A DNA stretch of 64,000 nucleotides from Sycon ciliatum (Eukaryota > Porifera > Calcarea > Leucosolenida > Sycettidae): NCBI RefSeq assembly GCF_964019385.1, contig NC_088655.1, positions 6,604,658 to 6,668,657 on the forward strand. Reading direction: 5' to 3'. The position numbers and the translations under genes were made by a program. Shown here in pieces: positions 1 through 64,000 of the stretch; position 1 is the stretch's first letter; each line of letters begins with the position of its first letter. The notes under the pieces are model-generated. The model searched no databases, was not told the DNA's origin, and saw only the letters and a list, made by a program, of their open reading frames with translations.

Positions 1-619
1 GCCATGTCTTGAATTCGCACTTCTCCCTGTTGAAAGATATAGTGGAAGGATGCAGATAGAGCTGACACTCTTCGTTCATCGGGAAGTTGGGCACACCCTT
101 GGTTGGCTTGAGATACAAAGCAGTCACACTCTTCCCTTGGTACATTGCAGGGAAGATGTTACTCCGTATCCTGTTGATATGTGGAGATCTCACGGCACGT
201 CTCAAAGGTGTTGAGGTCTTCAGGAAGAATTGAATGAGATCGTCTTGTGAAGCCTGGACGTACAGCTTAAGTTGACCAAAGCGTCCTTCACATACCGTGC
301 CATTGACAAGCATGCCCGGTAAATCACCGCGCGTATAGTAGAAATCGGTGCCAGGAGCAACATGATAGTCGTGGGCGGTCTTGCTGTACATTGCTTGAAC
401 ACACTCTGCTGCCCCATCCGTAATAATGGTGGCGACACCTGGTAGTATGGTAGGACGAGGAGATGGCATCTTGATCTTAGGCAGAGGCTCCAGATTCGGA
501 TTACGGCTAGTACGTCGCTTGTAGAGACCGGGTTTCTTTATCGTCTTGATAGCGAACGGGTCAATGCCCAAACAGTCCACAACATCTTCACCAGCAACAA
601 CAGCATCAGTGGCCATCAT
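1..619 (-). CDS. Unrecognised intronless protein, N-terminal part (runs off the left edge)
   Basis: An open frame runs without a stop from an ATG at 619 to the window edge, about 206 codons. It is easily overlooked because its stop lies outside the window. The N-terminal ~60 residues are basic and proline-rich (an RRTSRNPNLEP stretch, then KIKMPSPRP); the rest is a mixed globular-looking sequence with aromatic and charged residues (FYYTRGDLPGM, QLYLHPSTISF). I recognise no family. The frame stays open upstream of 619, but the ATG lies 112 nt downstream of a TATA box, which supports this start. It is co-oriented with the TFIIB-like gene at 975-1748, and both are intronless with compact TATA promoters. 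That would fit genes of an integrated large DNA virus or virus-like element, but this is inference. It could also be an exon of a host gene. Confidence 0.6.
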   Translation of the reverse strand, partial: MMATDAVVAGEDVVDCLGIDPFAIKTIKKPGLYKRRTSRNPNLEPLPKIKMPSPRPTILPGVATIITDGAAECVQAMYSKTAHDYHVAPGTDFYYTRGDLPGMLVNGTVCEGRFGQLKLYVQASQDDLIQFFLKTSTPLRRAVRSPHINRIRSNIFPAMYQGKSVTALYLKPTKGVPNFPMNEECQLYLHPSTISFNREKCEFKTW

Positions 620-730
620 GATATCAGTCACGAGAGATCCAGAGAGATCCAGAGGGAGAGAGAGAGAGAGAAGGCTTGAGCAACGAAACAACAAAGGCAG
701 TTGTGAGTGAATGGAGGACTGTGCTTGCAC

Positions 731-867
731 ATATATACCCTTTTGACCACCGCCGAGTTTGAAATAACATCCTATGGGAGGTGACGACCTTGGAGAACAC
801 GGTGAAATTGTTCAAGAATCAACCAATCAGAGGACACGGTGAGCGGATGATAAGATTTAACCAATCA
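731..867 (-). promoter_or_regulatory. Candidate core promoter for the gene starting at 619: TATA box plus two CCAAT boxes
   Basis: On the minus strand a TATATA box lies at about 731-737, 112 nt before the ATG at 619. Two CCAATCA motifs (823-829 and 861-867; inverted relative to the gene, which NF-Y tolerates) lie about 90 and 130 nt upstream of the TATA box. This spacing is typical of animal RNA polymerase II promoters. Just beyond, 895-930 has a degenerate tandem repeat of the GTCTCGRYCATG type. Confidence 0.45.
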
Positions 868-974
868 CAGCACGACTTGCACTTGACCTGTCGGAACATG
901 TCTCGGTCATGACTGAACGTGTCTCGACCATGTCTCAGAACAGGTTCCCGAGAGTGTAAATCTCCAACGCATTG

Positions 975-1748
975 CTAACATTGATGACGTACTGCAGTCT
1001 TGGTAAATTGATAGAGTATGTTGGCAAGATCAGGTGGGAGAGAGGTCACGTGATCTACTAAATATTCCAGACTGTAGTCATGCCAACAATAGGCATCTAT
1101 TAGAAGATGCATCATGGACAGGTCTGCAGGTGACATCAAGGACAAATTAACTTTCAGAGTGTTCAGCTGTCTAGCGGACAAAGGACCCTTGATGTGTTCC
1201 ATGAGATGTAGAAGAAACATCAGTGGAAAACATGATGGAAGAGGTTGTGTAATGCGGCTGCTTCTCAACCATGATACATTACTGCGCGGTAAAGAAGAAC
1301 GCAGTGTGCGCACTGCATCATGATCCTCATGAAGTATACACGATAATGCTATTGCATAGTTCATGCTTTTATAGCTACTGGACTTCTTCATTGCTTGCAG
1401 TGCCTCTTGAACAGGGTGAAACTGTGCATGCGGTAAAGTGAACTCGATCTTGTTGAGAAAATGAACAAGATGACGATTCACACCTTGAATGCGATCGGAA
1501 TCCGTGTAGGTCTTTATGCTAGTACAACGCTCTCTCCACTTTACCTCGGGCATGTAAATGTCCGACATTACCAATGCACACTGAGAACAAACTCTATGAC
1601 CAGCATGCTCAACTTGTTCTTCACGATGATAACACACTTCTTCACTTTCCTCTATCTCTTTCTTCTTCTTCTTCTTCTTCTTTTCCTCCAGCGCACATTG
1701 CTTCTTTGAACGTACATAAGCATACAGGATCTCAAATTCAGAATCCAT
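975..1748 (-). CDS. TFIIB-like protein (zinc ribbon plus cyclin-like repeat)
   Basis: The frame is open from 1790, but a TATAAAAGG box at 1802-1810 puts transcription start near 1775, so the ATG at 1748 (protein starts MDSEFEIL, 257 aa) is the likely start. A lysine-rich stretch (nine lysines) is followed by a Cys/His ribbon: C-Y-H, then AGHRVCSQCALVMSD and a conserved W. This matches the TFIIB signature (G-x-x-VC-x2-CGLV-x-S/D ... W). Downstream, residues of the type LNKIEFTLPHAQ...A..AM...YKSMNYAIALSCIL...RTL follow the first cyclin-fold repeat of TFIIB/Brf. It stops at TAG 975-977. TFIIB-family proteins recruit RNA polymerase to TATA promoters. The protein is shorter and more divergent than cellular TFIIB, and a second cyclin repeat is not obvious. 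TFIIB-like factors are known from large DNA viruses, so a viral or virus-derived origin is possible. Confidence 0.6.
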   Translation of the reverse strand: MDSEFEILYAYVRSKKQCALEEKKKKKKKKEIEESEEVCYHREEQVEHAGHRVCSQCALVMSDIYMPEVKWRERCTSIKTYTDSDRIQGVNRHLVHFLNKIEFTLPHAQFHPVQEALQAMKKSSSYKSMNYAIALSCILHEDHDAVRTLRSSLPRSNVSWLRSSRITQPLPSCFPLMFLLHLMEHIKGPLSARQLNTLKVNLSLMSPADLSMMHLLIDAYCWHDYSLEYLVDHVTSLPPDLANILYQFTKTAVRHQC

Positions 1749-1801
1749 TTTCACTGCACCACAACAACTTGAAACTAACTGGATCATCATTCAAGAACAC
1801 A

Positions 1802-1810
1802 CCTTTTATA
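1802..1810 (-). promoter_or_regulatory. TATA box (TATAAAAGG) of the TFIIB-like gene
   Basis: A canonical TATAAAAGG on the minus strand lies 54 nt upstream of the ATG at 1748 and only 12 nt upstream of the earlier in-frame ATG at 1790. A start site 25-30 nt downstream would exclude the 1790 ATG from the mRNA, which decides the start in favour of 1748. Confidence 0.5.
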
Positions 1811-1879
1811 CTTACATAATCATGACACCATATTACCTTATTGTTTAGGGTAGAGCATAACACCCCAATACATATTTTC

Positions 1880-2040
1880 AATAATACCCCCTTTTTTTGA
1901 GGTAGGGGCACCCCCTGGCACATATTTTTATCCGCAAAAAAACCGGGCCAAAAATAATTTTCACCGCAAAAATGGGGTACTATTAGTACCCCATTTTTCA
2001 ATAATACCCCATTTTTTGGGACCCGGGCGCCCCCTGTCCC
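1880..2040. repeat. Inverted/direct repeat block with a perfect 15-bp hairpin
   Basis: 1968-1982 and 1984-1998 are perfect reverse complements (arm AAAAATGGGGTACTA) around one base. The motif CAATAATACCCC followed by a T-run occurs twice (about 1880 and 2000), as does a GGC(A/G)CCCCCTG motif. It looks like the end of a small repeat element. Confidence 0.5.
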
Positions 2041-2060
2041 AGAACCCGCTCGTTACTTAC

Positions 2061-2704
2061 TACTTGTAGCTTCTGGATGGAATGAAGAAATAGATGTGTG
2101 TGTGTGTGCGTGTGTGTGTGTGTGCGTGTGTGTGTGTGTGTGTGTGTGCGTGTGTGCGTGTTATCTGGCGCTTGTCTTGATCTGTTTCAATCAGAATCAG
2201 ATCCGCTATCGTTGCCATAAAGAGATAATCTGTGGGTGCACATCCAGTGCATTTGCAGATTTGCGTGCTTCTCTTGCGACGGGCGTATACATGGTACATG
2301 GTGTGTACGCAACATACCGCACTCTGATCGAGAATAAACCGAAATAAACTACTTTGCTCTTACTACTTGATGAATTGTAGCTTCTGGATGGAATGAAGAA
2401 ATATATATGTGTGTGTGTGTGTGTTTGTGTGTGCGTGTTATCTGGCGCTTGTCTTGATCTGTTTCAATCAGAATCAGATCTATCGCTATCGTTGCCATAA
2501 AGAGAAAATCTGTGGGTGCACATCCTGTGCATTTGCAGATGTGCGTGCTTCTCTTGCGACGGGCGTATACATGGTACATGGGGTGTGTGTGTTGGTGTGT
2601 ACGCAACATACCGCACTCTGATTGAGAATAAACTGAAATAAACTACTTTGCTCTTACTACATGTACTTGCTGAATTGTAGCTTCTGGATGGAATGAAGAA
2701 ATAG

Positions 2705-2738
<34 letters not shown>

Positions 2739-2800
2739 TTTGTGTGCTTCTCTTGCGACGGGCGTATACATGGTACATGGTGTCTGTGTGTGTGCAATTA
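2061..2800. repeat. Three tandem copies of a ~300-bp unit, each with a (GT)n tract
   Basis: GTAGCTTCTGGATGGAATGA recurs at 2066, 2377 and 2677, each time followed by a GT microsatellite of different length and then the same downstream sequence. The third copy lacks the middle of the unit and ends near 2800. Short frames here are microsatellite artefacts. Confidence 0.85.
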
Positions 2801-3369
2801 CAGCTCACAGAGTGTATCCCCAATGCATCACATGGTGCATTTGTTTAAGTCTTGACTGTAGAGGGCAGGGATATTTTTCTATTCATATGACATGTTACAT
2901 GTACCAGTGAAAACTGGTAAGAAGGGCAACACTACTACCAAACTATCCCAAGAATATATCGTACGTGAAAACAACGTAACAAATAAAGCAATCTCCGCAT
3001 TGAACACACACACACACCACTGACAAGGGTTAGGTATCCTGACACGTTTCCATTGCAGTCTCGTGGGAAGGACTGCACAGGCCAACTTAATCAACGGGTA
3101 GCACTATAAATAGTCAAGACAGAACGGACTAAAACAATTTGCAGGGTCAAACAGCGAAAATAATAACTTGGTGCGAAAAGAAGAGAATAAAATGATAACG
3201 CCCAAACGCGCTAAATACAAAATTAAGAAAAAGAGAAATCATATACCACATAGCGCTAAAATTGCACCAAATAATAAATTAACTAAAAAGAAAACCGAGT
3301 TAAAAGCAAGAAATCATAACATAACAAACAAACTAATAAGAAAGGTAAATGAAAATCATGTGCAAGCCT
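2801..3369. other. No feature recognised
   Basis: Mixed-composition DNA becoming A-rich from about 3120. A 71-codon lysine-rich frame at 3168-3383 reflects the A-rich composition and is not credible as a gene. Confidence 0.5.
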
Positions 3370-4476
3370 TCACTCCAGAGTAAGGTAGTCTTCTAGAGAA
3401 GGCGGGGCCAGATCGAACGCCGTTGAAGTTTGACTTTCATAGAGGCAGGTGTGGCAATTCGTCAAAATCGCACCGACCGAATACAGCATTGCAACAGGTT
3501 GCAGTAGAACCTTCTGGTTTTTCTTGAAATCCAAGAACGCAAATTGCTGGAGGATTTTTCCAAATCCCCACTCTACGCAAATACGCACGGCACTCATCTC
3601 AGCGTTGAACCTGTTCTGCTCTTCAGTCAGATTGACCCGCCGATGTGGAGCAAGCAAGTGCGCCCTTACAGGATACGCAGGGTCTCCGTAAAGGCTAAAA
3701 ACGGGTGCTGCGTCCGCTCCGAGTGGCTGAGGGCGATCCATGAACTCCTCTAGTTGTGGCAGCAGGCCCGAGTCGCGCAGAAGGTAGGCGTCATGTCTAC
3801 GGCCTTCACAAGGGCCATGGAGGTTGGCGATAATTCCGTTGGGACACACAACAGACTGAAATTTGAGTGCGTGTACGCGCTTGTGGCCGTTAAAGAAAAG
3901 CCGCTGCCCACTGATCGGTTTGCAGATCGGTCGCACGGTGCCATCTATAAAGCCCCACACATTTTGAAGTGGTGCTTTCCTTCCAACTGCGGCGGCAAAT
4001 TCTTCAAGATGAAGAGGGGAAAGCCAAGGAAGGTCCACACGCCTAAGCAGGTCTCCCCAACGATCGTATATAAATCGACAGGTGTCATTGATGATGACGC
4101 TCAGCTCACAGCGAGAGCGCCCAAACACATCTTCCAATTGGCCTAGCCGGCATGGATAGGCCAATCGTGCTAGGACCACACATAGCCCATCGTGGCCAGT
4201 CCATTTAATCTTGTTTGGCCCACAGAACTCCTCAGGCAATCCAAGAGCTGTGGTCAGCCTTTGGTGGTGCTGCTTTTGGAAACGGAAGGTCTCTCTCCAT
4301 TTCTCGGAGGTCCACTTCTCGTCCAACCAGTCGAAACGATTGGGGAGCTGTCGAGGACGTTCCACATTGATTTGCTCCTGAAGCAGTTCCACAATTAGCT
4401 GCAGCAGCTCAAAATGAGGATCCTCGCGATCAAACTCTAAGGCGAAGAGCTCGCAGAGGACAGGTACGAGAGCCAT
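3370..4476 (-). CDS. PIF/Harbinger-type nuclease (DDE_Tnp_4), apparently intact
   Basis: This encodes the DDE nuclease of a PIF/Harbinger DNA transposon or its HARBI1-like domesticated form, which cuts and joins DNA at TWA targets. The first in-frame ATG is at 4476, giving 368 aa; the frame is open to 4530 without ATG. Numbered from that ATG, GFIDGT carries catalytic D178, GRRHDAYL carries D229, GDPAYP lies near 264, and RICVEWGFG carries E302, the standard triad order and spacing of the family. The helical N-terminal part has the usual family length, and there is no internal stop or frameshift. Harbinger elements normally carry a second gene for a Myb/SANT protein; none is visible next to this one, and I could not define its terminal inverted repeats. 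It may be a single autonomous-element gene or a domesticated copy. Confidence 0.85.
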   Translation of the reverse strand: MALVPVLCELFALEFDREDPHFELLQLIVELLQEQINVERPRQLPNRFDWLDEKWTSEKWRETFRFQKQHHQRLTTALGLPEEFCGPNKIKWTGHDGLCVVLARLAYPCRLGQLEDVFGRSRCELSVIINDTCRFIYDRWGDLLRRVDLPWLSPLHLEEFAAAVGRKAPLQNVWGFIDGTVRPICKPISGQRLFFNGHKRVHALKFQSVVCPNGIIANLHGPCEGRRHDAYLLRDSGLLPQLEEFMDRPQPLGADAAPVFSLYGDPAYPVRAHLLAPHRRVNLTEEQNRFNAEMSAVRICVEWGFGKILQQFAFLDFKKNQKVLLQPVAMLYSVGAILTNCHTCLYESQTSTAFDLAPPSLEDYLTLE

Positions 4477-4677
4477 GAGGACATGTACTTGATTGACAAA
4501 CACGTGCACAGAGGGACAACGAGAATCCAAAGTAATTAGTTACTACAAGAACATGCAAGAACCATTGACCAAAAAAACTACTTACTTTTGTCGTGGTGTC
4601 CACGTGCCACTTCGAATCTGTTTTCAAACTTTCCCGCTCACATAAATGCCGTTTCCATCGAAACGACTGCAAAGATT

Positions 4678-5457
4678 TCACAGGTTTTCAGTACGTGTGA
4701 CTAAACAGCACTTTGCAACGTGGATGGCCTTCATCCACTTTACGTGGATCACCCACGTACGCGTTTCCGTTACGTGGGAACTAAACCTCCCTACTTTGAC
4801 TCTCGGCTTACCCGTTAGTGCACATCGGGTGGTGCTCTTTGGAAGCTTGGGTGCCAGCCAGCGAGACGATTCCTGTCGCCTGTACGGCTTGGGAGGCTGG
4901 CGTTGTGGCCTTTGGGCAGCTGGGGCAGCTGCAGGGGCAGTATTTTTGGGCTGCAATGCTGGTTGTTGGTGCAAAGTTTCTGCATACGTGGGTCGATGTT
5001 GTGGGGTGGAGGATACGGTTTTGGTAAAGCTTGGTTCAGTGGGGTCATTGTTCAAAGTTTGAATCACCGTATCGTACCTCTCAACTTTGGCATGCAGGTC
5101 GTTCCTAAGTTCCCGTACTTCCGTCTTCAGGCACAGCACCTCTCTGGCAGAATCGTTGAATTTAGCTTCTATTTCTCTCATGGCGTGTAACTCAGTCTTC
5201 AACTCTCGGACGACATTAGTGAGTTCAGACAGAGCTGAGCACAGGCTGGCAACAACACCCTCATTAGCAGCCAGGGGGCTCGTGCTAGTAGGTTCACTTA
5301 CTTCTTTGTCCTCATCCAGCGATGTTCTGAGCAGGGCAACAAGATCGGGTCTGGTGGCTTTTCGTGGGATTTCCAGTCCACGCTGCCTGATGAGGTCCCT
5401 CAGCTCCCCGTCGATCAGGACTGCAATGTCCACTTCAGCAGCGGGCTTATTAGCCAT
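4678..5457 (-). pseudogene. LINE ORF1-like protein (SAP-like motif plus coiled coil), 3' part probably replaced
   Basis: From the ATG at 5457 the frame encodes 258 aa. Residues ~15-45 (LRDLIRQRGLEIPRKATRPD) resemble a SAP-type DNA-binding motif. A long coiled coil follows (~70-140, rich in L, E, K and R). Then comes a proline/glutamine-rich linker with the PTYAETL motif common in ORF1 products of non-LTR retrotransposons. The last ~50 residues read through sequence with repeated ACGTGG motifs and look unrelated, so the element is probably truncated there. No reverse transcriptase follows. It lies on the opposite strand just upstream of the SWIM exon at 5586, in what is probably an intron of that gene. 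Confidence 0.5.
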
Positions 5458-5585
5458 TTTATTACTAAATAAAGGACTTTTCCGGTGGCCTAAAGCCCAG
5501 GAAATTCGAGTCACCCATCAACCAATCCCTTTGAGAACTACTTATCGTTATTTTCTGCAAATATCCTTCTCCTTTTTCCCTGTAG

Positions 5586-8500
5586 AGACTGTTGCAGCTG
5601 TTGGGGATCACCAGTATAATGTCAAGTCATTTGGGAGGACTCGTCTTGTTAGCTTTGACACACCCTCATGCTCTTGCGAGGACTGGAATCTGAAAGCACT
5701 ACCGTGCAAACATATGTTTGCCGTATTCAGGATGGTACCCGGCTGTAGTTGGGAGTCGCTGCCCGAGACGTACCGCTCCAGCCCCAAAATAACACTAGAC
5801 ATCGATCTTGGAGATGGTGAGGTTCATTCAGAGGATTTGGCAGTGGCTGAGGAGGTGAACAACTCGCCGCATGATGAAGTTGGGACCCAGCTGTCAAATC
5901 CGGTTTCCAATGAAATTCCTTTGCACAGGGTAAGTTTGCTTATAGTTTGTTGTGCTTTAAAAATTTCCCTTGCATATATTTGCCTGAAGGAAAATCATTG
6001 CGTAACGTTTTTACAAAGGCGACACTGAGACAATCATCTTTTAATAATGCAATGCTTAAAACCAAGATTACATAACTCCCCAGAGTGTGCAACTCCCACA
6101 TACCCTGCTGTCCCGACAGAATTTCAAGTTGACGTCATTATTTATGACGCAATGCTCCTTGCACCAGTGATTTACAACATGTGTACCGGTTTCAACGCAT
6201 CACACGTTTTTCTTTGCAATAATTAATCGATCGGCTTCGGTCAACCACAGGTTCCGGATTCGTCTGATAATATGTGTACATTGCGCATTGCATCAACAAA
6301 AATGACGTCAACTTGAAATTCTGTCGGGACAGCACCCATTGTGGAGTTGCACACTCTGGGGGGTTATGTACTCTTGTTAAAACTATAGGCACACTCATAT
6401 CCCAATGCTAGCAATGAATAATGTTTCCATGCTATGATTGTTAAATAAGTACTCAGATGGTGAGCAAAAGACCATATGAAATTTAAAATAATTCATATTA
6501 GGCCCCACCGTTTTCCTTGTTTCCATTTTCTATTTGAAAGAATTTTTTTCTTTTGTGGCTACTTTCCTTCTGTGCAGACACAACAGCAACAATGCCGGCT
6601 CGATGCAAGGCAAGCACGAAACATGCTCAAAGTCCTCCAAGCGCAGACCTTAGTCTGTACAGAATCAAGTGCTGTACGCGATCTCAAAACTCAACTGGAG
6701 AAGCTGTCAGAAGAGTTTGCAAAAAGTCTGCCCACTGATGAGTCTGGCTTGGTTATCCAAGAGGGTATGTAAAGTGTCGTTAATCATGACTAAAAATTTG
6801 TCGATTCCGCAGACATGGACCTTGTGTGTTCTGGTGAGCTGGTTTAATATTGCTTTGTTGTTCGCTAGACTTTGATGTGATAGGTCTGGCCAGTCATTCG
6901 AGTTCCGCTAATGCCACCTAACATCTCAAAATAGCTAGCAGTCCAGAGCCGATTGAGTAATGTTTGTGCTATTTTGTATGATTTCCTGCACAGCGTCTTC
7001 ACACACCTTGAACCAACAGTTCAGTGCCAGGCGCAGGCTGCACGAAACGTATAGCACTGCTGTCCCTGATCCAGCCTTGCAGTCAGGGCATGCCAAGCGT
7101 GGTCGACCTGCAGTCGAAAGACACCTCAGGTGTCGTGTCGGAGTTTCCGGAGAGACTGAGCGGAGGCAATTCCTACAAGCTCAACAGCGTGAGCAAGGTG
7201 TGTGTGCGGTAGGCTTTACTATCCCCAGTTAATTACTTTGCTTTGCCTCCCCACTTAATTACATTTCCTTGCAAGTTCTACGTCACAAACGATCGTGTAG
7301 TGTAATAGTGGGAACAGAACGTTTGTGCAATGTTCCTCTTCTATTTTAATTGACGCGTTACTTTACTTGCCACTTTGACTCATGTAACATTTTTACAGCG
7401 TCAACAAGACCAGGTTCCGTCACATTGACAGCACTACCAGTAAGCAGTTCAGTACAACAGGTTGCAGCTCCCGAACGTAAGTGGTGATGTCTTCAGTGCG
7501 CATCTCTACACTATACAGCAGACTAGCAGCCGCTTCTTCTGCATGACGTAGCAACTTCTGCTTTAGCGCTAAGGAACAAACAGCCAAACCAATAAATAAT
7601 TGTTAACGGTAAAGATTGCCGAACCCTGGCTCCGCCATACATGTTGCATAATTGCCTGATGCCATGTGCCGTTGTCAAAGCCTGGGAATTAGCCATCGTC
7701 CTAAGCATTGTTTTATAGTTCACGTGTTTGTATGTGTTGTTTGTGTGTCAATCTGATATAGCTGCTATCACTGTACGTCATTCCGCAACATCTACCTTGG
7801 CCCCTGCACCCGTGTGCACAACAAATCGGGAACAACAAACAGAACTGTTTTGCAGAGGTATGTTGGGTACATTCGCCCGCAGGACTATGTCCTATTTTCT
7901 GCATTGGTTTTAATAGTTGATTGGTCTCAATGTTTGACTTCGTGCTTTTCCTTCCTATTCTGGTGTGGCACATGTATGTTTGTGCGTGCATGCGTGTGTT
8001 TGTGTGTGTCTTTCCGCGTGCCTATCTATTGCAGGTGCCCGTGCATCTCAATCTACTGCAGCCACATCGTCTACAATGTCTGTACCAGAGATGTCTGTAC
8101 CAGATGAGCCACAGCAAAGGGCAAGATGTCATACACGTACGAGTTTGCTGGTATTAGTTTGTAGCATTGTGATAGATGACAAATTCATTTTCCTGTGGTA
8201 GAAATGATGTGCTTGGTCGTGTTTGTAAGGATTTAAAGTTTAAACCATGAGAGCAAAATCATAATTAATGCTAATGTGTATGTGTGTGGGTGGGTGTATG
8301 TGCGCGTGTTCGTGTGTCAACATATTACAGCTGCGCGTTTACTTCACTCTGCATGAGCCACGTTGTATCCAATGTCTGCTACGTCTGTACCAGTATGCAC
8401 AACAGATGGGCTACAGGAAAGGGCAAGATGCAATACAGGTATGCTGGTTTTCGCTTGCATTATCCGATAAATTTCCCTATTCCAGTTTTAAATCGAGGTG

Positions 8501-10228
8501 ACAAGAGTTCTCCATCTTTCGGTTCTTAATTAATACAATAAAGCATTCAGGTTTGTTCTGGTCTTATTGCGTGTAAAAAGGGTTTCAGAGCAGACTCGCC
8601 CTCCTCCTATTCACTCTGCAAACGTTAAACTCGAACTCATTTGATCAATGTTTTGCAACGTTTCGGCAAAATTGCCCTCATCAGGTATACAATGGTGTGC
8701 AGGTCTGAAAGGGAGCAATTATATACATGTACATGCAATTTGTGATGCTATGAAGTATGATATGCTACATCTCACCCACCGTGACGTTCCAGAATCATAA
8801 AGATATTGATACGTCAAAGAAGTATGCTACCAACAACAATTTTTCAAAGAAGACAATGCGGTGATAAATTCACGAAAAGCCCGAAGTTTTTTTCACACAG
8901 ACATCCACGCACACCCACAAACCCATGCACACACACACACATACACACACATACACACACACACACACACTCCAACAAAATGATAATGCACAGTGCACTG
9001 GTGTAAGATGTAGCAAAAATAGCAGCCAGCGTCAGATGTCACCTCAGTGCCCACATATCAAGAGTGAGTAACTCCACGCACAGTAATATTTTTCTAGGTG
9101 CGATGTTGCATATTGCGTGTGATTCAAGAATATTCTTACGCGGCTCAAGTTCGCACTACACTACCATAAGGATGTATGGAGCGGTGGGAAAAAGCGGGAA
9201 ACAACACAAGAAGGGAATATCCTTGCTGATTCTCTACTTCTAGCATAAATTCTGGCTTCGTTTTCGTTATTGCACATTCCCGTGAAACCACTGATAAAAA
9301 TGGGTGAAAAGCTTTTGGTGATATGAAACTGACAACCTTGTTGTGGTGTGTATATAAATTGTGTTCGCCTACCTCTCTTTTTAAATATATATATATATAT
9401 ATATACACACAACAACAAGGTTGTCAATTTCATAATACTAAAAGCTTTTCACCCATTTTCATCAGTAGTTACATGGGAATGAGCAAGAACGAAAACGAAG
9501 CCAGAATTTATACTATGTGTGGCAACAAGTGATAGCGCCATCACAAAGCATTTGCAGGCGCAACCTGAATGCATCCCGCAGGAACGTAACAGCAGCTTCA
9601 GTGTGATCACACCAGCCCGGAACAGCGCGCACAGATTCACACTGGAGGCGCTGTACATTCGCAGTCTGAGGCCAGAGCTGTGTCGACAAAAGAAGCACAT
9701 CAAGGTGCTATGGCTGTTCAAGCTGCAACCGGACTGACAACTTTATTACGTGTTTGTTCTGGTACTGCATTCCCCTCATGTGTTGTTTCCCGCATTTTTC
9801 CACTGCTCCATACATTCTTATGGTAGTGTAGTGTGAACTTGAGGCGCGTAAGAATATTCTTGCTGATTCTCTACCCCCAGTATAAATTCTGGCTTCGTTT
9901 TCGTTCTTGCTCATTCCCATGTAACTACTGATGAAAATGGGTGAAAAGCTTTTAGTATTATGAAATTGACAACCTTGTTGTTGTGTGTATATAAATTTTG
10001 TTCGCCTACATCTCTATTTAAATATATATATTTGCGCACGTGTGTGTTGTGGTATTTATGTGTGTTTTAGCTCCGCAGCAGCCTAAGTGCTGTAACCCCA
10101 GCGGCGCTTTTTCAGAGCTACCAACGAAGCCTTGCCGGAACAAGAATTGTTGTCATGCGTTCCACCATGTTTGTACCACACACGACATGGGGACCTATTG
10201 CAGGCATTGTCGTGTCACTGATTGCTGA
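5586..10228 (+). CDS. SWIM zinc-finger protein gene, 3' portion (7 exons modelled)
   Basis: Exons inferred from splice sites and phase: 5586-5929, 6578-6764, 6994-7197, 7399-7476, 7762-7857, 8035-8136 and 10071-10228 (stop TGA 10226-10228), about 388 codons. Exon 1 has a clear acceptor (pyrimidine tract then TGTAG) and a GTAAGT donor. It encodes a SWIM finger: CSCEDWNLKALPCKH, the CxC-xn-CxH signature. Exon 2 is a coiled coil. Exon 3 has a KRGRP basic patch. The last exon is Cys/His-rich (PCRNKNCCHAFHHVC...YCRHC), a likely zinc-binding module. After the first, phase-0 intron every junction is phase 1, so the chain is frame-consistent. SWIM fingers occur in ZSWIM proteins and MULE-derived transposases. 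The 5' exons were not found; they may lie beyond the Harbinger and LINE insertions or outside the window. No clear polyadenylation signal was seen after 10228. Confidence 0.6.
8331..8438 (+). pseudogene. Diverged duplicate of the exon at 8035-8136
   Basis: It has its own acceptor (TATTACAG) and GTATGC donor, and can be aligned along its length to exon 8035-8136 (shared GGGCAAGATG near the end and CCACRT...ATGTCTG in the middle). In the phase required by the gene model it carries a TGA, introduced by a small insertion, so it is skipped in the model. In phase 0 both copies are open. It is either a decayed duplicated exon or evidence that the frame here is different. Confidence 0.45.
8655..8690 (-). 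ncRNA. Hammerhead-like core (degenerate)
   Basis: The minus strand reads CTGATGA, a perfect 5-bp stem II (GGCAA/TTGCC with TT loop), then GAAAC and GTT. That is the catalytic core of a type I hammerhead with a minimal palindromic ACGT stem III. Stem I is poorly paired and the cleavage triplet is GTT rather than GTC, so activity is doubtful. It lies in the last intron of the SWIM gene. Confidence 0.4.
8926..8970. repeat. (CA)n microsatellite
   Basis: A run of CA/ACAT dinucleotide repeats within the last intron of the SWIM gene. Confidence 0.9.
9130..9402 (+). repeat. Penelope-like terminal repeat module, plus copy, ending in (TA)n
   Basis: The sequence from GCTGATTCTCTAC (about 9220) through the AAATGGGTGAAAAGCTTTT block to the (TA)n tract at 9385-9402 recurs in reverse at 9406-9514 and forward at 9863-10030. 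The preceding 9130-9215 block recurs in reverse at 9779-9873. Confidence 0.7.
9406..9514 (-). repeat. Inverted copy of the Penelope-like terminal repeat
   Basis: Reverse complement of the module at 9863-10012, directly upstream of the GIY-YIG tail at 9519. On its strand it contains CTGATGA, 8 nt, GAAA, a hammerhead-like spacing without a stable stem II. Inverted terminal repeats around a truncated ORF are typical of Penelope-like elements. Confidence 0.6.
9519..9737 (+). pseudogene. Penelope-like element: C-terminal half of a GIY-YIG endonuclease (remnant 1)
   Basis: A 72-codon frame with no ATG at its start, so 5'-truncated. It reads SAITKHL...C...FSVITPAR, then FTLEALYIRSLRPELCRQKK and a final LWLFK. 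This matches the C-terminal part of the GIY-YIG endonuclease that follows reverse transcriptase in Penelope-like retroelements (catalytic E in LEALYIR; P-x-LC-x-QK). It aligns with the remnant at 12350-12545. It is flanked by inverted and direct copies of one terminal repeat and sits in the last intron of the SWIM gene. Confidence 0.65.
9863..10030 (+). repeat. Penelope-like terminal repeat, downstream plus copy
   Basis: Same module as 9222-9402 and the inverted 9406-9514, ending at a short (TA)n just before the acceptor of the last SWIM-gene exon. With 9406-9514 it brackets the GIY-YIG remnant. Confidence 0.65.
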
Positions 10229-10432
10229 CGAATGCTTGGACGTGTGTGCGTATGTCACATCGGGTTCGGCAGCTTATCATTATTATCAAGCGTTATCAAT
10301 GCATGTGTGATGACCCTCCATACACAGTGTTCATAACCATTTACATGTAACAGTTACGTACCCTAATGTTGCAATCATGACTATGCATAATAATAAGAAC
10401 AGTACGATAGGTACGTTTCTAGAAGATCGAGC
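10229..10432. other. 3' flank of the SWIM gene, nothing recognised
   Basis: No AATAAA signal and no repeat recognised. Confidence 0.4.
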
Positions 10433-10752
10433 CACGTGTTAGATATCTCCTACTCCTCATCATCACTACAGTCACGTGTTAGATATCTCCTACTCCTCAT
10501 CATCACTACAGTCACGTGTTAGATATGTCCTACTCCTCATCATCACTACAGTCACGTGTTAGATATGTCCTACTCCTCATCATCACAACAGTCACGTGTT
10601 AGATATGTCCTACTCCTCATCATCACTACAGTCACGTGTTAGATATGTCCCACTCCTCATCATCACTACAGTCACGTGGTAGATATGTCCTACTCCTCAT
10701 CATCACAACAGTCACGTGTTAGATATGTCCTACTCCTCATCATCACTATAGT
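10433..10752. repeat. 40-bp minisatellite, 8 units, each with CACGTG
   Basis: Eight head-to-tail units of exactly 40 bp beginning CACGTG(T/G)TAGATAT, with only a few substitutions between copies. CACGTG is a palindromic E-box, so the array presents eight evenly spaced bHLH-type sites. There is no spacer diversity, so it is not a CRISPR array. Confidence 0.9.
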
Positions 10753-11854
10753 CACTCCCTGCTGGCGCTCCCCAATATGTTACCTAGACTCGCCCTGACC
10801 ACAGAACTATCGTCACTATTCTTGTTGTCTCTCTCTGGCTGGATCGCGTCCAGCTCAGGCAACGCTTTATAACCTAAGTACAGCCGTGCTTCGCGGGCTT
10901 TTAGTTATTCCTCTCTACTTCTCGTATTTTCCGCCAATTGCTGTTGCTGTTGCTCTACTTCTTCTTCGTCATCCTTTACCTGTATTTTAATGGTAAGACA
11001 TTACTTATTTATTTATTTCACCTTCCCGTGGCCAGAGAATAAAGGCCAATATGGATGGAGATGGGGGGGGGGGGGGGGTTATGCTGTCAATAATTTCTCC
11101 TTTATTCTCTTTTCACTCCGAACACATGATTATGAAACTCACTCTCTCTGTGCTCTGTTGTGGAGATATACGTGGTCCGGGTTGTTTTAGAGTCAGACAA
11201 TTGCATATATCTTGCATGACTTGTAAATAAGTCCTGCTGCTTTGTATATAAACCTGCGTTCTGGTGTGCTTATGAGTTAAGAACATGTATCGTTCTGAGA
11301 GAGACAGTGAGTTACAATTATACGGAGGGAGGGAAAGAGAAGGAGAAAGAGAGAGAGACAAGCAATACTTGACTGATTGGAACTAATGTTTTAGCGATTC
11401 GACGGTTGTCTTCTTCAGAATGATAATGAAGAGAGATAAAGACGGAGACATCGTTTCTTTCCTTCTTGACTGCTAGTACTGTATACCCAGTGCTGATAGT
11501 GATGGGAGGGTACAATCCACAAACTGAGGGTTGGCACTTTTGTTAAATGTCTCCTGCAATCAAGTAGAGACGGTTCAAATAGCCCTGCCATATCCATTCG
11601 GTCGGCAGCTGGATAACAATAGAGGCTATGCGATTACAATATAAATTGATATGCGTGGGCAAAGTCGCGGCACAGCGATGGAAAATCGGCTCGCGCTGTA
11701 TACTGACCATTCGTTCCACTAAACGTATATCCACTTGCGGCCAAGACGACCTTGGTAATGTACTGTTGCGCAAGTCCGGAGGCGAATTGATGTGTCTTGC
11801 TTCAGGGTCCTATTCCTTGCTGCAAATCATGACAATCATGATAATATGTTGCTA
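10753..11854. other. Non-coding stretch with a dispersed repeat fragment and a poly-G run
   Basis: 11018-11085 (CACCTTCCCGTGGCCAGAGA, then a G-run) is the reverse complement of a piece found in the S segments near 28870, 34340 and 54880. 11325-11360 is a purine-rich GA tract. No gene was recognised. Confidence 0.5.
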
Positions 11855-11981
11855 TATTAATGCGATTAATAGTATTAGTGAAGCGGACATTACAAAATGA
11901 TGAATGAGAATACATGTATCTAAAATGGTTGTTCCTAATCGATTTTCTTGAGACTATCATCAGGGAAAATCGTCTCACAAT
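11855..11981 (-). repeat. Inverted terminal repeat of Penelope-like remnant 2
   Basis: Nearly perfect reverse complement of 12791-12917 (about 127 bp). On its own strand it contains CTGATGA, 9 nt, GAAA, flanked by GATTTTC/GAAAATC arms. Confidence 0.8.
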
Positions 11982-11984
11982 ATA

Positions 11985-12545
11985 TTGTCAGATGGAGCCA
12001 AAGCCCAGCGACCTGGACGAGGCCGTCCCCGCAAACAGGTGCCAGTTGCACAATTACAACAGAACCACACAGTACCGGTTGAACGTGCTACAAGTACACA
12101 GGTACGTGAGACTGAAGGAAATGGCCAAACACAGGTACGGAGACCAGTAACAAGGAGCATGACTCGTGCGCTGGTAATGTCATCTACAACCGGACATGGA
12201 CTGGCAGCGAGCAGTAGCGTGGGATTGTCGTTGGGTGCAGAGGACGGAATGGAAGAGGAAGAGGATGAGGAAGGTGAGAGCAGTGATGAAGAGAGTGAGT
12301 TGGACAACCAAGATGAAGATGACCGGACTGAAGGTGAGACCACAACGAAAGGGTCAGCCATTAAGAAACACCTCTTGTCTAGTAGCCAATGCCGCTCAGT
12401 GTATGATGATTCATGCTTCACTGTTTTGTGTCGTGCTCGTAGGTTTCGTGAACTTAAGGTATTAGAAGCTGTTTTCATCCGTAAACACAATCCTAATCTA
12501 TGCATTCAGAAAGAAAATGTCACAAAACTGAGACTCTTCACCTAG
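11985..12545 (+). pseudogene. Penelope-like remnant 2: AT-hook/acidic region followed by a GIY-YIG endonuclease tail
   Basis: An open frame of 186 codons that begins without ATG right after the inverted repeat. It has an AT-hook (GRGRPRK near residue 12), an RRPVTRSMTR motif, a strongly acidic stretch (~85-115), then SAIKKHL...C...FTVLCRARRF, LEAVFIRKHNPNLCIQKE and LRLF at the end. The last ~65 residues align with the remnant at 9519-9737 and with GIY-YIG C-termini of Penelope-like elements. The reverse transcriptase is missing. The AT-hook/acidic part is not a usual Penelope domain and may be a fused or captured sequence. Confidence 0.6.
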
Positions 12546-12790
12546 CATTCACACACGTATTCATTCGCATACACCTACACCTCACAGTTCCTCACTCTAT
12601 CACATTCACCTCCTTCCACGCCTTCATTTCACTCACCTTATGTAGTAGCTCACACCGTCAGAACACTCTCACATCTTTTCTTCTAATTTCTTTCGTCTTC
12701 TCTCCCACTTTAGTTTTTTTTCACACCTCACCTTGTATACTTCCCACTATCCGATAACCTATAAGTAGTTTGTTTCTCCGTATAGCCTCT

Positions 12791-12917
12791 ATTGTGAGAC
12801 GATTTTCCCTGATGATAGTCTCAAGAAAATCGATTAGGAACAACCATTTTAGATACATGTATTCTCATTCATCATTTTGTAATGTCCGCTTCACTAATAC
12901 TATTAATCCCATTAATA
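12791..12917 (+). repeat. Downstream terminal repeat of Penelope-like remnant 2
   Basis: Plus-oriented partner of 11855-11981. It lies 245 bp after the end of the GIY-YIG frame. The layout (inverted copy, ORF, direct copy) is the same as at 9406-10030, although the repeat sequences differ. Confidence 0.75.
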
Positions 12918-14283
12918 AAGTAATTGTCTCCTCGTCGCCTTTTCATATGTTGCTATGTTCTCTTGCACAGAGTCAAGTAGACCAATTTTTAGGCAGCACG
13001 AGTTAAAATCCTCAGTTATTAGGCACATATACTGGCTGAGATGATTCGTTGGCGACTATGCTGGTACGTTTATATGTTCAGCATGTTCCCTTCTCTCCGG
13101 AGACGTGTGAGACGATTTCCATACACACAGTACATGTACAGGTGCGTCACGGACACACATTTCTTGCATCGAAAACTTCCGCCGCTCCATAACAATGCCA
13201 GATTTCGGGTAATCGAATATGCACAGCTCCATTTCAAGCTGCAAGGCAGACAGTCCTGCTCGCACAGCATCAACAGACAACTGAAAAGCTACCAGGATGT
13301 TCTTAGGCTTGACATCTGCCAACAACAAAGCTCCTGTTTTCTTTTACCAGAGCCAACAGACGGGGGAAGAACGAACTAAATTAATTGCAGTTGGCGAATA
13401 CCACAAACAGTTCGTATCTGTATCATTTATTTTTCTCCTTCAACAAGTAGTTCTCAAAACTCTACAAGACGAGATAAGAAAAGCAACGTACGAGAGAGAG
13501 CTAAGGTACATTCACTAGATTGGAGACCAGGGAGTTGTGTACGCGCATGCAACTTCAGGTTGCTCATCCGTCTGACCTCGCAATGGCCACGGCCAAGTGT
13601 CCAGTCGGTATCGCGCACCGCTACGACGCGGCCACGTACGAAGCCTTGGCTGTGACGTTTATTTTTTTATGACAAAAAATCCGCAAAAAAGGTTGGGCTT
13701 GTCCCTTTAGTCCTACCCCTAGGCTTAAGTGGTGTGGTGTGTACAACTGAGCTTCAGCCACAGTCATGTCGTGGGAGACCTATTTATTCTGCTTCTACAC
13801 ACTTTCATCACTAAAATATGTATCCAGGATTTTGTAAGCAACTGAATCCGGTTTTGAGCTGCTCACTCCTGCTCTCATGTACTCTAACCCAAATACATAT
13901 CTGACCAAGTACAAAGGTCAAAAAGAATGGTTTCACCAATTATAGAAACATACGTTGTAACGCTGCGTTTCATGCACGTAGCTAAATGCTAGGGCAATCA
14001 TCAGACAACTAATGCTTTTGTCGCGGGATAGCTTGTTCTTATTGTGGGGGATACGCATGGGCATGTAGAGGAGGTGTGAGCTATCAATGCAGGGCATGCA
14101 TGTATCTGACCAAGTACATGTAGTCGGGACTCATCGGACTAATAAAGATTGTGTCAAGTAATAGTTGTAGTAGTAGTAGTAGTACAATGTAGTAGTAGTA
14201 GTAGATTATATTTTTTTACTTGGGGAGTCCCAACAGGCGTTGCCTTTTTACTGGGAACCCTATGTGAATTTTTACCATGTTTA
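12918..14283. other. No gene recognised
   Basis: Unique-looking DNA with short frames only (longest 112 codons at 13041-13379, no recognisable domain) and (AGT)n microsatellites at 14161-14205. Confidence 0.4.
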
Positions 14284-14847
14284 TGTCGTATCCGGTCAGC
14301 CCCGGGGCCGCTCCAGGCACCAACATGTCCACACGCTCACTCGCATGTTCAAAGAAGACAGAACACATAGATCAGGCTGTTGTTTTCTGTAGCAGTCTAA
14401 GTTTTGCAGATACTGACTTCAACCCCAGGGTTCCACTTCCCGGGAAAATCTACAGAAGCAGATGCAAACGACCCCCCTTCTTTTGTTAATAATGACAACT
14501 CTCAAAATAAGTACTCCCACCGACTGAGAACCCGCCGAAAAGGGCACTCGATTAGAGCTATCCGATCTCTAAAAAGCGGTAATAGCATCAGCTACATCCC
14601 AGAGGCCAATTCATAGGCTTCTTCTGGGAACTCGCAAGGCCTAGCACTCAGCAACAATCAGTCTGCAATCAGCCAAATGCACAGAGCTAGCAAGCGCTGC
14701 AAATGCGTCAATTTGCAACAAATACAAACTGGCGTATCTTTCCAATTCTTCCTTACCGACAAGGTCAGGGGACCAGCGAGAATCGCACTGTAGGGGCGTC
14801 GATTCCACTCCCCCCGATGGGGCGGTAGAAACCCTACAGCAATGGCT

Positions 14848-15339
14848 TCAGCTACAATAGCTGCACGAGCAGGAGCAGCTGCTGAGACAGCGCAGGAGGT
14901 AACAGCAAGTTTCACAGCACCTGCTGAACCATAAGGTCACAACACACAAAACCACAAAAGAACACAAACCACAAGGACAGCAGGAACACTGCTGCCACTG
15001 TGCCAGCTTCGTCATACAGGTCAAATTCTCCATTGACGCCATGATCAAACCCTTGACTTGGCGGCGCTCCACATCTGTTTCCAGAATGTGAATGTCCATA
15101 CCAAGTGACACAAACCAAAATAATGGATATACGACGCCACGTGGAATTTTCGTCAATCTTACGATCACGAGCAACAGCCCCAAGAACAACCATACCTTCT
15201 TCTTGATATCCTTGAGATCTCGTAGAAGTCCGGTCATTCGCGGATCGGGCAGCGGAAAATCCATACTGCCCGTCCATTCGAACGACTGGGGCATCACAAT
15301 GTCATAATCATCAATGTCTCTCTCGTTGACAGCACACAA
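14848..15339 (-). pseudogene. Gag-position open frame of the gypsy element
   Basis: 163 codons starting 29 nt after the 5' LTR (MCAVNERDIDDYDIVMPQS...). It has a hydrophobic stretch (WLFLGLLLVIVRL) and a Cys/Ser-rich C-terminus probably produced by decay. Its position after the LTR and primer-binding site suggests gag, but no gag motif or zinc knuckle is visible. Confidence 0.35.
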
Positions 15340-15345
15340 GGTGTC

Positions 15346-15367
15346 GGATCCTGTTCACTGCGCCAAA
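15346..15367 (-). promoter_or_regulatory. Candidate primer-binding site
   Basis: Directly after the LTR the minus strand reads TTTGGCGCAGTGAACAGG. A TGGCGC-type sequence at this spot is typical of a tRNA primer-binding site in LTR retrotransposons; the tRNA was not identified. Confidence 0.45.
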
Positions 15368-16020
15368 TGTCGTATCCGGACGGCCCGGGGTTAGACCCCA
15401 AGGCTGCGGTCGCCGACATGAACTAACTTACTTACTAAACCTTCCCATCACAAGGCCGTGCAGTGGCGGCCACTTGGAGAGAGTCCACCAACAGAATTAC
15501 TCTTACGCGCGCACGCACATATACCTAGACATACTCTTACACACACACTCAGGCATATACAGACACGTACACTCACACCAGCGTTCAGGTTGACTCAAAT
15601 CTTCAAAGGAGCTAACTTGGTTCAAGAGACGATAATTATTGAGAGCACAAGGCAAGAGAGACGAAAGCCGGAGCTTCCGCCTGAAGGCGGAAGGCAAGAG
15701 GAGAGAGAAAAGGAAGGTGATGGCAATAGTATCTAGTTGCGGCCATGGAAGTCCATGGCCACGAGATTGCTGGTCCCGCATGCAATAGCGTATCGAACCG
15801 TTGTAAATATCTGTACGAACTGTTGCATAAAGAGCGGGAGCCATGTGGGGAAATAACAGCGTATACCAAATAAGGAAGGCCCCAGGCCTTGTGTGAAGAT
15901 ATAAAATAAAGACGATTATGAACCCGTTTACGGGAGATAGATAAATAATTAGACACCTAAATAAGGCATACTTGTCCCGTAGAGGCCTAAAAGGCACGTG
16001 TCAATAGTATGGATACGACA
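15368..16020 (-). repeat. Gypsy LTR (653 bp) with 10-bp terminal inverted repeats
   Basis: Begins TGTCGTATCC and ends GGATACGACA, perfect inverted termini with the TG...CA ends of LTRs. The same LTR is found at 31534-32153, 38254-38874, 57600-58213 and, interrupted, 43546-45566. Confidence 0.85.
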
Positions 16021-16023
16021 TTG

Positions 16024-16498
16024 AGGTTACGTTTGGTTGGTCACATTCCCAAATGGAAATCACTTGGAATCACTCGGAATCATTCTCGCTCGTTTGGTTG
16101 GTCAAAAAAGTGCGTTAGGTTGGTCACATTCCACATGATTCCAGAATGGGAATCGCTGAGAATGATTCTTTTTGGAGAATGATCATTCCACCTCACATGC
16201 TGGAATGAGCATTCTCATTCCGGAATCAAAAATGATAATGGCTGCGATGAGCCAAACAATGTAGCAACAGGTTCAAGTGCCTCAAATCATGCACTCAGAA
16301 GTACCTTGACTCTCTCAAGGAAACTAGAGTCGGGTAAAAGAAAAGACAGCCGCCGTTCCACAACGACATCATGGAATTGCTATGTCAAGTGATTCCTAAT
16401 TGATTCTAGCGCGTTAGTTTGGTCAGGTGATTCTTGCCGATTCCCATTCCAGAATGGTTCTCATTTACATTCTGAAAATGCCCAACCAAACGCAACCT
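16024..16498. mobile_element. TIR MITE inserted next to the LTR
   Basis: Termini AGGTTACGTTTGGTTGG and CCAACCAAACGCAACCT are inverted repeats. Subterminal ATTCC/GGAAT motifs occur many times in both orientations. 475 bp, no coding capacity. The target-site duplication is not clear. Confidence 0.65.
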
Positions 16499-17715
16499 TA
16501 CATACGTAGAGGATATAACCCGAGTCAGATGGTTATACCGGCTGAATATAAATCCCGACTGCGATAGCAGGAGGGATTTATATGAGGGTACGGTATAACC
16601 CGACTACGAGGGTCATATCCTACTTATGCCAGGTACCCCTACGCATTTCCAGAACAACGAACCTATTTGGAGATCTCCTACATCATGCAGTACATGAACA
16701 TCTTCTGATGGTTATCAGTTGTCAATTGAAAGAATGGTCGAGCAAGGTCAGAAGGAGATTCCTCCGTGGATGTTTGGCATAAGATTTCCTTTCAGTTCCA
16801 GTGCATATTGTAGCATCTTCATGATCTTGTCTTGAGTCGTGAGCGGTGCGGAAGTCGACTGAATTGCTGCGGTGCTGGAGTTTGTCGTTGAATCAAACTA
16901 CCGTCACTAGTTAGATTACAGCTTGGACTCTTTGGGAGTAAGTGTTACTATAATTATGGTACAGTGCTGATTTTCACATGCGGCATCTCATAATCAGTTT
17001 TGCTTGCAAGTAGATGCATTTGCATACACTGTTTTGTATCACATTTCAATCCAATCTATTGTAGCCTTTTCCAATCGGGTTGAAGTACATGTACACTGGT
17101 ATTATAAACTTATTTACGAAGAAGACAGTCCGTTGATGATCTTCAACTCTTCGAAGTACAATGTACATTGCTGACCCATTCGGGATACTTCGTGGTTATT
17201 CGACGTTCTTTATCCTCAGATTCAGTATAATAGAATACTCTGTAGACGAATTCCAGGTCATTCTTCTTTTCCATTGTGTACCAGGTGTACTGTTCCTCTT
17301 CAGTGTGCCGTTCTGTGTGGAGTGTACACGCGCATGTGGTGTCCGTTGTGTCTGTTTATGTATGGTCCGTGCGCTGGAGTACTGCCGCCGTAAAAGTTCA
17401 CTGCCTTTCAGGCAGTGAACATGTACGGTGGCAGTGCCCTAGCGTACGTACCGTGCACCGGGATTTATATTCTATATAAATCCCGCGCGGGATTTATACT
17501 GGCCAATATAACCATGGCTGGACGAGCGCTGATTGGCTGAAAACAGGCCCTCCGTACCGTACCATGGTATAAAGAGTAAGAGATGGGGCCTGACGGCAGC
17601 CAGTGGGAAGAGCATTCCATTTGTCTGCCGCCAGGAAAGAAATAGAACGCATGCCATATTGCGTAGAAACAGGCGGAAGAACTAATGAACGCTGTGTCTG
17701 GCCGCGCGTGCGTGC
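16499..17715. other. Non-coding DNA with several hairpins
   Basis: Contains GGGATTTATAT palindromes (16570; 17460-17484 is a perfect 11-bp stem with TCT loop) and the hairpin at 17381-17435. No gene recognised. Confidence 0.4.
17381..17435. repeat. Strong hairpin, about 24 paired bases
   Basis: Inner stem GTTCACTGCCT/AGGCAGTGAAC with a 3-nt loop; outer stem ACTGCCGCCGTA/TACGGTGGCAGT with one mismatch. Foldback element or structured RNA; no further clue. Confidence 0.6.
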
Positions 17716-19160
17716 CTAGTGTCCAAGCACAGCAGCCCTAAGCTGGAACAAGGATTGGAGAAGGGGACTAGCGAGATGTGGGGTCAAGCCGCGGTACACG
17801 AAAACATAGAGTTTAAGATTGATGTGCTGTTCAAAATAATAGAGAAGATATTTGCGGAGAACGATTTCAGTAGACATCATACGGTCAAACCCAAAAACCT
17901 TCTTCATTGCTATTTGACTGACCGTCACGATCTTGTTGAACAGGGTGGCGCTGAGACAGTGCAGATAAGCGTTACTGGCCTAGTCGAGAGTCGATTGCAC
18001 AATGGATAAATAGAACGTCCTCTTCGCTTCAGGTGTTAGGTTTTTTCGGCCATGTCGAAGGCGGCAATCTTGCCGAACACCGCACCGCAGACCTTCTCGA
18101 CTTGCGGCTGGAAGGTGAGATGCTCGTCGATGAGTAGTCCGAGATACTTCACGGTGGCTGCAGGGGTGAGGGGCTTCCCTTTGCAAACTAGGGGGATTGG
18201 TAGATGAGGCACAGGTTGGCGTGGGCGCCGAAGACCAGGAACTGCTTCTTGTCAGGGTTCATGAGAAGTCCTTTGTCATCTAGTTAGATCTCCAGAGCGC
18301 TAAGGTCATCTTGAAGCTTTCGCAGCATGACAGAGAGGTCCGTTCCAATGATGAAAAAGGCGATGTCGTCGGCATAGAGCTGAGGACTACTGTTCCGAAC
18401 AATCTATGGAACCTTGCAGATGTAGACGCAAAAGAGGAGGGGGCCAAGGACGGACCAGTGCGGAACTCCCCTGGTGCAGGGCACAGTCCCACCATGCTCC
18501 CCATTGACCATTACTTGTTGACTTCGGGAGGACAGATACATGTACAATAGTCCGCGAACCACTTCAGCACCGAGCCGCCTAGCCTGACGTCAGCCAGCTC
18601 GTTGACCAGTTGCTGATGCTGTACACGGTCGAAAGCCTTGCTCATATCTGCGAATAGTATCGCGCATCGCTGGCCAGTGTCCAGTGCTCTTGTCCACCTA
18701 TCTATGGAAACAGCGAGGGCATCTTCGCAACTGTGATTTGGACGGTACGCAAACTGCTCCAGTGGCAAGGCAGACAGCTCTGGGTGGTCACGGAAGAATT
18801 CAGTAATCTGCCGGTGGACAACCTTCTCCAATATCTTGGAGGCAACGGACAGCAGAGATATTGGCCGGTAGTTGGTGGCTGCAAGTTTGTCTCCAGACTT
18901 GAAGAGTGGGCACACGTGTGCATGCTTGTAAGAGGCTGGAAAAACGCCAGAAAGTAGGGACTGATTGATTATGGATGTTAGTGAGGCCGTGATAGTTGCT
19001 TTGCATGACTTTAAGATGCAGGGAGGAATACCATCCGAACCCGCGCCGTGTGGAGTTGAGAGTAGTCAGTAGAGCCTCAACTGTTTCAGTGTTGACCAAG
19101 GTGAAGTCAGTCAGGGTGCTAGGTGCTGTCGGATCCCTGTCGGCCGGTATCTGCAACACT
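17716..19160 (-). pseudogene. Decayed CR1/Jockey-group LINE reverse transcriptase
   Basis: Minus-strand fragments in correct order: RT fingers NYRPISLLSVASKILEKVVH (~18850), the YRPNHSCEDALAV and FADMSKAFDRV palm block (~18650-18720), LYADDIAFF (~18370), then KYLGLLIDEHL (~18130) and a C-terminal tail (NLKLYVFVYRGL, ~17800). Several frameshifts and stops separate the pieces. It is the same broad group as the LINE at 58544-62759 but a different family. Confidence 0.8.
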
Positions 19161-19221
19161 TCTGGCCTGGCTGAGTCGTGACAACATCACAACGGATACA
19201 AACTTACAGAGACCTGGGAAA

Positions 19222-19533
19222 TTTTTGACTGCATTTTTGAGTTTATCGGCAAGGCAGAGATGAAATTTGAAAATGTTTTCTGGTGAATCTCTGGGGAATA
19301 GCCTTCTCTAGCTTCCTATAGTTTTAGTTTTACCTCTGGACAAAATTTGAAAACGTTTTATGAAAGGTTCGTGTTATTTTTTCACGGACCTTTCAGAAAA
19401 ACATTTCAAATTTTGTCCAAAAGTAAAACTAAAACTATAGGAGGCTAGAGAAGGCTCTTCTCCAGAGATTCACCAGAAAACATTTTCATATTTCATGTCC
19501 ACCTTGCCGATAAACTCGAAAATGCAGTCAAAA
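19222..19533. repeat. Long near-perfect palindrome, ~145-bp arms
   Basis: The left arm (19222-19370) and right arm (19388-19533) are reverse complements with few mismatches around a short T-rich centre. Transcribed, this would fold into a ~145-bp hairpin. No protein; it resembles a foldback MITE. Confidence 0.85.
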
Positions 19534-19730
19534 TGTGATCAAAATGACCCCTAAAAAGTTGTACCGCCCCAGCCACCTTAACACCAGATAGCAATGTGAG
19601 TCAGTGTCAATCTGTCGCCTAAAGTGCACCTGAAAGCAGGATTTTAGCGCTCACACACGACCCCTTATAAGTTTAGCACGGCACGCATCTAAAACAGTTT
19701 TCACACCAACAGTGAGTGCTAGCCTAACCG

Positions 19731-20302
19731 TACATGTAGATCTTTCACAACAGTACAACTCATCAACCACGTACACGTAGATCTCTCACTACAGTACAAC
19801 TCATCAACCACGTACACGTAGATCTCTCACTACAGTACAACTCATCAACCACGTACATGTAGATCTCTCACTACAGTACAACTCATCAACCACGTACACG
19901 TAGATCTCTCACTACAGTACAACTCATCAACCACGTACACGTAGATCTCTCACTACAGTACAACTCATCAACCACGTACACGTAGATCTCTCACTACAGT
20001 ACAACTCATCAACCACGTACACGTAGATCTCTCACTACAGTACAACTCATCAACCACGTACACGTAGATCTCTCACTACAGTACAACTCATCAACCACGT
20101 ACATGTAGATCTCTCACTACAGTACAACTCATCAACCACGTACATGTAGATCTCTCACTACAGTACAACTCATCAACCACGTACATGCAGATCTCTCACT
20201 ACAGTACAACTCATCAACCACGTACACGTAGATCTCTCACTACAGTACAACTCATCAACCACGTACACGTAGATCTCTCACTACAGTACAACTCATCAAC
20301 CA
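19731..20302. repeat. 41-bp minisatellite, about 14 units
   Basis: Units of the form CACGTAGATCTCTCACTACA plus GTACAACTCATCAACCACGTA, nearly identical between copies, degenerating at the right into ACGTACATGTACATG repeats. Confidence 0.9.
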
Positions 20303-20570
20303 CGCACACGTACACGTACATGTACATGTACATGCAGATAGCTACTAGTACTCACAACTTACACTGCTTTTTTCTTTCTTTTTTTTCTGGCCTCTTTTAC
20401 GGGCAAAGTAACATAATGGTTTAAAATTAATAATAAATCATACACTGGAGAAGAAATCAGAAAAATGCATGTGTAAAATAAAGAATTTCAAACCCAAAAA
20501 AACCCAAACTTCAAATCATTTTTATATAATTAAAATAAACTCAATCAATAAACTCAACAAACTCAATTCA

Positions 20571-20926
20571 AAGAACTCTTCCTCTCCTCTCCTCCATGCG
20601 CTCTCACAGCCGACTCACTGCTACCCTCAGTAGCCATTACACACACCAACAAGGAAGGGTTGCAGGTAGATACTGAAATTCCTCCTGACAGCTGTTTCGC
20701 CTTCATAAGGCTCATCAGAGAAGGTGATATTGAATAGGATGATATCAGCTGGAGATGGTCAGTTTTATACTACAAAACATGGGCGCAAGATTACGGGCAA
20801 AATGTGAGAATGAAAAGTTACAATTCTCCAGCAACACAGTGCCACTGGTTCCAAGAAAATGGCAGGTGAGAAATCCAATCACAAGCTGCTAACATTAATT
20901 TTCTAACGGCTAGGTGATAGTTTTGT
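20571..20926 (-). mobile_element. Hammerhead-carrying repeat family C, copy 1 (minus)
   Basis: The reverse complement matches the unit at 21690-22160 along its length (start AAAACTATCACCTAGCCGTT, end GAGAGGAAGAGTTCTTT). It has an intact hammerhead at 20681-20726 and lies back-to-back with copy 2. Confidence 0.75.
20681..20726 (-). ncRNA. Type I hammerhead ribozyme, family C copy 1
   Basis: Minus strand: stem I CCTTCT/AGGAGG (one G-U), CTGATGA, stem II GCCTT/AAGGC with ATG loop, GAAAC, palindromic stem III ACAGCTGT, cleavage triplet GTC. All conserved core bases are present. The self-complementary minimal stem III suggests activity as a dimer, as known for newt-type hammerheads. Confidence 0.75.
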
Positions 20927-21173
20927 AATATAAATCTGGCCATCTCCACCTGATATCATCCTATTCAATATCACCCTCTCTGATGAGCCTTCTGAAGGCG
21001 AAACAGCTGTCAGGAGGAATTTCAGTATCTACCTGCAACCCTTCCTTGTTGGTGTGTGTAATGGCTACTGAGGGTAGCAGTGAGTCGGCTGTGAGAGCAC
21101 ATGGAGGAGAGGAGACGAAGAGTTCTTTAAAACATTTTATTGGCCGAATAGTACCATTCACCATTTGAAATTG
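20924..21173 (+). mobile_element. Hammerhead-carrying repeat family C, copy 2 (plus, 5' truncated)
   Basis: Starts at the same point where copy 1 ends (TTTTGTAATATAAATC) and runs through the hammerhead at 20974-21017 to the CATTTTATTGGCCGAATAGT end block. With copy 1 it forms an inverted pair. Confidence 0.75.
20974..21017 (+). ncRNA. Type I hammerhead ribozyme, family C copy 2
   Basis: CTGATGA at 20980-20986, stem II GCCTT/AAGGC with CTG loop, GAAAC, ACAGCTGT stem III, GTC. The core is intact; stem I (CCCTCT/AGGAGG) has one mismatch compared with copy 1. Confidence 0.7.
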
Positions 21174-21689
21174 CTACTGTGCGCGAGTGGAGCGGTACTT
21201 CAGTGAGTGTGTCGATAATGGAAGGAAGGGAGCAGTGTCGTTATCGTGGAAGCATGGTCTTCGTCCACAACTCAGCTGTGGGGGTAGACGAGCGAATTCA
21301 TCCTAGGACTCTCATTTCTGCTTTCGCGACGCTCGGCCGGGTTGTCTCGACGTTCAACAGCAGCGAGCAACGGAGTCGCAAATGGGGACAGCGCGAGGTA
21401 GCGGTCGGTCCGGCCGCATACGGTGCGCAGCAAGTTGGTGACGGCCAGCGGAGATGTGTTGCTCGGGAGTACGCCGGAGGGGACTCTGCGGGGACAGTCG
21501 ACATGGTGCGTCTCTGCATGCCTGCGCGGTTGGCTGGCGAGCTGCCCAAGTGTGAAGTACATGTAACTACAGTCCATTCATGCATAGATCTACGTGTGTG
21601 CACTCTTTGTAACTAACTTTTGCTGCACTGCACGCTTAGTACTCTACTCTACATGACTTTCTTTCACTTTGTTTGGTGGTTCGCCAAAA
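21174..21689. other. GC-rich spacer between family C copies
   Basis: Open frames of 145 codons (plus, 21179-21616) and 101 codons (minus, two frames) coexist here. None has a recognisable domain and all probably reflect composition. Confidence 0.4.
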
Positions 21690-22160
21690 TGCTTTTAAAA
21701 CTATCACCTAGCCGTTAGAAAATTAATACTGTTAGCAGCTTGTGATTGGATTTCTCACCTGCCATTTTCTTGGAACCCCTGGCACTGTGTTGCTGGAGAG
21801 GTTAGCAGCTTGTGATTGGATTTCTCACCTGCCATTTTCTTGGAACCCCTGCCACTGTGTTGCCGGAGAATTGTAACTTCTCATTCTCACACTTTGCCCG
21901 TAATCTTGCACCCATGTTTTGTAGTATAAATCTGACCATCTCCACTTGATATCATCCTATTCAATATCACCTTCTCTGATTAGCCTTATGAAGGCGAAAC
22001 AGCTGTCAGGAGGAATTTCAGTATCTACCTGCAACCCTTCCTTGTTGGTGTGTGTAATGGCTACTGAGGGTAGCAGTGAATCGGCTGTGAGAGCGCATGG
22101 AGGAGAGGAAGAGTTCTTTACATTTTATTGGCCGAATAGTACCGTTCACCATTTGAAACT
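21690..22160 (+). mobile_element. Hammerhead-carrying repeat family C, copy 3 (mutated ribozyme)
   Basis: Full-length unit with an internal ~68-bp tandem duplication (GTTAGCAGCTTGTGATTGG... at about 21731 and 21800). The hammerhead core at 21970-22013 reads CTGATTA instead of CTGATGA, a change at a catalytic-core base that should inactivate it; stems I-III are otherwise preserved. Confidence 0.75.
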
Positions 22161-22496
22161 CAATTCAAAAGGAGAAAAAAATATATATATAAAAACACTG
22201 TACTAATTAATAACGACAGAAAACAATGGAGTAACATCTGCTCAGCCATTTAGTCTAGTACTGCTCTTCTTAAATTTGACCTTTATTACAAGACTCTTCT
22301 TTTCTTTTTCATTTCTTTCTCACACTCTCACACAAACACATGCTCGCAGTTAATTCTGCCGTCGTGAGTCCCATTCGGGACGGATACGAGAATAATAATA
22401 ATAATAATAATAAATAAAACTCGGATGTTGAGCCATAAAAAAATGTAGAAGAGAAAAGGACATATGGATACGAGTTCAGAGTAACTCTCCATCACT
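22161..22496. other. No gene recognised; (AAT)n microsatellite at 22390-22415
   Basis: AT-rich non-coding DNA. Confidence 0.4.
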
Positions 22497-22613
22497 GTAA
22501 CATGATACTATATATAGTCAGAAAGTGCGATAACTAGGCACAAAACTGACAGAGCACTGAGACATTCGACGTCCTGACACCCCGCTTTCTGACTGTATAT
22601 AGTATCAGGTTAC
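22497..22613. mobile_element. Small TIR element (117 bp)
   Basis: Ends GTAACATGATACTATATATA and the reverse complement of TATATAGTATCAGGTTAC; about 30 bp of inverted repeat continues into AGTCAGAAAG/CTTTCTGACT. Confidence 0.65.
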
Positions 22614-22655
22614 AATACTAATTAAATTTTTCTTTTAAGAACACCAATAACTTCA

Positions 22656-23039
22656 CACCGGAGCTCGCGCTATCCGCCGACTTTACTTGACCCTTGAATG
22701 ACTCACGACTGCCATCCAGAGCACACGAGAAGTCCATCGAACCTTCGACTCGGCGAACCTGCAAGAAAGCACCACTCCCTGCTCAATACACAGTGTTTCG
22801 GGGAATTCACCCCTCATCAGTTGAGCTTGAGTAGGCTGAGGAAGATTTTGCCTGAAGAGCACCACTTATATAGTGCTCTCCAGGCACAAACATCACCAGG
22901 GATACAAACTTACAGAGATGCTCCGTTTCCAGCGCGACAAGTCAAGTGTCAAGTAAAGTCGGCGGAATAGCGCGAGCTCCGGTGTGGGGAGCAAACCCTT
23001 TCTTACAAATCATCGCCGAGGTCGCAACCACTACTTCGT
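22656..23039 (-). mobile_element. Hammerhead-carrying retroelement satellite, family B (13-bp TSD)
   Basis: A 384-bp insertion flanked by ACCAATAACTTCA at 22643-22655 and 23040-23052, an exact 13-bp duplication. Near the ends ~37-bp inverted repeats occur (22654-22692 and 22948-22986, one indel). A hammerhead lies at 22781-22826. There is no coding capacity. The long TSD points to target-primed reverse transcription rather than cut-and-paste. Confidence 0.75.
22781..22826 (-). ncRNA. Type I hammerhead ribozyme, family B
   Basis: Minus strand: stem I GCTCAA/TTGAGC (6 perfect pairs), CTGATGA, stem II GGGG/CCCC with 6-nt loop, GAAAC, stem III ACAC/GTGT around one base, cleavage triplet GTA. All core positions are conserved; GTA is an allowed NUH site. 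Confidence 0.75.
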
Positions 23040-23052
23040 ACCAATAACTTCA

Positions 23053-23329
23053 TCAAGAAAAATCAATGAAAAATCAAAAAACGAAAAATCAAACAAAAAA
23101 CTTGATAAACAAATAAACACAGTAGAGAAGATCAGAAAATTACGTAACTAGGCGAGACTCAGCCGCCACGACGGAACTATCCAAAAAACGTTGGACGGGG
23201 AAGCCCCGACGAGAACGAGCATCTCGGTCCAAGGATACAAAGAATACTGGATCTCAGTAAGGAGAAAGAGAGACGGGCACGCAGCAGACTCATGACAACA
23301 GAGAATTCTCTACCAGAAGACTCACAGTA
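23053..23329. other. No feature recognised
   Basis: Non-coding DNA between two mobile elements. Confidence 0.4.
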
Positions 23330-24104
23330 GAGAGGTTGGGCATAACGAAAATTCGTAACTTAGACGTAGTCTGGGCACGAGTAACGAAAAAGGAAAGGAA
23401 CTTTCGCGAGGAGGACCGCGAAACTTGAAGATCTTACGTTTTGAACTTTCGCTTCTTTCTCGCAAGCTACATGTACATGTACATGTAGCTGTGTTGATGC
23501 ACGTGGTGTCAAGATTTTTTCGCCATGGCCTTTTCAAGCCGTTCTGCGAGCTCTTCCTACTCGGCATCCTGTGGAGCTGATGGATCTCTTTCCCGCTCTC
23601 TCAGCGATCCCCTGTCACCTGGACAGCGCTCGGCTAGTTCTGTCAGTTCTGTCAGATCTGGAAGTCCTGTCAGTGCTCGCCCTGTGACAATTTTTTCTGC
23701 TGGATCCCCGCAGCAGAAATCTGCCACTTCGGTGTCTTCGTCTTCCCCTGCGATGTCTCAGCAAAGGACATTTGATCTCGCGATGGACTTGGCCCTTCTC
23801 AGGCAGCTTCGTTCTCACGACCAACTGTTTCGACGAGGGTCTCCAGCCATGGAGATCGTTACCTGTGAGCTGGAAAACTTGAGCCCAACTCATTTCGGTG
23901 GTGTGACGAAGAAAGCTATTCGGGACAGAGTGATGAAGCTGCTGGAGCTGTTCGCGCAAACAGCGGAAAAGTGCTCGAAAGGGTCACCATAGTCACACTA
24001 CGTTTTTCGTTGAACACAACAGATTTTCTTTACGAATTTTCGTCACTTCCAGACGGCTCAGATTCCGAAAGATCTTTACGAATTTTCGTTATGCACAACC
24101 TCTC
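23330..24104 (+). mobile_element. 775-bp TIR element with one DNA-binding-protein gene
   Basis: Flanked by TA on both sides (23328-23329 and 24105-24106). Ends GAGAGGTTGGGCATAACG and its near-perfect complement (about 27 bp, including a CGAAAATTCGTAA block). It carries only the ORF at 23525-23992 and no transposase. It is related to the element at 26254-26836. Confidence 0.75.
23525..23992 (+). CDS. Myb/trihelix-like DNA-binding protein of a small TIR element
   Basis: 155 aa from an ATG in a good context (GCCATGG). The first ~80 residues are Ser/Pro-rich and disordered. Residues ~82-148 (RTFDLAMDLALLRQLRSHD ... KKAIRDRVMKLLELF) match the helical DNA-binding module that many animal transposons carry (pattern LLREV...RG...WE.VA..L......RSVRDR...LL). 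Such proteins are thought to help a transposase bind its ends. The reading frame is intact, although the element is too small to encode a transposase, so it should depend on one elsewhere. The decayed relative at 26386-26651 shares the FDLAM(D/E)L..LR(Q/R)LR motif. Confidence 0.6.
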   Translation: MAFSSRSASSSYSASCGADGSLSRSLSDPLSPGQRSASSVSSVRSGSPVSARPVTIFSAGSPQQKSATSVSSSSPAMSQQRTFDLAMDLALLRQLRSHDQLFRRGSPAMEIVTCELENLSPTHFGGVTKKAIRDRVMKLLELFAQTAEKCSKGSP

Positions 24105-24572
24105 TAGTGTACGCGACAAAGACGTTTAAAAACCCCAGGGCACAACTGACTACAACCACCATGAGTACGGAACACTAGAGCAGTAGAGGGGTGAAAGAAC
24201 CACGCTCTACATTGCTTACACTGCGTTCCTTTTTCCTTTTTCCTACATTCTATATAAGGCTACTGTATAAGTACAAATTTTCGTTTGGAATTTATTTTCG
24301 CTATATTCGTTAGGGGGCACGAAATAACCAAAGTTCTTTTTCTGAACGCTGCGGATGACAGACCTCGACGAAAATCAAAATTTAGTATGTAACAAACCTG
24401 CTGGTGGAGTGATCTAACGAAAGATTTCCTGAACAAAAATGTATACTTATAACTGTCACTCACTTTCTCCTGCCAAAAATACAAAATTGCTAAAATACAA
24501 TACTTCTACAGTAATCAAAATGCCGAAGACGTCGAAGAGCAGTTATTGGAAGCTAAACTGTGAAAGAAAAGC
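24105..24572. other. No feature recognised
   Basis: AT-rich non-coding DNA; a 74-codon minus frame at 24260-24484 has no recognisable domain. Confidence 0.4.
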
Positions 24573-25131
24573 AGTAGCCTCAGTCAGCATGATCAAAACG
24601 CGACGCAGCTCACCAGATCAAGGTGTGGGTCCTCTTCACTCCGTAGAGTGCCGAAAGACGGGCCCACGCCCCTACATGGCTACTTCCCCTTGTCTAACCC
24701 CCAAGACGATTATGATAGTAGCCGACTGGCCGAAATTTAGAAACGGAAAACGTTGCGAGCGTCTCAGAACTCCCTGACTACAATATACATGTACATGCAT
24801 GATGATGATGATGTGTTGTGTAGAGTGCTGCTGTGGATGCCACCAGCCTTTTTACGCCTTTGCGGCTTTTGGCCTTGAACTGGCTGTAGCTACTTATGGT
24901 TGATAAATATGGTGGTAAAGACACACCTGGCAATATGGCGGTAAACACACGCCTGCCTACACACGCTCTCTAGGCTGCAAAGTTCTGGCACAGAGCTCTC
25001 CTTCTCACCACCACCACTATCAGTTCGCGCCTGGCGCCTGGTCGATGCATGGCTGGCGGTATCCGGCATAGCAGGCTGGTACATCAAGTAGCGCATGGCA
25101 CATAGATGATGACACAGCAACGACATAGCTC

Positions 25132-25175
25132 GATTGCGACGTACGTTTCGTCCCCGCTGGACTCATCAGGCAATC
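25132..25175 (-). ncRNA. Type I hammerhead ribozyme, family A, intact
   Basis: Minus strand: stem I GATTGC/GCAATC (6 perfect pairs), CTGATGA, stem II GTCC/GGAC with 5-nt loop, GAAAC, palindromic stem III ACGTACGT, cleavage triplet GTC; predicted cut between 25138 and 25137. Identical over all 44 nt to 53582-53625. Confidence 0.85.
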
Positions 25176-25483
25176 TTCTTCTTGGATGTCTTCATACGGA
25201 GCTTGACTCGGGAGAATGAAGTTGAAGACACCACTGCAGCTGTACTTATGGTTGATAAATATGGTGGTAAAGACACACCTGGCAATATGGCGGTAAACAC
25301 ACGCCTGCCCACCCACGCTCTCTAGGCTGCAAAGTTCTGGCACAGAGCTCTCCTTCTCACCACCACCACCATCAGTTCGCGCCTGGCGCCTGGTCGATGC
25401 ATAGCTGGCGGTATCCGGCATAGCAGGCTGGTACATCAAGTAGCGCATGGCACATAGATGATGACACAGCAACGACATAGCTC

Positions 25484-25516
25484 GATTGCGACGTACGTTT
25501 CGTCCCCGCTGGACTC
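25484..25516 (-). ncRNA. Truncated hammerhead of the second family A unit
   Basis: Keeps the cleavage site, stem III, GAAAC and stem II, but the element ends before CTGATGA, so it cannot cleave by itself. Confidence 0.75.
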
Positions 25517-26130
25517 ACTGCCTGTAAAAAAAGGATCTCATTTCCTCTGCCCTGCATTGAGTCTACTACGATCTGGCCCGGCTGTGTACCACGTGAAGTG
25601 TACGTGGGTGAACAGACAGGCCAGTGAACAGACAGGTAGGGTCATAATGATTTTAGTACAGGCGACATCGCTCACTAGCACTGTTGCATGTGATGACACT
25701 TGAACAGCTAGTCCGCCTCTGCTCTGGCGACACAGACAGTCGGCTTCATTTCGGAGTTGGTGTGGGAGCATCAGCAGAAAGATCGGCCCGCAATGATTAT
25801 GTAGACCTACATATGGATGTACACGAGTAGCACTGTACTTTTGTAGTGTGGAGCAGGCAGTAGAATCTGATGTCATGTTGTACAGTCATGTACATAATCT
25901 ACGCGTAGATCTACAACTTTTGCCAGATCAGACAGATGAATGAAGCCACAGAGCTCTGGCCGCTGGAGCGTGCAGCGAACGACATAGGGTGTTGGACTGC
26001 TAGCTGCACCGTCCGTGCTCCAGTTCAGGATATCATTTCCTCTGCCCTGCCTTGCGTCTACTACGACCTAGCCCGGCTGTGTACCACGTGACGTGTAAGT
26101 GTGTGAACAGACAAGCCTAGCGTCTACATA

Positions 26131-26253
26131 AGTATCTAATATTGAGTGAGTGCGAGGTCAATGTATGAAAAAAGCCGAGTAAAAGACCGAGGCGAAGTCG
26201 AGGTCTTTTACATGGTCTTTTATTTCCTGTACTGATCAAGTATGAAATCAATA
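26131..26253. other. Short spacer with a hairpin
   Basis: GTAAAAGACC at 26179-26188 pairs with GGTCTTTTAC at 26202-26211. Confidence 0.5.
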
Positions 26254-26836
26254 GTGAGGTTTTGCATTCCGAATTTCGGCTCGGCGTTCTTCGGGCATTT
26301 GGCGAACGTCAAAATGTCGAATTTTCGCACCAACGTTTGTTTTGCAAGTCGAAAATGATGTGTTTTAATTTCGTGAGCCCCAGCATCAGCAACGTCCTGT
26401 CCCTTTCTCCTTTTGTTGCTGATTCCGACGAACTTTGATCGCCCAAAGACTCGAGAGCCAAACCCGCCTCAGTCGCCTCAGAAAAACCAACTCCATGGCC
26501 AAATCAAATTTTATGCGTATTGCCATAGTCTTTTCAGCCATACAGATGACGGTGAGGACACTCCAGGCGAAAGATAGTAGGCAGGCAGTGGAGAGGAGCA
26601 ATCAGAGGTACCTGACGATGCTGATGTCACCAAAGACGCCTGCGAAGCCATGCCGAGATAAGAAACCTCTTTGAATAAATCAAGCGCGAGCGCTCTTCTA
26701 CAAGAAAATTCATCCGAAAAATATGTTCGGCCAAGTGAGCTTTTTCCAAACAAGCATGCCGAATCTTCGTGTGCATTTTCGACCTCGCTCCCGCGTGCCG
26801 AATCTTTTTGCTGAATTTTGGAATGCAAAACCTCAC
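26254..26836 (-). mobile_element. 583-bp TIR element related to 23330-24104
   Basis: TA on both sides (26252-26253, 26837-26838). Termini GTGAGGTTTTGCATTCC and GGAATGCAAAACCTCAC, resembling the GAGAGGTTGGGCAT end of the other element. It contains a broken copy of the same gene. Confidence 0.7.
26386..26651 (-). pseudogene. Frameshifted Myb/trihelix-like DNA-binding protein
   Basis: ATG at 26651 opens a Ser-rich N-terminus (MASQASLVTSASSGTSD). The frame shifts near 26510, after which KFDLAMELVFLRRLRR resumes in another frame and ends at 26386. The second half of the domain is lost. Confidence 0.6.
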
Positions 26837-27019
26837 TAATATTAGATTTATCAGGACTGACCAAAGCATGTGTTCAATTGCTAAAAAGGAGTCAAATATA
26901 AGGGGTCAATATAGCCATAAGGAGTGAAATATGCAGGAATATTTGACTGCTTAGGTATGGCAAAATCTATGTGAGTCAATACTAAGGGAGTGATAATCAG
27001 AATTACACTGTACACTGTA
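26837..27019. other. Spacer, nothing recognised
   Basis: Short non-coding stretch leading into composite unit 1. Confidence 0.4.
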
Positions 27020-29654
27020 CACTATACAGGCGACATCGCTCACTGACAGTCTGTTGCATGTGATGACACTTGAACAGCTAGTCCGCCTCTGGCGACACAG
27101 TCGACAGTCGCCTTCATTTCGGAGTTGGCGTGGTATCAGCCGAAAGATGGGCCCGCAATGATTTTAGACCTACTCGTAGATCTACTAGTACGTGTTGATA
27201 TACACGAGCAGCACTGTACTTTTGTAGTGTGGAGCAGGCAGTAGAATCTGATGTCATGTTGTACAGTCATGTACATAATCTACGCGTAAATCAAAAACTT
27301 TTGCCAGATCAGACAGATGAATGAAGCCACAGAGCTCTGGCCGCTGGAGCGTGCAGCGAACGTGTAGATGGGATCTTTGACTGCCGCACCGTCCGTGCAT
27401 CAGTTGAATGCGGAATCGTTTTTTTGTTGCTCGTTGCCGTCTGTGGGTGTTCTGGGCGGATGGGTGTTCTGCTTGCGGCCCTTCATATTGTTATTTTCTG
27501 GAAGTTTGAGTGACGCTCCGTCGCAATCTGGTTGCGGAAGTGAAGCGCTTTCGTTCGTCAGGTGGCGTTTAGATTTGTGGGACTACCAATCGTCCGGGTC
27601 AACGTTACCAGAATAGCAGACGCCGGACAGGAACCACCCGGCCGTTATCGGGAGCAGGTGCTTCTCCCTGGCTTGAAGTCAGGTAAGGTTCTCCCATTCA
27701 GTCCCCGACATTTCACTGAATGTCTGCGCTGAGTTCTAGCAGTACAGCAGCCCTAACCCATAACCATGGTAACGAATTATTGGAAAAGGTTTCTGCTGAT
27801 GTACAGTACTCCGTGTCGTGTGCTCACATTTGTCCGCATGCTATTGTGTTGTTCGTAGTGAAGCGCAGCAACGGCAATTCAAACGCGAAGGTATTTTCGG
27901 CTGCTGCAATATCCACTCACTCACAATCCGTGTGCTTTACAAACAGAGAAAATTAGTCGATGAATAATTTCGTCAAATTCCAAAGGAAGGACTTCTTTCA
28001 ATTTGAAACGGTGACCATTCAGCAGAAAAACTAAATTTCACATGTACATGGTTATGGCTCATGAGTGCACAATTAGTTACAGGGCTGCCACACTTGGAGG
28101 GAGAAAAATCTGACGGGGTGCCGGGTTGTCCCCCGCTTGGGGGCAGGGGGTACGGCCCCCTTGGTGAAACTATTTAGGAAAATGGCTTGCTGTTGGGGCC
28201 CCAGAACACATTTGTAACTGTGCAGCACACGTGCTACAACCATGTCAATTATGAATAAATGGCCAACTGGACTAAAAAGCGCTCAAAATATAATAATCGG
28301 TTGTCCCTCTTTGCGGAACAAAATCGGTTGCTTTGTCGGACAGGCGATCAAAAATCGGAGTAAGTGGCAGCCATAAGTTATATTCATTGCCATTTTACGA
28401 CTATTGTCTCCTCGTAGGTTATTGAAATACTTTGATCCGATCTCTTTGTCATTTTAGGGGGAAATCCTTATCTGTGTGCTCTTTGACCAACTGAGCACAT
28501 GATAATGACGTTGTTGGCTGAGGTTTGAGCTTTCTGTGATAGAGGAGAGTGGAATGGCATTGATGGTGGAATTTATTCGCATATTTGGCTTGGGGTGGAC
28601 TTTGCTGTAATCCCGCGCCTGATTTGTGGCAGCTAGTTGATGGAGTCTGGTATGCTGGCGTTGCTCTCGCCCGGAGCTTTCCAAAGAGCCTAAGATTGTG
28701 GAAATGCAGTGAAGGAGGTCAAAGTTGTAGCCTGTTGAAGGTGTAAATTGTGCAGAAAATATAAATTCTGTTTCATTCTGTGCTGGAAATCAGTACATAA
28801 AGGGATATTTATTTATTTTTCTTCGTTTTTTGTTTCCCTACCATGGCTGGCTGCCGCCCCTCCCTCCATATTGGCCTATATTCTCTGGCCACGGGAAGGT
28901 GAATAAATAACTGATGCAGCATGCATGGTGTGCGACAATACCATACCAGTAAAGAAGCTGGTCAAATAGTGAAATAGGGCTTTCAACGCAAGGATCATAA
29001 CGTGAAGCAAGTTGGTAGGATGAGTATGTATGCGAAGTGTATGGAAGGAATGCATGCAAGGAGAGAGTGCATGTTCCAATACCACGTTATGTGTGCGAAC
29101 AATTGGAAAAATGAAGAAAAAAACCGATAAGCTAGCACCACAGCATAATAATAATTACTCCGTAAAATGTACCTGACCTGTCAGTGTGTGTTCAGGATCA
29201 AACATCGTGTTATGTTTGAAAAAATGACAAAAATGAAAATCTAGCACCATACACCCTAACTACTCGATTCAGCCTCTGGGAAATCCAGATATATAATAAT
29301 TGGTTTACAAATCAATTGGCTGGAAAGCCCAGTGCCCTCCCTATGCTTTGCTTTCACCTAGGTCATCATGCTTGTAACTTCAGTTTCCTAATCATCAATT
29401 TCTATAAAACTGATAGAAACGTCTTTTCAATATGATTATCAAGTACATCTTTATGTATGTTTTTTGCGAAGACGTTTCTATTAGTTGCATAGAAAAAGAG
29501 GATTTCTTATGGTATGCAAGCTCCACTGCACAGCACAGCACTCCACAGCAAACGCGACGCAGCTCACCAGATCAAGGTGTGGGTCCTCTTCCGGTGCCGA
29601 AAGGCGGGCTCACACCCCTACATAGCTACTTCCCATTGTCTAACCCCCACCAAA

Positions 29655-30180
29655 AAAACATTGTTGGGCTTGGTGTGGGCTGTGCAGTATTTCCGTTGGT
29701 ACCTGCTTGGTAGAAAATTTGAATTTGTTATATGCACAGCGACCATTCTCTGGAACATTTGGCTAACTTTCAACATCCACCGGCGATTGTGGCTCGCTGG
29801 CTGGAATTTTTGTCTGAATGTGAGTTCACCATTATTGTACAGGGCAGGTCGATCACACGCTAACGCTGGCAACATCCCCACACCCCTCATCCGCCGTTTC
29901 AACTGGCCGTGGTCAAGATGGGAAACGGAACAGGAGAAGGACCGAGATCTCGCCCAAGTAGTGTCCTGGCTAGGTATGGACTCTCCGCCTTGCCCGCAGG
30001 ATATGATGGGTAGCAGTCCTGAGGTACGTATTTTGTGAAAAAATCATGAAATGCTGGTTCATCATGAGGGGGTGTTGTGCCGTCGTTGGGAGGACCCCTG
30101 CCCCAGTAAGCCATCTATCTTGCAAGTCGTAGTTCCCCGACATTTACGTTCTTTGGTTGTGCAAGAGTATCATGACCAGG
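29655..30180 (+). pseudogene. Gypsy RNase H C-terminal part and linker, copy 1
   Basis: Frameshifted pieces read GLVWAVQYFRWYLLGRKFEF, DHSLEHLANFQHPPAI (the second frame), then FTIIVQGRSHAN: the RNase H end that follows gypsy reverse transcriptase (TDHS..L, GR.HANADALSR). Compared with copies 2 and 3 this copy lacks about 70 bp around the ADALSR motif. Reverse transcriptase itself is absent. Confidence 0.7.
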
Positions 30181-31352
30181 GGGGGGGGGACATACGGGTT
30201 CTACACGCCTGCAGAAGAAACTGACCCAACAATTTCACTGGGTAGCCATGAAGAAAGATGTCTTAGATTGGGTTGCAAGTTGTTCTTCCTGTAGCCAGTC
30301 GAAACGTCCCGTAGGCAGAGGGTCTGGCGCTCCACCACAGTCTTCCTGGACGGGGTGTCCTTTTGAGCGAGTAGCAATGGATTTGATCCCCAATTTACCG
30401 GAGACAGCGGAAGGGAACCGCCATATTTTGGTTGTAGTGGACTATTGCTCCTGATCGGTTGCATACCGATCAGGGCAAAAACTTTGATGGCCCTTTGTTT
30501 CGCAGTGTTTGCTTTCTGCTTGGCATAGATAAGACCAGGACAACTGCGTACCATCCACAGAGTGATGGTCTGCTTGAAAGATTCAACCCAACGCTTCAGC
30601 GTAGCCTGGCACACTATGTCTGCAGGAATCATCGAGATTGGGACATCAAGTTGCCAGCCTTCTTGATGGGATACCGCTCGTTGCCGCAGACTAGTACCGG
30701 CTACAGTCCAAGCTATCTACTCTTTGGTCAAGAGTTATGCCTACCTCAAGACTTGGCATCTGGATTACCGCCAGGAGAAGCATCCGCAGTATCGTCACAG
30801 CCGGAATTTGTGAGTGCTCTCCGCCGACGCCTGGAGGACGCTCATGCACAGGTCCGGGAACACCTGGGCAACGTGCACCGTTATCAAGCGCATATCCGTG
30901 ATCGCTACGCTAAGGCCTTGACGTTTGCAGCAGGTGACGCAGTGTGGCTTCTGGTGCCAACTATACCGACGGGTTCACCCGCCAAGTTTGCTAGACTTTG
31001 GGACGGACCGTACCTAGTCGAGGAGAAGCTCTCAGCCGTCACCTACCCCATCAAACTGTCTGAGCCCACGGCACGTCGGCTGATAGTGCACGTCCACCGG
31101 CTGAAAAGTTGCCATCATCGACCGAGTCGGCTGCAGGAGGTTCACGAGCAAGATGAGTCGGACCCACCGCAGCCCATGGCATCCACCCTGACTCCGTCCT
31201 ACCAGCCTGATGCCACTGATACCGCCGCCCGAGACGAGGGGGACACCGCTCGGGTATTTGGCAGTGCTCCGCCAGTTGGCGTGATGGAAAGGCGAACTCC
31301 GCGTTCCCGCCATCCGCCCCAGCTGTTTGGGAGTCCTGTGTGGCACGAGTAA
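30181..31352 (+). pseudogene. Gypsy integrase, copy 1 (catalytic-core deletion; C-terminal half open)
   Basis: MKKDVLDWVASCSSCSQSKR is the end of the H2C2 zinc module. ERVAMDLIPNLP carries the first catalytic Asp. HTDQGKNFDG and GLLERFN carry the second Asp and the Glu. A GPYLVEEKL module follows near the C-terminus. About 45 residues expected between VVVDY and HTDQG are missing, in all three copies alike. A TGA lies at that junction; downstream, 30459-31352 is open for 297 codons. A G-run (30180-30188) upstream disturbs the frame. Confidence 0.8.
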
Positions 31353-31516
31353 GTGACTTCAGTGGTATTGACTGGATTAGTGGTGTTCGATATTACAGTT
31401 AGTCTTTGAACAGATTTTGATAAGAACTCCAATTTGACCTGCACTCGTTTAGTTAAATTGTTAGCCATAATCTTAGTCTAATTTATAACGTTAAACACGA
31501 GGACGTGTTCTTTTCC

Positions 31517-31533
31517 GTGTAAGCGGGGGGATA
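31517..31533 (+). promoter_or_regulatory. Polypurine tract before the 3' LTR
   Basis: AAGCGGGGGGATA directly precedes the TGTCG start of the LTR, the expected plus-strand primer site. Confidence 0.6.
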
Positions 31534-32153
31534 TGTCGTATCCATACTATTGACACGTGCCTTGTAGGCCTCTACGTGACAAGTCTGCCTTATTTAGGTG
31601 TCTAATTATTTATCTATCTCCCATAAACGGGTTCATAATCGTCTTTATTTTATGTCTTCACGCAAGGCCTGGGGCCTTCCTTATTTGGTATGCGCTGTTA
31701 TTTCCCCACCTAGCTCCCGCTCTTTATGCAACAGTTTGTACACATATTTACTACGGTTTGATACGCTATTGCATGCGGGACCAGCAATTTGGTGGCCATG
31801 GACTTCCATGGCCGCAACTAGATAGTATTGCCATCACCTTCCTTTTCTCTCTATCTCTCTTGCCTTGTGCTCTTCATTATCTTCTCTTGTACTGAGTTAC
31901 ATGTACCCTCCTGTGAAGATGTGAGTAAACCTGAACGCTGCTGTGAGTGTACGTGTTTGTATATGCCTGAGTGTGTGTGTGTGTGAGAGTATGTCTAGGT
32001 ATATGTGTGTGCGTGCGTACGAGTAATTCTGTTGGTGGGACTATCTCCAAGTGGCCACCACTGCACGGCCTTGTAATGTGAAGGTTTATTAGTAAGTTAG
32101 TTCATGTCGAACAGCAGCGTGGGGACCAACCCCGGGGCCGACCGGGTACGACA
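31534..32153 (+). repeat. Gypsy 3' LTR, copy 1
   Basis: TGTCGTATCC ... GGGTACGACA (one substitution in the end repeat), 620 bp, with an internal (TG)n tract near 31970. Confidence 0.85.
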
Positions 32154-34379
32154 CATGTAGTAGCCGACTGGCCGAAATTTTTAAAAAAGATGGCGAGCGG
32201 CTCAGGATGAATGAGTAAAATGTACTAGTACTTGCGTGATGATGATGTGTTGTGTAGAGTGCTGCTGTGGATGACAGCCTTTTTACGCATTTGCCTTTGA
32301 CCTTGAATTGGCTGTAGGTACTGCATGTAAAAAAAAAGTATCTCATTTCCTCTGCCCTGCCTTGCGTCTACTACGATCTAGCCCGGCTGTGTACCACGTG
32401 ACGTGTAAGTGTGTGAACAGACAAGCCTAGCGTCTACATGCACTGTGCAGGCGACATCGATCACTGTTGCATGTACGTGATGACACTTGAACAGCTAGTC
32501 CGCCTCTGGCGACACAGTCGACAGTCGGCTTTATTTCGGATTTGGCGTGGTATCAGCCGAAAGATGGGCCCGCAATGATTTTAGACCTACTCGTACTACA
32601 TGATTGTACTAGTACGTGTTGATATACACGAGTAGCACTGTACTTTTGTAGTGTGGAGCAGGCAGTAGAATCTGATGTCATGTTGTACAGTCATGTACAT
32701 AATCTACGCGTAAATCTACTACTTTTGCCAGATCAGACAGATGAATGAAGCCACAGAGCTCTGGCCGCTGGAGCGAGCAGCAAACGTGTAGATAGGATCT
32801 TTGACTGCTGCACCGTTCGTGCTTCAGTTGAATGCGGAATCATTTTTTTGTTGCTCGTTGCCGTCTGTAGGTGTTCTGGGCGGATGCGTGTTCTGCTTGC
32901 GGCCCTTCATATTGTTATTTTCTGGGAGTTTGAGTGACGCTCCGTCGCAATCTGGTTGCGGAAGTGAAGCGCTTTCGTTCGTTACCTGCCCATCGGCAGG
33001 TGGCGTTTAGATTTGTGGGACTACCAATCGTCCGGGTAAACGTTACCAGAATAGCGGACGCCGGACAGGAACCACCCGGCCGTTATCGGGAGCAGGTGCT
33101 TCTCCCTGGCTTGAAGTCAGGTAAGGTTCTCCCATTCAGTCCCCAACATTTCACTGAAGGTCTGCGCTGAGTTCTAGTAGTACAGCAGCCCTAACCCATA
33201 ACCATGGTAACGATTTACTAGAAAAGGATTCTGCTGATGTACAGTACTCCGTGTCGTGTGCTCACATTTGTCCGCATGGTATTGTATTGTTCATAGTGAA
33301 GCGCAGCCACGGCAATTCAAACGCGAAGGTATTTTCGGCTGCTGCAATATCCCCTCACTCTCAATCCTTGTGCTTTACAAGCAGAGAAAATTAGTCGATG
33401 AACAATTTCGTCAAATTCCAAAGAAAGGACTTCTTCCAATCGGAAACGGTGACCATTCAGCAGAAAAACAAAAATTTCACATGTACATGGTTATGGCTCA
33501 TGAGTGGACAATTAGTTACAGGGCTGCCACACTTGGAGGGAGAAAAATCTGACGGGGGTGCCGGGGTGTCCCCCGCTTGGGTGCAGGGGGCACGGCCCCC
33601 TTGGTGAAAATATTTAGGAAAATTGTTTGCTGTTGGGGCCCCAGAACACATTTTTAACTGTCCAGCACACGCGCTACAACCATGTCAATTATGAATAAAT
33701 GGCCAACTGGACTAAAAAGCGCTCAAGATATAATAATCGGTTGTCCCTCTTTGGGAACAAAATCGGTCGCTTTGTCGGACAGGCGATCAAAAATCGGACG
33801 ATTTCCAAAAAATCGGAGTAAGTGGCAGCCCTGAGTTATATTCTTTGCCATTTTACGACTATTGTCTCCTCGTAGGTTATTGAAATACTTTGATCGATTT
33901 CTTCGTCATTTTAGGGGAAAATCCCCATTCGTGTGCCCTTTGACCAACTGAGCACATGATAATGACGTAGGTGGCTGAAGTTTGAATCGCCTCGAAAAGA
34001 GCTTTCTGCGATAGAGGAGAGTGGAATGGCATTGATGGTGGAATTTACTCGCATATTGGGCTTGGGTGGACTTTGCTGTGATCCCGCGCCTGATTTGTGG
34101 CAGCTAGTTGATGGAGTCCAGTATGCTGACGTTGCTCTCGCCAGGAGCTTTCCAAATAGCCCAAGATTGTGGAAATGCAGTGAAGGAGGTCAAAGTTATA
34201 GCCTGTTGAAGGTGTAAATTGTGCAGAAAATTTAAATTCTGCTTCATTCTGTGCTGGAAATCAGTACATAAAGGGATATTTATTTATTTTTGCTTCGTTT
34301 TTGTTTCCCTACCATGGCTGGCTTCCGCCCCCTCCCTCCATATTGGCCTACATTCTCTGGCCACGGGAAGGTGAAATAA

Positions 34380-35060
34380 AAAAACCAGAGAGCTTGGAAG
34401 CTCAGGGCCCTAGGCTATGCTTTTTTGCCTTGATGACCTAGACAAAAAAAGCATAGGGATGTTTTAATTCTTATAGATTTCTACTTTTTGTTTTTAGACA
34501 TAACCTGGGATTCGAACCCGCACTATCGCCCTGCATGCATCCCCCGATACACTTCGCACACATACTAATTCTTCCAAGTTGCTTCACGTTATGATCTTGT
34601 AGTTGAAAGCCCTATTTGAATATGCATTGTTGCCTGCCGTCTTTGATTGTACGGTACGGTACGGGACAGGTACCGTCGAGGGTAATACGACACCATCTAT
34701 CGCCTTGATGATGGCAAAATAAGAATAGGGATGTTATAAATTTTTCAATTTTCCTATTTTTTCAGGCATTACCTGGGATTCGAACCCGCACTATCGCCCT
34801 ACATGCATTCCCCATACACTTCGCATTCATACTCATTCTTCCAAGTTGCTTCACGTTATAATCTTGCGCTTGAAAGTCCTATTTGAATAGGGCGGCCAGC
34901 TGTATGTAGCCAGCTGTGTTTGAAGGTACGGGACAGATACGGGATAGCGCCAGGCGTGACACAAACAAACAAACACACAAACAAACACCAAATTAAAGCT
35001 GTGTGGACCCTGGCTAGCGCCAGACGTTACTGAAGTAACGTCTTCTGTATAGCTACGGGA
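34380..35060 (-). mobile_element. Insertion private to U2 containing two tRNA-like SINE copies
   Basis: U1 and U4 are continuous across this point. Inside, on the minus strand, two copies carry GCGGGTTCGAATCCCAGG, a consensus Pol III B box / T-loop (B boxes at plus 34508-34519 and 34775-34786), about 35 nt after an A-box-like GCGAAGTGTATGG. The same module with a degenerate B box is in the S segments near 29000, 35160 and 55020 in plus orientation. Confidence 0.5.
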
Positions 35061-35879
35061 ATAAAAACTAACTGATGCAGCATGCCTGGTGTGTAACAAT
35101 ACCATACCAGTAAAGAAGCTGGTCAAATAGTGAAATTGGGCTTTCAACGCAAGGATCATAACGTGAAGCAAGTTGGTGGGATGAGTATGTATGCGAAGTG
35201 TATGGAAGGAATGCATGCAAGGAGAGAGTGCATGTTCCAATACCACGTTATGTGGCCGAACAATTGAAAAATGAAGAAGAAGAAGAAGAAAAACGATAAG
35301 CTAGCACCACAGCATAATAATAATTACTCCGTAAAATGTACCGGACCTGTCAGTGTGTGTTCAGGATCAAACCCCGTGTTATGTATGTAGCTGACCTGTC
35401 AGTGTGTGTTCAGGATCAAACCCCGTGTTATGTATGAAAATAAATGAAAAAAATTAAAATCTAGCACCATACACCCTAACTACTCGATTCAGCCTCTGGG
35501 AAATCCAGATAATTAATAATTGGTTTACAAATCAATTGGCTGGAAATCCCAGTGCCCTCGGTATGCTTTGCTTTCACGTAGGTCATCATGCTTGTTACTT
35601 CAGTTTCCTAATCATCAATTTCTATAAAACTGATAGAAACGTCTTTTCAATACGATTATCAAGTACATCTTATGTATGTTTTTTTGCAAAGACATTTTTA
35701 TTAGTTGGATAGAAATAGAGGATTTCTTATGGTATGCAAGCTCCACTGCACAGCACAGCACTCCACAGCAAACGCGACGCAGCTCACCAGATGAAAATGT
35801 GGGTCCTCTTCCGGTGCCGAAAGGCGGGCTCACGCCCCTACATAGCTACTTCCCATTGTCTAACCCCCACCAAAAAAAA

Positions 35880-36470
35880 TTGTTAGGCTTGGTGTGGGCT
35901 GTGAAGCATTTCCGTTGCTACCTGCTTGTTAGAAAATTAGAATTATTTATATGCACAGCGACCATTCTCTGGAACATTTGGCTGACTTTCAACATCCACC
36001 GGCGATTGTGGCTCGCTGGCTGGAATTTTTGTCTGAATGTGAGTTCACCATATTGTACAGGGCAGGTCGATCACACGCTAACGCTGATGCACTCTCACGC
36101 CGCCCTGATGCTCCGACGACGCTGTTCGTAGGGGCCGTGAATAACGACGTTGGCAACATCCCCACACCCCTCATCCGTCGTTTCAACTGGCCGTGGTCAA
36201 TATGGGAAACGGAACAGGAGAAGGACCGAGATCTCGCCCAAGTAGTGTCCTGGCTAGGTATGGACTCTCCAGCTTGCCCGCAGGACATGATGGGTAGCAG
36301 TCCCGAGGTATGTATTTTGTGGAAAAATCATGAAATGCTGGTTCATTATGAGGGGGTGTTGTGCCGTCGTTGGGAGGACCCCGCCCCGGTAAGCCATCTA
36401 TCATGCAAGTCGTAGTTCCCCGACATTTACGTTCTTTGGTTTTGCAAGAGTATCGTGACCAGGGAGGGGG
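35880..36470 (+). pseudogene. Gypsy RNase H C-terminal part and linker, copy 2
   Basis: From 35951 the frame reads HSDHSLEHLADFQHPP, then FTILYRAGRSHANADALSRR: the RNase H C-terminus without the deletion seen in copy 1. A frameshift precedes it and a poly-G run (36465-36478) follows. Confidence 0.75.
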
Positions 36471-37649
36471 GGGGGGGGGAGACATACGGGTTCTACACGC
36501 CTGCAGAAGAAACTGACGCAACAATTTCACTGGGTAGCCATGAAGAAAGATGTCTTAGATTGGGTTGCAAGTTGTTCTTCCTGTAGCCAGTTGAAACGTC
36601 CCGTAGGCAGAGGGTCTGGCGCTCCACCACAGTCTTCCTGGACGGGGTATCCTTTTGAGCGAGTAGCAATGGATTTGATCCCCAATTTACCGGAGACAGC
36701 GGAAGGGTACCGCCATCTTTTGGTTGTAGTGGACTATTGCTCCTGATCGGTTCCATACCGACTGGGGCAAAAACTTTGATTGCTCTTTGTTTCGCAGTGT
36801 TTGCTTTCTGCTTGGCATAGATAAGACCAGAACAACTGCGTACCATCCACAGAGTGACGGTCTGCTTGAAAGATTTAACCAGATGCTTGAGCGTAGCCTG
36901 GCGCACTATGTCTGCAGGAATCATCGAGATTGGGACATCAAGTTGCCGGCCTTCTTGATGGGATACCGCTCGACGCCGCAGACTAGTACCGGCTACAGTC
37001 CAAGCTATCTACTCTTTGGTCGGGAGTTTCTGCCTACCTCAAGACTTGGCATTTAGATTACCGCCAGGAGAAGCTTCCGCAGTATCAGTGGTCACGGCCG
37101 GAATTTGTGAGTGCTCTCCGCCGACGCCTGGAGGACACTCATGCGCAGGTCCGGGAACACCTGGGCAACGTGCACCGTTATCAAGCGCATATCCGTGATC
37201 GCAACGCTAGGGCCGTGACGTTTGCAGCAGGTGACGCAGTGTGGCTTCTGATGCCAGCTATTCCGACGGGTTCAACCGCCAAGTTTGCTAGACTTTGGCA
37301 CGGACCGTACCTTGTCGAGGAGAAGCTCTCAGCCGTCACCTACCGCATCAAACTGTCTGAGCCCACGGCACGTCGGCTGATAGTGCACGTCAACCGGCTG
37401 AAAAGTTGTCATCATCGACCGAGTCGGCTCCAGGAGGTTCGCGAGCGAGATGAGTTGGACCCACCACAGCCCATGGCATCCACCCTGACTCCGTCCTACC
37501 AGCCTGATGCCACTGATACCGCCGCCCGAGACGAGGAGGACACCGTTCGGGTATTTGGCAGTGCTCCGCCAGTTGGCGTGACGGAAAGGCGAACTCCGCG
37601 TTCCCGCCATCCGCCCCAGCTGTTTTGGAGTCCTGTGTGGCACGAGTAA
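36471..37649 (+). pseudogene. Gypsy integrase, copy 2
   Basis: Same architecture and same internal deletion as copy 1, with Gly for... TDWG instead of TDQG at the second Asp region, and a frameshift near 37030 splitting core and C-terminal parts. 37107-37649 (180 codons) is open and holds the GPYLVEEKL module. Confidence 0.75.
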
Positions 37650-37757
37650 AGTTATTTCAGTGGTATTGACTGGATTAGTGGTGTTCGATATTACAGTTAC
37701 TCTTTGAACAGATTTTGATAAGAACTCCAATTTTACCTGCACTCGTTTAGTTAAATT

Positions 37758-38171
37758 TAGGGCTCAAACGGTTACGGTTTTACCCCTGACGGTTAACTGC
37801 TAAGCTAACGGTCGGTTAACCGGTTATCACCTATAAGCCACGGCAATCCTGCGGACTCTTTTTTATCTGTATATTTGACTATACATGTACTCATTCAAAA
37901 AATGTACCCTATTCAGTACAACGCACACTTGTACATTATCTTGCATGCTCATTCATACATACTCTCACACCAAGAGACCAGATATGACCGAGTTGACAGC
38001 CCAGAAATTGCGTACGCGTGCGACAGCCCGCGAAAGTGCACACATTGCAACGACCTGATACTTGAAAAATTGACTGAAAAGTTACTGTGTAACCGTTATC
38101 TTTATCGGTTAACCGTTAATTCTACGTAACCGGTCTGCAACCGGTTAATCGGACTAACCGTTTGAGCCCTA
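37758..38171. mobile_element. hAT-type MITE with 8-bp TSD
   Basis: Termini TAGGGCTCAAACGGTTA and TAACCGTTTGAGCCCTA; GTTAAATT duplicated at 37750-37757 and 38172-38179. Units U1 and U4 have the uninterrupted site. 414 bp with internal GGTTAACCG motifs, no transposase. An 8-bp TSD is the hAT hallmark. Confidence 0.8.
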
Positions 38172-38253
38172 GTTAAATTGCTAGCCATAATCTTAGTCTA
38201 ATTTATAACGTTAAACACGAAGACGTGTTCTTTTCCGTGTAAGCGGGGGGATA

Positions 38254-38874
38254 TGTCGTATCCATACTATTGACACGTGCCTTTTAGGCCTCTACGTGAC
38301 AAGTCTGCCTTTTTTCGGTGTCTAATTATTTATCTATCTCCCATAAACGGGTTCATAATCGTCTTTATTTTATGTCTTCACGCAAGGCCTGGGGCCTTCC
38401 TTATTTGGTATACACTGTTATTTCCCCACCTAGCTCCCGCTCTTTATGCAACAGTTTGTACACATATTTACTACGGTTTGATACGCTATTGCATGCGGGA
38501 CCAGCAATTTGGTGGCCATGGACTTCCATGGCCGCAATTGGATAGTATTGCCATCACCTTCCTTTTCTCTCTATCTCTCTTGCCTTGTGCTCTTCATTAT
38601 CTTCTCTTGAACTAAGTTACATGTACCCTCCTGTGAAGATGTGAGTAAACCTGAACGCTGCTCTGAGTGTACGTGTTTGTATATGCCTGAGTGTGTGTGT
38701 GTGTGAGAGTATGTCTAGGTATATGTGTGTGCGTGCGTAAGAGTAATTCTGTTGGTGGGACTATCTCCAAGTGGCCACCACTGCACGGCCTTGTAATGTG
38801 AAGGTTTATTAGTAAGTTAGTTCATGTCGAACCGCAGCCGTGGGGGCCAACCCCGGGGCCGACCGGATACGACA
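38254..38874 (+). repeat. Gypsy 3' LTR, copy 2
   Basis: TGTCGTATCC ... GGATACGACA, preceded by the same polypurine tract as copy 1. Confidence 0.85.
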
Positions 38875-40195
38875 CATGTAGTAGCCGACTGGCCGAAATT
38901 TAAAAAAAGATGGCGAGCGGCTCAGGATGAATGAGTAAAATGTACTAGTACTTGCATGATGATGATGTGTTGTGTAGAGTGCCGCTGTGGATGACAGCAT
39001 TTTTACGCATTTGCCTTTGGCCTTGAACTGGCTGTAGCTACTGCCTGTAAAAAAAAGGATCTCATTTCCTCTGCCCTGCCTTGCGTCTACTACGATCTAG
39101 CCCGGCTGTGTACCACATGACGTGTAAGTGTGTGAACAGACAAGCCTAGCGTCTACATAATCATAATAATATAGTGCACTGTACAGGCGACATCGATCAC
39201 TGTTTCATGTGATGACACTTGAACAGCTAGTCCGCCTCTGGCGACACAGTCGACAGTCGGCTTCATTTCGGAGTTGGCGTGGTATCAGCCGAAAGATGTG
39301 CCCGCAATGATTTTAGACCTACTCGTACATCTACTAGTACGTGTTGATGTGCACGAGTAGCACTGTACTTTTGTAGTGTGGAGCAGCCAGTAGAATCTGA
39401 TGTCATGTTGTACAGTCATGTACATAATCTACGCGTAAATCTACAACTTTTGCCAGATCAGACAGATGAATGAAGCCACAGAGCTCTGGCCGCTGGAGCG
39501 TGCAGCGAACGTGTAGACAGGATCTTGGACTGCTGCACCGTCCGTGTCAGTTGAATGCGGAATCGTTTTTTTCTTGCTCGTTGCCGTCTGTAGCCGTGTA
39601 GGTGTTCTGGGCGGATGCGTGTTCTGCTTGCGGCCCTTCATTATTGTTATTTTCTGGGAGTTTGAGAGACGCTCCGTCGCAATCCGGTTGCGGAAGTTCA
39701 GCGCTTTCGTTCGTTACCTGCCAATCGGCAGGTGGCGTTTAGATTTGTGGGACTACCTATCGTCCGGGTCAACGTTACCAGAATAGCAGACGCCGGACAA
39801 GAACCATCCGGCCGCTTTCGGGAGCAGGTGCTTCTCCCTGGCTTGAAGTCAGGTAAGATTCTCCCATTCAGTCCCCAACATTTCACTGAAGGTGTGCGCG
39901 GAGTTCTAGTAGTACAGCAGCCAGCCCTAACCCGTAACTATTTATTAGAGAATGCTTCTGCTGATGTACAGTACTCCGTGTCGTGTGCTCACATTTGTCC
40001 GCATGGTATTGTATTGTTCGTAATGAAGCGCAGCAACAGCAATTCAAATGCGAAGGTATTTAGGCTGCTGCAATATCCACTCACTCTCAATCCTTGTGTT
40101 TTACAAACAGAGAAAATTAGTCGATGAATAATTTCGTCAAATTCCAAAGAAAGGACTTCTTTCAACCGGAAACGGTGACCATTCACGAGAAAAAC
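38875..40195 (+). repeat. Composite unit U3, truncated S segment
   Basis: Continues head-to-tail from U2 and follows the S order up to GTGACCATTCACGAGAAAAAC, where similarity to other copies stops near 40195. Confidence 0.8.
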
Positions 40196-40254
40196 AAAAT
40201 TGATAGGAAAGTTTTTTTGAGCTGAAATTTTAGTGAAAAAGTTGTCAGCGCTTT

Positions 40255-40345
40255 CTAGGTTCTGCACAGTGCCATAGCTTAGATTGTTAGAGCTATGCTC
40301 ATGACAAGCAAGGTCGCAGGTTCCAGTCCTGTTGGGGTTTACATT
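40255..40345 (+). mobile_element. tRNA-like (SINE head) sequence
   Basis: ATAGCTTAGATTGTTAGAGC resembles a tRNA D-arm/A box and GGTTCCAGTCC (40319-40329) a B box with one mismatch, spaced as in a tRNA. Acceptor pairing is not convincing, so a SINE head is more likely than a functional tRNA. Confidence 0.4.
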
Positions 40346-41494
40346 TTGTTCTCTTTTCAGGCAAGTCCTAATCCCGGACAGATCACTTTGCTGGGGTGCC
40401 ACCAGGTTCTAAAAAGTTGTATGACCGAAAGGAGGCGAAGAGGAAGAGGGGGTCTGGGGGACATGTCCCCCTTAAAAAATCTTATTATCGGGAGCGCGTT
40501 TTGTATTGCAAAGACGTTTGTATCAGTTTGAATAAAAAATATAGGTACTTCCGACTTCCGACTTGTCATTACAATTGTCGCTTCGCACATCGCAATGTTT
40601 GTGACTTGATTGTCTTAGTCAGGCTATCGAAATCAGTGATTTCTGTGTTCGAACATTGGTATGACCCTTCCCACGCATTTGTTACGAAAGCCGTTGTGGT
40701 CTTGGAGCTCTCTTCCGCATCAAACAAATTCTTCGCGTTCCGCAATATTTCGCCCAGAGTGCGAATCTTTTTTCTGTATTTCATATCGGCCCACATTCCC
40801 TCCCACCGCTTTAGGAGCTGCATATGCGCCTTGATCCTTGAAGGGTTGGTGGCGTTCATGCGGATGCGGCAAACTCGGCCTCTAGCCGAGTCTGACGCAA
40901 ACCGTGATTTTTTGCAAACAAAGGGATACGAATCCTGGTATATCTCTTGAATTTGGCATGCTGAAGTTTAGTTTTGCAAGAACAAAGTGTTCTCAAATTC
41001 CTGAAATGCGCTACCTGTGGCGCATGTTGCTGCGAAGGTAGCAGGCCTGAAAACAGCAACATTATCAGCGCAGTGCTTGTCAATGAAAGAAGGTGCTGAA
41101 CTGCTTACCCTATCTCTCTGCTGCTGCTACTGCTCATTATAATCTAGTGTAAAAATGCTAGTATGACGTCATCGCCTGACACCTGCAGGCATCCATTGCT
41201 TGAAAACAAAGTTTCATGACCTGAATTTGCACACGCTTTTTGTTCAGCGTTTTGTTGAGTACAGAAGGGTACACCTCAAATCCTGCTGAAGACGTCGACC
41301 CCAGCCGCAATTGCAGCAAAGCAGGAGGCCACGAATTGAAGCTTAAGCTGTGTTCACAACTGGTGCGTGGACGCGGTACGCTTGCGGTTCATGCGTGCCC
41401 AGATGCGCACTAAGCCTTTCACAAAAAACAGCAATCCGAGTCGTATTTAGCGTGTTTAGCGACACCTTCGAGTACCAATTTTTGGACCCCGCCA
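40346..41494. other. No recognised gene
   Basis: A 96-codon minus frame at 40569-40859 (MNATNPSRIKAHMQLLKRWE...) has protein-like composition but no family I recognise; the 184-codon plus frame over the same stretch is probably its shadow. The GGGGGTCTGGGGGACATGTC piece near 40450 is low-complexity element debris. Confidence 0.4.
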
Positions 41495-42125
41495 GTCAAA
41501 GTGACTGCTGGCATGTACGCTGGTACCCCGCCAGTCAGAGTGACTGCTGGCATGAACGCTGGTACCCCACCAGTCAGAGTGACTGCTGGCACGTACGCTG
41601 GTACCCCGCCAGTCAGAGCGACTGGCATGTATACTGGTACCCCGCCAGTCAGAGTAACTGCTGACATGTACGCTGGTACCTCGCCAGTCAGAGTGACTGC
41701 TGGCATGTACGCTGGTTCCTCGCAAGACAGAGTGACTGCTGGCATGTACGCTGGTACCCCGCCAGTCAGAGTGACTGGTGGCATGTACGCTGGTACCCCG
41801 CCAGTCAGAGTGACTGCTGGCATGAACGCTGGTACCCCACCAGTCAGAGTGACTGCTGGCACGTACGCTGGTACCCCGCCAGTCAGAGCGACTGGCATGT
41901 ATGCTGGTACCCCGCCAGTCAGAGTAACTGCTGACATGTACGCTGGTACCTCGCCAGTCAGAGTGACTGCTGGCATGTACGCTGGTACCCCGCCAGTCAG
42001 AGTGACTGCTGGCATGTACGCTGGTACCCCGCCAGTCAGAGTGACTGCTGGCATGTACGCTGATACCCCGCCAGTCAGAGTGACTGCTGGCATGTACGCT
42101 GGCACCCCACCAGTCAGAGTGACTG
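41495..42125. repeat. 39-bp minisatellite (about 16 units) with a ~270-bp higher-order repeat
   Basis: Units of GTCAGAGTGACTGCTGGCAT plus GTACGCTGGTACCCCGCCA. One 36-bp variant and other marked variants recur 270 bp apart (e.g. CATGAACGCT at 41551 and 41821). Because 39 is a multiple of three, long frames are open on both strands (209 codons plus; 248 and 232 minus), encoding 13-residue repeats such as MYAGTPPVRVTAG. No start context or flanking exon supports translation. Confidence 0.9.
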
Positions 42126-42179
42126 AATGACTTCTGGCATGTACGCTGGTACACGCCTGATACACGCTGAAAATTACAA

Positions 42180-42420
42180 CTACAGATAATTAATAATTGG
42201 TTTACAAATCAATTGGCTGGAAAGCCCAGTGCCCTCCCTATGCTTTGCTTTCACCTAGGTAATCATGCTTGTTACTTCAGTTTTCTAATCATCAATTTCT
42301 ATAAAACTGATAGAAACGTCTTTTCATTATGATTATCAAGTACATCTTTATGTATGTTTGTGCAAAGACGTTTCTATTGGTTGGATAGAAATAGAGGATT
42401 TCTTATGGTATGCATACTCC
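42180..42420 (+). repeat. S-segment fragment
   Basis: AATTGGTTTACAAATCAATT through GAAACGTC blocks to GGATTTCTTATGGTATGC, as at 29295-29515, without the remainder of the unit. Confidence 0.75.
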
Positions 42421-42529
42421 ACTGCAGCCACTTCATTACATGGAGATCCCTGCACACACCATTCTCAAATCAAAAAGTCTCTTCGCTGCAAATTACTTAT
42501 GTCTCAATCATATTTTCTTACAAGAAAAC

Positions 42530-43345
42530 TATGAATTAGCCTCTGGGATATAGCTGATGCTATTACCGCTCTTTAGAGATCGGATAGCTCTAATTCTGCG
42601 ATGACCATGCCTGGATTTTACCGGAAGCCTGATTGATTATCTTCCAAGCTCTGGGCGTCGAGACCCCCAATATAATGGTCAAAACACAATGATCCCAAGG
42701 GACCCATTGGAACTTAATGAGCTGGAGGAGTATGCCCCATGTCCTGGGAAATTGTCAGAGAAACAACCCAGGGGATTAAGAGCAGAGCAGAAGAGTGCGG
42801 TTTTTACCGCTCTTTAGCGACGAAATGGCTCTAGTCTAGTGCCATTTTCTGCGGATTCTCAATCTGTCGGAGTGCTTACTCCAAGAGTTGTCATTATTAA
42901 CGAAGAGCACAGCTTCAAGGGTGTGCTGTAAAAGACGGAAGGTCGTTTGCATCCGCTTTTGTAGATTTTCCCGGGAACTGGAACAGGGGGGTTGAAGTCA
43001 GTATCTGCAAAACTTAGACTGCGACAGAAAACAATAGCCTGATCTATGTGTTCGGTTTTCTTTGAACATGCGAGTGAGCGTGCGGACATGTTGGGGCCTG
43101 GAGTGGTGAATGGATGTCCAGTAAACGCTGTGATTGATACAGGATCCGCCGCTACATTGTTGTCAGAGGATTTTGCTGACCGCCTACCTAAGGAGCCGGA
43201 AAAGGAAATTGGTGCCAACGGACAACCACCGCCGCCCGAGACGAGGAGGACACCGCTCTGGTATTTGACACTGCTCCGCCAGTTGGCATGATGGAAAGGC
43301 GAACCACGCGTTCCCGCCATCCGCCCCAGCTGTTTGGGAGTCCTG
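42530..43345 (+). pseudogene. Gypsy protease region joined to the end of integrase
   Basis: 42530-43100 matches the minus-strand element at 14311-14620. From 43046 the frame reads a retropepsin: NGCPVNAVIDTGSAATLLS, with the catalytic DTG. Around 43225 it jumps to the last ~100 bp of the integrase tail (PPETRRTPLW in one frame), followed by the usual 3' flank. Reverse transcriptase, RNase H and most of integrase are deleted. Confidence 0.7.
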
Positions 43346-43545
43346 TGTGCCACTAATGAGTGACTTCAGTGGTACCGACTGGATTGGTTGTGTTCGATAT
43401 TACAGTTAGTTTTGGAACAATTTTGGTAGGGACTCCAATTTGACCTGCACTCGTGAAGTTAAAATTGTTAGCCATAATCTTAGTTTAATTTATTAAGTTA
43501 CGTATAACACAAGGGCGTGTTCTTTTCCGTGTAAGCGGGGGGATA

Positions 43546-43598
43546 TGTCGTATCCATACTATTGACACGTGCCTTTCAGGCCTCTACGTGACAATTCT
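43546..43598 (+). repeat. Gypsy 3' LTR, copy 4, first part
   Basis: Begins TGTCGTATCC after the polypurine tract, and is interrupted at 43598 by the 1223-bp element. The LTR resumes at 44822. Confidence 0.8.
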
Positions 43599-44821
43599 CA
43601 GTGGCGGATCCAGGGGGGGTTCCGGGGGTTCCATGGAACCCCCTAAATTTTGCAAAGTGTGCGGCTGAGAAATATCGAAAAATATCATGTGTGCACAAAG
43701 GGACGTCCGTCCGATCACAGTCAGTGCAGTCACTGAGTCTAGGAGCACAGACTGTCAGTCAGTGCACTGCATGCGCGTGCGGTAGATCGATACTGTACGG
43801 ATAGTAGTCTGTAGTCTGTACTGGTGTTCACGTCCGTGATTTACAAACGGACACTGCAGACAACATTGGGTGGTTGTTTCCTTTTTGATCTTTCGAAACG
43901 ATCCAAACTTACCTCCATTGGCGCTGTCAATCACTGCTGGTCAGGATGGGTGTGGTGTGGTCAGTATTCCTTGGACAAGTTTTTTTGCAGAAGAGAAAGG
44001 ATGTTCCGAGTACTGACACTCTTCAACGAACTTCGAACCGTACACGTAGAGTTCAAGCTCCTCAGAAGATGAGGGCTCCGACATCCAAGCAAAGTCAGTA
44101 ATCTCTACCTGCTGCAGCATGCAGTAGTGACTAGTTGTTCCTCCGCAGGAACGGAGTGCTGCGCCAGCGATGTGTTTTAGATGACATTGAAAGGATTGTA
44201 CCCCGTCGACACTGTTTCGCTGTTGTTGTTTCTGTCACTGAAGTGAAGACGATGCTCTTGTCCTGTGACTATAGAGCATTTCGCATCGTAAAAATGCCAA
44301 AAATATCCGAAAGTCCAAATGGACAGGGAAAGTAACTTAGTTGTCATTTCGGCATTCCTGGCTCTTAACGTACCCATGGCTTGCATATTCGATCTTTACA
44401 AGAAGTTGAAGGGGTCTTCAATCCCTCGCTGAACCTGTGTGCCAGTCGATTGCATACATGTATATGATGTGTCCGTACTAAAATTTACAATGTAGGGTAA
44501 GCAGCAGCATTTGGCCCTGTATACAGGTTTTCCATCGTCCACCATACCACAACTGCGCTCCGACTCAGTCTCCAGCTATGGTGGTGTGCTGTGGCAACAT
44601 GTTGAGGCCGGTTGGAGAGCGCAGTTGTGGTGTGGTCGATGATGGAAAAATATAAAAATTATTATGTCCGTAGTGTGTTTTAAAAGCATGCGATTCCACT
44701 AACACAATCGGATTGTCGTTATTTTACAAGTGTCAACCACACATCTGATTCCATAATATTTTGGCTGTTCAATTTTGGCTCAACCGGAACCCCCCTGTAG
44801 AGATCTCTGGATCCGCCCCTG
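43599..44821. mobile_element. 1223-bp TIR element (CAGTGGCGGATCC termini) inside the LTR
   Basis: Ends CAGTGGCGGATCCAGGGGGG and GGATCCGCCCCTG, with a further inverted CCGGAACCCCCC/GGGGGGTTCCGG pair. ATTCT is repeated on both sides (43594-43598, 44822-44826); the other LTR copies are continuous here. The ends resemble hAT-type families but the 5-bp duplication is atypical. No transposase was recognised inside. Confidence 0.65.
44528..44649. repeat. Nested palindromic mini-element
   Basis: TTTTCCATCGTCCACCATAC / reverse complement near 44615-44649 form ~34-bp inverted ends around ~50 bp, inside the 1223-bp element. Confidence 0.55.
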
Positions 44822-45142
44822 ATTCTGCCTTATTTAGGTGTCTAATTATTTATTTATCTCCCGTAAACGGATTCATAATCGCCTTTTCTTTTATGTCTTC
44901 ACACAAAGCCTGCCGCCTTCCTTATTTGGTATACCCTGTTTTTCCTTAGCTGGCTCCCGCTCTTTATGATACAGTTTATACACATTATTGCTAAGTTTTG
45001 GTACACTGCGGCATGCGGGTGTACTATGGTTCCTTATTTGTCCTATAGTTCGTACGGGGGGGGGGGGATCAGCCTCCTGCCCGTAGTTAGATATTATGGC
45101 AATTGCCTTTTTCTCTCTCTCTCTTTCTCTCTCTCTCTATCT

Positions 45143-45238
<96 letters not shown>

Positions 45239-45566
45239 CCTCTTGCCTTCCGCCTTCAGGCGGAAGCTTCGGCTTTCGTCTCTCTTGCCTTGTGCTCTCA
45301 TATCATCTCTTGAACTAAGTTGCCTTCGTTGAAGATGTGAGTAAACCTGAACGATGGTGTGAGTGTACGTGTCTGTATAATTATGCCTGAGTGTGTGTGT
45401 GTGAGTATGTCTAGGTATATGTGAGTGCGTGCGTAAGAGTAATTCTGTTGGTGGACTCTCTCTCTCCAAGTGGCCACCACTGCACGGCCTTGTAAGAAGA
45501 TTTAGTAAGTTAGTTATGTCGACGACCGCAGCCTCTAGTCTAACCCCGGGCCGACCGGATACGATA
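44822..45566 (+). repeat. Gypsy 3' LTR, copy 4, second part with expanded (CT)n
   Basis: Resumes at GCCTTATTTAGGTGTC and ends GGATACGATA. It contains a CT microsatellite at 45108-45246 that is far longer than in the other LTRs, which is why long Leu/Ser frames appear there. Confidence 0.8.
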
Positions 45567-45841
45567 CATGACCAGACCGGTAACATACCGAGTGTGCAAT
45601 TCTGGCGCCAGAATTAGAGAAATTCCGCCCTCTCTTCAGAATTGACGGAATTGGATAAAATCAATTCTAACGACGGAATTTGTCAGCTTTTGTGTAATAG
45701 AACTGTGCATCAACAATAACTAATTCTAGAATTGACGGAAATGCGTGTAATCGAAACCGCCCTATATGTATGTGTGACCCCTGCATCGTGTGTTCCGCGA
45801 AAGCGGCTGCCGTATTTACGCTTTTTGCCTCCGCTACCTAA

Positions 45842-46774
45842 GGCCCCGGTCACACATGCACTTTTTTTGGTGGTTCCGCCAAAGCGTAACTTACGCTTCC
45901 GCCGTTGCCTCGGCAACGGCGGAGGCGTAAGTTACGCTTTGGCGGAAAGTTTGGATTTCGCTACGCCAAAAAAATGCGAGCGGACCCTCCGCTTTCGCGG
46001 ATCCGCTTTGGCGGAACCAGCATGGTGATGGCTTTGGAGTTTGGTGTGCTACTTCTGCACTGAGTTCTGGTGTTGTTTGGTTGCCGTTTGGTATTCAGTT
46101 TTCATATTGTTCTTCTTTGCCAATGAACTGTACGTTCTGGAGATCTCGCAAGCAATACTGCATCGTTATGAGTGGATAGTTGGTGAGGGAATAACTCCGA
46201 ATCCGTCTCCCAACGAGTCATTGGCCCCGATCGCGGACGATCTCCAACTCTCTCCTTCTCTCTCCAAGCAATACGTCCACAAGAGTATGCAACACTAGGA
46301 CTGCAACCAGGGAGTAGTAGAGTACTCTGCCACACCCTCACTGCAGCTGCAGGCATCCACGCAGTCGCTGGGTCGATGATGGATCATGGAGGAGGCAACG
46401 ACACCCTGCTATAAAACTATTTGAATTTGATATTGATGTAAACTAAACTAATATTCAAATACACCCGTGCTGGGCCGCAGTGAATGTGCCCCAAATCCAC
46501 GAGTGTACTTGACATGAGACATTCAGCAGCCTGTCAGCGATCCACGATAGCTCTACTTGTACAAGCGAAGGTCGCTTCAACTCGGACAAGAACATCTAAA
46601 ATTTCATAGGACGTGCTGCATTTGCATTCTCTCCGCCAAAGCGGAGCGTTGAGAAGCACAGTAGTCTACATGTATGTGTGACCGCTGCATCGTGTGGTCC
46701 GCCAAAGCGGCTGCGGTAGTTCCGCTTTCCGCCTCCGCAAAAGCGGTGCAAGCTTTTCATGTGTGACCGCGGCC
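45842..46774. mobile_element. Non-autonomous PIF/Harbinger element (a)
   Basis: Termini GGCCCCGGTCACACATGCA and TGTGTGACCGCGGCC, the family-typical GGCC..GGTCACAC end. It is flanked by TAA (45839-45841) and TTA (46775-46777), the TWA target. Subterminal CCGCCAAAGCGG motifs occur in both orientations. No nuclease gene. Confidence 0.7.
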
Positions 46775-47799
46775 TTAGGCCCCGGTCACACATGCACTTT
46801 TTTTGGCGGTTCCGCTAAAGCGTCACTTACGCTTCCACCGTTGCCTCGGCAACGGCGGAGACCTTAGTTACGCTCTGGCGGAAAGTTTGGATTTCGCTAC
46901 GCCAAAAAAAATGCGAGCGGAAGCTCCGCTTTCGCAGATCCGCTTTGGCGGATACTGCATGGTGATGGCTTTGGAGTTTGGTGTCCTACTTCTGCACTGA
47001 GTTTCTGGTGTTGTTTGGTCGCCGTTTGGTATTCAGTTTTCATATTGTTCTTCTTTGCCAATGAACTGTACGTTCTGGAGATCCGGCAAACAATACTGCA
47101 TCGTTATGAGTGGATACTCATAGTTGGTGAAGGAATCCGTCTCCCAACTCATTGGCCCCGATCGTGGACGATCTCCAACTCTCTCCTTCTCTCTCCAAGC
47201 AATACGTCCACCAGAGTATGCAACATTAGGACTGCAACCAGGGAGTAGTAGAGTACTCTGCCACACCCTCACTGCAACTGCCGGCATCCGCGCAGTCGCT
47301 GGGTCGATGATGGATCATGGAGGAGGCAACGACACCCTGCTATACAACTATAATAAATTTTGATATTGATGTAAACTAAACTATTTTTCAAATACACCCG
47401 TACTGGGCCGCAGTGAATGTGCCCCAAATCCACGAGTGTACTTGACAGGAGACATTCAGCAGGCTGTCAGCGATCCACGATAGCTCTACTTGTACAAGCA
47501 AAGGTCGCTTAAATTCGGACAAGAACATCTAAAAATTTAATAGGACATGCTGCATTTGCATTCCCTCCTCCAAAGCGGAGCGTTGAGCTATAATAGACCG
47601 ATCCCCTTATTATACTGGGTTCGAGCACGGGGGCAACCTCACTCGCGATCGAGCTAGTTTTTGAACGTGACAGCATCTTTGACAGTACTGTGTTTCAGGT
47701 TTGTTTTGGAATGTCTTCTGCTTAGTTCAAGTGGTTTGCGATGGCTTCGAGCGGTGCTGAACCTCCTGCTGGTAGCGAGCAGAGTCTTCGAGAGAGACA

Positions 47800-48100
47800 T
47801 GGACTGTGATGCAGCTGCAGGATTTTTTCAAGGCGCGGGAGAGAACGATCTCGGGCCACAAACAGGAGTTACTCCAGAGGTGAGTTTTTTTGTTGGTATT
47901 ATTCGAATCGCGAATCGTGTTGTGAGATTTATTTTGTGCCTAGGCTACAGCAGACCGTATTTCTTTCTCCTTGAGATCGGTGCTGAAGATAATAGTAACC
48001 TTTTTCTGGTCTGCCTTTTCCTCTCCAGAGCCATCTTCTATGAAGGTAACCGTGGTGCTGCGAAGTCACCAAGTCGCGATCGCGATCAGCAGCCCTGAAG
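47800..48100 (+). pseudogene. N-terminal exons of the ISL2EU accessory gene (tentative)
   Basis: MDCDAAAGFFQGAGENDLGP runs from 47801 to a GTGAGT donor at about 47880; a short exon follows a CTCTCCAG acceptor near 48030. No domain is recognised; assigned only by position. Confidence 0.3.
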
Positions 48101-48364
48101 TGGAAAAATCGATTTTCCAATGATCTGGTTGGACATCAGCCACTAAAGTACTTCTGATTTGCCTGTAGTGACAACAGCAGCCATCCTTGGACACCTTGCA
48201 AAGACAGGAAAAGCCACTGGTGGAAGCGACTGCTATGAGGTGACGATAGCAGTGGTGATCGCTGTTTTGTCAAGTCGAAGGGCTAGCCAACCCAGAGGAA
48301 GCATAAAAAAAAAACGATGAGCAGTGCGTGGTATTTGTTGAGCGTGAAGAGCTAGAGGAGGACA

Positions 48365-48690
48365 GTGCAAACACATGGAAGGAGTGGATGGTGTTTGAAG
48401 TGCTGTGTGCCGGCTGGTGGTGATGGTGGTCTTTGTAAGCATGTATTCGTGCTGCTTCTTGTGCTGGAACACTTCTCGCCCAGGAAGGCAGATTGCGTGC
48501 TCCTTGGCCCGCAGTCGGCAATGGGGCATTTGTTCCAGGAACATTACCCCAGAGCCAGTGATGAGTCGTACCTTTGAAAGATCGAAGCTTGCTGTTAATC
48601 GCAAGCGTAGCGCAGTGGATTGCTCCCTCTTCGAAGTACGATGGCCAAAGCTTGCCGCTGTCTGCAACAAAGTGTGTGTGCGGTTCTTTC
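48365..48690 (+). pseudogene. ISL2EU accessory protein: SWIM-like motif and following conserved block, frameshifted
   Basis: Frame 1 (48365-48577) reads CCVPAGGDGGLCKHVFVLLL, a SWIM-like C-x-G..G-CKH motif. The next block continues in another frame (WGICSRNITPEPVMSRTFE, later VDCSLFEVR), the W.IP...I.PEPVM..FE..K....R..V.CSLYEAR pattern that follows it in YqaJ-nuclease proteins of ISL2EU transposons. A frameshift lies near 48500. The YqaJ exonuclease domain itself is not visible. Confidence 0.6.
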
Positions 48691-49001
48691 GAACCTATGA
48701 GTATGAATATACCCCCCCCCCCTCTCTCTCTCTCTTAGGAAGACTGCATGTTCAGAGTGAACTATTTTCTAGTATATTTAATGTGAGACGGGCTGTTTAC
48801 GCCCAAGATCAAGATACAGTTTTTTTCTGTTTCTATACCTTCCTAATAAAATACATTGTGACAGAGCTTTCGGTCATACTCCGCTGTACTACATCCTCAA
48901 CCCGCCACCACCATGCGCTCTTGGCCGAACTAATGCACGAAGCATAAACACACCAGCACAGCAAGGACACTTCCGTTGACAGATATTGTTTACGCCTCAA
49001 G

Positions 49002-49046
49002 ACAGCTGTTTCGTTTCTTCGAGCTCATCGTTAGAGGAGGATAGTA
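49002..49046 (-). ncRNA. Degenerate hammerhead-like sequence
   Basis: Minus strand has GAAACAGCTGTC exactly as in family C, and CCTC(T)AA/TTGAGG arms, but the core reads CGATGA (one base short of CTGATGA) and stem II does not pair. Probably a dead relative of family C. Confidence 0.35.
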
Positions 49047-49249
49047 GCAGGATATTAATGATGATATAATATAAGATGATAGACGGTTTATGGTCCGATA
49101 TTGATGATTGGAGATCTAAGAAAGCAATGACAGTGATTGCGAAATGGATAATATTATCATGATTATATGCCAGTCTGGTAATGCGTTGTACTGGTGGACA
49201 GTATTGAAATCATCACTGCATTCGATGCAAATATTGGTATACCTTGGTT

Positions 49250-50427
49250 TCAGTATTGGAAAAAAAGAGTAAGAGAACCTGGTTGATTTGGTTGCATCTG
49301 CGACTGGCTACTGGGTGTTGTGATCAGCAATGTTACCATGGGAGAAAATACGAGCGCAAGGATCTGTTGGGTCTTGTTGTGCCGTGCCGGTGCGAGAACC
49401 CTAAGTGCATGGCAAAATAGAACTGTTTCATCCACAATGCAGAATGTCTTGCGGTGCATGGCATCGATGACTGAACATCTCGCCAGCTCGCCCAAATGGG
49501 GATCATGCCCAAACGGAGGAACAAGACATCTTTCCAGCTCAGCTAGCTATATACCGTGAAACGGATGATTAACTTGTGCCACGCATGCCAGCTTCTGTTC
49601 CATTCGGCCCAGGCTTAGACACATCAATGCCAATAGCAGCTGATCCTCCATTACATGCTCATTGGCGATTTACGGCCACCTCCAACTGTATCCGCCGTCC
49701 CTCAGTTTCCGTCTTCGCAGATCTGGCGCGGCGCAGTACATTTTCTCGGCTAGGCTCAAAGAAGTCCCACAGAGCAGTCCAAACACCTGAAGGCAAACCA
49801 GTCAGAAACTGGAGCGGCTCAGAGTCTTTCTTTATGTTACTGTACGTAAGCTGTTTTTCGGCTTTCTTCACCCCAGTCCTCACATCGTCCAACTGCTCCA
49901 CGAGACTCTGTACACGAGCTCTACTTGCTGCCAGCTCCTGATGCAGATGCTGCACTTCCATTACAGGACCAAACTGCACTAAGCCAGCTTCCTTTCCAAC
50001 TCAAAGTACCGTTGCCTCTCAGCAAAATACTGGTTTGGGAGCATGGGGAGCTCGTGATGCAGACGCTGCACTTCCATGACCGAACTGCACTAGGCTCAGC
50101 AAATACTGTTTTGCGAGCATGGGGAGCAGGGCGTCCAGACTCCATTCTCTTGCGAAAAGCAAACCTGGTACCGTAGGACAGCTGTTCGGGTTCCTGGACT
50201 CATCCTGCCCTTGTAGAGCTGGGCAAAACGATTTCGATTTCGGGATCGAAATGATCGCTGCAACTATTCAGAGTGACCCTAAAACTACGCCCTTCCTCAC
50301 GGGGCATAGCCTGGATCCGCTGCTCCAGGCCGCTGTGGCTCCACACGAGGAAAGGAGTGAAATGACTTGTTTGCATCGTCCTCCTGTTCTGACAGTGAGG
50401 AACGCAGCAATGATCCTGAGAAGGCAT
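49250..50427 (-). pseudogene. ISL2EU transposase: THAP, HTH and DDE regions, broken
   Basis: From the ATG at 50427: a THAP zinc finger, HCCVPHC then GRSFRVTLNSCSDHF (C2CH), with QAMPREEG matching the family AIRRDEG block. At 49979-49659: a coiled coil, then PLQFLTGLPSGVWTALWDFF, the helix-turn-helix (HTH_Tnp_4) that precedes DDE_Tnp_4. At 49540-49250: weak DDE-region similarity (ARCSVIDAMHRKT). Frames change between the parts. THAP fingers bind transposon ends. Confidence 0.6.
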
Positions 50428-50692
50428 CCTGAAGTCGTAAAAAGGAAGACGTCTGAACAAAAACAAAACAGCTCAAATCAAAAGTCCTTGTGACATTTTT
50501 TGTAGACAGGCTTGCACTGCATGTAGATTTCGCGTGCTCTGCACTTCGCATGCGAGAAGTCGCGCACGGCCGAGGTGAGGTTGGTCGCGTGTGTGCAGCA
50601 GGATCCCACGCGACTGCGGAGTTGCCCCCTTGCTCGAACCCAGACAATAATAAGGGGATCGGTCTATTGAGGAGCACAGTAGTTTACCATGT

Positions 50693-50930
50693 ATGTGTGA
50701 ACGCTGCATCGTGTGTTCCGCCAAAGCGGCTGCCGTAGTTACGCTTTTCATGTGTGACCGCTGCATCGTGTGTTCCGCCAAAGCGGCTGCGGTAGTTACG
50801 CTTTTCATGTGTGACCGCTGCATCGTTTGTTCCGCCAAAGCGGCTGCCGTAGTTACGCTTTTCATGTGTGACCGCTGCATCGTGTGTTCCGCCAAAGCGG
50901 CTGCGGTAATTACGCTTTTCATGTGTGACC
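50693..50930. repeat. 57-bp repeat, 4 units
   Basis: CATGTGTGACCGCTGCATCG then TGTGTTCCGCCAAAGCGGCTG... repeated four times; encodes a 19-residue repeat in one plus frame by chance. These are tandemly amplified Harbinger subterminal sequences. Confidence 0.85.
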
Positions 50931-50936
50931 GCGGCC

Positions 50937-51688
50937 TACACACGGTACAAAACCGCATACAACTTACAAGCATCATGGTCTTTGAAGTGGGCATGAAAAC
51001 ATGCGCGAAAAGTGAAATATCACATCAACGTTCGAAGCCATCCCGGAGCGACTTTGAAGGCGGCTTTGAAAGCGGATTTCGGCTTTTAATTTTCAGGCAA
51101 GACGAACCGAGTGGTTTGGTGTGTCGAATGCGCAGAGTTTTGGTTAGTTTTTGGAGAATCCGGTACCATGCCTCGAGTGGTCTTTTCTGCCAAGGTAAAG
51201 CTACGGCTGATAGAACTATGGGGAAAATACGAGCGAGAAAATGGAACTATGATTAAAAGAGCTGTTGCCGAGAAGAGCATTGCAGATGAGCTGAATCTGT
51301 GCGCAAAGCAGCTATCCGGAGGTGATCAGGAAACAGGAAATGATATACACGGCCGCTAGGGTTCACAACTCCAGCACACTCAGAGGAATACACCAGTTGT
51401 GAAGGCGTTCCACCGAGATCATACTAGCGGACCAAGAAATAGGATTTTTGAAATATTGAGCCAAGTGCCGCACGGAACAAGTGCGCTCAGCCATGCAGAA
51501 ATCAAAATTCCCGCTCTTCGCCATGGGTCACGCGGGTCACTTTTTACGTTTTTGGCATGCACTGCATTTGACTGTGTGAATGCACAGGCGTTGCAAGTGG
51601 TTTGTACAGTCATGTAAACGCGAATTTTTGTACCGGGTGTGAATGCAGCCTTAAAAGCGATGCAAACTTTTCATGTGTGACCGCGGCC
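50937..51688. mobile_element. Third Harbinger-type end with a small Myb/MADF-like frame
   Basis: Right terminus TGTGTGACCGCGGCC followed by TTA at 51689. A matching left end is only present as the shared border at 50930, so limits are uncertain. Confidence 0.45.
51168..51359 (+). CDS. Short MADF/SANT-like open frame
   Basis: 63 codons from ATG 51168 (MPRVVFSAKVKLRLIELWGK...). The FSAKVKLRLIELW start and ...SIADELNL resemble the first helices of MADF/Myb-SANT domains that Harbinger elements encode as their second protein. The frame is short and ends before a full domain, so a remnant is likely. Confidence 0.3.
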   Translation: MPRVVFSAKVKLRLIELWGKYERENGTMIKRAVAEKSIADELNLCAKQLSGGDQETGNDIHGR

Positions 51689-51917
51689 TTAGTGGAGGCC
51701 CAACTGTGGAAAGGAGTAGCCTCAGTCAGCATGATCAAAACGCGACGCAGCTCACCAGATCAAGGTGTGGGTCCTCTTCCGGTGCCGAAAGGCAGGCTCA
51801 CGCCCCTACATGGCTACTTCCCATTGTCTAACCCCCAAGACAATTATGTAGCCGACTGGCCGAAATTAAAAAAAGAAAGCGAGCGGCTCAGGATGAATGA
51901 CTGAATGCTGCAATGTA

Positions 51918-52124
51918 CTGTCGCGGACATGGAAATCCAGTCGATTGACCAGGTCCGGAGCCCTCAGCGCGTACAGAACGTCGTCGTTGCATGCAGCGCC
52001 CATGTTATTGTTGAAACGATGCGACCAGCAGCAGCGCGTAATAAAGCATGCAATGGCTGCATGGCCAGCGCCCTGGGGCCGCTAGCTAGCTAGACGTGCG
52101 ACTGGATTTCCATGTCCACGACAG
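51918..52124. mobile_element. 207-bp MITE with TA target duplication
   Basis: Termini CTGTCGCGGACATGGAAATC and its complement (27 bp, 1 mismatch), TA at 51916-51917 and 52125-52126; other S copies are uninterrupted. TA duplication fits a Tc1/mariner-type MITE. Confidence 0.75.
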
Positions 52125-52211
52125 TACATGCATGATGATGATGTGTTGTGTAGAATGCTGCTGTGGATGCCAGCCTTTTTACGCCTTTGGCTTTGCCTTT
52201 GGCCTTGGCTG

Positions 52212-52271
52212 TAGCTACCAGGGAGTAGAAAAATACATACATGTACGTATTTTACTACTCCATGGTAGCTA
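52212..52271. repeat. 60-bp palindrome at the site where U0 carries the retrozyme
   Basis: TAGCTACC ... GGTAGCTA with inner GGAGTAG/CTACTCC and AAAATAC/GTATTTT pairs; absent at 39030 and 58370. Confidence 0.75.
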
Positions 52272-53335
52272 CTGCCTGTAAAAAAAGGATCTCATTTCCC
52301 CTGCACTGCCTTGCATGCTTCTACTACGCGATCTAGCCCGGCTGTGTACCACGTGACGTGTACGTGGGTGAACAAACAGGGCTATTGTAGGGTCTACATA
52401 ATCATTTTAGTACAGGCGACATCGCTCACTAGCACTGTTGCATGTGATGACACTAGAACAGCTAGTCCGCCTCTGCTCTGGCGACACAGACTGTCGGCTT
52501 CATTTCGGAGTTGGTGTGGGAGCATCAGCAGAAAGATCGGCCCGCAATGATTATGTAGACCTACATATGGATGTACACCGTACTACACGAGTAGCACTGT
52601 ACTTTTGTAGTGTGGAGCAGACAGTAGAATCTGATGTCATGTTGTACAGTCATGTACATAATCTACGCGTAAATCTACAACTTTTGCCAGATCAGACAGA
52701 TGAATGAAGCCACAGAGCTCTGGCCGCTGGAGCGTGCAGCGAACGTGTAGAGAGGATCTTGGACTGCTGCACCATTCGCGCTTCAGTTGAATGCGGAATC
52801 TGTTTTGTTCTTGCTCGTTGCCGTCTGTGGGTGTTCTGGGCGGATGCGTGTTCTGCTTGCGGCCCTTCATATTGTTATTTTCTGGGAGTTTGAGTGACGC
52901 TCCGTCGCAATCTGGTTGCGGAAGTGAAGCGCTTTCGTTCGTTATCTGCCCATCGGCATGTGTCGTTCAGATTTGTGGGACTACCAATCGTTCGGGTCAA
53001 AGTTACCAGAATAGCGGACGCCGGACAGGAACCACCCAGCCGTTATCGGGAGCAGGTACTTCTCCCTGGCTTGAAGTCAGGTAAGCATCTCCCATTCAGT
53101 CCCCAAGTTTCACTGAATGTCTGCGCTGAGTTCGAGTTGCACAGCAGCCCTAACCCGTAACGATTTATTGGAAAAGGATTCTGCTGATGTACAGTACTCC
53201 GTGTCGTGTGCTCACATTTGTCCGCATGGTATTGTATTGTTCGTAGTGAAGCGCAGCAACGGCAATTCAAACGCGAAGGTATTTTCGGCTGCTGCAATAT
53301 CCACTCACTCTCAATCCGTGTGCTTTACAAGCAGA

Positions 53336-53349
53336 GAAAATTAGTCGAT
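53336..53349. repeat. Left target-site duplication of the retrozyme insertion
   Basis: GAAAATTAGTCGAT, repeated exactly at 53943-53956; present once in U1, U2 and U3. Confidence 0.85.
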
Positions 53350-53942
53350 AAATATGGTGGTAAAGACACACCTGGCAATATGGCGGTAAACACACGCCTG
53401 CCCACACACGCTCTCTAGGCTGCAAAGTTCTGGCACAGAGCTCTCCTTCTCACCACTACCACCATCAGTTCGCGCCTGGCGCCTGGTCGATGCATGGCTG
53501 GCGGTATCCGGCATAGCACTGCAGGCTGGTACATCAAGTAGCGCATGGCACATAGATGATGACACAGCAACGACATAGCTCGATTGCGACGTACGTTTCG
53601 TCCCCGCTGGACTCATCAGGCAATCTTCTTCTTGGATGTCTTTGACTCGGGAGAATGAAATTCAAGGCACCACTGCAGCTGTACTTATGGTTGATAAATA
53701 TGGTGGTAAAGACACACCTGGCAATATGGCGGTAAACATACCGCCAGCCATGCATCGACCAGGCGCCAGGCGCGAACTGATGGTGGTGGTGGTGAGAAGG
53801 AGAGCTCTGTGCCAGAACTTTGCAGCCTAGAGAGCGTGTGTGGGCAGGCGTGTGTTTACCGCCATATTGCCAGGTGTGTCTTTACCACCATATTTATCAA
53901 CCATAAGTACAGCTGCAGTGGTGTCTTGAATTTCATTCTCCC
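53350..53942 (-). mobile_element. Retrozyme-like element (family A) with 14-bp TSD and an inverted end
   Basis: 53350-53739 is a bit more than one family A unit in the same orientation as 24892-25516. 53740-53942 is ~203 bp of the same unit in inverted orientation (fold-back). Flanked by the 14-bp GAAAATTAGTCGAT duplication. Empty sites exist in the paralogous units near 27945, 33385 and 40110. An inverted end plus a long TSD resembles twin priming by a LINE-type reverse transcriptase. Confidence 0.85.
53582..53625 (-). ncRNA. Type I hammerhead ribozyme, family A, second intact copy
   Basis: Identical over 44 nt to 25132-25175: all core bases, 6-bp stem I, 4-bp stem II, ACGTACGT stem III and GTC cleavage triplet. 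Confidence 0.85.
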
Positions 53943-55661
53943 GAAAATTAGTCGATGAATAATTTCGTCAAATTCCAAAGAAAGGACTTCTTCCAATCGG
54001 AAACGGTGACCATTCAGCAGAAAAAACAAAATTTCACATGTACATGGTTGTGGCTCATGAGTGCACAATTAGTTACAGGGCTGCCACACTTGGAGGGAGA
54101 AAAATATGACGGGGGTGCTGGGGTGTCCCCCGCGGGGGTGCAGGAGGCAGGGCCCCCTTGGTGAAAATGTTAAGGAAAATGGCTTGCTGTTGGGGCCCCA
54201 GAACTCATTTTTAACTGTCCAGGACACGCACTACAACCATGTCAATTATGAATTAATGGCCAACTGGACTAAAAAGCGCTCAAAATATAATAATCGGTTG
54301 TCCCTCTTTGTGAACAAAATCGGTCGCTTTGTCGGACAGGCGATCAAAAATCGGAGTAAGTGGCAGCCCTGAGTTATATTCATTGCCATTTTTTCGACTA
54401 TTGTCTCCTCGTAGGTTATGGAAATACTTTGATCCGATCTCTTTGTCATTTTAGGGGAAAATGCCTATCTGTGTGCTCTTTGACCGACTGAGCACATGAT
54501 AATGACGTTGTTGGCTGAGGTTTGAATCGCCTCGAAAAGAGCTTTCTGTGATAGAGGAGAGTGGAATGGCATTGATGGTGGATGTTTCTCGCATATTGGG
54601 CTTGGGGTGGACTTTGCTGTAATCCCGCACCTGATTCGTGGCAGCTAGTTGATGGAGTCTGGTATCCTGGCGTTTCTCTCGCCAGGAGCTTTCCAAAGAG
54701 CCCAAGATTGTGGAAATGCATTGAAGGAGGTCAAAGTTATAGCCTGCTGAAGGTGTAAATTGTGCAGAAAATTTAAATTCTGCTGCATTCTGTGCTGGAA
54801 ATCAGTACATAAAGGGATATTTATTTATTTTTGCTTCGTTTTTGTTTCCCTACCATGGCTGGCTACCGCCCCCTCCCTCCATATTGGCCTATATTCTCAG
54901 GCCACGGGAAGGTGAAATAAAAATAAATAAAAAATAACTGATGCAGCATGCCTGGTGTGCAACAATACCATACCAGTAAAGAAGCTGGTTAAAAAGTGAA
55001 ATAGGGCTTTCAACGCAAGGATCATAACGTGAAGCAAGTTGGTAGGATGAGTATGTATGCGAAGTGTATGGAAGGAATGCATGCAAGGAGAGAGTGCATG
55101 TTCCAATACCACGTTATGTGTGCGAACAATTGGACAAGCTAGCACCACAGCATAATAATAATTACTCCGTAAAATGTACCTGACCTGTCAGTGTGTCAGT
55201 GATCAAACCCCGTGTTATGTATGAAAAAAATGAAAATCTAGCACCATACACCCTAACTACTCGATTCAGCCTCTGGGAAATCCAGATAATTAATAATTGG
55301 TTTACAAATCAATTGGCTGGAAATCCCAGTGCCCTCGGTATGCTTTGCTTTCACGTAGGTCATCATGCTTCTTACTTCAGTTTCCTAATCTTCAATTTCT
55401 ATAAAACTGATAGAAACGTCTTTTCAATATGATTATCAAGTACATCTTTATGTATGTTTTTTGCAAAGACGTTTCTATTAGTTGCATAGAAATAGAGGAT
55501 TTCTTATGGTATGCAAGCTCCACTGCACAACACAGCACTCCACAGCAAACGCGACGCAGCTCACCAGATAAAGGTGTGGGTCCTCTTCCGGTGCCGAAAG
55601 GCGGGCTCACGCCCCTACATAGCTACTTCCCATTGTCTAACCCCCACCAAAAAACCCATTG

Positions 55662-56250
55662 TTGGGCTTGGTGTGGGCTGTGCAGCATTTCCGTTGCTAC
55701 CTGCTTGGTAGAAAATTTGAATTTGTTATATGCACAGCGACCATTCTCTGGAACATTTGGCTAACTTTCAACATCCACCGGCGATTGTGTCTCGCTGGCT
55801 GGAATTTTTGTCTGAATGTGAGTTCACCACATTGTACAGGGCAGGTCGATCACACGCTAACGCTGATGCACTGTCACGCCACCCTGATGCTCCGACGACG
55901 CTGTTCGTAGGGGCCGTGAATAACGACGTTGGCAACATCCCCACACCCCTCATCCGCCGTTTCAACTGGTAGTGGTCAAGATGGGAAACGGAACAGGAGA
56001 AGGACCGAGATCTCGCCCAAGTTGTGTCCTGGCCAGGTATGGACTCTCCGCCTTGCCCGCAGGACATGATGGGTAGCAGTCCTGAGGTACGTATTTTGTG
56101 GAAAAATCATGAAATGCTGGTTCATCATGAGGGGGTGTTGTGCCGTCGTTGGGAGGACCCCTGCTCCAGTAAGCCATCTATCTTGCAAGTCGTAGTTCCC
56201 CGACATTTACGTTCTTTGGTTGTGCAAGAGTATCATGACCAGGGGGGGGG
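55662..56250 (+). pseudogene. Gypsy RNase H C-terminal part and linker, copy 3
   Basis: HSDHSLEHLANFQHPPAI, then FTTLYRAGRSHANADALSRH; a TAG interrupts the linker at about 55970 (NW-stop-WSRWE), and a G-run follows near 56241. Confidence 0.75.
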
Positions 56251-57418
56251 GGGGGACATACGGGTTCTACACCCCTGCAGAAGAAACTGACGCAACAATT
56301 TCACTGGGTAGGCATGAAGAAAGATGTCTTAGATTCGGTTGCAAGTTGTTCTTCCTGTAGCCAGTCGAAACGTCCCGTAGGCAGAGGGTCTGGCGCTCCA
56401 CCACAGTCTTCCTGGACGGGGTATCCTTTTGAGCGAGTAGCAACGGATTTGATCCCCAATTTACCGGAGACAGCGGAAGGGAACCGCCATATTTTGGTTG
56501 TAGTGGACTATTGCCCCTGATCGGTTGCATACCGATCAGGGCAAAAACTTTGATGGCTCTTTGTTTCGCAGTGTTTGCTTTCTGCTTGGCAAAGATAAGA
56601 CCAGGACAACTGCGTACCATCCACAGAGTGGCGGTCTGCTTGAAAGATTCAACCAGACGCTTGAGCGTGGCCTGGCGCACTATGTCTGCAGGAATCATCG
56701 AGATTGGGACATCAAGTTGCCAGCCTTCTTGATGAGATACCGCTCGACGCCGCAGACTAGTACCGGCTACAGTCCAAGCTATCTACTCTTTGGTCGGGAG
56801 TAATGCCTACCTCAAGACTTGGCATTTAGATTACCGCCAGGAGAAGCATCCGCAGAATCGTCACAGCCGGAATTTGTGAGTGCTCTCCGCCGACGCCTGG
56901 AGGACGCTCATGCGCAGGTCCGGGAACACCTGGGCAACGTGCACCGTTATCAAGCGCATATCCGTGATCGCTACGCTAAGGCCGTGACGTTTGCAGCAGG
57001 TAACGCAGTGTGGCTTCTGGTGCCAGCTACACCGACGGGTATAACCGCCAAGTTTGCTAGACTTTGGCACGGATCGTACCTAGTCGAGGAGAAGCTCTCA
57101 GCCGTCACCTACCGCATCAAACTGTCTGAGCCCACGGCACGTCGGCTGATAGTGCACGTCAACCGGCTGAAAAGTTGCCATCATCGACCGAGTCGGCTGC
57201 AGGAGGTTCACGAGCAAGATGAGTCGGACCCACCGCAGCCCATGGCATCCACCCTGACTCCGTCCTACCAGCCTGATGCCACTGATACCGCCGCCCGAGA
57301 CGAGGAGGACACCGCTCGGGTATTTGGCAGTGCTCCGCCAGTTGGCGTGATGGAAAGGCGAACTCCGCGTTCCCGCCATCCACCCCAGCTGTTTGGGAGT
57401 CCTGTGTGGCACGAGTAA
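56251..57418 (+). pseudogene. Gypsy integrase, copy 3
   Basis: Same order and internal deletion as copies 1 and 2: MKKDVLDSVASCSSCSQSKR, ERVATDLIPNLP, then HTDQGKNFDG, GLLERFN. A stop follows LLFGRE (56801); 56819-57418 is open and contains GSYLVEEKL (GPY/F module with P to S). Confidence 0.8.
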
Positions 57419-57599
57419 GTGACCTCAGTGGTATTGACTGGATTAGTGGTGTTCGATATTACAGTAAGTCTTTGAACAGATTTTGATAAGAACTCCAATT
57501 TGACCTGCACTCGTTTAGTTAAATTGTTAGCCATAATCTTAGTCTAATTTATAACGTTGCTCACGAGGACATGTTCTTTTCCGTGTAAGCAGGGGGATA

Positions 57600-58213
57600 T
57601 GTCGTATCCATACTATTGACACGTGCCTTTTAGGCCTCTACGTGACAAGTCTGCCTTATTTAGGTGTCTAATTATTTATCTATCTCCCATAAACGGGTTC
57701 ATAATCGTCTATATTTTATGTCTTCACGCAAGGCCTGGGGCCTTCCTTATTTGGTACACGCTGTTATTTCCCCACCTAGCTCCCGCTCTTTATGCAACAG
57801 TTTGTACACATATTTACTACGGTTTGATACGCTATTGCATGCGGGACCAGCAATCTGGTGGCCATGGACTTCCATGGCCGCAATTGGATAGTATTGCCAT
57901 CACCTTCCTTTTCTCTCTATCTTGCCTTGTGCTCTTCATTATCTTCTCTTGAACTGAGTTACATGTACCCTCCTGTGAAGATGTGAGTAAACCTGAACGC
58001 TGGTCTGAGTGTACGTGTCTGTATATGCCTGAGTGTGTGTGTATGAGAGTATGTCTAGGTATATGTGCGTGCGTGCGTAAGAGTAGTTCTGTTGGTGGGA
58101 CTATCTCCAAGTGGCCACCACTGCACGGCCTTGTAATGTGAAGGTTTATTAGTAAGTAGTTCATGTCAAACCGCAGCCGTGGGGGCCAACCCCGGGGCCG
58201 ACCGGATACGACA
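57600..58213 (+). repeat. Gypsy 3' LTR, copy 3
   Basis: TGTCGTATCC ... GGATACGACA, 614 bp. Confidence 0.85.
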
Positions 58214-58647
58214 CATGTAGTAGCCGACTGGCCGAAATTTTTAAAAAACGTGGCGAGCGTCTCAGGATGAATGAGTAAAATGTGCTAGTACTTGCATGAT
58301 GATGATGTGTTGTGTAGAGTGCTGCTGTGGATGACAGCCTTTTTACGCATTTGCCTTTGGCCTTGAACTGGCTGTAGCTACTGCCTGTAAAAAAAAGGAT
58401 CTCATTTCCTCTGCCCTGCATTGCGTCTACTACGATCTAGCCCGGCTGTGTACCACATGACGTGTAAGTGTGTGAACAGACAAGCCTAGCGTCTACATAA
58501 TGATAATAGTGCACTGTACAGGCGACATCGATCACTGTTGCATTATTATTATTATTATTATTAAATTTTTTAAATTTTTTTTTTGATAGGGCAATCCCCA
58601 CAGGCCTAAGGCCTTTTGACAGGGTACCCTAAAAATGAAGAACAGAA

Positions 58648-59140
58648 TTACGGAAGGTATGCAAAGGAAGAACTTGAGCGGACCTCCGCTGGGAGGGCAT
58701 TCCAGCGGTCAGAGCCAAGGAAAGTGACAGAAAATAAACCATAGCGACGTTTGGCTGTCGGAAGAGCAAGGGAAGAGGACACTTGAGAGCGGGTGCGAGA
58801 ACTAGTGCAGGTAGAATTAGAGCGGAGACAGAAACAGTTAGCAACAAAGACACTAGCCAGATCATGAAGCGCACGGTACGTTAGAACGTACAGCTTGAAT
58901 TGGTACCTGACAGACAAGGGAATGATATGGTAGCGGGCAAGAACAAGGGAGACATCAGATAGGCGGGGCATGCAAAATACAATACGCAGCGCTCTATTAC
59001 TAAGTCGGACAACACGGTCATGGAGGGAGGCAGAAAGGCAGTGAGCAAAGGAATTAGAGCCATACTCAAGTATGGACTGAATGGAACAGATGTAGAAAGC
59101 CCTCTTAGCATCGATCGTTAAAATAATGGTCTCGGACCTT
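58648..59140 (-). pseudogene. Frameshifted C-terminal tail of LINE ORF2
   Basis: After a frameshift near 59110-59150 the sequence continues TIDAKRAFYICSIQSILEYG, then RYHIIPLSVRYQFKLYVLTY and GSDRWNALPAEVR, the conserved CR1/Jockey C-terminal pattern (LP+R..FKL..L.Y.ALH ... WN.LP). It ends with a stop at 58648. Confidence 0.75.
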
Positions 59141-61615
59141 TCTAAACATTCCTAACTTACAGCCTATTTTACGTTCTAATTGTGCAATGTGAACTCCAAA
59201 GGAGAGATGTTCGTCAAGAACTATACCGAGGTATTTCACGTGTGCACTAGGGGTGATGGTGACATCTTCAATCTGAACGTTGACATCGGGGTCAAGAGGT
59301 TTCGACTTTGGCCTGAACACAACAAGCTGGGTTTTCGAGGAGTTCAACATAAGACCTCTCGTTGCCAAGAATTCCTTTACTTTGATGATGTCCTCTGTGA
59401 GGTCTTTGCATAAGTTCTGGACATTCTTCCCCGCCCTGTATAAAGACACATCATCTGCGTATTGACGGGCTTTGCAGTGTTTGGGCACAGCGGGGAGTTT
59501 CCTCACGGACAAGTTAAATAGAAACGGCCCTAAAACAGAGCCTTGTGGAACGCCTCTGTTGCTTGTGTATGGTTGCCCTTGTTGAGTCTTAGTGACCACG
59601 CACTGCTGTCTGTTTGTAAGGTAGCTGTGAAACCATTGCAGAGCGACTCCGCCAATACCAATCTCAAGTAGTTCTTGAAGTAACATGTTGTGGTTGACAG
59701 TGTCAAAGGCCTTTGACATATCAAGGAAGGCAGCCACTACGTAGTCACCCTTGTCCAAGGCGAGCATCCAATCGTTGGTAACACAAGTCAGCAAGTCTTC
59801 GCAGGAGTGGCCTCTGCGGTAGGCGAATTGCTCTGCAGGGAGATGTTGCAGTGCGGGTGGTGCATTCTGGATGTAGCGTATGAGTTGATCATGCACTATG
59901 TGCTCAAGTAACTTTGACATATGGGGGAGCAGTGATATTGGTCTGTAGTTGGAGGAGACCGACTTATCACCGCGCTTGTGGATGGGGCAAACATGGGCTG
60001 ACTTGTATGGAGCTGGGAATTCACCAGACGTCAGAGATTCAGATAACAACTTGGATAGTGAGGGAGCGATCTCATCGTTGATTAACTTGTAAGCAGCAAC
60101 TGGAACATTGTCTGGTCCGGTGGCTTTACGGCTTTTCATGCGTTGGATGTAGTATTGCACTTCCGGAACACTGACTGATGAAAACTGAGCTAATGAGTAT
60201 TCAGGTAGAGGGCCGTGGGGCATGCAAGGTGCACTATCAGAAATCGAGGGATCGTTCACGACTTTCGCAAATGTCTTTGTGATGTCGGAGACATTAGCAG
60301 CAGGTTCCTGATTTGCTTTAGCTCTGCCAAGTAGATTGTTTATAATACCCCACTGTTCTCTTGGGTGGCCTCTGTGGCAGACAAGTTGTTCTTGGAAGTA
60401 TGTCGACCGTTTCTTTCTAGTTAGGTATTTGCATTGCCTGCGAAGTGCTCTAAACTGTTGTACGAGATCTGACTGGTCTGGGTGTCTGAGCATTGCACGG
60501 TGCGCCCGTTTGCGCTTAAACAATAGAAGGCGGAGTTCATCATCCATCCATGGGGCTGGAGCGTATGCTTTCTTGATATTCACACGTTTAACAGGGCAAT
60601 GCTCGTCTAGTGCACCCTGAACTGCAGTCTGCCAATGTACAATGCGTGTGTTTAGAGACTCTGGCGGTGAGGCACTAGCGTGGTGGGACAGGTTGCACAT
60701 TTTCTCAGTGGCTGTTTCTTGGAAATCTATGATATTCGGAGACCGAACTGGTGGCTTACGTATCTGTATTTGTCTACTCGTCTGGTGTGGCTGAGCATCA
60801 GAATGGACGGTGAAATGAACATGAACCAGATTATGGTCTGAAATATCACACGCAATTACAGTCGAACTACTGAAGACAATATCAGTCCCGCTGAGTACTG
60901 CAGGTGGTGTGGTGAAAGTGGAGTTGGGTACTAATACTAGATCTATCGTTGTTCCGCTTGGATATCTGGTTGGTGAGGTGACAACATTTCGGAGGTCGAA
61001 ATCACTACAGAGTGTTTGTAGATGAGAGTAGTGTGTATGATTAGGATCTTGTACATTCACATTGAAATCTCCTAGAACAATAGAGCAGGTGGAGGCTGGT
61101 GCACGTCTCAGCGAGTCGTCGATCAAGTCAGTGAGGATCGACCAGAAGCTTACAGGTACCGCTGGCGCTTGGTAAACGCCAAATATGGTCAATGGTTGTT
61201 GGCATACATTGATCTGCACAGCAAGCACTTCCACGTCTGAGGAGTGGTGTAATCTCCGATTATCATACTCATCTCTAACATACATGCAGACACCGCCTCC
61301 TCTCCCAGTCTGCCTGTCCTGTCTGTGCACGGTGTAGTTCGGTATGTTTATACAGTTATCAGGAACAGTGTCGGTCAACCATGTTTCAGTGAGGGTCAAT
61401 ACATCAATATTATGAGCATGTAGAAGTGATTTGATCTCATGCAATTTATTATAAAGACTACATACATTAATATGAGCAATACTTAGCTTTCGAGTTGTAG
61501 CTGTTGATGCTGGTGATAAATGAGCAATACTGATCGTGCTGGTAGACGGTGCAGTAGTGGTAGCCGTAGCAGTTGCAGATGTCTTGTGTGGTGTTGGGGA
61601 TGCCCGGGCTGTTTC
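59105..61615 (-). CDS. LINE ORF2: AP-like endonuclease and reverse transcriptase
   Basis: The frame opens directly after the ORF1 UAG (61616-61618) and runs 836 codons. First ~40 codons are Ser/Thr/Ala-rich. The endonuclease starts at LSIAHINVCSLYNKLHEI and continues with LTETWL, RGGGVCMYVRDEY, VLGDFNVN and SDHNLVH (catalytic E, D, N, D, H). The reverse transcriptase has NYRPISLLPHMSKLLEHIV, AAFLDMSKAFDTV, GVPQGSVLGPFLFN and QYADDVSLY (YADD at 59450-59461). It nicks target DNA and copies the RNA by target-primed reverse transcription. There is no AUG between the ORF1 stop and the endonuclease core, so it may be made by readthrough. A frameshift removes the C-terminal tail. Confidence 0.9.
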   Translation of the reverse strand, partial: ETARASPTPHKTSATATATTTAPSTSTISIAHLSPASTATTRKLSIAHINVCSLYNKLHEIKSLLHAHNIDVLTLTETWLTDTVPDNCINIPNYTVHRQDRQTGRGGGVCMYVRDEYDNRRLHHSSDVEVLAVQINVCQQPLTIFGVYQAPAVPVSFWSILTDLIDDSLRRAPASTCSIVLGDFNVNVQDPNHTHYSHLQTLCSDFDLRNVVTSPTRYPSGTTIDLVLVPNSTFTTPPAVLSGTDIVFSSSTVIACDISDHNLVHVHFTVHSDAQPHQTSRQIQIRKPPVRSPNIIDFQETATEKMCNLSHHASASPPESLNTRIVHWQTAVQGALDEHCPVKRVNIKKAYAPAPWMDDELRLLLFKRKRAHRAMLRHPDQSDLVQQFRALRRQCKYLTRKKRSTYFQEQLVCHRGHPREQWGIINNLLGRAKANQEPAANVSDITKTFAKVVNDPSISDSAPCMPHGPLPEYSLAQFSSVSVPEVQYYIQRMKSRKATGPDNVPVAAYKLINDEIAPSLSKLLSESLTSGEFPAPYKSAHVCPIHKRGDKSVSSNYRPISLLPHMSKLLEHIVHDQLIRYIQNAPPALQHLPAEQFAYRRGHSCEDLLTCVTNDWMLALDKGDYVVAAFLDMSKAFDTVNHNMLLQELLEIGIGGVALQWFHSYLTNRQQCVVTKTQQGQPYTSNRGVPQGSVLGPFLFNLSVRKLPAVPKHCKARQYADDVSLYRAGKNVQNLCKDLTEDIIKVKEFLATRGLMLNSSKTQLVVFRPKSKPLDPDVNVQIEDVTITPSAHVKYLGIVLDEHLSFGVHIAQLERKIGCKLGMFRKVRDHYFNDRC

Positions 61616-62743
61616 CTATTGGCTCTGTGTGGTCAGGAGGCGGGCAGTGTCCTGGGATGTCAAGTGTTTACCGTTCAGTGTAATGGCATCACGTGGAAGG
61701 TGGCATTTGACGACTTTGCTTCTCAGAGCACGGAACGTGGGAACCAGCTCTTTTCGTCTTGCCTGTTCCTGGCGGGTTAAATCGTGCTGAATATAGACGT
61801 TCTCGCCTTTGTGCTTGGCCTGCGTTTTGTGGCGCATTAGCTGCGCTTTGGTGGTGGGAGCCAGCACAGCTCGCACTAGACGAGCTGAAGTCGTGACAGC
61901 ACCAGTGGTGTTACTGTGTAACTGACCGATGCGCGTCGCAGACAGGATGTCCCCGGGGGCAACTTGCGGAGCCAAGGTGCTGATTATGGCAGGTAGGTCT
62001 TCGGAGGGGCTCTCCAAAAGGCCGCGTAGCACGATGTTGTTCACTCTGCTGCTTCTATCCGTGGCTTCAGCCACGAGGTCATGCAGTGTCGCCTCCGAGG
62101 TGCCCTGTATGGCATTTCCAGCTGGATTTGGGCTGGTGAGGTTGGCGACAGGATGTCTGGCAGTGAAGGTGGCGACTGTCTGCTTTACTTCCGCAATGGC
62201 GGACTTGGCGCCATTCTCTGAGATTACAACATCTTCAGCACATTTTTCGATCGCGGCTTTCAAGCGCCGGTTCTCCGCTGACAGGCGGTTGATGTCCTGG
62301 CGCTGCTCGTTCACGACGACTTCGAGACTGTCCAGACGTTGTCCGATGGTCTCGGCAATGCTGTCTGTCACGATTGTCTTCAGCTCCGTTCGAAGTTCAT
62401 GACGGAAATTTTCAAACATGTCTCTCATCTCTACAGTGATGCTCTGGCCGTCACCACCAGCGTTCACAGGCCCGACGCACAGGGCTGCACCTGAAGCGGT
62501 GCAGGCGTGCTGTTTCTTAACGGATTTCTCTGCACCTGTTTGTCTGACTTCAGTGTCACTCGGGGCGAGACTCTCCGTCGGGCTCTCAGCTCTACGTTTT
62601 TGTCCAATGCCTGTACCTGGAGCAGGGGGAGACGCATCTACTGTGATATCACTCTCTGAACTAGGTGGCGAACCTTCCCTTCCACGGCCAGCGTGGAGAG
62701 GGGAGGCCACCTTACGAGCAAACTTTTTCATAACTTTCGACAT
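61616..62743 (-). CDS. LINE ORF1 (coiled-coil RNA-binding protein)
   Basis: 375 aa from a true ATG at 62743. Basic, Ser/Pro-rich N-terminus (to ~110), a coiled coil (~115-190: MRDMFENFRHELRTELKTIV ... NRRLKAAIEKC), then a region resembling the RRM-like and C-terminal domains of L1-type ORF1 (RVNNIVLRGLLES near 240, LTRQEQARRKELVPTFRALR near 330). It forms the nucleoprotein particle in related LINEs. It ends CAA-UAG-GAA and the same frame continues as ORF2. Confidence 0.85.
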   Translation of the reverse strand: MSKVMKKFARKVASPLHAGRGREGSPPSSESDITVDASPPAPGTGIGQKRRAESPTESLAPSDTEVRQTGAEKSVKKQHACTASGAALCVGPVNAGGDGQSITVEMRDMFENFRHELRTELKTIVTDSIAETIGQRLDSLEVVVNEQRQDINRLSAENRRLKAAIEKCAEDVVISENGAKSAIAEVKQTVATFTARHPVANLTSPNPAGNAIQGTSEATLHDLVAEATDRSSRVNNIVLRGLLESPSEDLPAIISTLAPQVAPGDILSATRIGQLHSNTTGAVTTSARLVRAVLAPTTKAQLMRHKTQAKHKGENVYIQHDLTRQEQARRKELVPTFRALRSKVVKCHLPRDAITLNGKHLTSQDTARLLTTQSQ

Positions 62744-63151
62744 TACAAACTCTAAGTATATGTGATGACACTTGAACAGCTAGTCTGTCCGCCTCTGGCG
62801 ACACAGTCGACAGTCGGCTTCATTTCGGAGTTGGCGTGGTATCAGCGGAAAGATGGGCCCGCAATGATTTTAGACCTACTCGTACATCTACTAGTACGTG
62901 TTGATGTACACGAGTAGCACTGTACTTTTGTAGAGTGGAGCAGGCAGTAGAATCTGATGTCATGTTCTACAGTCATGTACATAATCTACGCGTAAATCTA
63001 CATCTTTTGCCAGATCAGACAGATGAATGAAGCCACAGAGCTCTGGCCGCTGGAGCGTGCAGCGAACGTGTAGACAGGATCTTGGACTGCTGCGCCGTCC
63101 GTGTCAGTTGAATGCGAAATCGTTTTTTTCTTGCTCGTTGCCGTCTGTAGG

Positions 63152-63819
63152 TAGTGACTACACCCAATTTCCAAAACTTGCTCCGATCGCTTCGATTTTG
63201 GTCTCATTCGATTCTCCCAGGCGTAGTACATAGGAAATCTGCAAGTATTATTCAAATCGGCCCAGCCATTCTCGAGTTATAGTGATTTGAAGTGCGCCAA
63301 GTTGGACTTTCGCTGGAAACAGAAATGAATGGGAGTGATGGGAGAATCGAGAACGACCGCACGGTCAGTGCATGCAGTACAGTGTACAGTGCACACGCCT
63401 CGTCACTCGAACTGCGCGTACGAAATTGCATACTTTGGTATGCTGGCGCAGAACAAATTCGCTCGTAGAGGAAGACGAAAGCGTCTCACCACCTTGTAAT
63501 TTCACATGGCCAGTAGTTTTTCGACGGTGAAGACGATGGAATAGTCCGCGACGCTGCGACCCGACCAGAACAACCCGAAATTCATACCCTGAAAAGGCGC
63601 TGAGCGCAGAGCTCCTAAATTTTGTCGTATGGAAACGGGACTTCGGGTCTCAAGGGCACGAACATCTCCTCTCTCAGATAAAGCAATTCACTCGATGCGA
63701 TATTCTACAATTTGACCTGGCCACGCCGAAATGCACTGCCATGTCGGATTCTCCCATCGGAAGTATAGAAACTTGTTTCCAAAAAATCAGCGTCTGGGTG
63801 CGAGGGAGTAAAGTCACTA
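63152..63819. mobile_element. 668-bp insertion with short TIRs and 7-bp TSD
   Basis: CTGTAGG at 63145-63151 and 63820-63826; ends TAGTGACT and AGTCACTA. The S segment is uninterrupted here in other units. No coding capacity; superfamily not determined. Confidence 0.65.
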
Positions 63820-64000
63820 CTGTAGGTGTTCTGGGCGGATGCGTGTTCTGCTTGCGGCCCTTCATTATTGTTATTTTCTGGGAGTTTGAGTGACGCTCCG
63901 TCGCAATCCGGTTGCGGAAGTTCAGCGCTTTCGTTCGTTACCTGCCAATCGGCAGGTGGCGTTTAGATTTGTGGGACTACCTATCATCCGGGTCAACGTT

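Follow-up and report, generated by a model that had tools for sequence, protein, structure and literature searches.

A hammerhead retrozyme of the sponge Sycon ciliatum inserts as head-to-head arms with two fixed 3' ends and is probably copied by the Penelope-like machinery of the same genome

How does a short repeat that carries a ribozyme and no recognisable gene come to be scattered over a sponge genome? This question is raised by a locus in a 64,000-nucleotide stretch of Sycon ciliatum DNA (contig NC_088655.1, positions 6,604,658 to 6,668,657; hereafter the window), in which a retrozyme built of 352-bp tandem units had been predicted from the letters alone. The insertion concerned (insertion 1) covers positions 24891 to 25517 on the minus strand and is a single arm of 1.8 units. 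Units were numbered over 352 nt on the ribozyme strand, with u1 counted from the predicted cut; on this scale the left end of insertion 1 lies at u247, within the site called A below, and its right end at u325. The unit length stood, since a 275-nt repeat occurs twice (24891-25165 and 25243-25517, 99% alike) at a spacing of 352 bp. The whole type I hammerhead foreseen at 25132-25175 on the minus strand was recognised by the Rfam covariance model RF00163 (Hammerhead_1), which scored it at 35.4 bits (gathering score, 34) with an E of 3.7e-5 in the window search, and sequence logic places its putative cut exactly where the original prediction had it, after GTC, between 25138 and 25137 on the minus strand. 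The claim that the ribozyme itself is repeated at 352 bp held only in part: the 275-nt repeat agrees with it, whereas the second copy stops at 25517 (u325), a position within the 5' part of the motif. This truncated hammerhead (25484-25517, minus strand; u325-352 and then u1-6 on the unit map) lacks its 5' part, and the Rfam scan of the window gave no match there. With one whole and one truncated ribozyme, a transcript of insertion 1 is thus predicted to be cut only once, so that this copy alone cannot release a 352-nt monomer. No recognisable target-site duplication was found at its flanks. The segment u239-u277, which separates the two fixed 3' ends of other insertions, corresponds here to 25213-25251 on the minus strand. 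Directly beside insertion 1, a 91-nt repeat occurs twice (25532-25622 and 26027-26117; spacing 495 bp, 90% alike).

The unit had also been described as non-coding, and its substitutions are in keeping with this, as they show no clear sign of coding constraint. An open run of 164 codons (25020-25514, minus, the ribozyme strand) goes 1.4 times round the 352-nt unit, a length rare in shuffled sequences (1 of 2000). A coding role for this run was rejected: synonymous and non-synonymous substitutions stand at 104:274, near the 117:299 expected, and 12 changes create stop codons. The expected number of such changes was 18.4, with a value as low in 64 of 1000 simulations; the open run may be under weak coding constraint, and the unit is taken as non-coding. 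We also set aside the idea that the element is a Penelope-like element (PLE) proper, as 352 bp leave no room for a gene for a reverse transcriptase and a GIY-YIG endonuclease. A highly self-paired RNA is expected of metazoan retrozymes; folded as a circle, the unit has 64% of its bases paired at an energy no better than that of 100 shuffles (z +1.2), and the unit map shows no LTR-like arrangement.

Further copies had been expected elsewhere in the genome, and they are numerous. In the one assembly searched (538 Mb, 313 contigs), the 32-nt ribozyme core was found 1210 times with no more than 2 mismatches (618 on one strand, 592 on the other), against 0 for the reversed pattern of the core in the same search, which excludes chance. 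These copies are dispersed: the 100 ribozyme places listed first, all of them exact matches on contig C1, fall into 68 clusters. The structural sample was drawn from the best 40 of 1366 candidates scored with a 1.8-unit query, and consists of 39 clusters outside the window plus the two window copies; because the clusters are the best matches to that query, long copies are over-represented. Forty-two insertions were mapped from the sampled loci, one of which (L045) holds two. Side pieces beside the mapped insertions in L036, L041, L056, L058 and L065 were left out of the counts, and L041 was excluded from the arm comparisons (shared-allele and fixed-difference tests). Among the ribozymes of the sampled loci, found at up to 6 substitutions, the core is kept in 140 of 141 and is exact in 130.

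The main structural fact, missed by the original prediction, is that most of the mapped insertions consist of two arms set head to head, with outer ends at two fixed 3' sites, A and B, which is the signature described for PLEs. The single-arm dimer, the form taken by insertion 1, is not the commonest: 31 of the 42 mapped insertions have two arms. In all 31 the arms converge (left arm minus, right arm plus), and both outer ends are therefore RNA 3' ends. In 28 of the 31, one outer end falls within A (u227-247, with u237-239 the commonest positions) and its partner, about 38 nt further along the unit, within B (u267-283); the exceptions are L039 (194/275), L056 (241/257) and L065 (202/243). An independent and equal choice of A and B would have made about half of the copies A/A or B/B, and none was observed. 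The arm that starts from A is the longer one in 11 of 28 copies. Target-site duplications were found around 27 of the 31 two-arm copies and 3 of the 11 single-arm copies (30/42), their length being 12-14 bp in 25 of the 30; those of the two-arm copies are exact and at least 11 bp long in 24 of 27, and three of the 30 (L034, L040 and L060) have one mismatch. A mismatched control, in which the left flank of one insertion was combined with the right flank of another, gave duplications in 0 of 300. The absence of a duplication in 8 of the 11 single-arm copies was counted against a PLE reading. Targets are AT-rich (70% in the duplications versus 53% in the background). The inner junctions are variable; 10 of 31 share at least 2 bp, a slight excess of micro-homology over the roughly 16% due to chance, and 6 of 31 contain a gap. 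Two single arms from B (L041 and L052) stop within about 1 nt of A (u239-240) after at least 2 turns, as though copying had come to an end at the position of the second site.

Orientation was also read from the ribozyme places themselves, a check free of the long-query bias. Among the 100 places listed first, neighbours on opposite strands and no more than 3 kb apart were '-+' in 10 cases and '+-' in 0. Three single-ribozyme places near the head of this list were examined as well. One (L103) is a two-arm copy with ends at u240 and u278 and a 14-bp duplication, and another (L105) is a single arm with its end at u274 and a 12-bp duplication. The third (L104) is a diverged single arm (86%) ending at about A, and its 11-bp repeat was read by eye, the script having picked the element's own sequence.

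The window contains a second insertion with an equal-scoring ribozyme (insertion 2, 53350-53942). Its left arm (53350-53749, minus strand) starts at site A (u233), and a whole type I hammerhead lies at 53582-53625 on the minus strand (RF00163, 35.4 bits), so that both window copies score above the gathering threshold. The right, inverted arm (53738-53942, plus strand) ends at site B (u280), and 12 nt at the inner junction are common to both arms. The insertion is flanked by the 14-bp target-site duplication GAAAATTAGTCGAT on the left (53336-53349, plus strand) and its 14-bp counterpart on the right (53943-53956, plus strand). Three empty-site paralogues carry this 14-bp target once and uninterrupted in related repeats, at 27948-27961, 33386-33399 and 40112-40125, all on the plus strand. 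The left flank of insertion 2 is 90-93% identical to all three over about 650 bp, and the right flank matches two of them at 91% over about 660 bp and the remaining one at 95% over 91 bp. These uninterrupted targets show that the two-arm insertion entered whole, duplicating its target. The surrounding dispersed repeat has four copies in the window, about 90-93% alike (27318-28588, 32742-34060, 39467-40201 and 52701-54600), the fourth being the one split by insertion 2.

We then compared the two arms of each insertion. Non-majority alleles fixed in the longer arm were present in the other arm in 33 of 33 cases, at a mean frequency elsewhere of 0.08. When both arms had at least 2 units and each arm was unanimous, fixed differences between them amounted to 1 in 2889 positions, compared with 22.3 expected for arms of different insertions. 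From the shared family-rare alleles and this single fixed difference, it follows that one RNA unit probably templated both arms. Arms reach 4,914 nt (14 units); at L033, a one-base deletion at u269 occurs in 14/14 and 4/4 covered units of the two arms and is absent from the other sampled loci, and some arms (in L052, L043 and L059) show no difference between their units. The median distance was 0.6% for units that run in one arm direction, 0.8% for opposite arms within a locus and 1.8% for different loci, every gap column being counted, so that indels weigh heavily. Speaking against one template, the arm-arm distance exceeds the typical between-locus distance in L031, L046, L060, L065 and W53, and gene conversion within loci could imitate part of the one-template signal. 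The overall pattern is probably the trace to be expected of a single RNA unit copied in repeated turns from the two target strands.

Looking at the autonomous elements of the same genome, PLEs are abundant and young. The search for GIY-YIG domains gave at least 148 matches (best 150 of 944 candidates scored), and 17 of the 148 listed fall within 902-aa open frames, some of which are repeated in tandem every 2,935 bp or so. One 902-aa protein scored 24 bits with RVT_1 (cut-off 29.6) and 22.5 bits with GIY-YIG (cut-off 22.6), both below the Pfam cut-offs. Among the nearest relatives of this protein are a 99% match and Sycon proteins, and a PDB sequence search with the PLE protein gave no match. 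Neighbours within 8 kb among the 148 listed matches were '-+' in 18 cases, '+-' in 1, '++' in 9 and '--' in 8. From the '-+' neighbours we chose 11 two-arm copies of one family (P1), both outer ends being readable in 9; the pairs L087/L088 and L101/L102 are thus outside the end count. In all 9 resolved copies, one end is at A' (CATCTGTAATTC) and the other at B' (CCGCTTCTAAT, 34-40 nt further), with duplications of 12-13 bp in 7. Two P1 copies, L085/L086 and L091/L092, sit in microsatellites, and the 11-bp repeat of the former was read by eye. Twelve further ends from three PLE families show the order minimal hammerhead (read by eye), hairpin and A' site; downstream of A' come the frame start ATGAA.CTGCAG and then B', where the copy reaches that far. 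The hammerhead motif of these PLEs (CTGATGA...GAAAC), also read by eye, resembles the minimal type as presented in the available portions of PMC7229834 and PMC7761336, and an Rfam scan of 14 PLE loci at E up to 5 recognised no hammerhead. Most two-arm insertions of the retrozyme and all resolved P1 copies have one A-type and one B-type end, which ties the retrozyme to a PLE-type priming on two strands. Similarity of the retrozyme to three PLE modules gave p values of 0.95, 0.07 and 0.46 (best 0.07). The order TGCAG - A - CTGCAG - B is common to the retrozyme and the PLEs and arose in 123 of 40000 shuffles, although this order was defined after it had been seen; as a mark of partnership it is suggestive at most. 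At 8588-8727 the window contains what is left of a diverged PLE end region, with 75-82% identity to the PLEs examined.

The A/B rule is not general to the hammerhead repeats of this genome. A second family with a 226-bp unit (L010-L012, L022-L027; 34.6-34.9 bits in the four loci scanned with Rfam, above the cut-off) has a single fixed end, 11-16 nt after the predicted cut; 18 of 21 loci have an end at u6-16, and its one two-arm locus (L027) has both ends at the same fixed site. Other repeats of the window are three minisatellites (10433-10755, 19729-20312 and 41486-42125) with units of about 40, 41 and 39 bp in 8 to 17 copies. Its transposon genes include a DDE_Tnp_4 transposase (3370-4539, minus strand), an integrase C-terminal piece (30438-31352, plus strand) and a LINE-type endonuclease and reverse transcriptase (59105-61615, minus strand).

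The retrozyme reading agrees with the type I hammerhead, the head-to-tail 352-bp units, the dispersed copies and the target-site duplications, and we consider it likely that this is a non-autonomous, non-coding retrozyme of the metazoan type, copied in trans by the PLE machinery of the same genome. Cleavage, circularity of the RNA and mobilisation in trans are what we infer from the insertions. The hammerhead would cut multimeric transcripts into 352-nt units, which would probably circularise and be bound by a PLE reverse transcriptase/endonuclease. AT-rich target DNA would be cut about 12-14 bp apart on its two strands, as the duplications suggest, and each cut strand would prime its own cDNA on a shared RNA unit, the first entering at site A and the second at site B, some 38 nt away, or the reverse; the ends themselves are observed, and the enzyme is a presumed one. 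Each cDNA would run up the unit and might circle it many times, before the two cDNA ends were joined at a variable point. The outcome would be the structure seen: two arms facing each other, an A end on one and a B end on the other, flanked by a duplicated target. Counted against this reading are the low module similarity (p 0.07 at best), the end exceptions L039, L056 and L065, the single fixed end of the 226-bp family, the fold of the unit and the PLE hammerheads that Rfam does not recognise. As to the template, the balance tips slightly in favour of a single 352-nt circle copied simultaneously from both cut target strands by the PLE protein, perhaps as a dimer, through two fixed entry sites 38 nt apart that would each be used once per insertion. 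Rolling round this circle would give the multimeric arms, and the same two-site, one-template rule would explain the inverted, one-tailed structure of the PLEs.

Other routes to this structure were weighed against the same data. It is improbable that a LINE moves the retrozyme and that its inversions stem from twin priming, where the second target strand serves as a primer at an internal position of the RNA. LINE-like endonuclease and reverse transcriptase genes are present, including the one in the window, and both the 12-14 bp duplications and the short micro-homology at inner junctions are compatible with LINEs; twin priming, however, fixes the 3' end alone and lets the second start fall at random inside the RNA, whereas both starts are fixed here in 28 of 31 copies and the PLEs of the genome obey the same rule. 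In a satellite-like amplification, local duplication together with unequal exchange and gene conversion would have built the arrays and inverted arms. The presence of arrays with as many as 14 units that differ little among themselves would suit it, and gene conversion could make arms share alleles, but the dispersal of the copies, their flanking duplications, their fixed outer ends and the three empty sites of insertion 2 make it very improbable. Inverted repeats are also a known class of assembly artefact, and foldback chimeras could create inverted arms. Here the duplications flank the whole two-arm unit, the outer ends are fixed while the inner junctions vary, and interrupted and uninterrupted targets occur side by side, so that we give an artefact hardly any credence.

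The remaining alternative retains the PLE and dispenses with the circle, the insertions being made from linear multimeric transcripts of a tandem locus; we grant it an appreciable but minor chance. In vitro PLE work used a linear RNA template and did not need ribozyme cleavage, as reported in the available part of PMC11167929. Tandem PLE arrays are present in the genome, and a uniform source array would also give shared alleles. Less easily accommodated are the private u269 deletion, carried by every covered unit of the L033 arms in a family whose arms reach 14 units, and the arms without any unit-unit difference, both of which argue for copying from a single circular unit.

A partner of this kind had been suggested before. 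Cervera and de la Pena (2020; PMC7229834) held PLEs to be strong candidates for moving metazoan retrozymes, and a 2024 review (PMC11722881) names LINEs or PLEs as possible helpers, as far as the available portions of both go; the main text of PMC7229834 does not contain the words 'inverted', 'sponge' or 'Porifera'. Our search of titles and abstracts, which did not extend to subscription papers or most preprints, revealed no PLE footprint in retrozymes, and a literature search of the same reach gave no paper with both 'Sycon ciliatum' and 'hammerhead'. What is new here is the insertion structure, PLE mobilisation of retrozymes having been a proposal in the available portions of this literature. 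For the PLEs themselves, the available parts of two papers are relevant. An Anolis PLE protein cuts and extends both strands in vitro, its starts lying at two neighbouring internal RNA sites; this accounts for the 30-40 bp PLE tail (PMC11167929). In rotifer PLEs the pLTRs are inverted, one end bears a 31-bp tail and the duplications measure 8-10 bp; self-priming on antisense RNA had earlier been suggested as the origin of the inverted PLE structure (PMC3846280). The A/B rule and the one-template result bear on how PLEs form this inverted structure. With 1210 ribozyme copies and many young PLEs sharing one insertion footprint in one genome, the PLE link is directly testable.

Plant LTR retrozymes are among the known systems that resemble the element. 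As described in the available parts of PMC7229834 and PMC7761336, they are likewise non-coding, carry hammerheads and are modelled as spreading through circular RNA, and they differ by a type III hammerhead, LTRs, a primer-binding site and a polypurine tract, 4-bp duplications and circles of 600-800 nt; according to the former source they are moved by Gypsy elements. The metazoan non-LTR retrozymes of coral, mussel and axolotl are another such system. In the available portions of PMC7229834, they share with the Sycon element non-coding tandem units of a few hundred bp (about 170-400 bp, a range that includes 352 bp), a type I hammerhead, duplications longer than 4 bp, a length exceeded by those found here, and the presence of PLEs in the same genome. 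Their GC content is below 50%, compared with 52% for the Sycon unit, a descriptive rather than a mechanistic feature, and head-to-head arms with two fixed ends, as seen in Sycon, are not described in those portions. PLEs, finally, differ from the retrozyme in that the latter encodes no protein and has a unit of only 352 bp, and its hammerhead is a canonical type I for Rfam, whereas those of the Sycon PLEs go unrecognised. With the PLEs of PMC11167929 and PMC3846280, as far as their available text describes them, the retrozyme nevertheless shares inverted arms, a tail of about 30-40 nt confined to one of the two ends (28 of the 31 two-arm copies), a target-site duplication, AT-rich targets and a hammerhead.
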